DNA of 55,771 nucleotides from Thiobacillus sp. 65-1059. GTDB taxonomy: Bacteria > Pseudomonadota > Gammaproteobacteria > Burkholderiales > Thiobacillaceae. Positions 1 through 55,771 of the stretch are shown piece by piece; position 1 is the first letter of the stretch, and each line of letters starts with the position of its first letter. The stretch is taken from NCBI GenBank assembly GCA_001897675.1, contig MKUE01000139.1:1-55771 (forward strand). Direction: 5' to 3'. The notes under the pieces were generated by a model. That model saw only the letters and a list, made by a program, of their open reading frames with translations. It was not told the DNA's origin and searched no databases. The position numbers and the translations under genes are program-made.

Positions 1-330
1 CCGGTCTACTTCCAGAAGTGGTACGGCATGAAGCCCACCACCCCGATCATCTCCGGCGGCATGAACGCGCTGCGCCTGCCCGGCTTCTTCGAGAACCTCG
101 GCCACGGCAACGTCATCAACACCTCCGGCGGCGGCTCCTACGGCCACATCGACAGCCCCGCGGCCGGCGCGATCTCGCTGCGCCAGTCGTACGAGTGCTG
201 GAAGTCGGGTGCCGACCCGATCGAGTTCGCCAAGAGCCACAAGGAATTCGCCCGCGCCTTCGAGTCCTTCCCGAACGATGCCGACAAGCTGTATCCGGGC
301 TGGCGCGAAAAGCTGGGCGTGCACAAGTAA
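1..330 (+). CDS. cbbM: Form II RuBisCO large subunit, 3' end (partial)
   Basis: This is the last 109 codons of a gene entering from the left edge; the reading frame is open from base 1 to TAA at 328-330. The protein has the C-terminal features of Form II RuBis[22 protein letters not shown], the glycine-rich phosphate-binding segment [14 protein letters not shown], and a tail ending [10 protein letters not shown]. The enzyme carboxylates ribulose-1,5-bisphosphate in the Calvin cycle, and Form II suits high-CO2, low-O2 conditions. The next genes are cbbQ and cbbO, its activase partners, which supports the call. A strong intrinsic terminator lies about 80 bases downstream. The catalytic lysines lie outside the window and cannot be checked. 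Confidence 0.96.
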
Positions 331-410
331 GAACACGGGGATGCAACCTCATCCCCCCGCGGGGCGGGTTTGAAGCGGTCTCCTAGCCGTCGAGAACCCA
401 CCCGCGCTAC

Positions 411-441
411 ACGCCTCCGGCTTCCCGGGGGCGTTTTTTTT
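411..441 (+). terminator. Intrinsic terminator/attenuator between cbbM and cbbQ
   Basis: A 10-bp stem (acgcctccgg with ccgggggcgt, one G-U pair) with a 4-base loop is followed by eight T. It sits after cbbM and just before the cbbQ ribosome binding site. It should end most cbbM transcripts, with some readthrough into cbbQ-cbbO. Confidence 0.75.
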
Positions 442-462
442 CTTCCGTCGCGAGGAATGAGC

Positions 463-1266
463 ATGATCGACAAGGAGCAGTACAAGGTTCAGCAGGAACC
501 CTTCTACCAGCAGCAGCGGAACGAGGTCGCGCTGTACGAGGCCGCCTACCGCAACCGCCTGCCGGTTATGGTGAAAGGCCCGACCGGCTGCGGCAAATCG
601 CGCTTCGTCGAATACATGGCGTGGAAGCTCAACAGGCCGCTGATCACCGTGGCCTGCAACGAGGACATGACCGCGTCCGATCTGGTCGGGCGCTATCTGC
701 TCGAAGCCAACGGCACCCGCTGGCTCGACGGCCCGCTCACCACCGCCGCGCGCATCGGCGCCATCTGCTATCTGGATGAAATCGTGGAAGCGCGCCAGGA
801 CACCACCGTGGTGATCCACCCGCTTACCGACCACCGCCGCACCCTGCCGCTCGACAAGAAGGGCGAACTGATCAACGCGCATCCCGACTTCCAGCTGGTG
901 ATCTCCTACAACCCCGGCTACCAGACGCTGATGAAGGATCTGAAGCAGTCGACCAAGCAGCGCTTCACCGCCTTCGATTTCGACTACCCCGATGCCGCGC
1001 TGGAAGCGCAGATCGTGGCGAAGGAAACCGGCATGGACGCAGCGGTCGCCGCCCAGCTGGTGAAGATCGGCGGCGTCGCGCGCAGCCTGAAAGGGCACGG
1101 CCTCGACGAGGGCATCTCGACGCGCCTGCTGGTGTACGCGGCGACGCTCATCAAGGACGGCGTGGCGCCGGTCGACGCCTGCCGCATGGCGCTGGTGCGC
1201 CCGATCACCGACGACGCCGACATCCGCGAAACGCTGGATCACGCGATCGACGCGACGTTTGCGTGA
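463..1266 (+). CDS. cbbQ: CbbQ, MoxR-family AAA+ RuBisCO activase subunit (Form II cluster)
   Basis: A 267-residue MoxR-type AAA+ ATPase. Walker A is GPTGCGKS (39-46) and Walker B is ICYLDE (about 101-106). CbbQ hexamers work with CbbO to remove inhibitory sugar phosphates from RuBisCO. The start at 463 is chosen because GAGGA at 452-456 has 6-base spacing to it; ATG 457 directly abuts the Shine-Dalgarno. With this start the length equals that of the second CbbQ at 17122, to which it is very similar throughout. Position directly after cbbM suggests it serves the Form II enzyme. A terminator precedes it, so its expression probably depends on readthrough or a weak internal promoter. Confidence 0.95.
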
Positions 1267-1276
1267 AAATATAACA

Positions 1277-1504
1277 ATGCAGCCCCAGTTCGTCACCGCG
1301 TCAGTGCTCACCTGCCCGCATTGCGGGTTTGCCAAGCAGGAGGTCATGCCTGTGGACGCGTGCCAGTGGTTTTACGAGTGTGAACAGTGCCATCAGTTGC
1401 TGCGCCCGAAACCGGGCGACTGCTGTGTCTATTGTTCCTACGGGAGCGTCCCCTGTCCGCCGGTCCAGTTGTCCGAGAAGAAGGGCTGCGGCTGCCATGA
1501 CTGA
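1277..1504 (+). CDS. Small Cys-rich GDCCVxC-motif protein between cbbQ and cbbO
   Basis: A 75-residue protein with 11 cysteines. It shows a zinc-ribbon-like arrangement (CPHC at 13-16, CEQC at 35-38), then the signature GDCCVYCSYGSVPCPP (47-62) and a CGCHD end. The signature matches the conserved GDCCVxC (seleno)protein family, in some members of which a motif cysteine is selenocysteine; here all are cysteine codons. The family has no established function that I can assign. The ATG at 1277 lies 10 bases after the cbbQ stop, and an in-frame TTG at 1259 is an alternative start. Its stop overlaps the cbbO start by 8 bases, so translation of the two is probably coupled. Metal binding or redox service to CbbQO is a guess. 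Confidence 0.82.
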   Translation: MQPQFVTASVLTCPHCGFAKQEVMPVDACQWFYECEQCHQLLRPKPGDCCVYCSYGSVPCPPVQLSEKKGCGCHD

Positions 1505-3758
1505 TACCGCTTACCAGCATCCACTGATGGCTGCCTACTGGAAGCAGCTCGACACCCGCTTTCCGCAGGTGGAGGAGGTGTTCGAGGACTGCATGGCGGA
1601 AGCGCTGGCGGTGCTCACGCGCGAAGGGATCGATGCCTACCTGGAAGCGGGTCGCGTCATCGGCAAGCTGGGCCGCGGCGCCGAGCCGATGCTGGCATTC
1701 ATGGAAGCGTGGCCGTCCAGCGCGATAGCCGTGGGCGAAGCGGCGCTGCCGGCGGTGATGGCGCTGGTCCAGCGCATGCAGAAATCGCCCAACGGCCGCG
1801 CCATCGCGCCCTTCCTGCAGACGCTTGCGCCGCTGGCGCGGCGGCTGCAGTCGGCCGAGCAGCTGCAGCACTACCTCGACATCACGCTCGACTTCATGGA
1901 GCGCACCACCGGCTCCATCCACGGCCACCACACCACCTTTCCCAGCCCCGGCCTGCCGGAGTTCCTCGCCCAGGCGCCGAACCTGCTCAGCCAGCTGACG
2001 CTGGCCGGCCTGAAGAACTGGGTCGAATACGGCATCCGCAACTACGGCAGCCACCCCGAGCGGCAGAAGGATTACTTCAGCCTGCAGTCGGCCGACAGCC
2101 GCGCCGTGCTGCAGCGCGAGCGCCACGGCACCCTGCTGGCGGACGTCGAGCGCAAGCTCGACCTGTACCTGCGCGGCCTGTGGCAGGACAGCGACCATCT
2201 GGTGCCGTATTCCACCGCGTTCGACGAAATCCGCAAGCCGATTCCCTACTACGACAAGCTCGGCATCCGCCTGCCCGACGTCTACGACGATGCCGGAGAC
2301 ATTGCCGGCATCGACCGCTACCGCGCCGCGCTCGCCCACATCGTCGGCCACCGCCGCTGGTCCGAGGCGCAGATCGCCGACAACTGGAGCCCGTTCCAGC
2401 GCATGGCGGTGGAGTTCTTCGAGGACTGCCGCGTCGAGACGCTGCTGATCCGCGCCTACCCCGGCCTGCGCAAATTGTTCCTCGCGCTGCATCCGGCACC
2501 TTTGGAGAACGCCTGCGATCCGGAAACCACTTCCTGCCTGCGCCACCGCATGGCGATGCTGTCGCGCGCGCTGCTCGATCCGGAGCATGGCTACGCCGAT
2601 GCCGACCTCAACGACTTCGTCGCCCGCTTCCACGCCGTCATGGCGCAGGGCGAATCCAGCACCGAGGAGATCGCCGCGCTGGCGCTCTCCTACGTCGCCA
2701 AAACCCGCCGCCAGAGCGACCAGTTCGCCAGGGTGCACTTCGACGACACCGTGGTCGATTACCGCGACGACAACCGCCAGTTGTGGAAATTCATCGAGGC
2801 CGGCGACGAGGAAGAGGCCTTCGACGAGCAGCGCAAGATCGAGCCGGGCGAGGAAATCCACGGCCTGCCGCCGCGCCACTACCCGGAGTGGGACTACGGC
2901 AGCCAGACCTACCGCCCGGACTGGGCCTGCGTGTACGAAGCGCTGCATCCCAGCGGCAACCCGGCCGACATCGACCGCCTGCTCGCCAAGCACGGCGCGC
3001 TCGCCAAGCGGCTGAAGAAGATGCTCGACCTCTTGAAGCCGCAGGACAAGGTGCGCATCCGCTACCAGGAAGAAGGCAGCGAGCTCGATCTCGACGTCGC
3101 CATCCGTTCGCTGATCGACTTCAAGGGCGGCGCCACCCCCGACCCGCGCATCAACATGAGCCACCGCACCGACGGCCGCGACATCGCCGTCATGCTGCTG
3201 CTCGACCTGTCGGAATCGCTCAACGAAAAGGCGGCGGGCAGCGACCAGACCATACTCGAACTCTCCCAGGAAGCGGTTTCGCTCTTGGCCTGGGCGATCG
3301 AGAAGCTGGGCGACTCGTTCGCCATCGCCGGCTTCCATTCCAACACCCGCCACGACGTACGCTATCTGCACATCAAGGGCTACGGCGAGCACTTCGACGA
3401 CGACGTCAAGGCGCGCCTGGCCGCGATGCAGGCGGGCTGGTCCACCCGCATGGGCGCGGCGATGCGTCACGCCGCGCATTACCTCGGCGCGCGCCGCGCC
3501 GACAAGAAGCTGATGCTCATCCTCACCGACGGCCGCCCGTCCGACGTCGACGCCCACGACGAGCGCCTGCTGATCGAGGACGCGCGGCAAGCGGTGAAGG
3601 AACTCGACCAGGACGGCATCTTCACCTACTGCATCAGCCTCGACCCCAGGGCCGACGAATACGTCAGCGACATCTTCGGCCGCCAGGTCACCGTCGTCGA
3701 CCACGTCGAGCGGCTGCCGGAAAAGCTGCCCGCGCTTTTCATGGCGTTGACGAAGTGA
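1497..3758 (+). CDS. cbbO: CbbO, von Willebrand A-domain RuBisCO activase subunit (Form II cluster)
   Basis: A 753-residue protein. The long N-terminal part is the CbbO-type helical region. The C-terminal vWA domain carries a MIDAS motif DLSES (D570, S572, S574) and a later LTDGRPSD segment. CbbO is the adaptor of the CbbQ hexamer and its MIDAS is thought to contact RuBisCO. ATG 1497 overlaps the upstream small gene by 8 bases (ATGACTGA). Longer in-frame extension to 1329 is possible but would run through the small gene and lacks homology-like sequence. The counterpart at 17997 is 785 residues with the same architecture, so each RuBisCO form appears to have its own Q/O pair. Confidence 0.95.
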   Translation: MTDTAYQHPLMAAYWKQLDTRFPQVEEVFEDCMAEALAVLTREGIDAYLEAGRVIGKLGRGAEPMLAFMEAWPSSAIAVGEAALPAVMALVQRMQKSPNGRAIAPFLQTLAPLARRLQSAEQLQHYLDITLDFMERTTGSIHGHHTTFPSPGLPEFLAQAPNLLSQLTLAGLKNWVEYGIRNYGSHPERQKDYFSLQSADSRAVLQRERHGTLLADVERKLDLYLRGLWQDSDHLVPYSTAFDEIRKPIPYYDKLGIRLPDVYDDAGDIAGIDRYRAALAHIVGHRRWSEAQIADNWSPFQRMAVEFFEDCRVETLLIRAYPGLRKLFLALHPAPLENACDPETTSCLRHRMAMLSRALLDPEHGYADADLNDFVARFHAVMAQGESSTEEIAALALSYVAKTRRQSDQFARVHFDDTVVDYRDDNRQLWKFIEAGDEEEAFDEQRKIEPGEEIHGLPPRHYPEWDYGSQTYRPDWACVYEALHPSGNPADIDRLLAKHGALAKRLKKMLDLLKPQDKVRIRYQEEGSELDLDVAIRSLIDFKGGATPDPRINMSHRTDGRDIAVMLLLDLSESLNEKAAGSDQTILELSQEAVSLLAWAIEKLGDSFAIAGFHSNTRHDVRYLHIKGYGEHFDDDVKARLAAMQAGWSTRMGAAMRHAAHYLGARRADKKLMLILTDGRPSDVDAHDERLLIEDARQAVKELDQDGIFTYCISLDPRADEYVSDIFGRQVTVVDHVERLPEKLPALFMALTK

Positions 3759-3900
3759 ATGCCCCAAGCCGCGTAGCGACGGCCGGAGCTCCCAGCCATT
3801 CGATGCGGCATGCGCCGGCAGAACGCTTGACTTCCCGGCGGGTCGGAGGTGAACCTGCCGGTTCGTCCGCCCATCCTTGTCCAAGCCGAGACCGATTTTC

Positions 3901-4779
3901 ATGCGCCGCCTGACCCTGCTCCTGCTCGCCGCCCTGCTTGCCGCCTGCGCGGCCCCGCCCCCGGTGCCGTCCATCCCGACGCCGGCCCCGCTGCCCAAGC
4001 CGCCGCTCAAGATCGCGCTGGCGCTGGGCGGCGGCGCGGCGCGGGGCTTTGCCCACATCGGCGTGATCAAGGCGCTGGAGGCCCAGGGCATCGTGCCGGA
4101 CATGGTGGTGGGCACCAGCGCGGGTTCGGTGGTGGGCGCGCTCTACGCCTCGGGCATGAGCGGCTTCGAGCTGCAGAATCTGGCCCTGACGATGCAGGAG
4201 AACATGCTGGCGGACTGGACCCTGCCCAACCGCGGCGTGCTGAAGGGCGAAGCGCTGCAGGATTTCATCAACCTGAAGGTGAAAAACCTCACCATCCAGA
4301 AAATGCCCAAACCCCTGGGCGTGGTGGCCACCGACCTGCAAAGCGGCGAGAAAGTGCTGTTCCGCCGCGGCGACACCGGCATGGCGGTGCGCGCCTCCAG
4401 CGCCGTGCCGGGCGTGTTCCAGCCGGTCGAGATCAGCGGCCGCGATTACGTCGACGGCGGCCTCACCTCGCCGGTGCCGGCCCAGGTCGCACGCAGCATG
4501 GGGGCAGACTTCGTCATCGCGGTGGACATTTCCAGCGTCAGCCGCCGCGGCAAGCTCAGCGGCACCCTCGACGTGCTGCTGCAGACCTTCGCCATCATGG
4601 GCCACACCATCAGCAGCCACGAACTGGAGGATGCGGACGTCGTGATCCGGCCGCAGACGGCCGCGGTGAGCAGCACCGATTTCGAAGACCGGCACCTCGC
4701 CATCCTGGAAGGCGAGAAGGCCGCCGCCGCGGCCATGCCGGAACTGAAGGCCCGGCTCGCCAGGGCGCGGGCGCGCTGA
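3901..4779 (+). CDS. Patatin-like phospholipase, predicted lipoprotein
   Basis: A 292-residue protein with a lipoprotein signal peptide (hydrophobic leader, lipobox LAAC with Cys16) and a proline-rich linker. The patatin/RssA-type lipase domain follows. It has the oxyanion loop GGGAARG (42-48), nucleophile motif GTSAGS with Ser72, and the DGG motif near residue 184 that supplies the catalytic Asp. It should be an acyl hydrolase tethered to the envelope, probably at the inner face of the outer membrane (no Asp at +2). ATG 3901 is chosen because it gives a proper signal peptide; a TTG at 3877 would extend it by 8 residues. It has a separate 140-base leader after cbbO and no evident tie to carbon fixation. 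Confidence 0.88.
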   Translation: MRRLTLLLLAALLAACAAPPPVPSIPTPAPLPKPPLKIALALGGGAARGFAHIGVIKALEAQGIVPDMVVGTSAGSVVGALYASGMSGFELQNLALTMQENMLADWTLPNRGVLKGEALQDFINLKVKNLTIQKMPKPLGVVATDLQSGEKVLFRRGDTGMAVRASSAVPGVFQPVEISGRDYVDGGLTSPVPAQVARSMGADFVIAVDISSVSRRGKLSGTLDVLLQTFAIMGHTISSHELEDADVVIRPQTAAVSSTDFEDRHLAILEGEKAAAAAMPELKARLARARAR

Positions 4780-4818
4780 CGCCGGACGGAGGGGGCTGTT
4801 CGAGCGGCGGCATCCTGC

Positions 4819-5145
4819 CTACGCCTGCCAGACCCCGTACCCCGCCTCGCGGAAATCGATCGCCAATTCCACTTCCAGGTCGCGCGCGTGCTCGTACGAC
4901 AGCGGGTTGTAGAGCGCGTACAGCTCGGGCAGCAAGCGCAGGCCGAATTGCTTGACGAAGCGGTTGGACTGGATGCCCGCCTTGTGCCTGTCGAAGCGCA
5001 GGTCGGGATCCAGACCCGTCATGCCGACGTAGACGCACGGCTTGCCGGCGACGTAGCCGGGGTTGGCTTTCCTGAATCGGGCTTCGTGAAGCACGTCTTT
5101 CGACAGTTCGATCACATAGACGTGATGGCGCTCCCGGCGTCCCAT
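4819..5145 (-). CDS. Small GIY-YIG-like protein
   Basis: A 108-residue protein. The N-terminal strand VYVIEL, the later CVYVGMTG and an arginine-containing helix RFDRHKAG resemble the GIY-YIG nuclease fold, in which VY-(x)n-YVG is followed by a catalytic Arg. A central insert LHEARFRKANPGYVAG separates the two strands. I did not find a clear catalytic glutamate by eye, so nuclease activity is uncertain. ATG 5145 is selected because codons further upstream are Arg/Pro-rich and overlap the intergenic gap. It is convergent with the patatin gene (40 bases) and lies downstream of the diguanylate cyclase on the same strand (13 bases), perhaps cotranscribed. Confidence 0.6.
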   Translation of the reverse strand: MGRRERHHVYVIELSKDVLHEARFRKANPGYVAGKPCVYVGMTGLDPDLRFDRHKAGIQSNRFVKQFGLRLLPELYALYNPLSYEHARDLEVELAIDFREAGYGVWQA

Positions 5146-5158
5146 TGCGTGAACGGCC

Positions 5159-6457
5159 CTACGCGGCGGAAGCGGCGGCCTCGCGGTAGGTGTTCTTGCC
5201 GTCGCGCTTTGCCGCATACAGCGCCGCGTCCGCCTTCTTCAGCAGCTCGTCCAGCGTTTCGCCGTCGGCGCAGCACATGGCGATCCCCACCGACGCCCCG
5301 ATGCGTGCGCTTCCCCCCGCGGCAAGCGGGATCGGCTGGCACAGGCTGTTCACCACGCGGCTGGCGACCTCGCGCGCCGCCTCCGCATCGTCGACCTGGC
5401 CCAGCACGATGACGAATTCGTCGCCGCCGAAACGGGCGATCACATCCGACTCGCGGAGCAGCTGCTTCATCCGTTCCGCCGCCGCCAGCAGAACCGCGTC
5501 GCCGGCTGCATGCCCATGGCGGTCGTTGACCGCCTTGAACTCGTCCAGATCGACCGCCAGCACCGCCATCTGTTTTCCCGAGCGCCGGGCGCCGGCGATC
5601 AAGTGCCTGGCGTTTTCGTTGAGGAAGCGCCGGTTGGCCAGGCCCGTCAGCGGATCGCGCAGGCTGAGCTGGCGGATCGTCCGCTCGGCCTCGATCCCCG
5701 CCCCGATCAGGCGGACGCTTTTGCGGTACAGCCCGATGAGCGCCAATCCCATCCACAGGCCGGCCACGGCGAGCAGCGCCAAGGACACGTTCTGGCCGCG
5801 CACGCGTGCCGTTTCGCGCGTTTCCAGCTGCTCCAGTTCTTCCCGCCCGGTCTCGATCAGGATGCGGTGGATCTGCTCGATGGCGGACTTGTCGAATCCC
5901 GCCAGCTCGCGCTCCGGCGGCGTGGCGTCGCCGCCCGCCTCGGCGCGCTGCCGCAGCGCGCCGAAGCCGGTTTCCAGCGCCGACTGCAGCGCCGGCAGCG
6001 GCGCCAGGCGGGCAGCCAGGGCGCCGTCCGCCCTGATCAAGTCGATCAGCTGCGCGGAACTGGGGCACGGCGACTGGCGGCATATCAGGCCGGGGTCGAG
6101 GTCGGCGGGGTCCTGCGACTCGGCGTACCTGCGAACCGCGGTGTCCAGGTTGAGCAGGTAGGTGCGCAGCGAATCGATGTAGGCGATGACCTGCCGCGTG
6201 TGGTCCACCGAGCGAACGGCCTCCTGCGAGCGCTGGTGCTGGTAGAAGATCATGGCGAACAGGAGCGTGATGATGAACGCGAAAATCAGCGCGCCCAGGC
6301 GGAGCACCCGCCGGAATCCGGCAAAGACGGACCCGTCGATGGCGGCCGGCATCGTCTCCGCATCCGTTGCGCGCGCGGCGCCGGCGGCCAGGCTCCGCTT
6401 GAGGCGCTGCACGAACAAACGGGGATTGAATCTTTTTGCCATAGGCGTGGCTGTCAT
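5159..6457 (-). CDS. Membrane-bound diguanylate cyclase (GGDEF)
   Basis: A 432-residue protein. It has an N-terminal TM helix (ALIFAFIITLLFAMIFY), a periplasmic helical sensor region of about 190 residues, a second TM helix (VSLALLAVAGLWMGLALIGL) and a cytoplasmic GGDEF domain. The active-site motif RFGGDEF is intact. RESD lies five residues before GGDEF and fits the inhibitory I-site RxxD. It should make cyclic di-GMP from GTP in response to a periplasmic signal. The start is uncertain: ATG 6457 (MTATPMAKRF) and ATG 6442 are both possible, and neither has a clear Shine-Dalgarno. The upstream in-frame extension to 6679 overlaps the HU gene and looks noncoding. Confidence 0.9.
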   Translation of the reverse strand: MTATPMAKRFNPRLFVQRLKRSLAAGAARATDAETMPAAIDGSVFAGFRRVLRLGALIFAFIITLLFAMIFYQHQRSQEAVRSVDHTRQVIAYIDSLRTYLLNLDTAVRRYAESQDPADLDPGLICRQSPCPSSAQLIDLIRADGALAARLAPLPALQSALETGFGALRQRAEAGGDATPPERELAGFDKSAIEQIHRILIETGREELEQLETRETARVRGQNVSLALLAVAGLWMGLALIGLYRKSVRLIGAGIEAERTIRQLSLRDPLTGLANRRFLNENARHLIAGARRSGKQMAVLAVDLDEFKAVNDRHGHAAGDAVLLAAAERMKQLLRESDVIARFGGDEFVIVLGQVDDAEAAREVASRVVNSLCQPIPLAAGGSARIGASVGIAMCCADGETLDELLKKADAALYAAKRDGKNTYREAAASAA

Positions 6458-6577
6458 GGCAGACGGAAAACTCTGAATACTAGCGGGCTTTTGCGGCAAA
6501 CGCCGCGATGCGGATGCGCGTGGCGATTCGGCTCGAACGGCCGGGCAGTGCGCGGGAATGGGGCGGGTCGGGGAGGG

Positions 6578-6634
6578 AAAAAACGCGACCGCGCGGATTC
6601 GCGGGCGCGGCGCCGTCAGGGCAGCGCCGCGCCC
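6578..6634 (-). terminator. Hairpins plus T-run downstream of the HU gene
   Basis: Read on the minus strand, a GC-rich 11-bp stem (gggcgcggcgc, 6603-6613, with its complement 6624-6634) is followed by a second short stem (cgcga/tcgcg) and six T (complement of 6578-6583). This fits a terminator for the HU gene. Confidence 0.55.
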
Positions 6635-6647
6635 GGCGTTTGCCGCA

Positions 6648-6944
6648 TTACTTCTTCTTGGCGGCTTTCTTTCCGGCAACGGCGGCCTTGAAACCGGCGC
6701 CCGCCGTGAAGCGCGGCACGGTCGTCGCCGCGATCTTGATTTCCTTGCCGGTCTGCGGGTTGCGGCCGGTACGGGCGGCGCGCTTGCTGGACTTGAAGGA
6801 GCCGAAGCCGACGAGCGTCACGGAATCGCCCTTGGCGACGGCTTTGACGACTGCGTCGAGGATGGCGTCGAGCGCTCTGCCGGCGGCGGCCTTGCTGATG
6901 TCGGCTTCGGATGCAGCCACGTCGATCAATTCGGATTTGTTCAT
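6648..6944 (-). CDS. HU-family nucleoid DNA-binding protein
   Basis: A 98-residue HU/IHF-family protein starting [11 protein letters not shown]. The beta-arm region contains the family signature [20 protein letters not shown], followed by [21 protein letters not shown]. It ends in a short lysine/alanine tail (GKKAAKKK), slightly longer than the usual 90 residues. HU dimers bend and compact DNA without strong sequence specificity. It appears monocistronic. The gene has its own terminator and lies upstream of, and on the same strand as, the diguanylate cyclase. The helical N-terminal half and arm favour HU over IHF, but hupA/hupB assignment is not possible from sequence alone. Confidence 0.93.
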
Positions 6945-7197
6945 GTATGTCCTTTAAGTTGGTGTGAAAACGAGGTGCCTCAAGCGTTCAAGCCGCGCCG
7001 GCCCTTTCGCGAGCAGGTGCTGCCAACCGAAACGCCGCATTGATTATCGGCCTACCGGCGCGAATCTTGAAGCCCCGAATCTTCCATGTTTTATTCGTGG
7101 AGGTCGAGCCTTTCGACGCGCCCGGCTGCCGCCGCCCCGGCCGGCAGCGCGGGAATCGCCCCGGACGGGCCAGGAAACGCCGCCCCGGCCGGCGGCC

Positions 7198-8814
7198 CTA
7201 GCTCGGGTTTTCCTGCCGTGGCGGCTCCTTGCCGTTGGCGAGGCGCCCCTGCGAAAGGTAATGGCAGATGCGCCAGATGTGATGGCCCGTGCGTTCCATC
7301 CAGCGGTAGGCGTCGGTCTTGCGCAGGGCATTCGCCGGACTGGCGCTCGGCGCCGCCATGTCCTGCAGCAGGTCGTGCCGCACCTGGCGCGACAGGGCGG
7401 CCAGGGTCACCGCATCGAGTTCCAGCTGTTCCAGGCAGGGGGCCAGGTTTTTCCTGGCCAGGCCCTGGCGCGCCAGCGCCAGCATTTCGCGGCTGTTCTC
7501 GATTGCCCAGGCGTAGTCCGGATCGGAAAAATCGATTCCGGCCTGGGCCAGATCGTGCAAGCGGTTGTGAAAGCGCAACAGGTGATCGACGGAATGCAGC
7601 TGGGCGATGCGCTGGGCGCCCAGCCGCGCGTCGCCGGGCGGCAGCTGGATGCGGCTGACGAAATCATAGGTGCGCTCCAGGGAGTGGCCGGCTTGCGCCA
7701 GGCCGCCGCCCTGGCTTGCCGGGGCGCCCAGCGACAGCAGATTGCCGTAGAAATCGAACAGCCGCTCGGCCAGCTGCTCCAGCGCCCGCTGCGACGCTTC
7801 CAGCGCCACGGCGGGGATGGCGAGCAGGCTGTGATCCAGCCGCTGGGTGATGCTGTCGCCGCGGTCGGGCAGGATGCGCTCGACGAGCCGGCCAAAGCGC
7901 GGGGTAAAAGGCAGGAACAGGAGCGCCCCCACGGCGATGAAAAGGGTGTGAAAGGCCGCCAGGCTGGTGGCGCCCGGTTGCAGGCCGACGTATGCCCCGG
8001 CCAGGTCGATCAAAAAAAAGAACGCCGGCAGCAGCACGATGGCGATCAGCCCCGCCACCGAGTTGAACAGGATGTAGGCCAGCGCCGTGCGCTTGGCGTA
8101 GATGCTGCCGCCGATTGCCGCCAGGGCTCCGGTGAGGGTGGTGCCGATGGCGGCGCCCACCACCAGCGCAGCCGCCTGCTCGAAATTGATGGTCGCGGTA
8201 TGGAGGGCCGTCAGGGTGGTGGCGATGGCGGCGGAAGACGATTGCAGGATCGCCGTCATGGCGAGGCCGATCAGCATGGCCGCAATGCGCGCCGAATATC
8301 CCCCGTCGGGCAAAGCGGCAAGGCTGAGCACGGCCGAGAGTCCGCGCATCCCCTCCTGCAAGGTGTTCAAGCCGAGGAACATCAGGCCGAATCCAGCCAG
8401 GGACATGCCCAGCGCGGCCCCGCGCGCCGGGGTCAGCAATTTCAGCAGCGCGCCGATGCCGATCAGCGGCAGGGTGTAGAAACCCAGATTCACTTTCAGG
8501 CCCAGGCCGGCGACGATCCAGCCCGTCGCGGTATTGCCCAGGCTGGCGCCGATGACGACGCCGATCGCCTGCGAAAACGTGATCAGGCCCGCACTGACGA
8601 AGCCGATCAGGGTGACCGTCGTGGCGGTCGACGACTGAACCAGGGCGGTGACGAAAGTGCCGGAAACGAAGGCTTTGGAGGGGGTGCCCGTGAACCGCAC
8701 CAAGGCCCGCCCCAGGGTGCCGCCGGCAAAGGCCACGAGTCCGTCGGACAGCAGCATCATGCCGACCAGAAACAATCCGATGCCACCGGCAAACGGAAAA
8801 AAGATATCCAGCAT
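7198..8814 (-). CDS. Na/Pi cotransporter family protein
   Basis: A 538-residue membrane protein of the NptA/YjbB family. It has about eight to nine TM segments in the first 330 residues and the duplicated QSS motif typical of sodium-phosphate cotransporters (ALVQSSTATT near residue 60 and ILQSSSAAIATT about 130 residues later). The C-terminal 200 residues form a soluble PhoU-like helical domain. It probably moves phosphate with sodium across the inner membrane, with direction not determinable. The start ATG at 8814 gives the family's usual MLDIFFPFAGGIGLFLVGMM N-terminus. It stands alone: roughly 250-base gaps on both sides contain no recognisable gene. Confidence 0.9.
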   Translation of the reverse strand: MLDIFFPFAGGIGLFLVGMMLLSDGLVAFAGGTLGRALVRFTGTPSKAFVSGTFVTALVQSSTATTVTLIGFVSAGLITFSQAIGVVIGASLGNTATGWIVAGLGLKVNLGFYTLPLIGIGALLKLLTPARGAALGMSLAGFGLMFLGLNTLQEGMRGLSAVLSLAALPDGGYSARIAAMLIGLAMTAILQSSSAAIATTLTALHTATINFEQAAALVVGAAIGTTLTGALAAIGGSIYAKRTALAYILFNSVAGLIAIVLLPAFFFLIDLAGAYVGLQPGATSLAAFHTLFIAVGALLFLPFTPRFGRLVERILPDRGDSITQRLDHSLLAIPAVALEASQRALEQLAERLFDFYGNLLSLGAPASQGGGLAQAGHSLERTYDFVSRIQLPPGDARLGAQRIAQLHSVDHLLRFHNRLHDLAQAGIDFSDPDYAWAIENSREMLALARQGLARKNLAPCLEQLELDAVTLAALSRQVRHDLLQDMAAPSASPANALRKTDAYRWMERTGHHIWRICHYLSQGRLANGKEPPRQENPS

Positions 8815-9075
8815 GTGAGGGCAATCCGTGCGCTTGATGGTCCCGGGGAATTTAACACGGGTGCGATGGGCGGTTATCCGCCGTGCCGCCAGGACGGGCC
8901 ATGTGGCCCCGGATTGTCTGGATGCCGCCGCTAATGGAAGGCTGCCCCCTGCAAGGCCGATGGGGCGCGAACGGGACGGCGGGTGTCCGAAAAAGCCAGG
9001 TCAGTTCAGGCCCGATTTGCCTTGTTGACGCCGCACCGCGCTTGATTTCGCACGAAGCCCCGTTGCCGCTCTCGC

Positions 9076-10083
9076 TCAGCCAAGCGGGTAAGGCGGCTGC
9101 CAGACGCCGTCCCAGGCGGACTGGGCCGAGACGCGCAGGCGCTCGGGGAGGCTGAGCTTGCGCTGGAAACCGACGTGCAGGACACGACCGCGCTGGCAGG
9201 CGCCGCGAATGATTTCATCGCTGGTTGCGAGTTCGTCCACCAGGCCCAGTTCCAGGGCTTTGCTGCCGAGCCAGGCCTCGCCGGTGGCGACCTGCGCCAT
9301 GTCGAGCTGGGCGCGGCGGCGGCCTTGCACGAAGGCTTGAAAAAGCGCGTGGATTTCCTCCAGTTCTTCGCGCAGCTTGGCGCGGCCGGCTTCGGTGTTT
9401 TCGCCGAACAGGCTCACGGTGCGCTTGTATTGGCCGGCGGTGAATTGTTCCCAGTCGATGTTTCTGGCCTGCAGCCAGCGGTGAAAGTTGGGAATTTGCG
9501 CGATCACGCCGATGGAACCGACCAGCGCGAAAGGCGAGGCGACGATCCGGTCGGCGACGGCGGCCATCAGATAACCGCCGCTGGCGGCCACCGTGTCCAC
9601 CATCACGGTCAGCGGCAACTGCGCATCGCGCAGCCGCAGCAGCTGGGCGGCGGCAAGTCCGTAGCGGTTGACCATGCCGCCGCCGCTTTCGAGCCGCAAC
9701 AATACCGTGTCACCCGGCTTGGCCACTTGCAGGATGGCGCTGATTTCCTCGCGCAGGGCGGTAAAGGCCGAGGCGCGGATGTCGCCCTTGAAGTCCAGCA
9801 GATAGCTGCAGGCTTCTGTTTCCGTCCTTTTCAGCCGGGCCTTGCGTTCCGCCTTGCGCTGCTTTTGCAGGGTCCGGTGGGCTTTCCTGGGGAGCTGCGC
9901 GGCCTGGATCCTGTCCCCGGCCGCTTCGAGTTGGCGGTTGATGTCCGTCACCTTAATGTGGCCGGTATCCTTGGCCTTGCGGCGCGACAAGGCGGCCAGG
10001 CCGGCGACAAGGCCGATGGCGGCCAGCACCAGGGTGGCCATTTCGGCAAGAAACAGGACGTATTGCGCGGCAAGGCCGTCCAT
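9076..10083 (-). CDS. sohB: SohB-like inner-membrane peptidase, S49 family
   Basis: A 335-residue protein with an N-terminal TM helix (about 10-33), a charged linker rich in Lys/Arg, and a peptidase family S49 domain. The nucleophile lies in VDTVAASGGYLMAAVADRI (Ser of ASGG) and the general base Lys in GQYKRTVSLFGENTEAG. Gene length and the Peptidase_S49_N-like linker fit SohB rather than SppA. The protease would act at or outside the inner membrane on membrane or signal-peptide fragments. The downstream end is intergenic. Upstream lies a small DUF2892 gene on the same strand, 51 bases away. Confidence 0.88.
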   Translation of the reverse strand: MDGLAAQYVLFLAEMATLVLAAIGLVAGLAALSRRKAKDTGHIKVTDINRQLEAAGDRIQAAQLPRKAHRTLQKQRKAERKARLKRTETEACSYLLDFKGDIRASAFTALREEISAILQVAKPGDTVLLRLESGGGMVNRYGLAAAQLLRLRDAQLPLTVMVDTVAASGGYLMAAVADRIVASPFALVGSIGVIAQIPNFHRWLQARNIDWEQFTAGQYKRTVSLFGENTEAGRAKLREELEEIHALFQAFVQGRRRAQLDMAQVATGEAWLGSKALELGLVDELATSDEIIRGACQRGRVLHVGFQRKLSLPERLRVSAQSAWDGVWQPPYPLG

Positions 10084-10134
10084 GGCGTGCGATGCGGAGG
10101 TCCGGCGCTGCGGCGAACGGCTCGGGCGGGGCGC

Positions 10135-10350
10135 CTAGCGCAGGGCTTTGTCCGACTTCCGGGTGGAAATGCCGAACGGCACGTAGCTCGGACACCAGCC
10201 GATGAGGCTGGTCACCAGGAAGGCCGCTGCGATGATGCCGAGAATGATCGCTGCCGTGCCGGTGATCTGGCCGGTGAAATACAGAACCGCGATGATCGCG
10301 ACCACGACGAGGCGGATGACCTTGTCCGCCGTACCCATGTTCGGCTTCAT
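10135..10350 (-). CDS. YgaP-like transmembrane (DUF2892) protein
   Basis: A 71-residue protein with two hydrophobic helices (VIRLVVVAIIAVLYFTG and AAIILGIIAAAFLVTSLIG) followed by GWCPSYVPFGIST. This is the DUF2892 pattern seen in stand-alone proteins and in the membrane tail of YgaP rhodanese. A good Shine-Dalgarno (ggaggc, reading the minus strand) precedes ATG 10350. No rhodanese domain is attached here. Its function is unknown; in sulfur oxidisers the family is often found near sulfur enzymes, which I state as general knowledge, not evidence from this site. Confidence 0.85.
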   Translation of the reverse strand: MKPNMGTADKVIRLVVVAIIAVLYFTGQITGTAAIILGIIAAAFLVTSLIGWCPSYVPFGISTRKSDKALR

Positions 10351-10393
10351 TTTGCAGCCTCCTTTCCGGCACCGCTGGAGTCTTCAGCGTAGC

Positions 10394-10483
10394 CTAGAAA
10401 AAGTGCCGGACAAGCAGCACCAGCCCCGCGATCACGGTCAGGCACAGGCTGCATGCCAGGATGAGCTTCACGTAGTTGGGCAT
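10394..10483 (-). CDS. Possible 29-residue single-TM peptide
   Basis: A short open frame ATG...TAG encodes MPNYVKLILACSLCL followed by a strongly hydrophobic stretch ending LVRHFF. A single TM helix with two cysteines fills nearly the whole peptide. It lies just upstream of the DUF2892 gene on the same strand (43 bases). The composition is what a real small membrane protein would have, but there is no strong ribosome binding site and chance cannot be excluded. Confidence 0.4.
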   Translation of the reverse strand: MPNYVKLILACSLCLTVIAGLVLLVRHFF

Positions 10484-10932
10484 GGCGTGGGGCGCGGTGA
10501 CAATGACCTGGTCGCTTGTTTATAGCCAAAGGAAACGCGTGGTCATGGGTGACCATCGGGTCTGCCCCTATGTGTCATACGCCATGCCGCCATAAAGGTT
10601 TTGGCATCGATACCGATAGGTCTGGAAGGGGGAAGAAGGGTCCGACGTATGGCCTACCGGGTTCCTGGATTTGATTTGCAAGCCTGCCCCGGCCCCGATA
10701 CGCGTGCATCGGACCTTGAATACAAAGATGGACATGGCATCGCTGCTGTTGAAGTCGGCTGACTATGGCGACTCTATTTCTACTGCGAAGCAGGCGAAAA
10801 GCAGTTGCAAGAAATGGCCTTACGAAGTCGAGCAGCCTGATGGATGAAGCCACAGGTGTGTTTTCAGTCGGCATGAGGCCTCTTATTCCGGGCATGACGG
10901 CTGGCTATCAACAAAAACCACAAGGAGCGATC
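10484..10932. other. AT-richer gap at the left edge of the cassette array; no gene recognised
   Basis: These 449 bases lie between the conserved sohB region and the first gene cassette. Base composition drops in GC relative to the flanking chromosome. Open frames on either strand (for example minus 10575-10895 and plus 10765-10992) show no domain I recognise, and none resembles an integron tyrosine recombinase. The stretch may be a degraded cassette or the decayed platform end of the integron. Confidence 0.5.
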
Positions 10933-10992
10933 ATGTTATATACCGTAGTCAAAACGAAATATGCACCTTTCAAGGTGCATATTTCACGTTAG
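10933..10992 (+). CDS. Putative 19-residue leader ORF ending at the first cassette boundary
   Basis: A 20-codon frame with a strong Shine-Dalgarno (AAGGAG, 10922-10927, five bases before the ATG) ends in TAG at 10990-10992, inside the GTTAGGT recombination core. The first cassette gene starts 8 bases later. Short SD-bearing ORFs at attI raise translation of the first cassette gene in class 1 integrons (ORF-11), so a similar role is possible. The peptide also spans a perfect palindrome. Confidence 0.35.
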   Translation: MLYTVVKTKYAPFKVHISR

Positions 10993-10994
10993 GT
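10949..10994 (+). repeat. Left boundary recombination site (short attC-like or attI remnant)
   Basis: The right core GTTAGGT (10988-10994) has the GTTRRRY integron consensus. A weak left core ending AAC is at 10949-10955. Between them is a near-perfect inverted repeat (gaaatatgcacctt and its complement). The core and its spacing to the first gene fit a cassette boundary, but the unusually perfect stem and poor left core make attC identity uncertain. Confidence 0.45.
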
Positions 10995-11000
10995 TCCACT

Positions 11001-11462
11001 ATGAGCTGCGATCCGCATTGGACGAATTACTTGGCCGCACTGCTGACCCCAACCGTTGCAGTCTTGGGCTCAGTTATCGCCTATCGACAGTGGCGAACCG
11101 CACAGAACAAACTGAAATTTGAGCTATTTGACCGACGTTTTTCTGTGTACGAGGCATCCAGAAATTTGCTCGCCTCAATCATGACGAGTGGCAAGGCCAA
11201 GGACGAAGAAGCTTTCAAGTTCTTATCGGCTACCCGCGAGGCCAAGTGGCTGTTGAATAATGAGGTGGCGACCTATTTAGAAAAAGAGCTTTATCACAAG
11301 GCTATTGATTTGCAGACTCTTCAAGCCGCACTTGAGGGCGTTCCAGTTGGAGAGGAACGATCTGCAAACGTAAAGAAACAGGCTGAAATCAAGAAATGGT
11401 TTATCGCTCAATACGAGGTGCTGGATGAAAAATTCTCGCCGTTCCTTGAATTGCAGCACTGA
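11001..11462 (+). CDS. Cassette 1: unknown protein with N-terminal TM helix
   Basis: A 153-residue protein. One TM helix (about residues 9-25, YLAALLTPTVAVLGSVIAY) leads into a soluble helical domain starting WRTAQNKLKFELFDRRFSVYEA. This membrane-anchored helical design, with the motif FDRRF.VYE, recurs in hypothetical proteins of accessory regions, but I know no function. Codon use is less GC-biased than in the flanking genes. The ATG lies 8 bases after the cassette boundary core and its stop is directly followed by the attC left core. There is no obvious promoter of its own, as usual for cassettes. Confidence 0.75.
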   Translation: MSCDPHWTNYLAALLTPTVAVLGSVIAYRQWRTAQNKLKFELFDRRFSVYEASRNLLASIMTSGKAKDEEAFKFLSATREAKWLLNNEVATYLEKELYHKAIDLQTLQAALEGVPVGEERSANVKKQAEIKKWFIAQYEVLDEKFSPFLELQH

Positions 11463-11543
11463 ACCTAACTCGCCGCTCCAGAAGGACGCTCCACCAGCAA
11501 GCTTCGCTTGCTGTCTCCGCGCCCCTGAGCTTCCACGTTAGCC
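11463..11543 (+). repeat. attC site of cassette 1
   Basis: The left core ACCTAAC (11463-11469) and right core GTTAGCC (11537-11543) bracket an imperfect palindrome. Its tip is agcaagc-ttc-gcttgct. The site length is 81 bases. It follows the stop codon of the cassette 1 gene with no gap. Confidence 0.85.
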
Positions 11544-11564
11544 CCTTCAATCGGAGCATGCTGA

Positions 11565-12950
11565 ATGGAAACCAAAACGATAACTGCCGCCGACGCTTTG
11601 TTGCTCTCAACGAAGCAGGAAGACCACTTCTTTGACAGAAAGGCGGCGGCGATTAAGGGCGCCAAGCTGCAGAAGATCGCGGTGGCCTTTGCAAATGCAG
11701 ATGGAGGTGAAGCCTATGTAGGCGTTGCAGACGAGAAGGATGAACCCGATCCCGCAAAGCGGTGGACCGGCGCGCCGAACATTGAAGATTACAATCAGCA
11801 CATACAGGCGCTCACCGAAGTCCAGCCTGCCCTGCCGATGGACTTGGCGTTCCTTAAGGCGGAAGGGAAGCACGGATACGTTCTGCGAATTCAAATTGAG
11901 AAGAGTCAAGCGGTCCACAAGACACCCGATGGCACCGTTTATGAACGCAAAGGAGCACAGTCTCTCCCGGTTAACGATCCATCGCGCATAACGGCCCTCT
12001 CGTTTGCGAAGGGGGCAGTGTCCTACGAGGACTATTCACTCGACAATGCAATGGCGGAAGACGTTGTTGACTCCCCTCGCTTGAGTGAGTTTCTGGCTGA
12101 CTATTCCCCCAGTACAGACCCTCTCGAACTTGCCTTGAATAAGAATCTGATAGATCGAAAATCGTTTAAGCCAAAGGTCGCTGGAGTACTGCTTTTTTCC
12201 ACAGAGCCAGCGAGTCTGATGCCAAAGAAATGCTCGGTTCGGATCATTCGGTATGAAACAAAGGAAGAAGACCCTGAACGTGACCACCTCGGTCCAATAG
12301 AGTCGGTTGAGGGATCGCTTTATGCAGTGATACACAAGACGGTAGAGCGAGTCACTGCACTCATGTCGTCTATCAACGTCTGGACGACCGATGGGCCAAA
12401 GGCAATGGCATACCCTCCCGAAACACTATGGGAGATTGTCGTGAATGCCATTATCCATCGCGACTACTCAATGTCCGATGACGTACAGGTTCTCATTTTC
12501 GACAACCGAATTGAAGTCCTGAGCCCGGGCCGGCTACCCGCGTTTGTAACCAAGGAGAACATTCTCGACGTCCGCTACGCGCGGAATCCACGCATCGTTG
12601 GGATGCTTTCCCGGTACAAGACTCCACCCAACAAGGACATCGGCGAAGGCTTAAACACTGCGTTTCAGAAGATGAAGGAATGGCGCCTACGCAGCCCTGA
12701 GATCATTGATGAAGGTAACTATGTTCGCGTCGTCATTCCTCATACCCCTCTTGCTACACCCCAGGAGGCGATCATGGAATTCCTGCAAAAACAAGGCACG
12801 ATCACAAATAAACAGGCTCGCGACATAACGGGAATCAAGAGCGAGAACGCGGTGAAGTCCGAATTCTACAAACTGAAAGAGGTCGGTCTAATTGAGATGA
12901 TTCCCGAACTGAAAGGCAACAAGGCGGCATGGCGGCTTCTTCCAAAGTGA
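11565..12950 (+). CDS. Cassette 2: AlbA_2/Schlafen-type regulator or RecG-like ATP-binding protein
   Basis: A 461-residue protein. The N-terminal region (about 15-130) looks like the AlbA_2/Schlafen-AlbA domain: an acidic E..FFDRKAAAIKG start, then AFANADGGEAYVGVAD. The middle is a helical region. Residues about 275-400 carry a GHKL-like ATPase (HATPase_c_4), with PPETLWEIVVNAIIHRDYS as N-box and later IEVLSPGRLP and GEGLNTA. A winged-helix-like C-terminus (TITNKQARDITGIKSENAVK) follows. The family is usually annotated as an ATP-binding putative transcriptional regulator. Related Schlafen-AlbA proteins occur in phage defence, so a defence role is possible but unproven. ATG 11565 has CGGAG eight bases upstream. 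Confidence 0.8.
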   Translation: METKTITAADALLLSTKQEDHFFDRKAAAIKGAKLQKIAVAFANADGGEAYVGVADEKDEPDPAKRWTGAPNIEDYNQHIQALTEVQPALPMDLAFLKAEGKHGYVLRIQIEKSQAVHKTPDGTVYERKGAQSLPVNDPSRITALSFAKGAVSYEDYSLDNAMAEDVVDSPRLSEFLADYSPSTDPLELALNKNLIDRKSFKPKVAGVLLFSTEPASLMPKKCSVRIIRYETKEEDPERDHLGPIESVEGSLYAVIHKTVERVTALMSSINVWTTDGPKAMAYPPETLWEIVVNAIIHRDYSMSDDVQVLIFDNRIEVLSPGRLPAFVTKENILDVRYARNPRIVGMLSRYKTPPNKDIGEGLNTAFQKMKEWRLRSPEIIDEGNYVRVVIPHTPLATPQEAIMEFLQKQGTITNKQARDITGIKSENAVKSEFYKLKEVGLIEMIPELKGNKAAWRLLPK

Positions 12951-12954
12951 CCGG

Positions 12955-13020
12955 GGCTAACCCGGCAGTTGAGCGGACCTGCGCGAAAAGCTGCGCAGTC
13001 CGCTCACTTCTACGTTAGCC
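12955..13020 (+). repeat. attC site of cassette 2
   Basis: Cores GGCTAAC (12955-12961) and GTTAGCC (13014-13020) are exact complements. The inner stem pairs gagcgga with tccgctc and ctgcgc with gcgcag, and leaves an extrahelical base, as expected for attC. The site is 66 bases and starts 4 bases after the gene's stop. Confidence 0.92.
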
Positions 13021-13039
13021 GTTTTCAAAAGGAGTCTCT

Positions 13040-13609
13040 GTGCAAGGCAAGGTCAAATGGTTCTCTGAGGAAAAGGGGTATGGCTACATCGTGGCCGACG
13101 ATGGAAAAGAGCATTACTTCAACATCAGAGATATTCAGGGAGCGAATCTCCCGCGTAATGGTGATGTCGTCAGTTTTGAGTCCGGCCAAGGAAAAAAAGG
13201 GCCGAAGGCATCATCGGTTTCCATCGTGGCCAAATCTCAGGCTCCCTCAAACAGCCGCGGCAGTGATGACAGAGCCACTTGCACCCATTGCGGAAAAAAG
13301 ATGGTGCCTCGAATCATCACGTACAGGGGGGAACCAAGTAAATCTGTTTGCCCATTTTGCGGTGGCACCTACAAAGATTTTGGTTGGTGCTTTATTGCTA
13401 CTGCCGTTTATGGTGACTATCACGCCCCTGAGGTTATCGCTCTCAGGCGCTTCCGAGATGAAACCCTCCAGCCCTCTCTCGTTGGCCGCATGTTCATCGC
13501 TGTCTACTACCGGGTTTCTCCTCCCATTGCGAAATTTCTTAGCTCAAAACCTTTTTTAGCTGCTGCGGTCAGGAAAATTCTGAATGTGCTGGCACGCTAC
13601 CACGGCTAA
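13040..13609 (+). CDS. Cassette 3: cold-shock domain, zinc-ribbon and CFI-box protein
   Basis: A 189-residue protein starting at GTG 13040, with AAAAGGAG 5 bases upstream. Residues 1-65 are a cold-shock domain (GKVKWFSEEKGYGYIVADDG) with RNP1-like KGYGYI. A zinc-ribbon follows (CTHCGKK...CPFCGG, about 85-115). The C-terminal CFI-box domain reads CFIATAVYGDYHAPEVIALR RFRDE, then a hydrophobic segment (about 145-165). CSDs bind single-stranded nucleic acid; the role of the CFI box is not established. The stop codon TAA lies inside the attC left core, as in many cassettes. The domain combination is unusual. Confidence 0.82.
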   Translation: MQGKVKWFSEEKGYGYIVADDGKEHYFNIRDIQGANLPRNGDVVSFESGQGKKGPKASSVSIVAKSQAPSNSRGSDDRATCTHCGKKMVPRIITYRGEPSKSVCPFCGGTYKDFGWCFIATAVYGDYHAPEVIALRRFRDETLQPSLVGRMFIAVYYRVSPPIAKFLSSKPFLAAAVRKILNVLARYHG

Positions 13610-13684
13610 CAGACGCTTCGAGAGGGGCGCTCCGACAGCAAGCGAAGCTTGCTGTCGGAGCGCCCCTCAAGCTGCACGTTAGGC
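13604..13684 (+). repeat. attC site of cassette 3
   Basis: Cores GGCTAAC (13604-13610) and GTTAGGC (13678-13684) enclose an 81-base site with a very long perfect stem: gaggggcgctccgacagcaa plus gc pairs with its complement around a GAA loop. The preceding gene ends inside the left core. After this site the sequence returns to high-GC chromosomal composition within about 100 bases and no further attC is found. Confidence 0.92.
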
Positions 13685-13944
13685 CAATTTTCACGTTGGA
13701 TATAGGGCCGGACACGATATCCCCGCTTCTTTCAAATTGCGTTAAACCGCTCGGGCCGGGAGGGCGCATTCGCCGGAGTTGAATGCGGCCATTCATCGGC
13801 ATTTCTAGCCAATGCCCATTGCGCGGTGCATCGCCGACCTTGTTGGTGCAGTGCGCCACGCAGCTTCGGCCGAACAAGAAACACTCCGTCCCATCACCCC
13901 GAGCTTCCGCCGCAGTCCGATCCCGGCCAGCCGCCGCACCCCGC

Positions 13945-14868
13945 TCAAGGCTTTCCTTTGCCAGCCGCCGGGGATGTCGTCTCCTGCCGCCCGAGCAGGT
14001 AATCCAGGAACGCCCGCGCCACCACCGACAGCCGCCGCCCGGCCGGGTACACGGCGTACCAGTGGCGCAGGATGGGGAAGTCCTCGACGTCGAGCACGGC
14101 GAACTGGCCGGGCTGGTTGAGGGTGAGGGTGTGGCGGGAGAGGGCGGAGATGCCCAGCCCGGCGAGGATGGCCTGCTTGATCGCTTCGTTGCTGCCCAGC
14201 TCCAGGCGCGTGTTGAGGGCGATGCCCTTTTCGGCGAAGCGGCGCTCGATGGCGTTGCGCGTTCCGGAGCCTTTTTCCCGCATCAGCCAGGGCTCCTGGG
14301 CGATGCGCTCGAGCGGGATATTCTGCTGCTGTGCGAGCGGGTGGTCGGGGGCGGCGAGGACGACGATGGGGTTGTCCATGATGGGCATGGCGACGACGTC
14401 GATCTCGACCGGCGGGGCGCCGAGGAAGTAGAGGTCGTCCTGCTTGTCGGCGATGCTGGCGAGCACCTGTTCCTTGTTGGTGACGCGCAGCGAGACGTCG
14501 ATGCCGGGGTAGAGCTTGGCGAATTCGCCGAGCAGGCGCGGCGCGAAGTAGGAGGCGGTGGTGATCGCCATCAGGCTGAGCTTGCCCTGCTTGAGGCCGC
14601 GGCGCTCGGCGACCGACATGGTGAAGTGGTCGAGGATGGCGAAGATCTCGCGGGTGACCTGGGCGAGGTGCTGGCCGTCGGGGGTGAGGTGGATCTTCTT
14701 GCCGACCTGTTCGATCAGCGGGGCGCCGACGCTCTCGCTGAGCTTCTTCATCTGCATCGAGACCGTGGGCTGCGTGAGGTAGAGCTCCTCGGAGGCGCGG
14801 GTGAAGCTGCCGAGGCGGGCGATGGCCTCGAAAATTTCCAGCTGGCGAAACGTGGTATGGCTGCGCAT
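13945..14868 (-). CDS. cbbR: CbbR, LysR-type regulator of the cbb operon
   Basis: A 307-residue LysR-family protein. The N-terminal winged HTH (about residues 5-65) includes FEAIARLGSFTRASEELYLTQPTVSMQMKKL, followed by the linker helix and a two-lobed co-inducer domain. It is divergent from cbbL across a 163-base regulatory gap, the classic arrangement for CbbR. CbbR activates Calvin-cycle genes and responds to metabolites such as NADPH or RuBP, depending on species. Residues around YFAPRLLGEFAKLYPGIDVSLRV start the effector domain. Its 3' end lies 260 bases from the cassette array. Confidence 0.95.
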   Translation of the reverse strand: MRSHTTFRQLEIFEAIARLGSFTRASEELYLTQPTVSMQMKKLSESVGAPLIEQVGKKIHLTPDGQHLAQVTREIFAILDHFTMSVAERRGLKQGKLSLMAITTASYFAPRLLGEFAKLYPGIDVSLRVTNKEQVLASIADKQDDLYFLGAPPVEIDVVAMPIMDNPIVVLAAPDHPLAQQQNIPLERIAQEPWLMREKGSGTRNAIERRFAEKGIALNTRLELGSNEAIKQAILAGLGISALSRHTLTLNQPGQFAVLDVEDFPILRHWYAVYPAGRRLSVVARAFLDYLLGRQETTSPAAGKGKP

Positions 14869-15031
14869 GGGCTTAAACTGTTTGCTTGGGTCTATACATA
14901 GATTAAAGTCTATACAAGAAATAGAAAAAATCGACTGTTATTGATGATTTATCTCCTGCATGATGCGTCCATCGTGTCAGGCCGCTGGGGCGTTGCACGG
15001 AAACCCGAATCCCCTATCGCAGGAGAAAACT
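14869..15031 (+). promoter_or_regulatory. cbbR-cbbL divergent control region
   Basis: An AT-rich stretch holds two copies of GTCTATACA (14890-14898 and 14908-14916, 18 bases apart). It also holds the palindrome TCTAT-AC-ATAGA (14891-14902), a plausible LysR-type T-N11-A operator for CbbR. The cbbL Shine-Dalgarno AGGAG is at 15021-15025. I could not place a single unambiguous -35/-10 pair. Confidence 0.7.
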
Positions 15032-16453
15032 ATGGCTGTCAAAACCTATAACGCCGGTGTGAAGGAATACCGGCAGACTTACTGGATGCCCGAATACACG
15101 CCGCTGGATACCGACATCCTCGCGTGCTTCAAGATCACCCCGCAGCCTGGCGTGGACCGTGAAGAAGTGGCCGCCGCCGTGGCCGCCGAGTCGTCGACCG
15201 GCACCTGGACCACGGTGTGGACCGACCTCTTGACCGACCTCGACTACTACAAGGGCCGCGCCTACCGCATCGAAGACGTGCCCGGCGACGACACCTGCTT
15301 CTACGCTTTCGTGGCTTACCCGATCGACCTGTTCGAAGAAGGCTCGATGGTCAACGTGCTGACCTCGCTGGTCGGCAACGTGTTCGGCTTCAAGGCCCTG
15401 CGCGCCCTGCGCCTGGAAGACATCCGCTTCCCGATCGCCTATGTCAAGACCTGCGGCGGCCCGCCCCTGGGCATCCAGGTCGAGCGCGACGTCATGAACA
15501 AGTACGGCCGTCCGCTCTTGGGCTGCACCATCAAGCCGAAGCTGGGTCTGTCCGCCAAGAACTACGGTCGTGCCGTGTACGAGTGCCTGCGCGGCGGTCT
15601 GGACTTCACCAAGGACGACGAGAACGTCAACAGCCAGCCCTTCATGCGTTGGCGCGACCGTTTCGCCTTCGTCCACGAAGCGACCGAAAAGGCGATCCGC
15701 GAGACCGGCGAGCGCAAGGGCCACTACCTGAACGTCACCGCCCCGACTCCGGAAGAGATGTACAAGCGTGCCGAATTCGCCAAGGAAATCGGCGCTCCGA
15801 TCATCATGCACGACTTCCTGACCGGCGGTCTGACGGCCAACACCGGCCTCGCCAACTGGTGCCGCAACAACGGCATGCTGCTGCACATCCACCGCGCCAT
15901 GCACGCCGTGCTCGACCGCAACCCGCACCACGGCATCCACTTCCGCGTGCTGACCAAGGTGCTGCGCCTGTCCGGCGGTGACCACCTGCACTCCGGCACC
16001 GTCGTCGGCAAGCTGGAAGGCGACCGCGAAGCGACCCTGGGCTGGATCGACATCATGCGCGACAGCTTCATCAAGGAAGACCGCAGCCGCGGCATCTTCT
16101 TCGACCAGGACTTCGGTTCCATGCCTGGCGTGATGCCGGTTGCCTCCGGCGGCATCCACGTGTGGCACATGCCCGCGCTGGTCACCATCTTCGGTGACGA
16201 CTCCGTGCTGCAGTTCGGTGGCGGCACGCTCGGCCACCCCTGGGGCAACGCCGCTGGCGCCGCCGCCAACCGCGTCGCGCTGGAAGCCTGCGTGGAAGCC
16301 CGCAACAAGGGTGTCCAGGTCGAGAAGGAAGGCAAGGCCATTCTGACCGAAGCAGCCAAGAACTCGCCGGAACTGAAGATCGCCATGGAAACCTGGAAAG
16401 AGATCAAGTTCGAGTTCGACACCGTCGACAAGCTGGACGTCGCCCACAAGTAA
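15032..16453 (+). CDS. cbbL: Form I RuBisCO large subunit
   Basis: A 473-residue large subunit of Form I (IAq-like, judging by the adjacent cbbQ and cbbO and the lack of carboxysome genes). The active-site lysine of TIKPK is K168. The carbamylated lysine K194 lies in GLDFTKDDE with metal ligands D196 and E197. Loop 6 is present later in the protein ([18 protein letters not shown]). It catalyses CO2 fixation onto ribulose-1,5-bisphosphate. ATG 15032 is chosen for its AGGAG site and the exact family length; an upstream in-frame start at 14960 would run through the promoter. It is first in the cbbL-cbbS-cbbQ-cbbO operon under CbbR. Confidence 0.98.
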
Positions 16454-16461
16454 GACGGTCA

Positions 16462-16529
16462 GGCGTGAGGGGTGAGGAGTGAGGCGTATCGCCCTCCCCC
16501 GCCTTACGCCTAACGCCTAACGCCTCACC
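16462..16529 (+). repeat. Heptamer inverted-repeat element in the cbbL-cbbS gap
   Basis: The left arm (16462-16487) repeats GTGAGG-type heptamers. The right arm (16501-16529) repeats CGCCTAA/ACGCCTA units. The arms are complementary apart from scattered mismatches and would form a hairpin in the message. A shorter relative lies at 17928-17985. Confidence 0.75.
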
Positions 16530-16548
16530 TAATTCGAAAGGATATGAA

Positions 16549-16905
16549 ATGTCTGAAGTGATGGATTACAAAAGCCGTCTGAGCGACCCCGCCAGCCGCA
16601 AGTTCGAGACCTTCTCCTACCTGCCCGCCATGGATGCAGCCAGCATCAAGGCCCAGGTCGAGTACCTGGTGAAAAAAGGCTGGAACCCGGCGATCGAGCA
16701 CATCGAGCCCGAGCACATGATGGATTCCTACTGGTATATGTGGAAGCTGCCGATGTTCGGCGAAACCGACGTGACCCGTGTGCTGGCCGAGGCCGAAGCC
16801 TGCCACAAGGCCAACCCCGATAACCACGTCCGTCTGATTGGCTACGACAACTTCTCGCAGAGCCAGGGCGCGTCGATGGTGATCTACCGCGGCAAGACCG
16901 TTTAA
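16549..16905 (+). CDS. cbbS: Form I RuBisCO small subunit
   Basis: A 118-residue small subunit. It shows the family segments FETFSYLP near the start, [16 protein letters not shown], and [14 protein letters not shown], with the small loop of bacterial Form I enzymes. Eight copies cap the L8S8 holoenzyme. An AAAGGA Shine-Dalgarno precedes ATG 16549. It follows cbbL after 95 bases occupied by an inverted-repeat element and is followed by an intrinsic terminator, so cbbLS can be expressed above the downstream activase genes. Confidence 0.98.
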
Positions 16906-16926
16906 GTCGCGACGGGTGACCGTACC

Positions 16927-16960
16927 AGCCCCCGTCGCCCGCAGGGCGCGGGGGCTTTTT
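16927..16960 (+). terminator. Intrinsic terminator after cbbS
   Basis: The stem agcccccg/cgggggct (16927-16934 and 16949-16956) is closed by a GC-rich loop and followed by TTTTTG. It separates cbbLS from cbbQO. Confidence 0.8.
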
Positions 16961-16973
16961 GTTGGTCTTGTTT

Positions 16974-17099
16974 ATCCGCGAAGGACGCGAAGAAACGCGA
17001 AGAATCCCCGGTGGAACCCGATCCGGGGATTGCCGGGGCTGCAGGCGGCGCACGCGTTTTGAAGACTTCCCTTCGCGCCCCTTCGCGTCCTTCGCGGAT
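16974..17099 (+). repeat. 126-bp element with 19-bp perfect terminal inverted repeats
   Basis: The left end atccgcgaaggacgcgaag (16974-16992) has its exact complement at 17081-17099. A further CGCGAAG/CTTCGCG unit lies inside each arm. An inner palindrome atccccgg/ccggggat is at 17004-17030. No coding capacity is seen. It looks like a miniature repeat element (MITE- or REP-like) in the cbbS-cbbQ gap; the CGCGAAGGA heptamer is familiar from other proteobacterial intergenic repeats. Confidence 0.75.
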
Positions 17100-17121
17100 G
17101 AATAAATTTTAAGGAGTCCAC

Positions 17122-17925
17122 ATGAGCAGCATCGTCGATCAGTACCGCATCACCAAGGAACCCTACTACCGTCCCGTCGCCGACGAGGTCGAGCTGTTCG
17201 AAGCCGCCTATTCGGTGCGCATGCCGATGATGCTGAAAGGCCCGACGGGCTGCGGCAAGACGCGCTTCGTCGAATACATGGCGCACAAGCTGAACAAGCC
17301 GCTGATCACCGTGGCGTGTAACGAGGACATGACTGCATCCGACCTGGTCGGCCGTTTCCTGCTGTCCGCGCAGGGCACCGAATGGCAGGACGGCCCGCTG
17401 GCGATCGCCGCGCGCCATGGTGCCATCTGCTATCTCGACGAAGTCGTCGAGGCGCGCCAGGACACCACCGTGGTGATCCACCCGCTGACCGACAACCGCC
17501 GCGTGCTGCCGCTGGAAAAGAAGGGCGAGCTGGTCAACGCGCACCCCGACTTCCAGATTGTGATTTCGTACAACCCCGGCTACCAGTCGCTGATGAAGGA
17601 CCTGAAGCAGTCGACCAAGCAGCGCTTCGGCGGGCTGGACTTCACCTATCCGGCGCACGACATCGAGACCGAGATCGTCGCGCACGAGTCGGGCGTCAAC
17701 GCCGACGTCGCCGGCAAGCTGGTGTCGATCGCCGAGCGCAGCCGCAACCTCAAGGGCCACGGCCTCGACGAGGGCCTGTCGACCCGCATGCTGATCTACG
17801 CAGGCTCGCTGATCGCCAAGGGTGTGAACCCGCAGGCCGCCTGTCGCGTCGCGCTGGTACGCCCGATCACCGACGACCCGGACATGCGTGACGCGCTGGA
17901 TGCGGCGGTGTCGACGTTTTTTTAA
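17122..17925 (+). CDS. cbbQ: CbbQ, MoxR-family AAA+ RuBisCO activase subunit (Form I operon)
   Basis: A 267-residue AAA+ ATPase, the same length as the Form II copy at 463. Walker A is GPTGCGKT and Walker B is ICYLDE. The segment [32 protein letters not shown]... is shared by both copies almost unchanged, and divergence concentrates near the termini and in the [17 protein letters not shown] region. It forms the motor of the CbbQO activase for Form I RuBisCO. AAGGAG (17111-17116) precedes ATG 17122. A terminator and a repeat element lie between it and cbbS. Confidence 0.96.
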
Positions 17926-17927
17926 AT

Positions 17928-17985
17928 GCGTGAGGCGTGAGGCGTGAGGCGAAAAAAGCCCGCGCCCTCGCCTAACGCCTAACGC
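17928..17985 (+). repeat. Heptamer inverted-repeat element in the cbbQ-cbbO gap
   Basis: Three tandem GCGTGAG units (17928-17951) face CGCCTAACGCCTAACGC (17969-17985). The arms pair with about one mismatch per heptamer. The cbbO ATG follows 12 bases later. It has the same repeat family as the element at 16462. Confidence 0.75.
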
Positions 17986-17996
17986 TTTTTAAAGCC

Positions 17997-20354
17997 ATGT
18001 CGATCAAACTCGAAGACTACGCCGAACTGCTGGAAGACCTGACGCCGCATAGCCGGGAGGCCCTCGAGGCCAACTGGCACGAGGCGACCAAGGTGTTCTC
18101 GCCGCGCGGGCTCGATAATTACCTGAAGGGCGTGTCGGCCATCCGTGGCCTGGGGCGCGGCGACACGCTCGTCGAAACCTGGATCGAGCAGGCGCCGCAG
18201 GTGGCCAAGGAGGTGGGCGAGGACGTGGTGGCCGACCTGGCCACCGCCTCGCTGATGCTGGCGTCGAAGACGTCGGGCGCGGTGATCGAGCTGCTGCTCG
18301 CCAGCGCGCCGACGGCCGCCAACCGGCTGGGCGACGCCGGGCTGTTCCTCAAGTACCTGCAGTTCATCAACACCCTGCTCGCGCAGGCACCGCGCGGCGT
18401 GCGGCCGATGCTCGACAAGCTGGAAGTGCTGTTCCAGCACCTGACCCTGGGCGGCCTGCGGCGCTGGGCGCTGTGGGGCGCGCATGCGCACCGCACCAAT
18501 TACGAGGAGCAGATCCGCTACTTCGGCCTGGAGTCGAAGGAATCGCTGGCGATGCTGCAGAAGGAGCGCAAGGGCACGCTCCTGGTCGACGTGCAGCGCC
18601 GCATCAACATGTATCTGCGGGCCTTGTGGGCGCGCGACTTCTTCATGCGCCCGACCTCGGGCGACTTCGAGGCGCGCGAAGGTTACAAGCCCTACATCGC
18701 CGATTACCTCTTGCACCTGCCCGACGCCTACGACGACTGGACGGTCGAAGGCCAGGAGCCGGTGCCCGGCATCGAGCTCTATCGCGCCACCGCCGCGCAC
18801 TGCGCCGCGCACATCGTCGAAACCCGCGTGCCGATCTCCGCCGAGGCGCTGAACCCGATGCAGATGGCGGTGATCTCCGTGATCGAGGACGCACGAGTCG
18901 AGGCCCTGGCGATCCGCCGCTTCCCCGGCCTCAAGCAGCTCTGGTGTCGGCTGCATACCGCCACGCCCGAGATGGGCAACACCGTCGGCGACTACCTCAA
19001 CCGGCTGGCGCGCGCGCTGCTCGACGAAAGCTACCGGGACGACGACGCTTGGGTCGCCGAGGGCCGGGCGCTGTTCGCGCAAGCGCAGGACCGGCTCGAC
19101 ACCAACCAGACCTCGTGGGAAATCGGCGTGCAGCTGGCGCACAGCCTGACGCAGAAGAAGATCCCCTTCAATGCGCGCACCGACCTGCTGACGGCGCCGT
19201 ATCGCGACGACAACCGCTACTTCTGGGAATTCGAGGAGTTCGATTTCGACAAGGCCGCCGGCGCCGGCTACGAATCCGTCAAGCAGGTGCGCAAGAACGT
19301 CAGCGTGATGGAGATGATCAACGAGATCGACGTCGAGACCGCGGGCGACGACGCCGAGGAAATCTGGGTGCTTTCCACCGAGCTCTTCCCCTACGAGAAC
19401 ATCGGCGACGAGAGCAACGGCAAGAGCTTCAACGAGATGGAAGGCAAGGAGCCGATGTCCGATCCCTTCCACTATTCCGAGTGGGACTACCAGATCCAGC
19501 TCGAGCGTCCAGCCTGGGCCACGGTGCTGGAAAAGCGCGCCAAGGTGGGCGATCTCGCGGTGATCGACGAGATCACCGCCAAGTACAAGCGCGAGATCCA
19601 CCGCATGAAATTCCTGCTCGACGCGATGCAGCCGCAGGGCGTGCAGCGCATCAGGAAGCTGGAGGACGGCGACGAGATCGACATCAACGCGGCGATCCAG
19701 AGCTTCACCGACATCCGCCTCGGCAACCAGCCCGACCCGCGCATCATGATGCGCAGCGTGCGCAAGACGCGCGACTTCTCGATCCTGGTGCTGCTCGATC
19801 TGTCCGAGTCGACCAACGAGACGGTGCAGGACCAGGAGTACTCGGTGCGCGAGCTCACCCAGCAGGCCTGCGTGCTGCTGGCCGATGCGATCAACAAGGT
19901 GGGCGATCCGTTCGCGATCCACGGCTTCTGCTCGGACGGCCGTCACAACGTCGAGTATTACCGCTTCAAGGACTTCGACCAGCACTGGGACGAGACGCCG
20001 AAAGCGAAGCTCGCCGGCATGACCGGCCAGCTGTCGACCCGCATGGGCGCGGCGATCCGCCACGCCGGCCATCACCTGAAGCTGCAGCGCTCGGCGAAGA
20101 AGCTGCTGATCGTCATCACCGACGGCGAACCCGCCGACATCGACGTGCGCGACCCGCAATACCTGCGCTACGACACCAAGAAGGCGGTGGAGGAAGTCGC
20201 CCGCAATGGCGTCACCACCTACTGCATGAGCCTCGATCCGCGCGCCGACAACTACGTGTCGCGCATCTTCGGGCAGAAGAACTTCATGGTGGTCGACCAC
20301 GTGCAGCGGCTGCCGGAGAAATTGCCGATGCTGTATGCCGGACTAACCCGCTAG
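17997..20354 (+). CDS. cbbO: CbbO, von Willebrand A-domain RuBisCO activase subunit (Form I operon)
   Basis: A 785-residue CbbO, somewhat longer than the Form II copy. The C-terminal vWA domain has the MIDAS DLSES (D601, S603, S605) followed by later ITDGEPADID. The N-terminal two thirds are helical. It is the adaptor that lets CbbQ act on RuBisCO. ATG 17997 directly follows the heptamer repeat element and no good Shine-Dalgarno is visible (the preceding bases are TTTTTAAAGCC), which may limit its translation. The 98-residue gene downstream starts 10 bases after its stop and probably belongs to the same operon. Confidence 0.95.
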   Translation: MSIKLEDYAELLEDLTPHSREALEANWHEATKVFSPRGLDNYLKGVSAIRGLGRGDTLVETWIEQAPQVAKEVGEDVVADLATASLMLASKTSGAVIELLLASAPTAANRLGDAGLFLKYLQFINTLLAQAPRGVRPMLDKLEVLFQHLTLGGLRRWALWGAHAHRTNYEEQIRYFGLESKESLAMLQKERKGTLLVDVQRRINMYLRALWARDFFMRPTSGDFEAREGYKPYIADYLLHLPDAYDDWTVEGQEPVPGIELYRATAAHCAAHIVETRVPISAEALNPMQMAVISVIEDARVEALAIRRFPGLKQLWCRLHTATPEMGNTVGDYLNRLARALLDESYRDDDAWVAEGRALFAQAQDRLDTNQTSWEIGVQLAHSLTQKKIPFNARTDLLTAPYRDDNRYFWEFEEFDFDKAAGAGYESVKQVRKNVSVMEMINEIDVETAGDDAEEIWVLSTELFPYENIGDESNGKSFNEMEGKEPMSDPFHYSEWDYQIQLERPAWATVLEKRAKVGDLAVIDEITAKYKREIHRMKFLLDAMQPQGVQRIRKLEDGDEIDINAAIQSFTDIRLGNQPDPRIMMRSVRKTRDFSILVLLDLSESTNETVQDQEYSVRELTQQACVLLADAINKVGDPFAIHGFCSDGRHNVEYYRFKDFDQHWDETPKAKLAGMTGQLSTRMGAAIRHAGHHLKLQRSAKKLLIVITDGEPADIDVRDPQYLRYDTKKAVEEVARNGVTTYCMSLDPRADNYVSRIFGQKNFMVVDHVQRLPEKLPMLYAGLTR

Positions 20355-20363
20355 AATCCCTGT

Positions 20364-20660
20364 ATGAACAATACTTACGTAGGCCTCAACAAGGATCATC
20401 ACGGCATCACCCAGCTCGGACGCATCGTGCTGGACGGCCGGGTGTTCGGCTTCATTCCCGACAGCGAGGACTGTGCCGGCTGGGATCTGGGGCGCATGCA
20501 GCTGCTGATGGACAAGATCAGCGCGGAATGGGACAAGTACGACAACCTGCCCAGCCGGCTGCCGCCCGAGCTGCAACAGCGGCATACGGAAATCTACGCC
20601 AAAGCCATGGCCGACGCCCGGGCCAGGGGCTGGGATCCGGAACTGGGCGACGACGACTAA
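20364..20660 (+). CDS. Unknown 98-residue acidic protein after cbbO
   Basis: A 98-residue soluble protein starting MNNTYVGLNKDHHGITQLGR. It is acidic (ending ELGDDD), without TM or signal features, and contains GRVFGFIPDSEDCAGW and a helical C-terminal half with PELQQRHTEIYAKAMADARARGWDP. I do not recognise the family. It lies 10 bases after cbbO on the same strand, so cotranscription with the activase genes is likely and a role near RuBisCO is possible. It is convergent with the SulP gene, with 8 bases between stops. Composition matches the chromosome, so it is not an obvious transfer. Confidence 0.75.
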   Translation: MNNTYVGLNKDHHGITQLGRIVLDGRVFGFIPDSEDCAGWDLGRMQLLMDKISAEWDKYDNLPSRLPPELQQRHTEIYAKAMADARARGWDPELGDDD

Positions 20661-20668
20661 GGCCGCGC

Positions 20669-22309
20669 TCAGGCCGCCGCCGGCGGCTCGGTCGGCACCG
20701 TTGCCAGAACGTCGAGCAGGCTGATGCGCGCGTCGGCCTGGCCCACGCGGCCGAGCAGGCCGAAGTTCGCCAGCTTGTCGTTGATGCGCGCGTTGGCCTC
20801 GCATAGCAACACCTTCACCCCGCGCTGCTGGAAGTGGCGCGTCAGATCGGCCAGCGCCTGCATCGCGGTGGCATCCACCATCGGAACCTGTCCCAGCCGC
20901 AAAATCAGCACGCGCGTCTGGTCGTGCAGACCGGCGAGCGTGCGCTCGAAGGTCGCGGCGGCGCCGAAGAACAGCGGCCCGTCGATCGAGTAGATCTGCA
21001 CCCCCTTCGGCACTCCGACCGGGCACACGCCCGCGAGGCTGGTGTCGCTTTCGCCCTCGATCGTCACCGTCTCGCTCATGCGCTTCATGAACAGCAGCGC
21101 CGCCAGCAGCACGCCGACGTTGACCGCGATCACGAGGTCGGCGAACACCGTCAGCAGGAAGGTGATCAGCAGCAGCGCGCGGTCGTTGGCCGGCGCGTGG
21201 CGCAGCAGGTCGACGAAGTGGCGCGCCTCGCTCATGTTCCACGCCACCACGAACAGGATCGCCGCCAGCGCGGCGAGCGGAATGTGCGCCGCCAGCGGCG
21301 CCAGCGCGACGATGACGGCGAGTAGCACGAGTGCGTGCACGATGCCGGCGAGCGGGCTGTTGCCGCCGTTGCGGATGTTGGTGGCGGTGCGCGCGATCGC
21401 GCCGGTGGCGGCGAAGCCGCCGAAGAAGGGCGTGGCGAGGTTGGCGATGCCCTGGCCGACCAGCTCCTGGTTGGGATTGTGGCGGGTGCCGGTCATGCCG
21501 TCGGCGACCACCGCGCACAGCAGCGATTCGATCGCGCCGAGCATGGCGATGGTGAACGCCGGGCCGATGAGTTCCAGCACGCGGCCGAAGGTGACTTCCG
21601 GCAGTTGCAGCTCGGGCAGCCCTGACGGGATGCCGCCGAATGCGCTGCCGATGGTGGCGACGCCGTCGAACTGGAAGTAGGCCTGCGCCAGCGTGGCGGC
21701 GAGCATCGCGACGAGCGGGCTGGGAATGCGCCGGGTGACGCGGGGCATGAGTACGACGAGGACGAGCGCGCCGAGCGCGAGCAGCATGGTCGGCAGGTGC
21801 AGGCCGGGCATCGCCTCGACCAGCGCGATCAGCTTTTCGTGGAAGTGCTGGCCGGACGCTGCCGATGCGAGGCCGAAGAAATCCTTCCACTGGCCGACGA
21901 AGATGATGACCGCGATCCCGGCGGTGAAGCCGGTGATGACCGGGGTGGGGATGAAGCGGATGATGCCGCCCAGCTTGACCAGGCCCATCGCCAGCAGGAT
22001 CAGGCCGGCCATCAGGGTGGCGATCTGCAGGCCGCCGATGCCGTATTGGGCGGTGATGCCGGCGAGGATGACGATGAAGGCGCCGGTCGGGCCGCTGATC
22101 GAGACGCGCGAGCTGCCGAACAGGGACGCCAGCAGGCCGGCCACGATGCCGGTGTAGATGCCCTGCTCGGGGCGGGCGCCGCTGGCGATGGCGAAGGCCA
22201 TGGCCAGCGGCAGCGCGACGACGCCGACCACCAGGCCGGCGCCGAGGTTGCGCATGAAGTGGCGCCGGCCGAACAGCCCAGCTTTCCAGGACTCCAGCGC
22301 GGCGATCAT
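20669..22309 (-). CDS. SulP-family anion transporter (bicarbonate or sulfate), with STAS domain
   Basis: A 546-residue SulP (SLC26) transporter. The TM domain of about 12-14 segments starts NLGAGLVVGVVALPLAMAFA and contains the family segment NPNQELVGQGIANLATPFFGGF. A C-terminal STAS domain (about 430-540) follows. BicA-like SulPs import bicarbonate with sodium, and others carry sulfate. It is the last gene of a minus-strand operon and follows the gamma-carbonic anhydrase gene by 9 bases. That pairing, beside RuBisCO, favours DIC uptake, but sulfate export in a sulfur oxidiser cannot be excluded. Confidence 0.9.
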   Translation of the reverse strand: MIAALESWKAGLFGRRHFMRNLGAGLVVGVVALPLAMAFAIASGARPEQGIYTGIVAGLLASLFGSSRVSISGPTGAFIVILAGITAQYGIGGLQIATLMAGLILLAMGLVKLGGIIRFIPTPVITGFTAGIAVIIFVGQWKDFFGLASAASGQHFHEKLIALVEAMPGLHLPTMLLALGALVLVVLMPRVTRRIPSPLVAMLAATLAQAYFQFDGVATIGSAFGGIPSGLPELQLPEVTFGRVLELIGPAFTIAMLGAIESLLCAVVADGMTGTRHNPNQELVGQGIANLATPFFGGFAATGAIARTATNIRNGGNSPLAGIVHALVLLAVIVALAPLAAHIPLAALAAILFVVAWNMSEARHFVDLLRHAPANDRALLLITFLLTVFADLVIAVNVGVLLAALLFMKRMSETVTIEGESDTSLAGVCPVGVPKGVQIYSIDGPLFFGAAATFERTLAGLHDQTRVLILRLGQVPMVDATAMQALADLTRHFQQRGVKVLLCEANARINDKLANFGLLGRVGQADARISLLDVLATVPTEPPAAA

Positions 22310-22318
22310 GTCAGCGGA

Positions 22319-22879
22319 TCAGAACTCGTTGCGGATGCGCTTGTAACCCTTGACCAGCTCGTAGTTCGCCTGGGTCACGCTTTCCGAGAAGCTCGCCGCG
22401 TCGGGCGTGACGCGTTCGATCGTTTCCAGATCCTTGTCGGAGTGAATGTTGGCGGTCGAAGGGATATAGAAGCTGTGCGGCACCTCGCAGCCTTCGACCA
22501 CCGAGTTGTGGCGGATCACCGAGTGGCTGCCGACCACGCAGTTGAACAGCACCGAGTTGAAGCCGACGAAGACGCTGTCGCCGACGGTGCAGGGGCCGTG
22601 CACGATCGAGCGGTGTGCGATCGAGGTGCCCTTGCCGATGTTGACGCCGCCGCCGGCCTTGCAGTGGATGACGACGCCGTCCTGGATGTTGGAGTTGGCG
22701 CCGATGACGATGGGCTCCATCTCGCCGTTCTCATCGACCTCGTCGGCGCGGATCACGGCGTAGGGGCCGATGAAGACGTTCTCTTCGACGATGACCTTGC
22801 CGCAGAGGATGGCGGTGGGGTCGACGAAGGCGGTTTCGTGCACGACGGGCACATGTCCGGAAGGATTTTTTCGAATCAT
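22319..22879 (-). CDS. Gamma-class carbonic anhydrase-like hexapeptide protein
   Basis: A 186-residue left-handed beta-helix protein with repeats of the IVIGANSNIQDGVVIH type. Three histidines fit the zinc ligands of gamma carbonic anhydrase: one in VVIHCKAGGG and two in GTSIAHRSIVHG with the H-x4-H spacing. It would interconvert CO2 and bicarbonate in the cytoplasm. Activity is not assured, as many CA-like homologues (CaiE, PaaY) are poor enzymes. ATG 22879 is chosen; upstream in-frame codons run through the hairpin. It lies between TSUP and SulP genes of the same operon, which suggests a joint role in inorganic carbon handling. Confidence 0.85.
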   Translation of the reverse strand: MIRKNPSGHVPVVHETAFVDPTAILCGKVIVEENVFIGPYAVIRADEVDENGEMEPIVIGANSNIQDGVVIHCKAGGGVNIGKGTSIAHRSIVHGPCTVGDSVFVGFNSVLFNCVVGSHSVIRHNSVVEGCEVPHSFYIPSTANIHSDKDLETIERVTPDAASFSESVTQANYELVKGYKRIRNEF

Positions 22880-22906
22880 GATGATGTCTCGAGCGGTACA
22901 GATGGA

Positions 22907-22935
22907 CAGAGAGCCGGGGGGCACCCGGCTCTCTG
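22907..22935 (-). repeat. Intercistronic hairpin between TSUP and gamma-CA genes
   Basis: A perfect 12-bp stem (cagagagccggg, 22907-22918, with cccggctctctg, 22924-22935) with a 5-base loop. No T-run follows in the direction of transcription, so it may stabilise or mark a processing point rather than terminate. Confidence 0.65.
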
Positions 22936-22972
22936 GATAATACCACTGCCCCCGGCGGCGGCCGGGCGGCGC

Positions 22973-24064
22973 TTACTCGGCGACGCCGACCTGGTCGGTG
23001 TGCGCCGCGTGCTGCTTCTTGTGCTCGCGGATGCCCTTGAACAGCGCCGACAGCACGGTCCACGCGCCGACGATCAGCGCCAGCGCCAGCACGCCGTCGC
23101 CGACCCACTTGAGGATCTGCACGGTCGACTCGGGCAACGGCTCGATCATGCCGAGCTTGCCGAGGTAGCCGGGGATGTAGAAGAAGCGCGAAAACAGCAC
23201 GGTCAGCATGATCACCGCCATGGTGAACTTGACCTGGTAGTCCTTCACGTAGGTGGTGCCGATAGCGCCGACCTGGATGCCGAACAGCGAGCCGAGCAGG
23301 ATCAGCATGGCGAGGCGGATGTCGACCACGCCTTCGAGGCCGTAGAAGATGGTGCCGCCGAGGCCCATGATGAAGGCGATGACCAACTCGGTGGCCGAGG
23401 CCATGATCGCCGGCAGGCCGAGGATGTAGATCATCGCCGGCACGCCGATGAAGCCGCCGACCGCGATCGCCGAGGCGAGGAAGCCGGTGGCGAAGCCGAT
23501 CGGCACCAGGAACAGGATCGAGATCCGGGCCTGCGCGCCCTTCGAGTAGATCATGGTGCCGGGGATGTTGACCGACTGCACCCAGCGCGCCAGCTTGGTG
23601 AGCGGGGCGGCCTGCTCGCTGCCGTCGCCGGCGTCGTCGAGCGCCTTCAGCTTCTTGTAGTCCTTCAGCACGAAGCCGCCGACGATGGCGAGCGTGACGA
23701 CGAACATGCCGGACACGTAGAGGTCGGTACCGACCGCGCCGAAGGCGTTCTTGATGTTGGTCATCACGTGCTTGCCGAACAGCACGCCGGCTTCGGCGAA
23801 CAGGCCGAGGATCAAGCCCAGCTTGACGTCGACCTGGCCGTACTTGTTGCGCTTGACCGCGCCGACCAGCGCCTTGGGAAACTTGTGGCAGATGTTGGAG
23901 GCGACCGCGACGATGCCGGGCGCGCCCAGGGTCATCATCGCCGGGGTCAGCACGAAGGCGCCGCCGGAGCCGATGAAGCCGGACACCATGCCGCCGACGA
24001 AGCCGACCAGGATCAGCAGGATCGCGGTCAGGGGAGTGATTTCAATGAAATTGATGAGTTCCAT
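22973..24064 (-). CDS. TSUP (TauE/SafE) family permease
   Basis: A 363-residue membrane protein with the TSUP N-terminal pattern ILVGFVGGMVSGFIGSGGAFVLTPAMM and the repeat-half motif AIAVGGFIGVPAMIYILG. A cytoplasmic loop of about 60 residues (KKLKALDDAGDGSEQ...) interrupts the two halves. TSUP permeases carry sulfite, sulfonates, thiosulfate or other small anions. In a sulfur-oxidising autotroph it could export sulfite or sulfate, but the gamma-CA and SulP neighbours leave a carbon role open. It is fourth in the sigma-54 operon, 30 bases after the two-TM protein gene. The C-terminal tail HKKQHAAHTDQVGVAE is hydrophilic. Confidence 0.88.
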   Translation of the reverse strand: MELINFIEITPLTAILLILVGFVGGMVSGFIGSGGAFVLTPAMMTLGAPGIVAVASNICHKFPKALVGAVKRNKYGQVDVKLGLILGLFAEAGVLFGKHVMTNIKNAFGAVGTDLYVSGMFVVTLAIVGGFVLKDYKKLKALDDAGDGSEQAAPLTKLARWVQSVNIPGTMIYSKGAQARISILFLVPIGFATGFLASAIAVGGFIGVPAMIYILGLPAIMASATELVIAFIMGLGGTIFYGLEGVVDIRLAMLILLGSLFGIQVGAIGTTYVKDYQVKFTMAVIMLTVLFSRFFYIPGYLGKLGMIEPLPESTVQILKWVGDGVLALALIVGAWTVLSALFKGIREHKKQHAAHTDQVGVAE

Positions 24065-24094
24065 GATGGGTATGATCTCGTTGGGTGGATGCGC

Positions 24095-24409
24095 TTACTT
24101 CTTGGCCTTGAGACCGAACAGGTCCCAGAACACGCCGGTGAAGTTGCCGTGGGTATACGACAGCGCGAACGCCATCGCGATGGGCGCGAACACGTACCAC
24201 CACACGCCGTCGATGAAGGTGCCGCCCTCGGCCGCGCAGAGCTCGGGCGTGGCCTTGTTGTAGTAGTCGGTGCCGGCCACGCAGGCATCGAGCGTGGTGT
24301 GCGCCAGCACTTCGAAGGAACCGGCGTACTGGAACAGCAGCCAGTACAGCACCACGGTGATGCTGCCCCACAGCAGGGCGGGGCCGAGTTTGGACTTGTC
24401 TTTGATCAT
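24095..24409 (-). CDS. Unknown small membrane protein with two TM helices
   Basis: A 104-residue protein. TM1 lies at about 11-28 (ALLWGSITVVLYWLLFQYAG), then a loop of about 35 residues with two cysteines (one in LDACVAG, one in ELCAAEGG) and TM2 at about 66-85 (GVWWYVFAPIAMAFALSY). The loop is probably periplasmic and could form a disulfide. The GNFTGVFWDLFGLKAKK tail is cytoplasmic. I do not recognise a named family. GGAG lies upstream of ATG 24409. Its place directly before the TSUP gene suggests an accessory subunit of that permease. Confidence 0.75.
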   Translation of the reverse strand: MIKDKSKLGPALLWGSITVVLYWLLFQYAGSFEVLAHTTLDACVAGTDYYNKATPELCAAEGGTFIDGVWWYVFAPIAMAFALSYTHGNFTGVFWDLFGLKAKK

Positions 24410-24446
24410 GGAGAGGCTCCCTAAACGTGAAAGGTGGATGAAAGGA

Positions 24447-24821
24447 TCAGGCTTCGTGCGGCTGGCCCGGCGAATCGGAGGCGGCGACCAGCGGACACTC
24501 CAGCCGCGCCCAGTGGTCGGTGCCGTTCTCGGTCGCCCAGGCGCCGGGGCGGCCGACGACGACCGAGACGATGCCCTCGTGGCTGCGTGCGTAATCGACG
24601 ACCTGGCGGATATCGATGCCCGGCATCGGGGTCAGGCGGCAACTCACCTCGCCGCGTGACAACTGGGTGAGGCGGGTGACGATGTCTTCCCAGCGCGGAT
24701 GGTCGGGATCGGCGATGACCTCGAGGTCGGCGTCCATGCGGCGCGCCAGGGCCGCACCCGCGGCGAACAGGCGTTCGACCGGCGAGACGGGGCGCAGGGC
24801 CAGCAGCACGCGACGCGACAT
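24447..24821 (-). CDS. Universal-stress-protein-like protein
   Basis: A 124-residue protein with a Usp-like start (RRVLLALRPVSPVERLFAAGAALARRMDADLEVI), i.e. beta strand, long helix, beta strand, and a later VVDYARSHEGIVSVVVGRPG segment. The C-terminal ATP-binding G-2x-G-9x-G(S/T) motif is not clear, so nucleotide binding is uncertain. The start ATG overlaps the upstream stop by one base (TGATG), showing translational coupling with the 62-residue gene. As the second gene of the transporter operon it may be a soluble regulator of the permeases. A second Usp-like gene is likewise paired with the third SulP at 34351. Confidence 0.65.
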   Translation of the reverse strand: MSRRVLLALRPVSPVERLFAAGAALARRMDADLEVIADPDHPRWEDIVTRLTQLSRGEVSCRLTPMPGIDIRQVVDYARSHEGIVSVVVGRPGAWATENGTDHWARLECPLVAASDSPGQPHEA

Positions 24822-25009
24822 CAGGCGGGCTCGGCGACGGCGGCAACGGGGAGTTCGGCCGGCGCTTCGCGCCCGTCCTGCGGCCGGGCCGCCGCTTCGG
24901 CGCGCTCGGGCATGGCCCAGCCGAGGCCGCGGGCGGATTGCAGGCGTTCTTCCAGATAGGTCTGGTAGGGCGTGCGCGGGGTCAGCACTTCGATACGCAG
25001 TTTTGACAT
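24821..25009 (-). CDS. Unknown 62-residue protein, first gene of the sigma-54 operon
   Basis: A 62-residue soluble protein starting MSKLRIEVLTPRTPYQTYLEERLQ, with an Ala/Pro-rich C-terminal tail (PQDGREAPAELPVAAVAEPA). No family recognised. It is the first gene after the near-consensus sigma-54 promoter, about 28 bases of leader, and its stop overlaps the start of the Usp-like gene. The conserved-looking N-terminal half and position make it a real gene more likely than not. Confidence 0.65.
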   Translation of the reverse strand: MSKLRIEVLTPRTPYQTYLEERLQSARGLGWAMPERAEAAARPQDGREAPAELPVAAVAEPA

Positions 25010-25048
25010 GGTCTTGACTCGCTTTTTACATTGAGTTGAGCGGTCTTA

Positions 25049-25064
25049 AGCACCATGCGTGCCA
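25049..25064 (-). promoter_or_regulatory. Predicted sigma-54 promoter of the SulP/gamma-CA operon
   Basis: Reading the minus strand, TGGCACG-CATG-GTGCT matches the sigma-54 consensus TGGCACG-N4-TTGCW. It has exact spacing between the invariant GG and GC and one mismatch in the -12 block. Transcription would start near 25038, about 28 bases before the first start codon (25009). The adjacent divergent genes encode a two-component system with a sigma-54 activator. Confidence 0.8.
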
Positions 25065-25125
25065 GGGTAAATAATCTCAATAAATCAGTATGTTGACGTT
25101 TGGTCTCGGGGCGGGGCACGCTGGG

Positions 25126-25143
25126 GTTGTTACATTTTGCAAC
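25126..25143. promoter_or_regulatory. Candidate upstream activator site for the NtrC-type regulator
   Basis: GTTGTTACATTTTGCAAC is an imperfect palindrome (GTTG...CAAC, GTTAC/GCAAC). It lies 60-80 bases upstream of the sigma-54 -24 element, a normal enhancer distance. It also lies just before the kinase gene, so it could serve autoregulation. Confidence 0.45.
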
Positions 25144-25162
25144 GTGAGGTTAGACTCTCGGG

Positions 25163-26611
25163 ATGCGTTCCCTCCAAGCCAAGATCGCGCTGGCCTATCT
25201 CTCGCTCGCGGCGCTCGTCGTCGGCCTGTCGGCGGTCGCGTTGATCGAGCTGGCGCGCATCGAGGACAAGGTGCGCGAGGGCGGCAAGGTGACCGAGTTG
25301 TTCGACGCGACACTGGAAATGCGGCGTTTCGAGAAGAACTACTTCCTCTATGGCCAGCCGGCCGACCTCGACGACCATGCCCGCTTTCTCGCGCGCACGC
25401 GCGAGCTGGCGGGGCGCGATGCGGCGGTGATCGACGCGGTGGCCGGGCGCGGAACGGCGGCGCGGCTGGCTGGCGGGTTGGCGGGCTACGCGGAGGCCAT
25501 GGCCGCGCACGTGCGCCGGCCGGCCGACGATGCGGTATCCGCGCGGGTGCGTGCCTACGGCAACCGCATCGTCACCCTGGGCGAGCAGCTCGCGCAGCGC
25601 GAGCGGCGCTCGGTCGACCTCGCGCTGCAGGCCCACCGCCGCAATTTCCTGTTTTTCCTGGGCGCAGTGGCGGCGATCCTGGTGCTGACCGGTTTTCTGC
25701 TTGCGCGCCTCGTCACGCGCCCGTTGAAGGCCATGGAGGTCCACATGGAGGCGGTCGCCAGCGGCCAGCTGGTGCGGCTCGAGCCGGATAGCCGCGACCG
25801 CGAATTCGTCTCGCTGACCGAGGCGTTCAATCACGTGCTCGACGAGCTGGAACGCCGCCAGCACACCCTGGTGCGCTCGGAAAAGCTCGCTTCGCTCGGC
25901 ACGCTGCTGTCGGGGGTGGCGCACGAGCTCAACAACCCGCTGTCGAACATCTCCTCGTCGGCGCAGATTCTCAGGGAGGACCCGTCGATCGACCCGGAAC
26001 TGCGTGCGCAGATGATCGAGGATATCGACGCCGAGACCCTGCGCGCGCGCCACATCGTGCGCGCGCTGCTCGACTATTCCGGCGACCGCGATTTCCGGCT
26101 GCGACCGGTGGCGCTCGCCGGGCTGGTCGAGGAGACGCTGCGCTTCCTCAAGAACAAGCGCCCGACCGGGGTCGAGGTCCGCGTCGACATCCCGGCCGGG
26201 CTCACCGTCACCGCCGACCGCCCGCGCCTGCAGCAGGTGCTGCTCAACCTCGTCGTCAACGCCTACGACGCCATGGGTAGCGCCGGCGAGCTCGCCATCG
26301 CGGCGCGCCAGCTGAGGGCAGGCGAACGCGACGACGATTTCCCGGCGCCGCTTTCCGGCGGCCGCGCCGGCGGCGCGGCGGTGGAGATCGAGGTGGCCGA
26401 CAACGGTCCCGGCATCCCGCCCGAGATTCTCGAGCGCGTATTCGACCCCTTCTTCACCACCAAGGGGGTGGGCCACGGCAGCGGGCTGGGGCTCTTCATC
26501 GCCTATGAGATCATCGAGAAACACGGCGGCTGCATGGTCGCCGACAACCGTCCCGGCGGCGGCGCGCGCTTCCGCATCCGCCTGCCGGCCGACCTGAAAG
26601 AATCCGCATGA
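25163..26611 (+). CDS. Sensor histidine kinase, NtrB-like, membrane-bound
   Basis: A 482-residue kinase. TM1 (about 7-29), a periplasmic helical sensor region (about 30-160), TM2 (about 162-182), HAMP, then HisKA with GVAHELNNPLSN (phospho-acceptor His254) and a HATPase domain with N-box NLVVNAYDAMG, DNGPGIP and GHGSGLGLF. It lies divergent from the sigma-54 operon and overlaps the next gene by 4 bases (ATGA), so it is the partner of the NtrC-family regulator. The periplasmic domain is of a four-helix-bundle-like composition, so the ligand is not predictable from sequence. A bicarbonate, CO2, sulfite or redox cue would fit the neighbours. Confidence 0.92.
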   Translation: MRSLQAKIALAYLSLAALVVGLSAVALIELARIEDKVREGGKVTELFDATLEMRRFEKNYFLYGQPADLDDHARFLARTRELAGRDAAVIDAVAGRGTAARLAGGLAGYAEAMAAHVRRPADDAVSARVRAYGNRIVTLGEQLAQRERRSVDLALQAHRRNFLFFLGAVAAILVLTGFLLARLVTRPLKAMEVHMEAVASGQLVRLEPDSRDREFVSLTEAFNHVLDELERRQHTLVRSEKLASLGTLLSGVAHELNNPLSNISSSAQILREDPSIDPELRAQMIEDIDAETLRARHIVRALLDYSGDRDFRLRPVALAGLVEETLRFLKNKRPTGVEVRVDIPAGLTVTADRPRLQQVLLNLVVNAYDAMGSAGELAIAARQLRAGERDDDFPAPLSGGRAGGAAVEIEVADNGPGIPPEILERVFDPFFTTKGVGHGSGLGLFIAYEIIEKHGGCMVADNRPGGGARFRIRLPADLKESA

Positions 26612-27960
26612 ACGCACGTCTCCTGCTCGTCGACGACGAGCGCATCGCCCTCAGGAACCTCGAACACGTGCTGGCGAAGGAGGGCTACGACATCGTCGCC
26701 ACCCAGAGCGGCCGTCACGCGCTTGAGCTGGTCGACACGAAGCCTTTCGACCTGGTGCTGACCGACCTCAAGATGGACAAGGTCGACGGCATGCAGCTCT
26801 TGCAGCACTGCAAGGCGCGCCATCCCGACCTCGAGGTCATCATGATCACCGGCTTCGCCACGCTGGAATCCGCGGTGGAAGCGATGAAGGTCGGCGCCTT
26901 CCACTACATCGCCAAGCCGTTCCGCCTCGACGAGGTGCGGCAGACCGTCGCCGAGGCGCTGGAGAAGGTGCGCCTGAAGCGCGAGAACCGCGCGCTGCGC
27001 GAGCAGCTCGACGCCGTCAACGGCCGCACCCGCATCGTCACCCGCGACGGCGGCATGCAGAAGCTGCTGGACATGGCGCGCCAGGTCGCCGGCACCGGCG
27101 CCAACGTGCTGATCACCGGCGAATCGGGCACCGGCAAGGAGCTGTTCGCGCGCTACCTGCACGAGCACGGCGGCCGCCCCAAGGGCCCCTTCGTCGCGGT
27201 CAACTGCGGCGCGTTCAACGAAGAACTGCTGGCCAACGAGCTGTTCGGCCACGAGAAGGGCGCGTTCACCGGCGCCGTCGGCAAGGCGGGCCTCTTGCTC
27301 GCGGCCCACGGCGGCACGCTGTTCCTCGACGAGGTCACCGAGATGTCGCCCGGCATGCAGGTCAAGCTGCTGCGGGTGATCCAGGAGCGCGAGGTGCTGC
27401 CGGTCGGCGGCACCAAGCCGGTCAAGATCGACGTGCGCTTCATCGCCGCCAGCAACCGCAACATGAAGGACTGGGTCGCCGACGGGCGCTTCCGCCAGGA
27501 CCTGTATTTCCGCCTCAACGTCGTCAACCTGCACATTCCACCGCTGTCCGAGCGGCGCGACGATATCCCGCTGCTGGCGCAGTACTTCCTCGACCGCGCC
27601 GCGCCGGTGATGGGCAAGCCGGTGCGGGCGCTCTCCGACGAGGCGCTGGCGCTGCTGAAAAGCTACGATTTTCCCGGCAACGTCCGCGAACTGGAGAACA
27701 TCATCGAGCGTGGCGTTGCCTTGTGCCAGGGCGACACCCTGGCGGCGGCGCACCTGCCCGACGACCTGCGCGACCTGACGATCAAGGCCTTCCGCCGCCG
27801 CGAAGGCCGTGTCGCCTCGCTCGAGGAGCAGGAACGCGAGTACATCCAGTGGGTGCTCGAGCAGGCGCACGGCAACCAGACGCTGGCGGCGCAGATGCTC
27901 GGCATCGACCGGGTGTCGCTGTGGCGCAAGCTCAAGCGCTACGGCGGGGAGGCGGGCTGA
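26608..27960 (+). CDS. NtrC-family sigma-54 response regulator
   Basis: A 450-residue regulator with three domains. The receiver (1-120) has the acidic pair D9/D10 and phospho-acceptor D53. The AAA+ domain (about 140-375) has Walker A GESGTGKE (171-178) and the sigma-54 contact loop GAFTGA (218-223). The C-terminal Fis-type HTH (about 410-445) has [23 protein letters not shown]. It should use ATP to open a sigma-54 promoter when phosphorylated. The only sigma-54 promoter found nearby is the one of the divergent transporter operon, which makes that its probable target. A terminator-like hairpin follows. Confidence 0.95.
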
Positions 27961-27966
27961 GCGAAA

Positions 27967-27993
27967 AGCCCTTCCGGGAGGGCGGGGTTTTTT
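27967..27993 (+). terminator. Terminator-like hairpin after the NtrC-type regulator
   Basis: The stem GCCCT/AGGGC with loop TCCGGG is followed by GCGGGG and six T. The stem is short, so efficiency is uncertain. Confidence 0.5.
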
Positions 27994-27996
27994 GCT

Positions 27997-28027
27997 AAAC
28001 TGTTGCAGTTTGAAACGCTAGCGTTTC
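27997..28027 (+). promoter_or_regulatory. Two adjacent palindromes upstream of the second SulP gene
   Basis: aaactg-ttg-cagttt (27997-28011) is followed directly by the perfect palindrome gaaacgctagcgtttc (28012-28027). They lie 34 bases before the SulP start and could be an operator for a dimeric regulator or leader structure. No matching promoter was found by eye. Confidence 0.4.
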
Positions 28028-28060
28028 TCTTTTCAACGTTTTCCCGCCGTCCCGCCCGCC

Positions 28061-30196
28061 ATGAATCCGCTGCTCTATCGCCTGTTTCCGTTTCTCTACT
28101 GGTTTCCCATCAACAGCGTCATCCTGCGCGGCGACGTGATCGCGGGCATCACCGGCGCGCTGGTGCTGGTGCCCAAGGCGATGGCGTACGCGCAGCTGTC
28201 GGGCCTGCCGGTCTACTTCGGCCTCTACACCGCGCTGGTGCCGGCGATCCTCGGCGCGCTGTGGGGTTCGTCGCGCCAACTCGCCACCGGTCCGGTCGCG
28301 ATCATCTCGCTGATGACCGCCGCTGCGCTGACCCCGCTGGCGGTGCCGTTCTCCGAGGAATACATCGGCCTCGCCCTGCTGCTGACCCTGATGGTCGGCG
28401 TGATCCAGTTCGGCCTCGGCGCCTTCAAGTTGGGCGCGATCGTCAACTTCGTGTCGCACCCGGTGATTCTCGGCTTCATGAACGCGGCGGCGATCATCAT
28501 CGCGCTGTCGCAGCTCGACCTGCTGCTCGGCATCACCAAGGGCCGCAGCGACTCTTTCCTGGTCGACATCTGGGAGATGTTCGGCAACCTGTCGCAGGCC
28601 CACCTGCCGACGCTGGCGATGTCGGTGTTCGCGCTGGTGCTGATGCTGGTGCTGAAGAAGGTCAAGCTGTTGTCCAAGCCGAGCGTGCTGATCGCGGTGG
28701 TGATCACCACCCTGGTCAGCTACGCGATCGGCTTCGCCCACAAGACTTCGGGCACCCACGAGCACATCGCCGACCCGGCGGCGCGCGAGCTGGTGGCGTC
28801 CTACGTCGCCACCCAGCAGCAGGCCAAGACACTGCAGTCCGAGATCACGGCCAAGGGCGCCACGCTGCGCGAACTGGAGAAGTCGGGTGATCCGCGTGCG
28901 GTGACCGAGCTGCGCTACCGCATCGACCTGATGAAGCTCGAGGCGGAGAACCTCGAGAAGCAGAACAAGGAGCGCATGGGCTACCTGCGCAAGCTCGAGT
29001 TCGAGCGCTTCGACGCGCCGGAGTCGCAGACCGCGATGCTGTACGTGGCCGGCAAGGCGCCCGCTGGCGTGGCCACCGACGGCCAGAGCTGGCACATCAA
29101 GAAGATCGAGGACGGCAAGTTGAACCTCACCGGCGGCGGCGACGTCGTCGGCAACATCCCTGCCGGCCTGCCGTCGTTCCGCCTGCCGACGCTGACCTTC
29201 GACGCCATGCTGCAGCTCTTGTCGGCCGCGTTCATCATCGCGCTGGTCGCGTTCATGGAATGCATCTCGATGGCCAAGGCGCTCGCCGCCAAGACCAAGC
29301 AGCGCCTCGACCCCAACCAGGAACTGATCGGCCAGGGCATGGCCAACATGGGCGGCGCCTTCTTCCAGGCGTATCCGGCGACCGGCTCGTTCACCGGCTC
29401 GGCGATCAACCTGCAGGCCGGCGCGCAGACCGGCTTCGCCATGGTGTTCAACGGCCTGTTCGTCGCCGCGACCCTGCTGTTCCTGACGCCCTACCTCTAC
29501 CACCTGCCGAAGGCCACCCTGGGCGTGATCATCCTGCTCGCGGTCACCAGCCTGGTCACCCCGGCGGCGTTGAAGCACACCTGGAAGGCCAACAAGGCCG
29601 ACGGCATCGTCGCCGGCGTGACCTTCGCGGTGACGCTCTTGGCGGCGCCGCACCTCGACAAGGGCATCCTGATCGGCGCTGCGCTGGCGCTGGTGCTGTA
29701 TCTCTACCGCACCATGAAGCCGCGCGTCGCCCAGCTCGGCCGCCACAGCGACGGCACCCTGCGCGACGTCAAGGTGCATCCCGGCATTCCGACCAGCGAG
29801 CACGTCGTCGCCATGCGCTTCGACGGCCAGCTCTACTTCGCCAACGTGTCGCACTTCGAGGACGCCGTGCTCGAGACCGTGGCCGCGCATCCCAAGGCCA
29901 AGTACCTGCTGGTGGTGGGCGACGGCATCAACCAGCTCGACGCCACCGGCGAGGAGGCGATCCGTGCGATCCACGAACGCCTGCACGAGGGCGGCGTGAC
30001 CCTGGTGTTCTCCGGCCTCAAGAAGCAGGTGCTCGACGTGATGCGCAATACCGGCCTGTTCGACGAGATCGGCCAGCAGCACATCTTCCCCAACGAGGAT
30101 CAGGCGCTCGCCGTCATCTACGAATGGCTGGGCGAGGAGGGCCGCGACGATCTGTTCTGCCCGGTCGGCCGCAGCGAGCCGGCGCTGGCGAAATAA
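28061..30196 (+). CDS. SulP-family anion transporter with large coiled-coil insert and STAS domain
   Basis: A 711-residue SulP transporter, larger than usual (about 550-600). The first TM half ends near residue 225. Residues about 227-365 are an inserted hydrophilic segment with a coiled-coil-like part (about 240-313, rich in Gln, Glu, Lys, Leu) and a Gly-rich end. The second TM half holds LDPNQELIGQGMANMGGAFF and ends near 560. The C-terminal STAS domain follows, with VVGDGINQLDATGEEAIRAI. It probably carries bicarbonate or sulfate. It is alone between two terminators, downstream of the NtrC-type regulator on the same strand. Confidence 0.9.
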   Translation: MNPLLYRLFPFLYWFPINSVILRGDVIAGITGALVLVPKAMAYAQLSGLPVYFGLYTALVPAILGALWGSSRQLATGPVAIISLMTAAALTPLAVPFSEEYIGLALLLTLMVGVIQFGLGAFKLGAIVNFVSHPVILGFMNAAAIIIALSQLDLLLGITKGRSDSFLVDIWEMFGNLSQAHLPTLAMSVFALVLMLVLKKVKLLSKPSVLIAVVITTLVSYAIGFAHKTSGTHEHIADPAARELVASYVATQQQAKTLQSEITAKGATLRELEKSGDPRAVTELRYRIDLMKLEAENLEKQNKERMGYLRKLEFERFDAPESQTAMLYVAGKAPAGVATDGQSWHIKKIEDGKLNLTGGGDVVGNIPAGLPSFRLPTLTFDAMLQLLSAAFIIALVAFMECISMAKALAAKTKQRLDPNQELIGQGMANMGGAFFQAYPATGSFTGSAINLQAGAQTGFAMVFNGLFVAATLLFLTPYLYHLPKATLGVIILLAVTSLVTPAALKHTWKANKADGIVAGVTFAVTLLAAPHLDKGILIGAALALVLYLYRTMKPRVAQLGRHSDGTLRDVKVHPGIPTSEHVVAMRFDGQLYFANVSHFEDAVLETVAAHPKAKYLLVVGDGINQLDATGEEAIRAIHERLHEGGVTLVFSGLKKQVLDVMRNTGLFDEIGQQHIFPNEDQALAVIYEWLGEEGRDDLFCPVGRSEPALAK

Positions 30197-30212
30197 GCTG
30201 TTCGTCTCCAGG

Positions 30213-30242
30213 AAAGGCCCGGCCATGTGCCGGGCCTTTTTC
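30213..30242 (+). terminator. Intrinsic terminator after the second SulP gene
   Basis: A perfect stem aaaggcccgg/ccgggccttt with a 7-base loop is followed by a T-run (tttttc). Classic rho-independent form. Confidence 0.88.
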
Positions 30243-30253
30243 TTGGGCGCGCC

Positions 30254-30271
30254 TTGACGCTGTCTTGACGC
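30254..30271 (+). promoter_or_regulatory. Two TTGACGC repeats, 11-bp phased, before the OmpR-type operon
   Basis: TTGACGC occurs at 30254-30260 and 30265-30271, one helical turn apart. That spacing is typical for OmpR/PhoB-family dimers. TACACT (30281-30286) 10 bases further could be the -10 element. The same motif is repeated three times at 32460-32488. Confidence 0.65.
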
Positions 30272-30284
30272 GGAATCGCCTACA

Positions 30285-30371
30285 CTATTGAGACGGTCAA
30301 GTCGAGTTTGAAACCGTAAAGTGATTTACACGTCTTCCTGAGTGGGACGGTTCGTTGAGCCGTCTCAATAG
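30285..30371 (+). repeat. 87-base structured inverted repeat in the two-component operon leader
   Basis: The ends ctattgagacgg (30285-30296) and ccgtctcaatag (30360-30371) are perfect 12-bp complements. Nested inside are aaccgt/acggtt (30312-30317, 30347-30352) and gtaaa/tttac (30316-30320, 30325-30329), two partly exclusive pairings. The segment lies just after the putative promoter, so it would be in the transcript leader. It could be a cis-acting RNA, a short repeat element, or an operator. Confidence 0.55.
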
Positions 30372-30506
30372 AACGCCGTTTTGAATCGTTATTGATCCGG
30401 CCTCCCGCGCTGCCTCGCATTGCCTTGGCATGCTGAATCTCAGTGCCGCTTCAAACTTCATCAGGCCGAATCAATAACCTGCTCACAACCTTGCCTTGCG
30501 TCTGCC

Positions 30507-31208
30507 ATGACATCGAGCTCGCCTCTGCACATCCTGGTCATCGAGGACAACCCTGATCTTGCCGCCAACGTCTGCGACTTCCTCGAGGCCAAGGGCCATA
30601 CCGTCGACGTCGCCGGCGACGGCCTGACCGGCCTGCACCTGGCTGTCACCCAGAATTACGACGCCATCGTGCTCGACATCGTGCTGCCCGGCATGGACGG
30701 CCTGACGCTGTGCCGCAAGTTCCGCGAAGAGGCGATGCGCACCACCCCGGTGCTGATGCTCACCGCGCGCGATGCGCTCGACGACCGCGTGGCCGGCCTC
30801 GAATGCGGTGCCGACGACTACGTGCTGAAGCCCTTTGCCCTGCGCGAGCTGGAAGCGCGCCTGAAGGCGCTGGTGCGGCGCGCGAGCAGTGCGGTGACGC
30901 CGTCGGTGCTGCGCGTGGGCGACCTCGAGTACGACCCGGCGCTGATCCGGGTGCGGCGCGGCACCCGCACGATCACGCTGCCGCCGATTCCTTTGAAGCT
31001 GCTGGAAACCCTGATGCGCGCCGCCCCCCGGGTGGTGCGGCGCGAAGAGCTGGAGCGCGCGGTGTGGGGCGATGCGCCGCCCGACTCCGACGCCCTGCGC
31101 GCGCACCTGCACGTGGTGCGCGCGGCGATCGACGGCGCCGGCGAACCGCCGCTGATCCACACCCTGCGCGGCGTCGGCTACCGCATGATGGCGCCCGATG
31201 CGCTTTAG
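30507..31208 (+). CDS. OmpR/PhoB-family response regulator
   Basis: A 233-residue two-domain regulator. The receiver has the acidic pair in VIEDNPDLA, phospho-acceptor Asp in DAIVLDIVLPGMDG, Thr/Lys in LMLTARDA and DYVLKPF. The C-terminal winged helix has RREELERAVWGDAP and ends HTLRGVGYRMM. ATG 30507 is the best start by homology (MTSSSPLHILVIEDN); no strong Shine-Dalgarno is visible. It overlaps the kinase gene by 11 bases. Phased TTGACGC repeats before its own gene and before the third SulP gene are its likely binding sites. Confidence 0.92.
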   Translation: MTSSSPLHILVIEDNPDLAANVCDFLEAKGHTVDVAGDGLTGLHLAVTQNYDAIVLDIVLPGMDGLTLCRKFREEAMRTTPVLMLTARDALDDRVAGLECGADDYVLKPFALRELEARLKALVRRASSAVTPSVLRVGDLEYDPALIRVRRGTRTITLPPIPLKLLETLMRAAPRVVRREELERAVWGDAPPDSDALRAHLHVVRAAIDGAGEPPLIHTLRGVGYRMMAPDAL

Positions 31209-32463
31209 CCGCAGCCTGCGCTTCCGCGTCGCGACCGCGTTCGCGACGATCGGCGGGGTGATCAGCCTGGTCGCCGCGATGGGGATCTATGTCGGCGTGC
31301 GCGACGCCGGCGAGCGCCTGATCGACGAGACGCTGACCGCGGAAATCCAGGACTACCTGTCGCGCCGCAGCCGCAACCCGCAATCGCAGCCGCCCGCCAC
31401 CGCCACCCTCCTGGGCTACGTGCTGCCGGCGCGCCAGGGCGAGGCGGTGCCGCCCGCGGCCATCGCCGCCTGGCGCCCGGGGCTGCACGAGATCCGGCTG
31501 GGTGACACCTACTACCGCGTGGCGATCGCGGACCGCGCCGGCAGCCGCTATTTCCTGCTCTACAACGAAACCCTGTTCCGCCAGCAGCAGGCCAGCCTGA
31601 TCCTTTATCTGGCCGGCTTCGTCGCGCTGATGACGCTGCTCTCGGGCGGGCTGGCGCTGTGGCTGGCCGAGCGCGTGATCGAACCGGTGAAGGCGCTGGC
31701 GCGGCGGGTGCGCGACGTGCGGCCGGACGCGCATCCGGGCCGGATCGCCGAGGATTTCCCGCCCGACGAGGTGGGTGAACTCGCCCGCGCCTTCGAGCAG
31801 ACGCTTGACCGGCTGGCAGATTTCATCGACCGCGAGCGCGCTTTCACTGCCGACGTCTCGCACGAATTGCGCACGCCGATTGCCGTCATCCGCGGCGCAG
31901 CCGAAGTGCTGCTGGCCGACGATACGCGGCCGGACAAGGACCGTCAGCGCCTCGAGCGGATCGAGCGCGGTGCCGCCGACATGGCCGACCTCTCGACTGC
32001 GTTGCTGGCGATGGCGCGTGAGCGCGACGACGAGCGGCGCGAGCCGGTCGACCTCGCCGCACTGCTCGAGGAATCGGTCGACAAGCACCGGCATCTGCTC
32101 GGTGGCCGCCCGGTGGAACTCGGACTGGAAATCGTGGCACAGCCGCGGGTGGCGGCCGACGCCAACCTCGTCGCCATCGTCATCGCCAACCTGCTGCGCA
32201 ACAGCTTCACCTACACCGAGCGCGGCAGCGTCCGCATCCGCCTCGACGCGCGCACGCTCACCGTGGCCGACACCGGGCTCGGCATCCCGCGTGCCGCGCT
32301 CGACAAGGTGTTCCAGCGGCTCTACAAGGGTGCGCACAGCGAGGGCGCCGGCATCGGGCTATCGCTGGTGAAGAAGATCTGCGACCGCTACGGCTGGTCG
32401 ATTGCGCTCGACAGCGAGGAAGGGCGGGGTACCCGCGCGGTGCTGACGTTCGACGCCGCTTGA
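31198..32463 (+). CDS. Sensor histidine kinase paired with the OmpR-type regulator
   Basis: A 421-residue kinase. TM1 (about 8-33), a short periplasmic domain (about 34-125), TM2 (about 133-158), HAMP, then HisKA with FTADVSHELRTPIAVIRGAAEVLL and a HATPase domain (NLLRNSFTYT, ADTGLGIP, GAGIGLSLVK). The start overlaps the end of the regulator gene (ATGCGCTTTAG), and the stop lies inside the first TTGACGC repeat controlling the next gene. The small sensor domain resembles those of PhoR/QseC-type kinases. Its signal is unknown; the SulP genes on either side suggest an ion or carbon signal. Confidence 0.92.
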   Translation: MRFSRSLRFRVATAFATIGGVISLVAAMGIYVGVRDAGERLIDETLTAEIQDYLSRRSRNPQSQPPATATLLGYVLPARQGEAVPPAAIAAWRPGLHEIRLGDTYYRVAIADRAGSRYFLLYNETLFRQQQASLILYLAGFVALMTLLSGGLALWLAERVIEPVKALARRVRDVRPDAHPGRIAEDFPPDEVGELARAFEQTLDRLADFIDRERAFTADVSHELRTPIAVIRGAAEVLLADDTRPDKDRQRLERIERGAADMADLSTALLAMARERDDERREPVDLAALLEESVDKHRHLLGGRPVELGLEIVAQPRVAADANLVAIVIANLLRNSFTYTERGSVRIRLDARTLTVADTGLGIPRAALDKVFQRLYKGAHSEGAGIGLSLVKKICDRYGWSIALDSEEGRGTRAVLTFDAA

Positions 32464-32488
32464 CGCCGGCTTGACGCACGGTTGACGC
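32460..32488 (+). promoter_or_regulatory. Three TTGACGC repeats, 11-bp phased, before the third SulP gene
   Basis: TTGACGC starts at 32460, 32471 and 32482, exactly 11 bases apart. A possible -10 TATATC lies at 32509-32514. The same heptamer and phase occur before the upstream regulator gene, which suggests shared control by that OmpR-type protein. Confidence 0.7.
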
Positions 32489-32546
32489 AGCGCCCACGCG
32501 CGCTGCGCTATATCTCGCGGAGTTGCCGAAATCCGTGAGTTCCCGC

Positions 32547-34358
32547 ATGTCGCTTCCCGCCCCCTCCGCCCTGCCGGCCTGGCTCCGGCCCTTCACCTCC
32601 TTCCTCGGCTGGTGGCCGCGCGTCAACCGCGACACCACGCGCGCCGACCTCATGGCCGGCCTCACCGGCGCGCTGGTCGCGCTGCCGCAGGGCGTGGCCT
32701 TCGCCACCATCGCCGGCATGCCGCCCGAATACGGCCTCTACGCCGGCATGATCCCGGCCATCATCGCCGCGCTGTTCGGCTCCAGCTGGCATCTGGTGTC
32801 GGGTCCCACCACGGCGGCGTCGATCGTGCTGTTCTCGGTGCTGTCGCCGCACGCCGAACCGGGCAGCGCCCACTACGTGAGCCTGGCGCTGACGCTGACC
32901 TTCATGGTCGGCCTGATCCAGATCGTGATGGGCCTGGCCAAGCTCGGCACGCTGGTGAATTTCATTTCGCATTCGGTGGTGACCGGATTCACCGCCGGTG
33001 CCGCCATCCTCATCGCCACCAACCAGGTGAAGCACTTCACCGGACTGGCGATTCCGCGCGGGTCGTCGTTCGCGGACACCTGGACGCACGTGTTCACGCG
33101 CGCCGACGAAATCGAACTCGCGATCGTGGCGACCGGGCTCTTCACGCTGCTGCTCGGCATCGCGGTCAAGCGCTGGCTGCCGAAGCTGCCCTACATGATC
33201 GTCGCCATGCTCGGCGGTGCGCTGTTCGGCAACGTGCTCGGCATGAAGCTGGGCATCGCACTTCCCACCGTGGGCGCGCTGCCCGCCAGCCTGCCGCCGC
33301 TGTCGGCGCCGAATTTCGACGCCGGCAGCGTGCGCGCCGTCGCCTCCGGCGTGATCGCGGTGACGCTCCTGGCCCTGACCGAGGCGGTGTCGATCGCGCG
33401 CGCGCTCGCCGCGCGCTCAGGCCAGCACGTCGACGGCAACCAGGAGTTCGTCGGCCAGGGGCTGTCCAATCTCGCCGGCGCGTTCTTCTCCGGCTACGTC
33501 GCCACCGGTTCGTTCAACCGCAGCGGGGTCAACTACGCGGCGGGTGCAAAAACGCCGCTTGCCGCGATGCTCGCGGGCGTGTTCCTGCTGGTGCTGGTGC
33601 TGTTCGTCGCGCCCTGGGCACAGTACCTGCCGAACGCGGCGATGGCCGGTATCCTCTTCCTGGTGGCGTGGGGGCTGATCGATTTCGACGAGATCGTCCA
33701 TACCCTCAAGAGCAGCCGCCAGGAGTCCGCGATCATGGCGGCTACCTTCGCCGCCACGCTGTTCCTCACGCTGGAAGAGGCCATCATCATCGGCGTTCTG
33801 CTGTCGCTCGCGATCTATCTGTCGCGCACTTCGAAGCCTGGCGTGCGGGTGCGCGTTCCGAATCCGCACAGCGCCAAGCGCAAATTCATGGATGCCGGCC
33901 ATATTGCGCAGTGTCCTCAACTCAGATTCGTGCGCATCGATGGCTCGCTGTTCTTCGGCGCCACCTCGCACATTCGCGAGGCGCTGGCGGCGCAGGACCA
34001 GGCCGCACCGGGGCAGAAACACGTGGCGGTCGTCGCCCACGGCATCAACTTCATCGACCTCGCGGGTGCCCATTATCTGGCCGAGGAGGCCGAACGCCGG
34101 CGCGGTCTGGGAGGTGGGCTCTACTTCATCCGCACCAAGGACACGGTGCAGGAACAGCTGGCCGAAAGCGGGGCGCTGAAGGCCATCGGCGGAGGCAACC
34201 TGTTCGACTCCAAGACCGAGGCGATCGCCGCAATCACCCCACGGCTCGACCCCGAAGTGTGCCGCAGCTGCCGGGCGCGAATTTTCCGCGAATGCCAGGG
34301 CCAGGATGTGCCACAATCAGAACTACCCGACGTGATGATGCAGGTGTCCCATGCCTGA
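32547..34358 (+). CDS. SulP-family anion transporter with STAS and C-terminal Cys motif
   Basis: A 603-residue SulP protein. The TM domain starts ADLMAGLTGALVALPQGVAFA and contains VDGNQEFVGQGLSNLAGAFFSGY. The STAS domain lies at about 455-570, with VVAHGINFIDLAGAHYLAEEA. A short tail EVCRSCRARIFRECQGQD places three cysteines in C-x2-C-x7-C, possibly redox- or metal-sensitive. The start is uncertain: ATG 32547 is preferred, GTG 32535 and TTG 32523 are in frame. It overlaps the following Usp-like gene by 8 bases, and is preceded by 11-bp phased repeats of the OmpR-type regulator. Confidence 0.9.
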   Translation: MSLPAPSALPAWLRPFTSFLGWWPRVNRDTTRADLMAGLTGALVALPQGVAFATIAGMPPEYGLYAGMIPAIIAALFGSSWHLVSGPTTAASIVLFSVLSPHAEPGSAHYVSLALTLTFMVGLIQIVMGLAKLGTLVNFISHSVVTGFTAGAAILIATNQVKHFTGLAIPRGSSFADTWTHVFTRADEIELAIVATGLFTLLLGIAVKRWLPKLPYMIVAMLGGALFGNVLGMKLGIALPTVGALPASLPPLSAPNFDAGSVRAVASGVIAVTLLALTEAVSIARALAARSGQHVDGNQEFVGQGLSNLAGAFFSGYVATGSFNRSGVNYAAGAKTPLAAMLAGVFLLVLVLFVAPWAQYLPNAAMAGILFLVAWGLIDFDEIVHTLKSSRQESAIMAATFAATLFLTLEEAIIIGVLLSLAIYLSRTSKPGVRVRVPNPHSAKRKFMDAGHIAQCPQLRFVRIDGSLFFGATSHIREALAAQDQAAPGQKHVAVVAHGINFIDLAGAHYLAEEAERRRGLGGGLYFIRTKDTVQEQLAESGALKAIGGGNLFDSKTEAIAAITPRLDPEVCRSCRARIFRECQGQDVPQSELPDVMMQVSHA

Positions 34359-34836
34359 ATTTCGCCCCTACCGACGGATCCTTGCCCTGATTCGCTTCGA
34401 CGCCATGGACGGCGCGACGGCGGAGAAGGCGCTGATGCTCGCGCGCCTGAACCAGGCTCAACTCGATTTCCTGCACCTCATCGAACCCGACGGCACGCTC
34501 GACGGCGGCTATCCGGGCAGCACCCGGCAGGCAACGGCGTTGGACCTCGAGCGGGCCTCGCTGCGCCGACTGGATTTCCTGGCCGCGCGGCTGGGCGCTG
34601 GCGAGGCCCGCTGCCACGCGATCTACGGACCCTTGCGGCAGGGCTTCCGGCAGTATGTGCGCGACGCGCAGCCTGACCTCATCGTCACCGGGGAGCAGAC
34701 GGCCTATCTGGATGGCCCGCACGACGTGCTGGTGCTGTCGGGTGCGCACCGGTCGCAGGGCGGACGCTTGCTGGCGATGCTGATGAGTCTGCTCGGCTTG
34801 CGGCAGCGGGCGCGTGTGCGTCCGCTGATGCGCTGA
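34351..34836 (+). CDS. Universal-stress-protein-like protein coupled to SulP
   Basis: A 161-residue protein with a Usp-like fold: FRPYRRILALIRFDAMDGATAEKALMLARLNQAQLDFLHLI at the start and a late DLIVTGEQTAYLDGP...VLVLSG segment. The classic ATP-binding motif is not clear. ATG overlaps the SulP stop by 8 bases, so the two are translationally coupled. The pairing of a Usp-like protein with a transporter repeats the design of the minus-strand operon (24447). A regulatory role for the transporter is inference. It ends four bases from a convergent gene. Confidence 0.7.
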   Translation: MPEFRPYRRILALIRFDAMDGATAEKALMLARLNQAQLDFLHLIEPDGTLDGGYPGSTRQATALDLERASLRRLDFLAARLGAGEARCHAIYGPLRQGFRQYVRDAQPDLIVTGEQTAYLDGPHDVLVLSGAHRSQGGRLLAMLMSLLGLRQRARVRPLMR

Positions 34837-34839
34837 GGT

Positions 34840-35268
34840 TCAGCGCGCCGGGCTTTCGGGGCCGTTTCGCCGCCGCGCCTGCAGATCCAGCACGCTGGCA
34901 GGCGTATCCGGCCGCTGCCGGCCGGCGAGCAGCTGCAGTGCCTGATGGAATTCGCCGGGCAGGCGCTTCATGGTCTCGGCCGCCTGCGGCAGGTAATGCA
35001 CCACTTCGAACGGCACCCGCCCGTCCAGCGAACTGCGCGCCTGCGGGCGGAAATGCTGCCACGCCAATTCGACCCAGGCGCGGTTCTGGCTGTCGACGAA
35101 AATGAACTCCTCCGCATCCAGCACCGCCATGTACTGCATGCTGCGGATCGGCACGAACAGGCAGGTGCCCGCACGCGCCAGCAGGGTGTGCGCAAGATTG
35201 TAGGTGGCAGCGGGAAGATAGTCCGGCAGCCGCACGATTTCCTTCTCACGATAGAAACGTTCTTCCAT
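34840..35268 (-). CDS. Conserved unknown protein
   Basis: A 142-residue soluble protein starting MEERFYREKEIVRLPDYLP. It contains LFVPIRSMQYMAVLDAEEFIFVDSQNR and RVPFEVVHYLPQAAETMKRLPGEFHQAL, which look like a folded alpha/beta domain. I do not recognise a named family. It is convergent with the Usp-like gene and divergent from the thioredoxin gene over a 111-base gap that holds its likely promoter. Composition agrees with the chromosome. Confidence 0.72.
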   Translation of the reverse strand: MEERFYREKEIVRLPDYLPAATYNLAHTLLARAGTCLFVPIRSMQYMAVLDAEEFIFVDSQNRAWVELAWQHFRPQARSSLDGRVPFEVVHYLPQAAETMKRLPGEFHQALQLLAGRQRPDTPASVLDLQARRRNGPESPAR

Positions 35269-35379
35269 GGCGTAACGGTAGCGTCATTCGCAGCTCGTGG
35301 TAAGTACTCTCTATAACGGAGCGGAAAGCCCGGCCATTGAGGCAAAATAGGCGGCATTGCTTTTCGCGCCGTAACCGCC

Positions 35380-35751
35380 ATGACCGACCTGCACGCCGCC
35401 CATGCACCGGGCCACATTTTCGACACCCATCTCGAGCACTTCGACCGCGACGTCATCGAGGCTTCGCACGTGCAGCCGGTCCTGGTCGATTTCTGGGCCG
35501 ACTGGTGCCCGCCGTGCCGCGCGCTGACTCCAGTGCTGGAGCGCGTCATTGCGCATCATGCCGGCAGGCTCCACATGGCCAAGGTCGAGGTCGACGAAGG
35601 CGCCAACATGAAGCTTGCCGGCCGTTACGGCCTGCGCGGCTTTCCCACCGTGCTGCTGTTCGTCAAGGGCGAAATCGTCGGGCGCTTTTCCAGCGCCAGG
35701 CCGGAACACTGGGTGCGCGAGTTCATCGCCGAGCACACCGATATTGAATAA
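35380..35751 (+). CDS. Thioredoxin-fold protein with CPPC active site
   Basis: A 123-residue thioredoxin-like protein without a signal peptide. The active site reads FWADWCPPCRAL, so CPPC replaces the usual CGPC. The cis-proline region RGFPTVLLFVKGEIVGRF is normal. CPPC usually raises or shifts the redox potential relative to CGPC, so it may act as a thiol-disulfide oxidoreductase with special partners rather than the general reductant. An N-terminal extension of about 20 residues precedes the fold. The next gene (PIN domain) overlaps its stop by 8 bases. Confidence 0.9.
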   Translation: MTDLHAAHAPGHIFDTHLEHFDRDVIEASHVQPVLVDFWADWCPPCRALTPVLERVIAHHAGRLHMAKVEVDEGANMKLAGRYGLRGFPTVLLFVKGEIVGRFSSARPEHWVREFIAEHTDIE

Positions 35752-36226
35752 GGTCGTTCTCGACACCAACGTCGTACTCGACCTCCTCTTCTTCGACGAC
35801 GCGGCCGCGCGACCTCTGCGGCTGGCGCTGGAAGACGGCCGCATGCGCTGCGTGGTGTCGGGTGCCACCTTCGACGAATGGCGGCGCGTGCTGGGGTATC
35901 CGGAGTTTGGCCTGGATGCGGCGCGGCAGGCGGCGCTGCTGGCGCGTTACCGGGCGCTGTCGGCGATGGCGGATGACGCCGGCGCGGCCACCTGGCTGCC
36001 CCCGGAGGCTACGGTCCACTGCGGGATGGCGCCCGCGTGGAACCGCATGCCGCGCTGCAGCGACCCCGACGATCAGAAGTTCATCGAACTGGCGGCGATG
36101 GCCGGGGCGCAGGGACTGGTCAGCAAGGACCGCGCGCTGCTCAGGCTGCGCCGCCGCTGCGCGCCGCATTTTCGGGTCATGAGCCCGGTCGAGGCGGTGC
36201 GCTGGCTGGGCGCGATGCCTGCCTGA
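35744..36226 (+). CDS. PIN-domain protein, putative toxin-type ribonuclease
   Basis: A 160-residue PIN-domain protein starting at TTG 35744 (MNKVVLDTNVVLDLLFF). The acidic residues D of LDTNV, then E in TFDEWRRVL, and CSDPDDQKFIELA plus SKDRALL fit the metal-dependent nuclease site. It matches the COG1569-type family, often annotated as the toxin of a toxin-antitoxin pair. No antitoxin gene is adjacent: the upstream neighbour is a thioredoxin-like gene and the downstream one is nhaR in opposite orientation. It may therefore be an orphan or have another role. Overlap of 8 bases with the thioredoxin gene suggests coupled translation. Confidence 0.8.
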   Translation: MNKVVLDTNVVLDLLFFDDAAARPLRLALEDGRMRCVVSGATFDEWRRVLGYPEFGLDAARQAALLARYRALSAMADDAGAATWLPPEATVHCGMAPAWNRMPRCSDPDDQKFIELAAMAGAQGLVSKDRALLRLRRRCAPHFRVMSPVEAVRWLGAMPA

Positions 36227-36238
36227 ACAGCGCGGGCT

Positions 36239-37144
36239 TCAATCCGCGTCCCGCGGCTGGAACCTGCGCCGCGCCGCCTCGCTCACCGCCAGCACCGCCG
36301 GGTGGCTCAGCCGCCGCTCCACCGAAATGGCGAAAAAGCGTTCGCGGATTTCCAGCGTCTGCCCCAGCTCGATCACCTCGTACTGCCGCATCACCTCCGG
36401 CGCCGTGCTCAGCGGCACCGGGAACACCCCCGCGCCCGCCTGGCCGAAAGCGCTCATCAATGCGCTGTCGTCGAACTCGCCGACGACGCTGGGCTGGATG
36501 CCGCGACGTTCCAGCCAGCGCAGCAGCGGCGCGCGCAGCGCGCTGTCCTCGCCGGGAATCAGCAGCGGCGCGCCGTGCAGATTGGCCGGGAAGTCCGGCC
36601 CCAGCGCGCCGGCAATCGCGCGCGCGGCCAGAAAGGCGATGCCGCATTCGCCGAGAGGGTGGCTGTAGCCCTTGATGTCCATGCTCGACGGCAGCTGCCG
36701 GTCGGCCAGCACCATGTCGAGGCGGTGGATCGACAGTTCGGCGGCCAGCTGTTCCAGCCGCCCCTCCTTGCACACCAGCTTGACCGGTTCGGCCAGGGTG
36801 AGCGCGGGGGCCAGCAACTGGTAGGCAATCGCCTTCGGCACGACGTCGGCGATGCCGACGCGGAAAGGGTGGGCGCGCGCGGCGCTGCGGTTTTGCAGGG
36901 CCTCTTCGAGTTCGGCGCCGACGTGGAAGATTTCATCGGCGTAGGCCAGGGCGGTGCGTCCGGCGTCGGTCAGTTCGAGCCGGCGCCCGCTGCGGCGGAA
37001 CAATGCCACGCCCAGGCGCTGCTCGAGTACACCGATCTGGCCGGACAGGGTCTGCGGCGTCAAGTGCAGCTTCTCGGCGGCGCGGTTGATGGCTCCGGTT
37101 TTTGCGACGGTGCGGAAGTAGTGCAGATGCTTGTAATTGAGCAT
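36239..37144 (-). CDS. nhaR: NhaR-type LysR-family transcriptional activator
   Basis: A 301-residue LysR-family regulator. The N-terminal HTH MLNYKHLHYFRTVAKTGAINRAAEKLHLTPQTLSGQI is the NhaR type. In E. coli NhaR activates nhaA in response to Na+ and alkaline pH. The effector domain runs from about residue 92 (HPFRVGIADVVPKAIAYQLL). No nhaA antiporter is near; the divergent neighbour is htpX, and an inverted repeat in the gap is the likely binding site. It could therefore link ionic stress to membrane protein quality control, which is inference. Confidence 0.88.
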   Translation of the reverse strand: MLNYKHLHYFRTVAKTGAINRAAEKLHLTPQTLSGQIGVLEQRLGVALFRRSGRRLELTDAGRTALAYADEIFHVGAELEEALQNRSAARAHPFRVGIADVVPKAIAYQLLAPALTLAEPVKLVCKEGRLEQLAAELSIHRLDMVLADRQLPSSMDIKGYSHPLGECGIAFLAARAIAGALGPDFPANLHGAPLLIPGEDSALRAPLLRWLERRGIQPSVVGEFDDSALMSAFGQAGAGVFPVPLSTAPEVMRQYEVIELGQTLEIRERFFAISVERRLSHPAVLAVSEAARRRFQPRDAD

Positions 37145-37168
37145 GGCGCCGAATCTGTTCGTTAAAAT

Positions 37169-37206
37169 CGAACAATAGCAGTAGAAAAATCGAATTTTAT
37201 TGTTCG
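37169..37206. promoter_or_regulatory. Inverted repeat in the nhaR-htpX gap, probable LysR-type operator
   Basis: CGAACAATA (37169-37177) and TATTGTTCG (37198-37206) are perfect complements separated by 20 AT-rich bases. It lies 25-60 bases upstream of the nhaR start and about 100 bases from htpX. Confidence 0.55.
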
Positions 37207-37302
37207 TATTCTGTCTATATTCTGTCGTGTGCCCGAGAAAATGCGGGGTTGCCGCGCCGATGCCGGCAACCCGTGCGCGGCTGGGCTTAACTGGAGAACA
37301 CC

Positions 37303-38181
37303 ATGAAGCGTATCGTTTTATTCCTGGCCACCAACCTGGCCATCGTGCTGGTGCTGTCGTTCACCATGCGTATCCTGGGCGTCGAGCCCTATCTCACCGC
37401 GAATGGGCTGAACCTTGGCTCGCTGCTGATCTTCGCCGCCGTGATGGGCTTTGGCGGCTCGCTCATTTCGCTCGCCATTTCGAAGTGGATGGCGAAGAAA
37501 TCGATGGGCGTGCGGGTGATCGAGACACCGTCGAATTCGACCGAATTCTGGCTGGTCGAAACCGTGAAGAAATACGCCGCGGATGCCGGGATCGGCATGC
37601 CCGAAGTCGGGATTTTCGATTCGCCCGAAGTCAATGCCTTCGCCACCGGCATGAACAAGAACAGCGCGTTGGTCGCCGTGTCCGCGGGGCTGCTGAATAC
37701 CATGACGCGGCCGGAAGCCGAGGCGGTGATCGGTCACGAAGTCGCCCACATCGCCAACGGCGACATGGTGACGCTGGCGCTGATCCAGGGGGTGGTCAAC
37801 ACTTTCGTGATGTTCCTCTCGCGCGTGATCGGCCATACCGTCGACCGCGTGGTGTTCAAGAACGAGGAAGGCCACGGCCCGGCGTTCTTCGTCACCATGA
37901 TCGTGGCGGAACTGGTGCTCGGCATCCTCGCATCGATCATCGTCATGTGGTTCTCGCGCCAGCGCGAGTTCCGTGCCGACCGCGGCGGCGCCTCGCTTGC
38001 CGGCAAGGGCGCGATGATCGCCGCACTGGAGCGCCTGGCGAGCCTGCATCCGCATCCGTTGCCCGACAAGATGGCGGCCTTCGGCATCGCCGGCGGCGGC
38101 GCGGCGGGCCTCAAGCGCCTGTTCATGACGCACCCGCCGCTGGAAGAGCGGATCGCCGCGCTGCGCGCGATCCAGGGCTGA
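37303..38181 (+). CDS. htpX: Protease HtpX, membrane zinc metalloprotease
   Basis: A 292-residue M48B metalloprotease. Two N-terminal TM helices (about 4-22 and 36-56) are followed by the zinc site HEVAH (145-149). A second pair of TM segments and the third ligand region (about [13 protein letters not shown]) come later. HtpX degrades misfolded membrane proteins on the cytoplasmic side together with FtsH. CTGGAG precedes ATG 37303. The length matches the family. terC follows after 16 bases on the same strand. Confidence 0.96.
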
Positions 38182-38197
38182 GGCCAGCAGAAGTCGC

Positions 38198-39175
38198 ATG
38201 GACGCTGTCAGCACCACCCTGAGCATCGGCGAACCGTGGATGTGGGGGGCGTTCGTCGGCTTCGTGCTGGCGATGCTGGCCGTCGACCTGTTCCTGGCCG
38301 GCGGCAACAAGGCGCACAAGGTCGGCTTCAAGGAAGCGGCGGCGTGGTCCTTCGTCTGGTTTACGCTGGCGATGCTGTTCAACCTCGGGCTGTGGTGGTA
38401 TCTGAAGGGGAGCTACGGCAGCGAGGTGGCCGACGTCAAGGCGATGGAGTTCCTGACCGGCTACCTGATCGAGAAATCGCTCGCGGTCGACAACATCTTC
38501 GTCTTTCTGATGATCTTCAGCTTCTTCGCCGTGCCGGCGGAGTTCCAGCGGCGCGTGCTGATCTACGGTGTGATCGGCGCGATCGTCATGCGTGCCGCCA
38601 TGATCCTTGCTGGTGCCTGGCTGGTGAAGGAATTCCACTGGATCCTGTATCTGTTCGGCGCCTTCCTCGCCATCACCGGCATCAAGATGCTGATGTTCGC
38701 CGAGGCCGAGCCGGATCTGGCGAAGAACCCTCTGCTCAAGTGGGTCAAGCGCCATGTCCGAATGACCCCGGACTTCCGCGGCGAGAAGTTCTGGGTCGTC
38801 GAGAACGGCGTGCGCGTGTTCACGCCCCTGTTCCTGGTGCTGATCATGATCGAGATCTCCGACCTGATTTTCGCGGTCGACTCGATTCCTGCGATCTTCG
38901 CCATCACCACCGACCCCTTCATCGTGTTCACCTCGAACATCTTTGCCATTCTCGGCCTGCGCGCGATGTACTTCATGCTGGCCGGCATGGCCGACCGTTT
39001 CCACCTGCTGAAATACGGCCTGGCCATCGTGTTGTTGTTCGTGGGAACGAAAATGCTGATCGTCGACTTTTACAAAATCCCGGTAGGCTTGTCGCTCGGC
39101 ATCGTCGGCTTCATCATCGCCGGCTTCATGTTTGCCAGCCTGTGGACGACGCGGAAACGCGCCGCGCCGGACTGA
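38198..39175 (+). CDS. TerC/Alx-family membrane protein
   Basis: A 325-residue integral membrane protein of the TerC/Alx family with about nine TM segments. Family segments include EKSLAVDNIFVFLMIFSFF, LMIEISDLIFAVDSIPAIFAIT and FAILGLRAMYFMLAGMADRF. The conserved acidic residues within TM helices fit a metal (probably Mn2+) export role, as proposed for Alx, but this is not settled. It follows htpX by 16 bases and may be cotranscribed. No yybP-ykoY (manganese) riboswitch can fit in that gap. A strong hairpin follows the gene. Confidence 0.9.
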   Translation: MDAVSTTLSIGEPWMWGAFVGFVLAMLAVDLFLAGGNKAHKVGFKEAAAWSFVWFTLAMLFNLGLWWYLKGSYGSEVADVKAMEFLTGYLIEKSLAVDNIFVFLMIFSFFAVPAEFQRRVLIYGVIGAIVMRAAMILAGAWLVKEFHWILYLFGAFLAITGIKMLMFAEAEPDLAKNPLLKWVKRHVRMTPDFRGEKFWVVENGVRVFTPLFLVLIMIEISDLIFAVDSIPAIFAITTDPFIVFTSNIFAILGLRAMYFMLAGMADRFHLLKYGLAIVLLFVGTKMLIVDFYKIPVGLSLGIVGFIIAGFMFASLWTTRKRAAPD

Positions 39176-39181
39176 AGCCGG

Positions 39182-39219
39182 CGGCGGCCTGCCGGACGCG
39201 GCGGGCCGGCAGGCCGCCG
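39182..39219 (+). repeat. GC-rich intercistronic hairpin after terC
   Basis: A perfect 14-bp stem (cggcggcctgccgg, 39182-39195, with its complement 39206-39219) has a 10-base loop and no following T-run. It may stabilise the terC message end or act as a weak terminator. Confidence 0.55.
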
Positions 39220-39253
39220 CGTGCCAGCAACTGGACCCAGCCGGAGGGCATAG

Positions 39254-40309
39254 ATGCCGATCAAAACCGATTCCCCGCTCGCTCGCCGCATTGCGGCATT
39301 CATTTTCCTGTTCTTCATTTTCGGGCTCACCTTCTGGGTACTGTCGCCGTTTTTCGCCTCGCTGGCGTGGGCGGGGATTCTCGCGTACGTCACCTGGCCG
39401 CTCCATCAGCGCTTGTGCCGCCACCTGCCGGGGCGCGCCAATCTGGCGGCGCTGCTGATGACGCTGGGCGTCGCCGCGACCCTGTTGCTGCCGCTGCTGT
39501 GGGTGATGTTCACCGTGGTGGTGGACGTGGCGGCGGCTTCGGCGACCCTCAAGCAACTCGCCATCCACGGCCTGCCGCCGCTGCCTGCGGGCGTGCGCGC
39601 CTGGCCGGGCGGAGAATGGATCGCGGCGCAGTATCAGCGCGTGCAGGCCGACCCGGCGTGGGTGCGCGCGCAGGTCGACGCGCTGGGGCTGACCGATGCC
39701 GCACAGCTGAAAGCCCTGGCAGGCGGCGTCGGGCGCAACGCGGCGAAATTCGGCCTGGCGGTGTTTGCGCTGTTCTTTCTGTATCGCCACGGCGACAGCG
39801 TGCTGACCCAGTTCCGCCGGGTGGCCACGCGCTGGCTGGGCGCGGCGGCGCGCGGCTACATCCAGGCGGTGGGGGTGACCGTGCGCGCCGTGGTGTTCGG
39901 CATCGTGCTCACCGCGCTGGCGCAGGGGGTGCTTGCCGGGCTGGGCTACTGGGTCGCCGGAATCGACGCGCCCGCACTGTGGGGGGCGATCACCGCGCTG
40001 GTATCGCTGATTCCTTTCGTCGGCCCGGTGGTGTGGATCGGCCTGTCGCTGGGCCTGCTGGTGCACGGCGAAACCCAGGCAGCGCTGGGCCTGTTCCTGT
40101 GGGGGGCGCTGGTGGTGAGCTGGGTCGACAACCTGATTCGTCCGCTCGTCATCAGCGGGCCGACGCGGATTCCGTTCCTGCTGGTGTTTCTCGGCGTGCT
40201 CGGCGGCATCAACGCGTTCGGCCTGATCGGCCTGTTCCTGGGACCGGTGCTGCTCGCGGTGTCGGTGGCCATCTGGCGCGAATGGCTGGTGCATGCGCGT
40301 TCGGTCTGA
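39254..40309 (+). CDS. AI-2E family (PerM/YdgG-like) membrane permease
   Basis: A 351-residue membrane protein of the AI-2E transporter family. TM helices cluster at the N-terminus (FIFLFFIFGLTFWVLSPFFASLAWAGILAYVTWPL) and after residue 200. The extramembranous central region (about 100-185) separates them. The family signature ITALVSLIPFVGPVVWIG and later DNLIRPLVISGPTRIPFLLVFLGVLGGI are present. Family members are proposed exporters or sodium/proton antiporters; the AI-2 link is weak. GGAGGGC precedes ATG 39254. It is followed by a psiE-like gene. Confidence 0.88.
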   Translation: MPIKTDSPLARRIAAFIFLFFIFGLTFWVLSPFFASLAWAGILAYVTWPLHQRLCRHLPGRANLAALLMTLGVAATLLLPLLWVMFTVVVDVAAASATLKQLAIHGLPPLPAGVRAWPGGEWIAAQYQRVQADPAWVRAQVDALGLTDAAQLKALAGGVGRNAAKFGLAVFALFFLYRHGDSVLTQFRRVATRWLGAAARGYIQAVGVTVRAVVFGIVLTALAQGVLAGLGYWVAGIDAPALWGAITALVSLIPFVGPVVWIGLSLGLLVHGETQAALGLFLWGALVVSWVDNLIRPLVISGPTRIPFLLVFLGVLGGINAFGLIGLFLGPVLLAVSVAIWREWLVHARSV

Positions 40310-40349
40310 GGCCGGTGGTATCCTTGCCACATCCCGACCGCATACCGCC

Positions 40350-40775
40350 ATGAACCCCGCCAAAGACCGTCTTCTCTCGCGCTGGGCGCTCAGCCTGCTG
40401 GGCGTTCTCGAAGCCATCGGCCTCATCGTCATCACGCTCGCCACGCTGGCCGCCGGCGTGTTCGAAGTGAAGACCATGGCCGCTGCCGGCACGGTGACGC
40501 TGGCCGATCTGCTGCTGCTTTTCCTGTACCTGGAAATCCTCGCCATGGTGGGGGTGTACTTCCGTTCCGGCCAGTTGCCGGTGCGTTTCCCCATCTACAT
40601 CGCCATCGTGGCGCTGGCGCGCTATGTGGTGCTCGACATGAAAAGCCTCGACGTCTGGCGCATGCTCGGCGTGACCGCCTCGCTGCTGTTGCTGGCCTGT
40701 GCGGTGCTGGTGATTCGTTACGGTCACACCCGCTTCCCTTACGAAGACAATCCGAAAGGCGATATCCAGCCCTGA
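40350..40775 (+). CDS. PsiE-family phosphate-starvation-inducible membrane protein
   Basis: A 141-residue protein with four predicted TM helices: about 13-37, 45-62, 78-96 and 107-124. It resembles the PsiE family (LEIIGL.. start and YLEILAMVGVYFRSGQLPVRFPIYIAIVALARYVVLDMK). PsiE of E. coli is induced by phosphate starvation; its biochemical role is unknown. The ATG at 40350 gives the family N-terminus. It lies 40 bases after the permease and 38 bases before the methyltransferase gene. Confidence 0.82.
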   Translation: MNPAKDRLLSRWALSLLGVLEAIGLIVITLATLAAGVFEVKTMAAAGTVTLADLLLLFLYLEILAMVGVYFRSGQLPVRFPIYIAIVALARYVVLDMKSLDVWRMLGVTASLLLLACAVLVIRYGHTRFPYEDNPKGDIQP

Positions 40776-40813
40776 GGGGCGCGAATGTCGCCGTCATTAA
40801 TTTTTCCCCGCTG

Positions 40814-42061
40814 ATGGAACTCTCTCCGCCGCTGTTGCAACTCGCCACCCAGGCGCTCGACCTGGTGCTGGATTTCAAACGTCCGGCCGACGCCGTGTTG
40901 TCCGCCTTTTTCCGTGAGCACAGGAAGCTCGGCGCGCGCGACCGCGCGTTCGTGGCGGAAGCCGTGTTCGGCGTGCTGCGGCGCTACCGCTATCTGTCGG
41001 TGGTGGTGCCGGCGGCCAATCCGCGCACGCTGATCGTCGCCTGGCTGATCAAGGCGCGCGGCATGAGCGGCGCGACGCTGGAAAAGTTCGCCAAGCCCGA
41101 ACTCATCGACCACATCCGCAATGCCCGGACGGCCGAATTGCCGCTGGCGGTGGCCGCCGAGCTGCCCGACTGGGTGGTCGAAGCGCTGCAGCCGGCGATG
41201 AGCGACGCCGACATCCTGGCGCTCGGCCGCGCCCTGCAGCAGCCGGCGCCGCTCGACGTGCGGGTCAACGCGCACAAGGCCAGCCGCGACGCGGTGCAGG
41301 CGCAGTTGCAGGCGGAAGGCCTGGCGGTCGAGGCGACGCCGTATTCGCCGTGGGGCCTCCGCTTCAAGGATCATCCGGCGATCAACCGCCATCCGCTGTT
41401 TCTCGACGGCAGCCTGGAAGTGCAGGACGAGGGCAGCCAGCTGCTGGCCCTGCTGCTCGGCGCGCGGCGCGGCGAGATGGTGTGCGATTTCTGCGCCGGC
41501 GCCGGCGGCAAGACGCTCGCCATCGGCGCGATGATGGCGTCGAGCGGGCGGCTGTATGCGTTCGACGTGGCGGAAAAGCGGCTCGCCAACCTGAAGCCGC
41601 GGCTGGCGCGCTCGGGGCTGTCCAACGTGATGCCGCAGTTGATCGCCTCGGAAAACGATACCCGGGTGAAGCGGCTGGCGGGCAAGCTCGACCGCGTGCT
41701 GGTCGATGCGCCGTGCTCGGGGCTGGGCACGCTGCGGCGCAACCCCGACCTGAAATTCCGCCAGTCGCCCGAGTCCGTGGCGGAACTGACGCAGAAGCAG
41801 GCATCCATCCTGCGCGCGGCGGCGAAGCTGCTGAAACCGGGCGGCCGCCTGGTCTATGCGACATGCAGCCTGCTGCCGGCGGAGAACGAAGCCATCATCG
41901 ATGGCGTGCTGGCGCAGGGCGGCTTCAGCCTGTTGCCGGTGAACGAACTGCTGGCGCAGAATAAGATCGGCCTCGACACCGGCGCCATGCTGAAACTGTC
42001 GCCGGCGGTGCATGGGACGGATGGCTTTTTCGCCGCCGCGCTGGTCAAGGCCGGCGACTGA
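40814..42061 (+). CDS. RsmB/NOP-family RNA m5C methyltransferase
   Basis: A 415-residue SAM-dependent methyltransferase. The SAM-binding loop is DFCAGAGGKTLAIGA, catalytic motif IV is DAPCSGLGTLRRNPD and motif VI is YATCSLLPAENE, with the two cysteines of RNA m5C enzymes. The N-terminal part (1-150) is a RsmB-type pre-domain. 16S rRNA C967 is the substrate of E. coli RsmB, but this is one of several RsmB-like paralogues and the target site is uncertain. ATG 40814 (MELSPPLLQLATQALDLVL) fits the family start. Confidence 0.88.
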   Translation: MELSPPLLQLATQALDLVLDFKRPADAVLSAFFREHRKLGARDRAFVAEAVFGVLRRYRYLSVVVPAANPRTLIVAWLIKARGMSGATLEKFAKPELIDHIRNARTAELPLAVAAELPDWVVEALQPAMSDADILALGRALQQPAPLDVRVNAHKASRDAVQAQLQAEGLAVEATPYSPWGLRFKDHPAINRHPLFLDGSLEVQDEGSQLLALLLGARRGEMVCDFCAGAGGKTLAIGAMMASSGRLYAFDVAEKRLANLKPRLARSGLSNVMPQLIASENDTRVKRLAGKLDRVLVDAPCSGLGTLRRNPDLKFRQSPESVAELTQKQASILRAAAKLLKPGGRLVYATCSLLPAENEAIIDGVLAQGGFSLLPVNELLAQNKIGLDTGAMLKLSPAVHGTDGFFAAALVKAGD

Positions 42062-42122
42062 CCCGCTATGGCCTTGCAGTTATCAATGCGGCCTGTCCCC
42101 ACGGCCGGTTCGATGAGCTGAG

Positions 42123-43937
42123 ATGACGACCGCGCCATTCCATCCCGATACGCTGGGCACGCTGTGCGGCCTGTTCCGCGCGCGCGTCGCGGCAACGCCG
42201 GACCAGGTGGCCTACCGCCAGTTCGACGAGGCGCGCGACACCTGGGTGAGCTTCACCTGGGCCCAGGTGGCGGCGCAGGTGGCGCGCTGGCAGGCCGCGC
42301 TGGCGAAGGAAAGCCTGGTTCCCGGCGACCGCGTGGCGGTGATGCTGAAAAACAGCGTCGAGTGGGTGATTTTCGACCAGGCCGCGCTGGCGCTGGGGCT
42401 GGTGACCGTGCCCCTGTACCTCGACGACCGCCCGGACAGCGCCGCTTACATCCTCAATCATGCCGGCGCCAAAATGCTGCTGGTCGAGGGCAAGTTCCAG
42501 CACAGGAAGCTGGCTGAAATCGCCGCATCAACCCCCGCCCTGCAGCGCATCGTCAGCCTGACCGCGCCGGAAAACGGGCTGGCGAACTGGAGCACGCGTT
42601 TCGTGGTGGCGGCCGACTGGCTGGCCGCGGCGGCCGCCACGCCGGTGCCCGAGCGCCATCCGGGCGCCGAAATGCTGGCCAGCATCGTCTACACCTCGGG
42701 CACCACCGGGCGCCCCAAGGGGGTGATGCTGACGCACGACAATCTGCTGTGGAACGCATTTTATGCATCGCAATGCGCGGATTTCGGGGCGCACGAGGTG
42801 TTCCTGTCCTTCCTGCCGATGTCGCACACGCTGGAGCGTACCGGCGGTTATTACCTGCCGATGCTGATCGGCGCCGAAGTCGCCTATGCGCGCTCGATCG
42901 CCCAGCTGGCGCAGGACCTGCAGGACATCCGCCCCACCGTGCTGATCTCGGTGCCGCGCATCTACGAACGGGTGTACGGACGCATCCAGGACGGGCTGGC
43001 GAAGAAAGGCCGCTTCGCCGGGATGCTGTTCAAGCTGGCGGTGCGGGTCGGCTGGCGGCGGTTCGAGCGTGCCCAGGGACGGGCCGGCTGGCATCCCGAA
43101 CTGCTGCTGTGGCCGCTGCTGCATAAGCTGGTGGCGGGCAAGGCCGTCGCCAGGCTGGGCGGCCGGTTGAGACTGGCGATTTCCGGCGGCGCCGCGCTCT
43201 CGCCCGAGATCGCGCGCGTTTTCATCGGGCTGGGCGTGCCGATTTATCAGGGCTACGGGCTTACCGAAACCAGCCCGGTGGTGTGCGTCAACCGCCCCGA
43301 TTCCAACGTCCCGGCCAGCATCGGCCCACCCTTGCCCGGTATCGAGGTGAAAATCGGCGAAAACGGCGAACTGCTCACGCGCAGCCGCTGCGTGATGCGC
43401 GGCTACTGGCAGGACGACGAAGCCACCCGCGCCATGATCGACGCCGACGGCTGGCTGCGCAGCGGCGACCAGGCCAGCGTGGACGCTGGCGGCCACTACA
43501 CGATCGTCGGGCGGCTCAAGGACATCATCGTGCTGAGCAACGGCGAGAAGGTGCCGCCCAGCGAAATGGAGGCGGCCATCCTGCTCGATCCCCTGTTCGA
43601 GCAGGTGATGATCGTCGGCGAAGGCAGGCCCTGCCTGGCCGCGCTGGCCGTGCTCAACGAGGCGCACTGGCCGGATTTTGCCGCCAGCCTCAATGCCGAT
43701 CCCCGGCATCCCGCCACCTTGCGCGACCCCAGGGTGGCGAAGGCGCTCGTCCAGCGCGTGGCCCGTCAGCTCAGGCATTTTCCGGGCTACGCCCAGATCC
43801 GCCGGGTGTACCCGGAGCTTGAGCCGTGGACGCTGGAAGACGGCCTGCTGACCCCCACGCTCAAGGTCAAACGCAAGCAGGTGCTCGATCGTTACCGCGC
43901 GGCGATCGAGGCGATGTATGCCGATTTCGCGCGCTGA
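42123..43937 (+). CDS. Long-chain acyl-CoA synthetase (AMP-forming)
   Basis: A 604-residue ANL-superfamily enzyme. The P-loop-like A3 motif is IVYTSGTTGRPKGVM. Other family segments are YQGYGLTETSPVVCVN, the adenosine-contacting GWLRSGDQAS and the hinge KDIIVLSNGEKVPPSEME. It activates fatty acids to acyl-CoA through an acyl-adenylate. Size and motifs match FAA1/FadD15-type long-chain synthetases. It is followed by FadL, MscS and desaturase genes on the same strand, so a fatty acid uptake and remodelling group is likely. Confidence 0.93.
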   Translation: MTTAPFHPDTLGTLCGLFRARVAATPDQVAYRQFDEARDTWVSFTWAQVAAQVARWQAALAKESLVPGDRVAVMLKNSVEWVIFDQAALALGLVTVPLYLDDRPDSAAYILNHAGAKMLLVEGKFQHRKLAEIAASTPALQRIVSLTAPENGLANWSTRFVVAADWLAAAAATPVPERHPGAEMLASIVYTSGTTGRPKGVMLTHDNLLWNAFYASQCADFGAHEVFLSFLPMSHTLERTGGYYLPMLIGAEVAYARSIAQLAQDLQDIRPTVLISVPRIYERVYGRIQDGLAKKGRFAGMLFKLAVRVGWRRFERAQGRAGWHPELLLWPLLHKLVAGKAVARLGGRLRLAISGGAALSPEIARVFIGLGVPIYQGYGLTETSPVVCVNRPDSNVPASIGPPLPGIEVKIGENGELLTRSRCVMRGYWQDDEATRAMIDADGWLRSGDQASVDAGGHYTIVGRLKDIIVLSNGEKVPPSEMEAAILLDPLFEQVMIVGEGRPCLAALAVLNEAHWPDFAASLNADPRHPATLRDPRVAKALVQRVARQLRHFPGYAQIRRVYPELEPWTLEDGLLTPTLKVKRKQVLDRYRAAIEAMYADFAR

Positions 43938-43963
43938 CTGCCCCTTGTTTCCGGAGACCCCCG

Positions 43964-45199
43964 ATGTTTGCATTGCCCTTTAACCGTGTGACGCTCGGCC
44001 TGGCGCTGGCCGGATTCGCAGGGCTGAGCCACGCTGCCGGCTTCGCGCTGATCGAGCAGAACGCCAGTGGGCTGGGCAATGCCTATGCCGGCGCCGCCGC
44101 CGTGGCCGCGGACGCCAGCACGATCTATTTCAACCCTGCGGGCATGACGCTGTTGCCGGACCGGCAACTGGTGGTGGCGGGACACCTGATCAAGCCCCGG
44201 GCGGCGTTTTCGGGCGATGCTGTGTTCACTACACCGCCACTTAAGGACACGCCTGTTCCCGGTGGCCAGGGCGGCGATGCCGGCAACTGGGCGCTGGTGC
44301 CGAACGCCTATTTTGCGTACCGCCTGAGTCCGCAGGTGCATCTGGGCGTTGGCATCAATGCGCCGTTCGGGCTGGCAACCGAGTACGACCCGGATTGGGT
44401 CGGCCGCACCCAGGCCGTCAAGTCGGAACTGAAAACCGTCAACATCAACCCCTCCATCGCCTACAAGGTCAACGAAACCCTGTCGCTTGGCGCAGGACTG
44501 AGCATCCAGGCCATCAAAGCCGAGCTGACCAATTTTGCCGGGGCGCTCGGCACGGCAAAAGTGAAGGGCGACGACTACGGTTGGGGTTTCAATCTTGGGG
44601 CGCTCTGGCAGCCTGCGCCGGCCACTCGTGTGGGGTTCGCTTATCGTTCCGAAATCGACTATACGCTGGAGGGGCGGGCGACGTTTACAGGCAATGCGCT
44701 GGCAAACGGCGATATCACCGCGGATACAACCATGCCGGCCAGTGCTTCCTTGAGCCTATTCCACCGTTTGTCACCGAAGTTTGATCTGCTCGCCGATGTG
44801 ACCTGGACCGGCTGGAGTGCATTCGACGCGTTGCGGATCGTGCGCACCAACGGCACGCTGTTGAGCTACACCCTCGAGAACTGGGAAGACATTCTGCGTT
44901 ATTCGCTGGGGACGACCTGGCACATGAGTGACAAGCTGAGCCTGCGCGGCGGCGTTGCGTACGACGAGGCGCCGGTGTCGGATATCTACCGTACCCCCCG
45001 GATTCCCGATGGCGCCCGCACCTGGATCGCATTCGGCGGGCAGTACCGGCTCTCGAAACAGAGTGCGCTCGACTTCGGCTACGCCCATCTGTTCGTCAAC
45101 GCCCCGGGCTTGCGGAGCAGCGACAACGGAACCACGCTCAACGGCGAATACGACAGCCAGGTCGACATCCTGAGCGCACAATACACGCATAGCTTCTGA
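43964..45199 (+). CDS. FadL-family outer membrane transporter (OmpP1/TodX)
   Basis: A 411-residue outer membrane beta-barrel. The signal peptide ends SHA|AGFAL (residue about 23). The mature N-terminus AGFALIEQNASGLGNAYAGAAA is the FadL hatch signature, followed by ASTIYFNPAGM. It ends with the terminal aromatic SQVDILSAQYTHSF of a barrel protein. FadL-type proteins import long-chain fatty acids or hydrophobic compounds. CCGGAG precedes ATG 43964. It directly follows the acyl-CoA synthetase (26 bases), supporting fatty acid import and activation as a unit. Confidence 0.93.
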   Translation: MFALPFNRVTLGLALAGFAGLSHAAGFALIEQNASGLGNAYAGAAAVAADASTIYFNPAGMTLLPDRQLVVAGHLIKPRAAFSGDAVFTTPPLKDTPVPGGQGGDAGNWALVPNAYFAYRLSPQVHLGVGINAPFGLATEYDPDWVGRTQAVKSELKTVNINPSIAYKVNETLSLGAGLSIQAIKAELTNFAGALGTAKVKGDDYGWGFNLGALWQPAPATRVGFAYRSEIDYTLEGRATFTGNALANGDITADTTMPASASLSLFHRLSPKFDLLADVTWTGWSAFDALRIVRTNGTLLSYTLENWEDILRYSLGTTWHMSDKLSLRGGVAYDEAPVSDIYRTPRIPDGARTWIAFGGQYRLSKQSALDFGYAHLFVNAPGLRSSDNGTTLNGEYDSQVDILSAQYTHSF

Positions 45200-45206
45200 G
45201 GCCGCC

Positions 45207-46508
45207 TTGAGCAATCCGATTCCCTTCGACAACCTGCTGACGCGCCTCGTCGCCGACAGCCAGGATATCGTTCTGTTGTGGCAGCTGGGCGTGCTGGCGG
45301 CATGCGCCCTGGCGGCCTGGGGCGCGATGCGGCTGGCGAGGCGCTATTTCGATGCGTCGCTCCCGCTCTGGTCCGCCGGCCGCGCGGGGATGCGCCGCGT
45401 CGGCTTCCCGCTGGCGATGCTGCTGGCGGTATTGCTGGGGCGCGACATCGCGCATCTCTGGCTGGCCAACACGCATCTGCTGAACCTGGCGGTACCGCTG
45501 CTGCTGGCGCTGGCGGGGGTGCGGCTGGCGGTGTACGCGCTGCGCTATGTGTTCGAGCCGCGCGCATCGCTCAGGCTGTGGGAGCGCACCGCCGCCTGGC
45601 TGATCTGGGGCGCGTTCGCGCTGCACATCACCGGCCTCCTGCCGCGCATCCACGCGGCGATGGAAGCGCTGTCGTTCCAGTCGGGCAGCCATCGCTTCTC
45701 GCTGTGGCTGCTGGTCCAGGCGGCGGCGGTGGTGGTGGCGGCGGCGATCCTGGCGCTGGCGCTGGCGCGCATCGTCGAAAGCCGCCTGATGGGCGTCACG
45801 CAGATGAACCTGTCGCTGCGGATGGCGCTGTCGAAGGCCGCGCGCACCGTGTTTCTGATCCTGGCGGTGCTGGTGGCCTTGCCGGCGGTGGGGATCGACC
45901 TCACCGTGCTGTCGGTGTTTGGCGGCGCGCTCGGCGTGGGCATCGGTTTCGGCCTGCAAAAAGTCGCCAGCAACTACGTTTCCGGCTTCATCATCCTGCT
46001 CGACCGCTCGGTGCGCATCGGCGATCTGGTGACGGTCGACAACAAATACGGCGAAGTCAGCCAGATCAACACGCGTTACACGCTGCTGAAAGCGCCCGAC
46101 GGCACCGAGAGCATCGTCCCCAACGAAACCCTGATCACGCAGACGGTCGTCAACCATTCGCTGTCCAGACCCAATGTGCGGGTTGCATTGTCGGTGCAGG
46201 TGTCCTACGACAGTGATCTGGAACGGGCCGAGGCGTTGATGCTGGAGGCGGCGCACAGCCAGAGCCGGGTGATTTTCGACGACCCCGGCAGCTTGCCGAG
46301 GGTGTATCTGAAAGAATTTGCCGACAACGGCATCCTGCTGGAGCTGGCCGTATGGATCCGCGACCCCAGCGAAGGGCAGAACAATCTGCGTTCCGACATC
46401 AACTGGGCGATCTGGCGCCTTTTCCGCCAGGCGGGGATCGAAATTCCCTTCCCGCAGCGGGTGGTGCATTGGGCTTCGTCTTCAGGCCGGGACGCGGAAA
46501 ATCATTGA
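45207..46508 (+). CDS. MscS-family mechanosensitive ion channel
   Basis: A 433-residue channel protein starting at TTG 45207 (MSNPIPFDNLL). Five to six TM helices precede the pore helix GGALGVGIGFGLQKVASNYVSGF. The MscS beta-domain segment FIILLDRSVRIGDLVTVDNKYGEV and the C-terminal alpha/beta domain follow. It releases solutes during hypo-osmotic shock. The extra N-terminal TM segments put it in the longer MscS-like (YbdG/KefA-like) subgroup. It follows FadL by 7 bases and may share its transcript. Confidence 0.92.
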   Translation: MSNPIPFDNLLTRLVADSQDIVLLWQLGVLAACALAAWGAMRLARRYFDASLPLWSAGRAGMRRVGFPLAMLLAVLLGRDIAHLWLANTHLLNLAVPLLLALAGVRLAVYALRYVFEPRASLRLWERTAAWLIWGAFALHITGLLPRIHAAMEALSFQSGSHRFSLWLLVQAAAVVVAAAILALALARIVESRLMGVTQMNLSLRMALSKAARTVFLILAVLVALPAVGIDLTVLSVFGGALGVGIGFGLQKVASNYVSGFIILLDRSVRIGDLVTVDNKYGEVSQINTRYTLLKAPDGTESIVPNETLITQTVVNHSLSRPNVRVALSVQVSYDSDLERAEALMLEAAHSQSRVIFDDPGSLPRVYLKEFADNGILLELAVWIRDPSEGQNNLRSDINWAIWRLFRQAGIEIPFPQRVVHWASSSGRDAENH

Positions 46509-46569
46509 TTTTAATGTGGTTTTTGCGTATATTGGCGGACGATATTGTCCTTTTCATGGAACATGAGTT

Positions 46570-47742
46570 ATGCAACTTGGTTTGATTGACCTGCCCTGGT
46601 GGGGTTATGTGCTGGTGGCCCTCGGCCTGACGCACGTCACCATTGCTGCGGTCACTATTTTTCTGCACCGTTCGCAGGCGCACCGCGCCGTCGATTTGCA
46701 TCCTGTCGTCAGCCATTTCTTCCGCTTCTGGCTGTGGCTGACCAGCGGCATGGTGACCAAGGAATGGGTCGCCATCCACCGCAAGCACCACGCCAAATGC
46801 GACACCGCCGAAGACCCGCACAGCCCGCAGACCCGGGGCATCAAGAAAGTGTTCTGGGAAGGCGCCGAGTTGTATCGCGCCGAGGCCAAGGTGGCCGAGA
46901 CGCTGGAAAAATACGGCCACGGCACGCCCGACGACTGGATGGAGCGCAACGTCTACAGCGGTCACTCGGCCGCAGGCATCTGGCTGATGATGGCGCTCAA
47001 CCTCGTCCTGTTCGGCCCCATCGGCCTGACCATCTGGGCCGTGCAAATGGCGTGGATCCCGATCACCGCTGCCGGCATCATCAATGGTGTGGGCCATTAC
47101 TGGGGGTATCGCAACTTCGCCTGCGAGGATGCCAGCACCAACATCTTCCCGTGGGGCATCCTCATCGGCGGCGAAGAGCTGCACAACAACCACCACGCCT
47201 ACGGCAGCTCGGCGCGGCTGTCGAACAAGTGGTACGAATTCGACATCGGCTGGCTGTACATCAAGCTGATGTCCTACGTCGGCCTGGCCACCGTCCGCAA
47301 GGTGGCGCCGACGGTGAAGTGGCAGCCGGCCAAGCCGCTGTGCGATCTCGACACCCTGCAGGCCATCATCACCCACCGCTACGACGTGATGACCCGCTTC
47401 ATGAGGAGCGTGCGCGCCGACAGCGCAGCGGAGATCGCCAAGCTGAAAGCCGGCGCGCATCTGCCGCAGAACTGGAACCTCGACAGTTTCCGCCGCTGGC
47501 TGCACAAAGAGCCCGCCGAACTCGCTGCGGCCGACAAGACCGAACTGGAGAGCCTGCTGGGCAAGAGCGAGCGCCTGCAAACGGTCTATCGCATGCGTCA
47601 GGAGCTGGCCGCCATCTGGGGACGTTCCACTGCCAGCCGTGAGCAGCTGCTGGAGCAGCTGCAGGCCTGGTGCAAGCGTGCCGAGGACAGCGGCATCCAG
47701 TCGCTGAAGGATTTCTCGGTGCGCCTGCGCTGTTATGCCTGA
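46570..47742 (+). CDS. Fatty acid desaturase with long C-terminal extension
   Basis: A 390-residue membrane desaturase. The three histidine boxes HRSQAH, HRKHH and HNNHH bind the di-iron centre, as in delta-9 acyl-CoA or acyl-lipid desaturases. Hydrophobic segments around residues 5-25, 45-60 and 130-180 fit four TM helices. Residues about 262-390 form an extra helical, charged domain ending SLKDFSVRLRCYA, which is not part of the core desaturase fold. It adjusts membrane fluidity. A 61-base gap after the MscS gene holds the start region; a bidirectional terminator follows. Confidence 0.92.
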   Translation: MQLGLIDLPWWGYVLVALGLTHVTIAAVTIFLHRSQAHRAVDLHPVVSHFFRFWLWLTSGMVTKEWVAIHRKHHAKCDTAEDPHSPQTRGIKKVFWEGAELYRAEAKVAETLEKYGHGTPDDWMERNVYSGHSAAGIWLMMALNLVLFGPIGLTIWAVQMAWIPITAAGIINGVGHYWGYRNFACEDASTNIFPWGILIGGEELHNNHHAYGSSARLSNKWYEFDIGWLYIKLMSYVGLATVRKVAPTVKWQPAKPLCDLDTLQAIITHRYDVMTRFMRSVRADSAAEIAKLKAGAHLPQNWNLDSFRRWLHKEPAELAAADKTELESLLGKSERLQTVYRMRQELAAIWGRSTASREQLLEQLQAWCKRAEDSGIQSLKDFSVRLRCYA

Positions 47743-47811
47743 TGCTTCCGGCAGCCTGTTGCGGGCTGCTCGGGCTAGCCGGGGGCGATGCCGCCCCGGC
47801 TGACGGCCAAT

Positions 47812-47840
47812 AAAAAACCCGCCGAATCGGCGGGTTTTTT
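47812..47840. terminator. Bidirectional intrinsic terminator
   Basis: aaaaaacccgcc-gaatc-ggcgggtttttt is a symmetric stem with A/T runs on both sides. It serves the desaturase gene on the plus strand and rpmG on the minus strand. Confidence 0.92.
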
Positions 47841-47856
47841 ATTGGGGGAAACCCGC

Positions 47857-48024
47857 TTATTTCAGCTTGGTTTCCTTGTACATCACATGCTTGCGAGCCT
47901 TGGGATCGAACTTGCTGATCTCCATCTTCTCGGGCATGGTCTTTTTGTTCTTGGTGGTGGTGTAGAAGTGGCCGGTGCCCGCAGTGGACTCCAGCTTGAT
48001 CTTTTCGCGTCCGCCTTTAGCCAT
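47857..48024 (-). CDS. rpmG: 50S ribosomal protein L33
   Basis: A 55-residue protein (stop TAA at the complement of 47857-47859, start at 48024). It begins [20 protein letters not shown], then [20 protein letters not shown] and ends in the L33 tail [15 protein letters not shown]. It lacks the four zinc-binding cysteines, so it is the zinc-free form. It follows rpmB by 11 bases in the usual rpmB-rpmG order. A Shine-Dalgarno (AGGAGA, minus strand) lies in the gap. Confidence 0.96.
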
Positions 48025-48035
48025 GAAAGTTCTCC

Positions 48036-48272
48036 TTAAACTGCTTCGCCGCGGGCGCGCAGGTCGGCCAGGACGGATTCGATGCCGTTCTTGTCGATGG
48101 TGCGCAGGGCAGCATTGGACAGACGCAGACGAACCCAGCGGTTTTCGCTTTCGACCCAGAACCGGCGGTATTGCAGGTTGGGCAGGAAACGACGCTTGGT
48201 TTTATTGTTGGCGTGGGAAACGTTGTTCCCGACCATGGGCTTCTTGCCCGTCACGACACATACGCGAGCCAT
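48036..48272 (-). CDS. rpmB: 50S ribosomal protein L28
   Basis: A 78-residue protein starting [20 protein letters not shown], then [18 protein letters not shown]. It is a typical L28 of a large-subunit ribosome. ATG 48272 is the conserved start; longer in-frame readings upstream are noncoding. It forms an operon with rpmG. Repeated GGGTTAACC units and a sigma-70-like promoter lie in the leader. Confidence 0.96.
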
Positions 48273-48338
48273 GATGCTGCTCCAGAAATTGAGGGTTAAC
48301 CGGTGAGGGCTAACGAAAGGGTTAACCCGAGAACCGCG

Positions 48339-48369
48339 ATTTATACCACAGCTCGCCGACGCGAGGCAA
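48339..48369 (-). promoter_or_regulatory. Predicted sigma-70 promoter of rpmB-rpmG
   Basis: On the minus strand, TTGCCT (complement of 48364-48369) and TATAAA(T) (complement of 48339-48345) are 18 bases apart. Downstream, two GGGTTAACC copies lie in the 5' leader. Confidence 0.55.
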
Positions 48370-48381
48370 GTTCGGCCGGGC

Positions 48382-49056
48382 TCAGAGATGGCCCGCTTCC
48401 ATGAACGAAAGCGAGGACGCGCCCGCGACGATGAAGTGGTCGAGCACGCGGATGTCCACCAGCGCCAGCGCATCCGCCAGCTGGCGGGTGAGGCTGCGGT
48501 CGGCCTGGCTCGGCTCGGCCACCCCGCTGGGGTGGTTGTGCGCCAGAATCAGCGCGGCGGCGTTATGCGCCAGTGCGCGCTTGATGATTTCGCGCGGGTA
48601 GACGCTGGTCTGCGTCAGCGTACCGCGAAACAGCTCCTCCACCGCGATCACCCGGTTTTGCGCGTCGAGAAACACGCAGCAGAACACTTCATACTCCCTG
48701 GCGCGCAAGATCAGCCGCAGATAGTCGCGCACGGCTGCGGGAGACGTCAGCGCGTCGCCCGCCTGCATGTCCTCGGCCAGGGTGCGCCGCGCCATTTCCA
48801 TCACCGCCTGCAACAGCGCATATTTGGCTTCGCCGACGCCGGGTGCGGCGCAGGCCGATTCCTTGTCCGCCCGGCACAAGCCGCCCAACCCGCCGAAGCG
48901 CTCGATCAGTTCGCGGCCGAGGTCGACCGCGCTTTTGCCGACCACCCCGGTGCGCAGGAATACCGCGACCAGTTCGGCGTCGCTCAAGGTCGCGGCGCCC
49001 TGCCGCAGCAGCTTCTCGCGCGGTCGCGCGTCTTCCGGCCAGTCGCGAATCGCCAT
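48382..49056 (-). CDS. radC: RadC-family JAMM protein
   Basis: A 224-residue RadC protein. The N-terminal HhH-like helical region (about 1-90) starts [17 protein letters not shown]. The JAMM metalloprotease-like motif [17 protein letters not shown] occurs in the C-terminal half. Despite the name, RadC has no proven DNA repair role. ATG 49056 gives the family's length. It is divergent from coaBC over 34 bases and convergent to nothing; the rpmB promoter lies on its 3' side. Confidence 0.92.
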
Positions 49057-49090
49057 CCCCCCGCCCCTCCCGTAGAATGTCGCCATTGTC

Positions 49091-50296
49091 ATGGAAAGCC
49101 GCGTGGGAATCGAGAGCGTGTCGCTGGCGTACAAAAAAATCATACTGGGCGTGACGGGGGGCATTGCAGCCTACAAGGCGGCCGAGCTGTGCCGGCTGCT
49201 GGCCAAGGCCGGGGCCGACGTGCGCGTGGCGATGACCGCCGCCGCGCAGCAGTTCGTCACCCCGCTGACGTTTCAGGCGCTGTCCGGCAAGCCCGTGCTG
49301 ACTTCCTTGTGGGATTCGGCGAGCGGCGACGGCATGGAACACATCCACCTGTCGCGCGATGCCGACCTGCTGCTGGTGGCGCCGGCTTCGGCCGACTTCT
49401 TGGCCAGGCTTGCGCATGGTCGCGCCGACGACCTGCTGTCCACCCTGTGCCTTGCCCGCAGCTGCGGGCTTGCGGTTGCGCCGGCGATGAACCGCGAAAT
49501 GTGGGCGGCCGCGCCGACCCGGCGCAATCTGGAGCAGTTGCGCGCGGACGGCGTGAGCGTGCTGGGGCCGGCCGCGGGCGAACAGGCCTGCGGCGAAATT
49601 GGCCCGGGACGGATGCTGGAGCCGGCCGACATTCTCGCGGCTTTGCCTGGCCTGCTGGGGGCCGGCCCGCTGGCGGGCAAACGCGTTTTGGTCACCGCCG
49701 GCCCCACTTTCGAGCCGATCGATCCGGTGCGCGGGCTGACCAACCTGAGCTCCGGCAAGATGGGCTATGCGGTGGCGCAGGCGGCAGCCGAGGCAGGCGC
49801 CGCGGTATGTCTGGTGTCGGGGCCGACCTGCCTTGCCGCGCCGGCGGGGGTGCGCCGCGTCGATGTGCAAAGCGCGGCCGAGATGCGCGCTGCGGTATTG
49901 CGTGAATTGCCAAGCGACGTGTTCATTGCGGTGGCGGCGGTGGCCGATTACCGGGTGGATGCCGCCGCGCCGCAGAAGCTCAAGAAAAGTGATGCCGGGC
50001 TGAACCTGCGCCTGGTCGCCAATCCCGACATCCTGGCCGAGGTCGCCGCCTTGCCCGGCGCCCCGTTTTGCGTGGGCTTCGCCGCCGAGACCGAGCGGCT
50101 GGCCGAGCATGCCGAAGCCAAGCGCATCCGCAAAAAGCTGCCGCTGCTGGTCGGCAACCTGGCACAGGACACGCTGGGACAGGACAGCGCCGAACTGCTG
50201 CTGTTCGATGACCGCGGCCGGCACCCGCTGCCGCGCGCCGACAAACTCACCCAGGCGCGCCGCCTGATCCGCCACCTTGCAACCCTGCTCAACTGA
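49091..50296 (+). CDS. coaBC: Bifunctional phosphopantothenoylcysteine decarboxylase/synthetase
   Basis: A 401-residue CoaBC. The N-terminal CoaC flavoprotein domain (about 15-190) has [28 protein letters not shown] and [13 protein letters not shown] with the catalytic Cys. The C-terminal CoaB domain has [25 protein letters not shown] and later [18 protein letters not shown]. It carries out two consecutive steps of coenzyme A synthesis, CTP-dependent coupling of cysteine to 4'-phosphopantothenate and its decarboxylation. The start may be one of several codons (49091 or an internal one). The dut gene follows after 16 bases, a common pair. Confidence 0.95.
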
Positions 50297-50312
50297 CGAA
50301 ATCCCGACGAAT

Positions 50313-50759
50313 ATGAAGATGGATGTGAAGATTCTCGACGCTCGCCTGCGCGATCAGCTGCCGCAGTACGCCACGCCGGGTTCCGCCGGGCTCGATTTGC
50401 GCGCCTGCATCGATGCCCCGATCATGCTTTCCCCCGGAGAAACCCGGCTGATTCCCACCGGGCTTGCCATCCATCTGGCCGATCCGGGCTATGCCGCGCT
50501 GATCCTGCCGCGCTCCGGCCTCGGCCACAAACACGGCATCGTGCTGGGCAATCTGGTGGGGCTGATCGACTCGGATTATCAAGGTCAGCTCATGGTTTCC
50601 GCCTGGAACCGCAGCCAGCAGGCGTTCGAACTCACGCCGCTGGAGCGGCTGGCACAGCTCGTCATCGTGCCGGTGATGCAGGCCGAATTCAATGTGGTGG
50701 ACGACTTCGAGGCCAGCCGGCGTGGTGAAGGCGGGTTCGGCAGCACGGGCCGGCAGTAG
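50313..50759 (+). CDS. dut: dUTP diphosphatase
   Basis: A 148-residue trimeric dUTPase. The five family motifs are visible: [34 protein letters not shown], a hydrophobic [11 protein letters not shown] and the C-terminal [10 protein letters not shown]. It hydrolyses dUTP to dUMP to keep uracil out of DNA and supply thymidylate synthesis. ATG 50313 ([12 protein letters not shown]) is used as it fits the family start. It is in the coaBC-dut order seen in many proteobacteria. Confidence 0.97.
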
Positions 50760-50942
50760 CGTCGGGTTTTCTTGCACGACGAGCCCGCACTCCCGGCCGG
50801 CGGGTTTGCCGGGAGCCTGTGCGTCGGGGCATGGATTTTGCTGGGTAAAGCGCCATGTCGGCTGACTTACCGGAGCGAAATCGGGGGGCGGCCATTGCGG
50901 AGACGATAACTCTAAGAGGTTGAGCCTACTGGCGCATCCGTC

Positions 50943-52394
50943 ATGTCCCACACGTCCGTATTGCGGTTTGGCCTGATCCTCGCCGCAGCCCTGGTGCTGC
51001 TGGCGGGGCTCGCCACGTTCGCGATCTACCAGTCGCGGCCGCAGGCGCAGCCCGCGCAGGAAGAGATCGGCAAGCCGGTGATGGCCGCGCAGATCGAGTT
51101 CCTGGCCGAGGCCATGCAGCGCAGTGCAGCGCGTATCGCCGCCCACCCGCAGACGCTGGCGTGTTTTGCCGGCGCCGCGCCGGACGTGTGCCAGGCCCAG
51201 GCCGCCAACCTGCACGCCTTGAATCAGGATGCCACCGTGCTGTTCGTCACCGACGGTCAGCGCCAGCTGCTGCCGGGTTTCCTGCCCGGCGACGCCCGGC
51301 GGCTGCTGGCCAGCAATGCCGGCCGCGGCGACACCGGGGCGACCGCCACCGCCACCTTCAATCTTTCCCTGTCGCATCCGGTGGTGGACGGCGACGGCAA
51401 ACGGCTGGGGGTCGTCATCGTCGAGCAGAGCGTGCCGCAGCTGCAGGCCCTGTTCGACACCCTGCCGCTGCCGGATGCCGCCGCCTACGCCGAACTGCAG
51501 CAAAGCCTGCCGGGCGATGCGTCGGTGGTGCTGATGCGGCGCGGCAATCAGGCGATCAAGCGCCACGCCCACCCTACCCAGATCGCGCTGGCGGGGACGC
51601 CGTGGCAGATCGCCGTGTGGCGCCCGGTCACGCCGGTGGTTGAAAGCGTGGCGCCCTATGCGCTGGGCTGGCTGGTGGCCAGCCTGGTCATCGCCATCCT
51701 GGTGATGGCCACGGTTCTGGCGGTACGCAACCGCGTCAGCGACAATCTGCGCATGCTGGTGAAATTCACCAACGACCTGCGCCAGCAGCGCCTGCGTACC
51801 CACTATCCGGTCAGCCTGACGGAATTCCAGACGCCGCTCGAGACCATGCAGAAGCTTGGCAGGGTGATGCTGGGGCGGCAGAAAGAGGCGACGTCGCTGG
51901 CGCGGATCGATCACCTGTCGCAAGTCAACAACCGGCGCAGCTTCGATGAAAAGCAAAAGGAATTGTTCGCCACCCTGAAGGATGGCTGGTCGCACAGCCT
52001 GCTGATCCTCGACATCGACAACTTCAAGCAGGTCAACGACACCTTCGGCCACGAGGCGGGCGATCAGCTCATCATCAAGTTCGGCAATGCGCTCAAGGCC
52101 TGCCTGCGCAACAGCGATTTCATCGCCCGTCTGGGCGGCGACGAATTCTGCGTGCTGTTCCCCTATACCCCGCTGGACCGCGCGCAGGAACTTGCCGAGC
52201 GCCTGCGCGCCAACATGCCGGAAAGCGTGGAGCTCATTCCAGGTGTGACGCAGAAATTGTCGTGGAGCGGGGGCTTGTCCGAATACAGCCGCGACGACAA
52301 GGAAGAAAACGAAGCGCTGGCGCGCGCCGATGCGGCATTGCTGGAGGCCAAGCGCGGCGGCCGCAACGCCACGCGGATCAGGGCCGCCGCCTGA
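50943..52394 (+). CDS. Membrane diguanylate cyclase with periplasmic sensor
   Basis: A 483-residue protein. TM1 (about 8-28), a periplasmic region (about 30-235) with dCache/double-Cys features (C144..., LACFAG and APDVCQAQ near 77-92), TM2 (about 240-262), a short helical linker and a GGDEF domain. The active-site motif is LGGDEFC. RNSD lies five residues before GGDEF and fits the I-site. It should make c-di-GMP. It differs from the other cyclase at 5159 in sensor size. Its 3' end overlaps lnt by 17 bases on the opposite strand. Confidence 0.9.
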   Translation: MSHTSVLRFGLILAAALVLLAGLATFAIYQSRPQAQPAQEEIGKPVMAAQIEFLAEAMQRSAARIAAHPQTLACFAGAAPDVCQAQAANLHALNQDATVLFVTDGQRQLLPGFLPGDARRLLASNAGRGDTGATATATFNLSLSHPVVDGDGKRLGVVIVEQSVPQLQALFDTLPLPDAAAYAELQQSLPGDASVVLMRRGNQAIKRHAHPTQIALAGTPWQIAVWRPVTPVVESVAPYALGWLVASLVIAILVMATVLAVRNRVSDNLRMLVKFTNDLRQQRLRTHYPVSLTEFQTPLETMQKLGRVMLGRQKEATSLARIDHLSQVNNRRSFDEKQKELFATLKDGWSHSLLILDIDNFKQVNDTFGHEAGDQLIIKFGNALKACLRNSDFIARLGGDEFCVLFPYTPLDRAQELAERLRANMPESVELIPGVTQKLSWSGGLSEYSRDDKEENEALARADAALLEAKRGGRNATRIRAAA

Positions 52395-53952
52395 GCGTGG
52401 CTGTTGCCGCTTTAGCGGCTGTACAGCCACGGCCTGCCCCTCGCGGGTAGAACCCGGCCGCCAGCAGGGTGGCGCCCAGGATGCCCCAGAGCGCCAGCAC
52501 CGGCGCATTGCCCCAGCGCACATAGGGCGTGCTGCCGGCATAGGCCTGGATTTCGCCGGCGAGGCTGCCGGCTACAAACAGCGGCAGGCTGGCCAGCATG
52601 CGGCCTTGCGCATCGATGATCGCGGTGACCCCGGTATTGGTGGCGCGCAGCATCATGCGTCCGCTTTCCAGCGCGCGCATCTGCGACATCTGCGCGTGCT
52701 GCCAGGGCGCGAACGAATCGCCGAACCAGGCCAGATTGCTCATGTTCACCAGCACGCTCGCGGCGGGAAGCTGGCGGATGATTTCCTCGCCGAAGGCGTC
52801 CTCGTAGCAGATATTGACCGCCACCCGCTGGCCGCCGATGGCGAGCGGATGCTGGTCGATCGCGCCGCGCGCGAAATCCGACAGCGGAATGTGCAGCACC
52901 CGGATAATCCAGCCCCACACGGCCTTCAACGGAATGGTTTCGCCGAACGGTACCAGGTGCACCTTGTGGTAGCGCTGGCTGGGCGCGCTGCCGAGGCTGA
53001 TCGCGCTGTTGTAGTAAGCGCCCTGCGGCGAGCCGGTCGGCAGCCCGGCCAGCACGTCGCCGCCGTTTTTCCGGCCGATCGACGCCAGCGCGGCGCGATA
53101 GCTGGTGGGGAGGTCGGCTTCGAACAGCGGCAGCGCGGTTTCCGGCAGCACGATCAGCTGCGCGGGCGAGGCGGCTGCCATGCGCGCGTAGCTTTCCAGG
53201 GTGGCGCGGGTTTTCTCCGGCTGCCATTTCATGTCCTGCGGGATGTTGCCCTGCAGCAGCGCGACCGTTGTCGGCGTCCCGTCCGGTGTGGTCCACATGA
53301 TGCCGCGCAAGCCTTGGCCGCCGACCCCCAGCGCCACGAGGCAGGCGGCTGCCCATAATTTCGGCCTTGCGCGGCGCGGACTGGTCAGCATCCATGCCAG
53401 TCCTGCCGCCGCAAGCGCCAGCAGGAACGACACGCCATACACGCCGAACAGCGGTGCGAAGCCCGCCAGCGGGCTGGTGGGAACTTGCGAATAGCCCATC
53501 ACCAGCCACGGAAAGCCGGTGAAAATCCAGCCGCGCACCCATTCCGACGCGCCCCACAGCAACGGCATCAGCACCAACAAACGCAGCGCCGGCGGGATGC
53601 GCCAGCGCTTATGCCCTGCAGGGTACGCTTGCAGGGCGCCGACTGCGGCCGGGAACAGCGCCAGGAACGCGCAAAACAAAAAGGTCGCCAGCGTCGCCAG
53701 CCATGCCGCCATGCCGCCGTATACTGACAGGCTGACGAATACCCAGCTCACCCCGGCGATGAAAAAGCCCAGCCCCCACGCCAGGCCGATGAGGAAGCCT
53801 GCGCGCATCGAGGGCGTACGCGCCAGCAGCCCGAACAACACGGCGAGGCTCGCCGCCGGCAAGAGCCAGAACTCGAACGGAGCGAAACCGGCGACGGCCA
53901 GCGCCCCGCCAAGCAGGCTGACGAGCAGGATCGGAAAGGACGCGCGCGGCAT
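52378..53952 (-). CDS. lnt: Apolipoprotein N-acyltransferase
   Basis: A 524-residue enzyme. The N-terminal TM segments (about eight) are followed by the nitrilase-like domain. The catalytic triad is seen as Glu in LPETALPLF, Lys in HKVHLVPFGE and Cys in VNICYEDAFGEEI. It adds the third acyl chain to lipoproteins in the inner membrane, using phospholipid donors. Start ATG 53952 fits the family. The C-terminal last residues (GRGCTAAKAATATLRRRP) lie over the end of the cyclase gene on the other strand. Confidence 0.94.
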   Translation of the reverse strand: MPRASFPILLVSLLGGALAVAGFAPFEFWLLPAASLAVLFGLLARTPSMRAGFLIGLAWGLGFFIAGVSWVFVSLSVYGGMAAWLATLATFLFCAFLALFPAAVGALQAYPAGHKRWRIPPALRLLVLMPLLWGASEWVRGWIFTGFPWLVMGYSQVPTSPLAGFAPLFGVYGVSFLLALAAAGLAWMLTSPRRARPKLWAAACLVALGVGGQGLRGIMWTTPDGTPTTVALLQGNIPQDMKWQPEKTRATLESYARMAAASPAQLIVLPETALPLFEADLPTSYRAALASIGRKNGGDVLAGLPTGSPQGAYYNSAISLGSAPSQRYHKVHLVPFGETIPLKAVWGWIIRVLHIPLSDFARGAIDQHPLAIGGQRVAVNICYEDAFGEEIIRQLPAASVLVNMSNLAWFGDSFAPWQHAQMSQMRALESGRMMLRATNTGVTAIIDAQGRMLASLPLFVAGSLAGEIQAYAGSTPYVRWGNAPVLALWGILGATLLAAGFYPRGAGRGCTAAKAATATLRRRP

Positions 53953-53984
53953 GGCGGGCGGGCTAGCCGTCGCTGCGGCGTCGA

Positions 53985-55265
53985 TCAGTGCGGGGCCTCA
54001 AAATCGATATGGCCGTCGATCAGCGTATAGCGCACCCGGCCCTGCATCGGGTGCTTGAGGAAGGGTGTGTTGTCGCCCTGGCTGGCCAGGGCTTGGGGGG
54101 TGACGACCCATTCGGCGGCCTCGTCGAAGATGCAGATGTCGGCGTAGCTGCCGACCGCCAGATTGCCGCCGGGAACCCCCAGGATCTGCGCCGGTTTCCA
54201 TGAAATCAGATCGATCGCCTGCAGCAGCGGCACGCCCATCTCGCGCGCCCATTTCAGCGTCAGCGGCAGCAGCAGTTCGACGCCGGATGCGCCCGGCGCG
54301 GATTCGCCGAACGGTACCTGCTTGGCATCCTCGTCGACCGGCGTGTGGTCGGAGCACAGCGCGTCGATGGAGCCGTCGCGCAGCGCCTCGCGGATGGCGT
54401 CGCGGTCGCGCAGGCTCCTCAGCGGCGGCACCAGATGCAGGTGCGAGTCGAAACTGACGAGGTCGTTTTCCGACAGGTGCACGTGGGGCGTGGCGACGTC
54501 GCAGGTGACCGCCAGGCCCTGCGCCTTGGCGGCGCGCACCATCGCGATGCTCTCGCGCGCCGACAGCCGGGCCAGATGGATGCGGGCGCCGGTTTCGCGC
54601 GCCAGTTGCAGAATCGTTGCCAGCGCCACCGTCTCGGCCAGAACGGGAATGCCGGGCAGGCCCAGTCGCGATGCGACCGCGCCGTCGTGCGCCACTCCGC
54701 CGCGCGCCAGCGACACATCCTGCGGCCGCAGCCACAGGCTGAAGCCGAAGGTGGCTGCGTATTCCATTGCGCGCAGCAGCACCTGGTTGTTGGCCATCGG
54801 TGCGTCGGCCTGGGTGAAGGCGCGGCAGCCCGCCTCGGTCAGTTCGGCCATCTCGGTCAGCATCTTGCCTTCGAGTTTTTGCGTCATGGCGCCGATCGGA
54901 TAGACGCGCGGTCCCGGCAGGTTTTTGGCGCGGAATTTCAGCATTTCCACCAGCCCCGGCTCGTCCAGTGGCGGGTCGGTGTCGGGCGGGCAGGCCAGCG
55001 AGGTGATGCCGCCCGCCGCTGCGGCGAGCATTTCGGATTCCAGCGTGGCGCGGTATTCAAAGCCGGGTTCGCGCAGGCGCACCGACAAATCCACCAGGCC
55101 GGGGCAGACGACGAGGCCGCTGGCATCGAGGGTGCGGTTGGCGTGGAAGTCGGCGGGTGCAGCGCCGATGCCGACGATCTTGCCGGCGGCGACGTAGATA
55201 TCGGCGACTTCGTCGCGCGCGCTCATCGGGTCGATCACACGCCCGTTGCTGATCCGGATTTTCAT
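53985..55265 (-). CDS. pyrC: Dihydroorotase-like protein PyrC' lacking the metal-binding HxH
   Basis: A 426-residue amidohydrolase-family protein homologous to dihydroorotase. The N-terminal metal motif should read DxHxH, but here it is [13 protein letters not shown], with Ser and Arg in place of the two His. Other ligand regions are also altered (RLSARES for Hx[11 protein letters not shown]). The Asp region [11 protein letters not shown] is retained. Such pseudo-dihydroorotases (PyrC', PyrX) are needed as structural partners for PyrB in several proteobacteria. It overlaps the pyrB end by 4 bases, which supports this. A catalytic dihydroorotase must be encoded elsewhere. Confidence 0.9.
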
Positions 55266-55771
55266 GCCGTTCCCCCCGCCAGCAGCGCCATCACCGCCAT
55301 CCGCACCGCAATGCCGTAGGTCACCTGCGGCAGGATCACCGACTGCGGGCCGTCGGCCACTTCGGAGTCGATTTCCACGCCGCGGTTCATCGGCCCGGGG
55401 TGCATCACGATCGCGTCCGGCTTGGCGAGCGCGAGCTTGTCCGGCGTCAGGCCGAAGAACTTGAAATATTCCTGGCTGCTCGGCAGCAGTGCGCCTTTCA
55501 TGCGCTCGTTCTGCAGGCGCAGCATAATGATCACGTCGCAGCCGGCAAGCCCCGCTTCCATGTCGTGGAACACCTTGACGCCCATCTGTTCGACCCCGGT
55601 GGGGAGCAGGGTTTTCGGGCCGATGACGCGCACCTCCGGTACCCCCAGCGTGGTCAGCGCGTGGATCTGCGAGCGCGCCACGCGCGAATGCAGCACGTCG
55701 CCGACGATGGCCACGGTCAGGTTGTGGAACTCGCCCTTGTAGCGGCGGATGGTGAACATGTCGAGCAGGCC
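55262..55771 (-). CDS. pyrB: Aspartate carbamoyltransferase catalytic chain, 3' part (partial)
   Basis: This is the C-terminal 169 codons of a gene running off the right edge. The reading frame is open to base 55771. Segments [26 protein letters not shown] and [19 protein letters not shown], then [12 protein letters not shown], are those of ATCase catalytic chains. It joins carbamoyl phosphate and aspartate in pyrimidine synthesis. Its stop overlaps the pyrC' start by 4 bases (ATGA), so the two are translationally coupled. The N-terminal carbamoyl-phosphate-binding part is outside the window. Confidence 0.95.

Follow-up and report, generated by a model that had tools for sequence, protein, structure and literature searches.

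A two-gene sensor/activator system of Thiobacillus probably turns on the anion-transporter operon beside it through a σ54-type promoter, as a portable switch with exchangeable cargo. The window (the whole stretch of DNA analysed, 55,771 nt) carries a sensor histidine kinase (HK) and a σ54-dependent response regulator (RR), divergent from a row of six genes, p62-usp-tm2-TSUP-gammaCA-SulP, all of which are open and have ATG starts (Table 1). The HK would respond to a signal in the periplasm, for which an anion or an anion-related stress is the likeliest candidate, and phosphorylate the RR; the phosphorylated regulator (RR~P) would then bind a palindrome of the GTTGCA-N3-TGCAAC type about 98 bp upstream of the predicted transcription start (near 25038) and open the σ54 promoter, switching on p62-usp-tm2-TSUP. 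Because a terminator-like hairpin intervenes, gammaCA-SulP probably receive just part of this transcription, and RR~P may repress HK and SulP2, since the palindrome falls within the region expected for the HK promoter and recurs before SulP2. The DNA site, its spacing and the recognition helix of the regulator are common to betaproteobacteria, Nitrospirota and Desulfobacterota-type genomes, which argues for an old, portable anion-transporter switch.

Table 1. Genes and DNA elements of the locus, in window coordinates.
Feature	Coordinates	Strand	Description
cbbL, cbbS, cbbQ, VWA-domain gene, 98-aa gene	15032..20660	+	convergent neighbours of the operon
SulP transporter	20669..22309	-	PF00916 and STAS
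gammaCA	22319..22879	-	gamma carbonic anhydrase; hexapeptide, carbonic-anhydrase/CcmM-like
Terminator-like hairpin	22907..22935	-	in TSUP/gammaCA gap; T tract weak in the window itself
TGGTATTAT	22937..22945	-	candidate extended −10 for gammaCA-SulP
TSUP (TauE/SafE) transporter	22973..24064	-	PF01925, E 1.5e-35
tm2	24095..24409	-	small protein; two-TM according to the sequence-only reading
usp (124 aa)	24447..24821	-	Usp-fold protein (modelled)
p62	24821..25009	-	small protein of a family without a name; homologues occur in switch loci
TGGCACGCATGGTGCT	25049..25064	-	σ54 −24/−12 element; GG-GC spacing 10 bp
GTTGCAAAATGTAAC	25129..25143	-	candidate UAS palindrome, GTTGCA-N3-TGcAAC type; putative RR site
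GTTAGACT	25149..25156	+	conserved block directly before HK start; possible −10 of HK
HK	25163..26611	+	HAMP-HisKA-HATPase
RR	26608..27960	+	receiver-AAA-HTH_8; GAFTGA; Fis-type HTH
GTTGCAGTTTGAAAC	28002..28016	+	second, imperfect UAS (1 mismatch); precedes SulP2
SulP2 (711 aa)	28061..30196	+	sulfate-permease family; profile matches

The gene row and its regulators

The sequence-only reading of this DNA described six tightly packed minus-strand genes. Their order, strand and starts hold, with p62 and usp overlapping by 1 nt and the subsequent gaps along the row to SulP measuring 37, 30, 93 and 9 bp; the widest of these, between TSUP and gammaCA, is not tight and contains the hairpin. At E 0.1, p62, the 124-aa Usp-like protein and tm2 had no Pfam matches. 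The AlphaFold model of the 124-aa protein (mean pLDDT 88) nevertheless has universal stress proteins as its best Foldseek matches (3tnj, E 6.9e-5, TM 0.54; TM-scores of the best Usp matches about 0.5–0.7), so that the modelled fold is that of a universal stress protein and bears out the label "Usp-like", though with no Pfam Usp match above cutoff. The TSUP protein scores 123.5 bits against PF01925 (cutoff 32.6), is the sole match of its kind in the genome at E 1e-5, and gave nothing meaningful against solved structures up to E 1. The tm2 open reading frame, clustered by single linkage, is a near-constant partner of TSUP (50 of 57 TSUP loci), has a conserved HGxF...G tail and is joined to a Usp part in a few loci. 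The RuBisCO large- and small-subunit genes and the CbbQ gene are convergent with the operon; the VWA-domain gene beside cbbQ is, by position, presumably cbbO, and the 98-aa gene next to the cbb genes had no profile match.

Domain content confirmed a divergent kinase followed by a GAFTGA activator. The helical sensor region of the HK has an invariant ExRRxEKNxxLY, and its structure search returned generic four-helix matches only, none at E 0.001 or better. The RR combines the features of the NtrC family (a receiver, an AAA+ domain with GAFTGA, a Fis-type HTH and an adjacent kinase). Of the 20 locus RRs, 19 have the recognition helix [LM]GI-RVSLWRK, the sole exception (L027) being a different RR of that locus, and five carry EAFTGA or DAFTGA.

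The predicted σ54 promoter and its paired palindrome

As first proposed, a near-consensus σ54-type promoter element with exact spacing is present: TGGCACGCATGGTGCT has a single mismatch to TGGCAC-N5-TTGCW, is the only single-mismatch match within the window, and stands in a genome that encodes rpoN (PF04552, E 1.5e-65). Motif frequency was dropped as stand-alone evidence for the promoter, counts being at chance in both window (≤2 mismatches; 31 matches vs. 30.55 expected, no excess) and genome (≤1 mismatch; 93 matches vs. 111 for the reversed control). With the motif alone at chance, it is the comparison across loci that makes the case for σ54 regulation strong. The palindrome placed 60–80 bases upstream was found 65–79 bp beyond the −24 end, and its 16-base pattern has one exact copy in the 2.9-Mb genome. 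Across nine loci, 9 of 16 promoter positions and 11 of 15 palindrome (UAS) positions are invariant, compared with 12 of 128 positions outside them; nine of those 12 belong to the start of HK or to its possible −10, where seven of the eight columns of GTTAGACT are invariant. Counting against the element, several Nitrospirota and Desulfobacterota-type loci have a degenerate −12 GC (TTGTT, TTGAA, TTGAT).

When whole loci were scanned, 23 of the 57, spread over several phyla, had the palindrome followed 77–97 bp on by a −24/−12-like element ahead of TSUP; in L054 the two lie 125 bp apart, beyond the spacing rule. Over all loci there were 29 such pairs, whereas three Markov replicates gave 1, 2 and 2. 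The pair is present in 20 of the 21 loci carrying HK and/or a σ54 RR, so the −24/−12 element proved to be conserved in orthologous operons, one of the checks that the sequence-only reading had named. A DNA search by pattern alone gave matches in 24 of the 117 genomes of the family, and its reversed control gave none: 22 matches adjoin HK/RR and two have no module genes, and in an order-level sample seven of 12 matching genomes had no module genes near the site. The 22 lie before usp-tm2-TSUP (9), before usp-SulP2 (12) or with only HK visible (1); most of the nine TSUP cases seem to come from species already represented in the 57-locus scan and are thus not independent of it. Conservation in orthologous loci supports the predicted combination of a σ54-type promoter, an enhancer-like palindrome and their own divergent NtrC-type system.

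To judge by these gene orders, the cargo of the switch is exchangeable: either TSUP or SulP2, accompanied in almost every case by a Usp. SulP2 homologues are predicted direct targets in other genomes, and the second UAS can be made out between RR and SulP2 in all six aligned loci (weakest in L007 and L008). A σ54 site for SulP2 was dropped, the candidate being a weak one overlapping the palindrome (L004, L005, L016). A single gain of the switch was likewise rejected: on a TSUP tree covering 55 of the 57 loci, with 24 labelled rows that include L050, L051 and L055, the label must change 11 times, and starred branches force at least eight of these changes.

Relation to known systems

The impression that this arrangement is new did not survive: excerpts of published work describe σ54/two-component control of a Usp/anion-transporter cluster in D. 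vulgaris (PMC3333781, PMC4641369, PMC10102598) and a σ54 activator near RuBisCO in Thioalkalivibrio (PMC5744179). The switch is not wholly new because it resembles Desulfovibrio DVU3303-3305, where an HK and a σ54 RR also stand beside a Usp/anion-transporter cluster, a likeness in gene content as those papers describe it. The targets of DVU3305 are DVU3302-3298, of which some carry UspA domains (PMC3333781), and also its own operon; in the window, self-targeting is a prediction. The D. vulgaris system has GAFSGA where the window RR has GAFTGA, and the window adds p62, gammaCA, SulP and the cbb neighbourhood. DVU3303-3305 also includes a Lon-type RR, found in seven of 57 related loci; there is none in the 15-kb locus of the window (L002), and no single frame of its genome matches both a receiver and Lon at E 1e-10. 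The window system would work like DVU3303-3305 and is not classed as a member, because this Lon-domain partner is missing. Orthologues of DVU3303-3305 with conserved sites are reported in Thermodesulfovibrio, Thioalkalivibrio and Dechloromonas (PMC3333781, PMC4641369, PMC10102598). DVU3299, a putative anion transporter, is important under chlorate, where it is beneficial and the regulators are detrimental (PMC10102598); taken by analogy, these phenotypes do not fit simple activation.

Nine D. vulgaris σ54 operons with TSUP/PSE transporters, such as DVU0132-0133 under DVU0110/DVUA0057 (PMC4641369), share σ54 and EBP control with the window under different regulators, as likened by description; D. 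vulgaris plasmid genes were absent among the best 15 records from each plasmid search (RR, TSUP; one of at least 5000 records). In Thioalkalivibrio thiocyanoxidans a σ54 EBP is encoded six genes upstream of RuBisCO, both being raised on thiocyanate (PMC5744179); by description, this is likewise a sulfur oxidiser with a GAFTGA activator near RuBisCO, its target promoter being undefined in that source. BicA and the SulP-CS of Thiomicrospira pelophila resemble the window SulP in family and in lying beside carbonic anhydrase and RuBisCO genes. Among the matches listed in the open-licence literature, none dealt with this Thiobacillus locus or combined its main components.

Alternative readings and significance

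Within the main explanation, the substrates may be sulfur oxyanions, moved by TSUP and SulP2, with the HK sensing sulfite or sulfate, a choice that falls a little short of an even prospect. It is consistent with the TauE/SafE family of TSUP, a SulP2 score above the sulP cutoff, the interchange of the two as cargo, and the sulfur oxidisers and sulfate reducers among the names of the locus records; the UAS-promoter pair, however, extends to Nitrospirota, one of them a Nitrospira (L023, L027, L052), the HK sensor fold is generic, and prediction of TSUP function is stated not to be feasible (PMC5840216).

It is rather doubtful that the row forms one six-gene operon for uptake of DIC, transcribed entirely from the σ54 promoter, with CO2 acquisition under the two-component system instead of CbbR. 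The TSUP-gammaCA-SulP order, with or without the switch, abuts cbb-side genes in several loci, the last two genes are separated by the narrowest gap, and read-through is plausible at this locus because the T tract of its hairpin is weak. The gammaCA has a hexapeptide repeat and aligns with solved gamma carbonic anhydrases (VVIH/IAHRSIVHG vs. VVLHA/LAHQSQVHG), its histidines presumably being zinc ligands. SulP matches the DauA and BicA models, both under their cutoffs (BicA, 276.5 bits; cutoff 880), and has E where 6ki1, which we take to be BicA, has the D of IDALL, presumably part of the sodium site. Of two T. pelophila SulP proteins, SulP-CS rescued an E. coli carbonic-anhydrase mutant and the second failed to (PMC12628692, in part). 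Against a single operon, a hairpin is present in 18 of 18 TSUP- or usp2-gammaCA junctions; TATNAT, a possible −10 box, stands at the place of TGGTATTAT in all 11 TSUP-gammaCA gaps; and L003, 85–98% identical to L002 per 200-bp block over TSUP-gammaCA-SulP, has no switch cassette. No obvious hairpin of that kind was seen at gammaCA away from TSUP (L020) or at TSUP without gammaCA (L011). The single six-gene operon first proposed thus gives way to a switch that travels with usp-(tm2-)TSUP or usp-SulP2: RR~P likely drives p62-usp-tm2-TSUP, with gammaCA-SulP relying on read-through or their own promoter, and the link to CO2 uptake is weaker than the switch itself.

A general stress response with Usp proteins central and the transporter accessory, as proposed for DVU3303-3305, is unlikely: all but one of the 22 module matches have a usp gene after the promoter, tandem Usp lies beside TSUP or in one frame with it in other loci, and the D. 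vulgaris genes are induced by heat shock, at high pH and in stationary phase (PMC3333781, in part), but 21 of these 22 matches also have a transporter, and the Thiobacillus Usp is short, divergent and unmatched in Pfam. That the promoter is a chance match, the operon being transcribed from σ70 promoters, is highly improbable: the −24/−12 count is at chance level, but UAS and promoter are conserved at narrow spacing across phyla, the pattern-only search recovers the module, and the one σ70-like match in 20300–30500, a number at chance, is on the opposite strand.

For the preferred portable switch, the enhancer-promoter code of palindrome, spacing and promoter, defined from sequence alone, allows the targets of a two-component system that is still uncharacterised to be predicted in several phyla of sulfur- and nitrogen-cycling bacteria. 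The exchange of TSUP and SulP2, both poorly characterised, behind one switch suggests that they handle related substrates. A speculative and improbable extension is that a mobile cassette (HK-RR, UAS, promoter and Usp), conserved across phyla and inserted ahead of various anion transporters, captured gammaCA and SulP in Thiobacillus, so that carbon acquisition beside RuBisCO would answer an anion or stress signal, RR~P raising TSUP-gammaCA-SulP and lowering SulP2 via its palindrome. Thiobacillus relatives, in which an almost identical TSUP-gammaCA-SulP row either has the cassette or lacks it, form a natural promoter-swap series in which coupling of carbon acquisition to anion stress can be tested.

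Conservation of the promoter and palindrome

The six minus-strand genes (p62, usp, tm2, TSUP, gammaCA and SulP), the promoter-like −24/−12 element and the divergent kinase (HK) and GAFTGA activator (RR) lie where the sequence-only reading had placed them, as confirmed by profile searches and the window sequence; its palindrome is likewise found 65–79 bp beyond the −24 end of the promoter-like element. No Pfam or NCBIfam match at E 0.1 was found for p62, the 124-aa protein encoded by usp, or tm2; the 124-aa protein is predicted to fold most like universal stress proteins. Convergent neighbors of the operon encode the large and small subunits of RuBisCO and CbbQ. The closest TSUP relative, in locus L002 (labeled Thiobacillus sp. 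65-1402), shows 100% identity over the protein. Elsewhere in the window, the opening part of a single open frame matches fatty-acid desaturase, and the closing part matches an ISL3 transposase profile.

Positions of the switch, its candidate targets and other features in the window
Feature	Position	Strand
tm2	24095–24409	−
−24/−12 element	25049–25064	
Palindrome (candidate upstream site)	25129–25143	−
HK	25163–26611	+
RR	26608–27960	+
Imperfect palindrome before SulP2	28002–28016	
SulP2	28061–30196	+
OmpR-type regulator and kinase pair	30420–32463	
Desaturase/ISL3 transposase-like frame	46570–47742	

Taken alone, the −24/−12 motif is no more than chance: with at most two mismatches it occurs 31 times in the window versus 30.55 expected, and with at most one mismatch 93 times in the genome versus 111 for a reversed control. 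The 16-base palindrome pattern is rare, with one exact copy in the 2.9 Mb genome; copies with one mismatch are found at C19 and C20 and, read on both strands, at a single place directly ahead of SulP2.

Among 57 loci obtained by a single scan with the window TSUP, which is biased to relatives of that protein and counts near-copies separately, 21 contain HK and/or σ54 RR homologs, divergent from TSUP in Thiobacillus-type loci and on the TSUP strand, before or after TSUP, in L043, L045, L046, L048, and L053. Whole loci were scanned for a palindrome matching at 10 or more of 12 positions, then a σ54-like site (score at least 0.70) at 74–105 bp. This pair is present in 23 of the 57 loci, namely L050, L051, and L055 (short contigs) and 20 of the 21 HK/RR loci, which bears out the promoter conservation in orthologous operons that had been proposed as a check. 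In L054, the HK/RR locus missed by the rule, 125 bp separate the two elements; no pair was found by the rule in the other 33 loci. Matches total 29 (some being second or opposite-strand readings) versus 1, 2, and 2 in three Markov replicates, and the spacing on the TSUP strand is 77–97 bp. Nine loci with divergent HK and RR genes were aligned: invariant columns number 9 of 16 in the promoter and 11 of 15 in the palindrome, versus 12 of 128 elsewhere. Many non-Thiobacillus loci have two palindromes spaced about 87 bp apart; several such loci show a degenerate −12 GC, evidence against a perfect promoter there. From these sequence comparisons, σ54 two-component control of the first four genes (p62-usp-tm2-TSUP) is well supported.

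Tm2 is a nearly constant partner of TSUP (50 of 57 loci; cluster 1); mostly 74–110 aa long and without a Pfam match, it keeps an HGxF...G tail and may be a TSUP subunit. TSUP and a tandem Usp domain apparently share one long frame in L024, where the fusion was read, and in L026, L029–L033, L035, and L039, whose frames are of similar length (635–674 aa); elsewhere the tandem Usp has its own gene, next to TSUP.

The regulator, its kinase and a second cargo

The recognition helix [LM]GI-RVSLWRK is found in 19 of 20 locus RRs; the sole exception comes from L027, where the locus end truncates the true RR and a different one was compared. GAFTGA is replaced by EAFTGA or DAFTGA in 5 of the 20. The kinase sensor, predicted to form long helices, has 14 invariant columns in 17 sequences, including E52, R54, R55, E57, K58, N59, R130, and R148; an anion would be a fitting ligand for the invariant basic residues. 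Among solved structures, the sensor comes closest to generic four-helix sensors (PcaY, NarQ, QseE), with no match at E 0.001 or better. Separately, an OmpR-type regulator and kinase pair (clusters 6 and 7) lies near TSUP in many loci lacking the σ54 cassette (e.g., L003, L009, and L012), where it perhaps provides alternative control.

A blind search of whole genomes, using no protein (palindrome-N55–85-TGGCA-N8-GC), matched 24 of 117 family genomes (control, 0). Twenty-two of these matches adjoin HK/RR homologs: 9 precede usp-tm2-TSUP, 12 precede usp-SulP2-type genes, and at L128 only HK was seen; no module genes were found at the other two loci, L122 and L126. One of the nine TSUP-type matches, L119, is identical to the window's own locus and most of the others match loci of the 57-locus scan, so what this search adds is the twelve SulP2 loci, which mark SulP2 as a putative alternative cargo of the same switch. 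In the window, SulP2 lies directly behind the activator gene, and the imperfect palindrome before it is recognizable in all six loci aligned, most weakly in L007 and L008. Of 399 genomes sampled across the order, 12 have the pattern (control, 1); five matches, including the window's own genome, have the module, and seven show none within the 3-kb locus. Two same-genus matches, L105 and L106, share the pattern with no clear module genes within 3 kb, possibly marking another target. The EAFTGA/DAFTGA variants, and the overlap of family matches with the 57-locus scan, very slightly lower our confidence in the σ54 switch, which we still regard as a likely explanation overall.

Published counterparts

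Rather than the new regulatory logic suggested by the sequence-only reading, the arrangement appears to be a variant of control known from D. vulgaris (PMC3333781; PMC4641369). There, DVU3305, which works with HK DVU3304 and the Lon-type RR DVU3303, has as targets its own operon and DVU3302-3298 (PMC3333781; PMC4641369, Table 1); the latter encode hypothetical and membrane proteins, a few of them carrying UspA domains (PMC3333781; PMC4641369). A further report describes DVU3299 as a putative anion transporter of importance under chlorate, a condition in which the regulators DVU3303-3305 are detrimental (PMC10102598); these signs are at odds with simple activation. The likeness is drawn from published descriptions, with DVU3299 a possible TSUP ortholog and the binding motif possibly shared; a Lon-type RR is carried by 7 of the 57 loci (domains tested on L048), and none was found in the window's genome. 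Nine σ54 operons that include TSUP or PSE transporters have also been counted (PMC4641369), and a σ54 activator has been noted six genes upstream of RuBisCO (PMC5744179). A cytidylate-kinase-like protein is encoded within or beside the TSUP cluster in L043, L045, L047, and L048 (cluster 15; Pfam tested on L048).

GammaCA, SulP and carbon acquisition

GammaCA can be aligned to CcmM and to solved gamma carbonic anhydrases, and it retains the histidine stretches; SulP scores under the cutoffs of both DauA and BicA models, and its best solved-structure match is 6ki1. In 11 of 11 loci, a TATNAT box and then a stable hairpin, in many cases with a T tract, lie between TSUP and gammaCA; in the seven loci with a tandem Usp gene in between, a hairpin is again found ahead of gammaCA. 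The hairpin resembles a terminator or attenuator, and expression of gammaCA-SulP is therefore probably lower than that of TSUP or separate from it. In the window itself, a weak T tract makes read-through plausible. Between L003 and L002, TSUP-gammaCA-SulP DNA is 85–98% identical per 200-bp block; identity drops to about 80% within tm2 and reaches background beyond it, in the upstream stretch where L003 lacks the cassette genes. The TSUP tree requires 11 changes of the switch label, of which at least 8 are forced. By eye, NADH-dehydrogenase/hydrogenase-4-like membrane subunits occupy the SulP position after gammaCA in L006, L014, L018, and L019; gammaCA with such proton-pumping subunits is possibly another CO2-uptake pairing. 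Control of carbon acquisition by the σ54 switch is possible.
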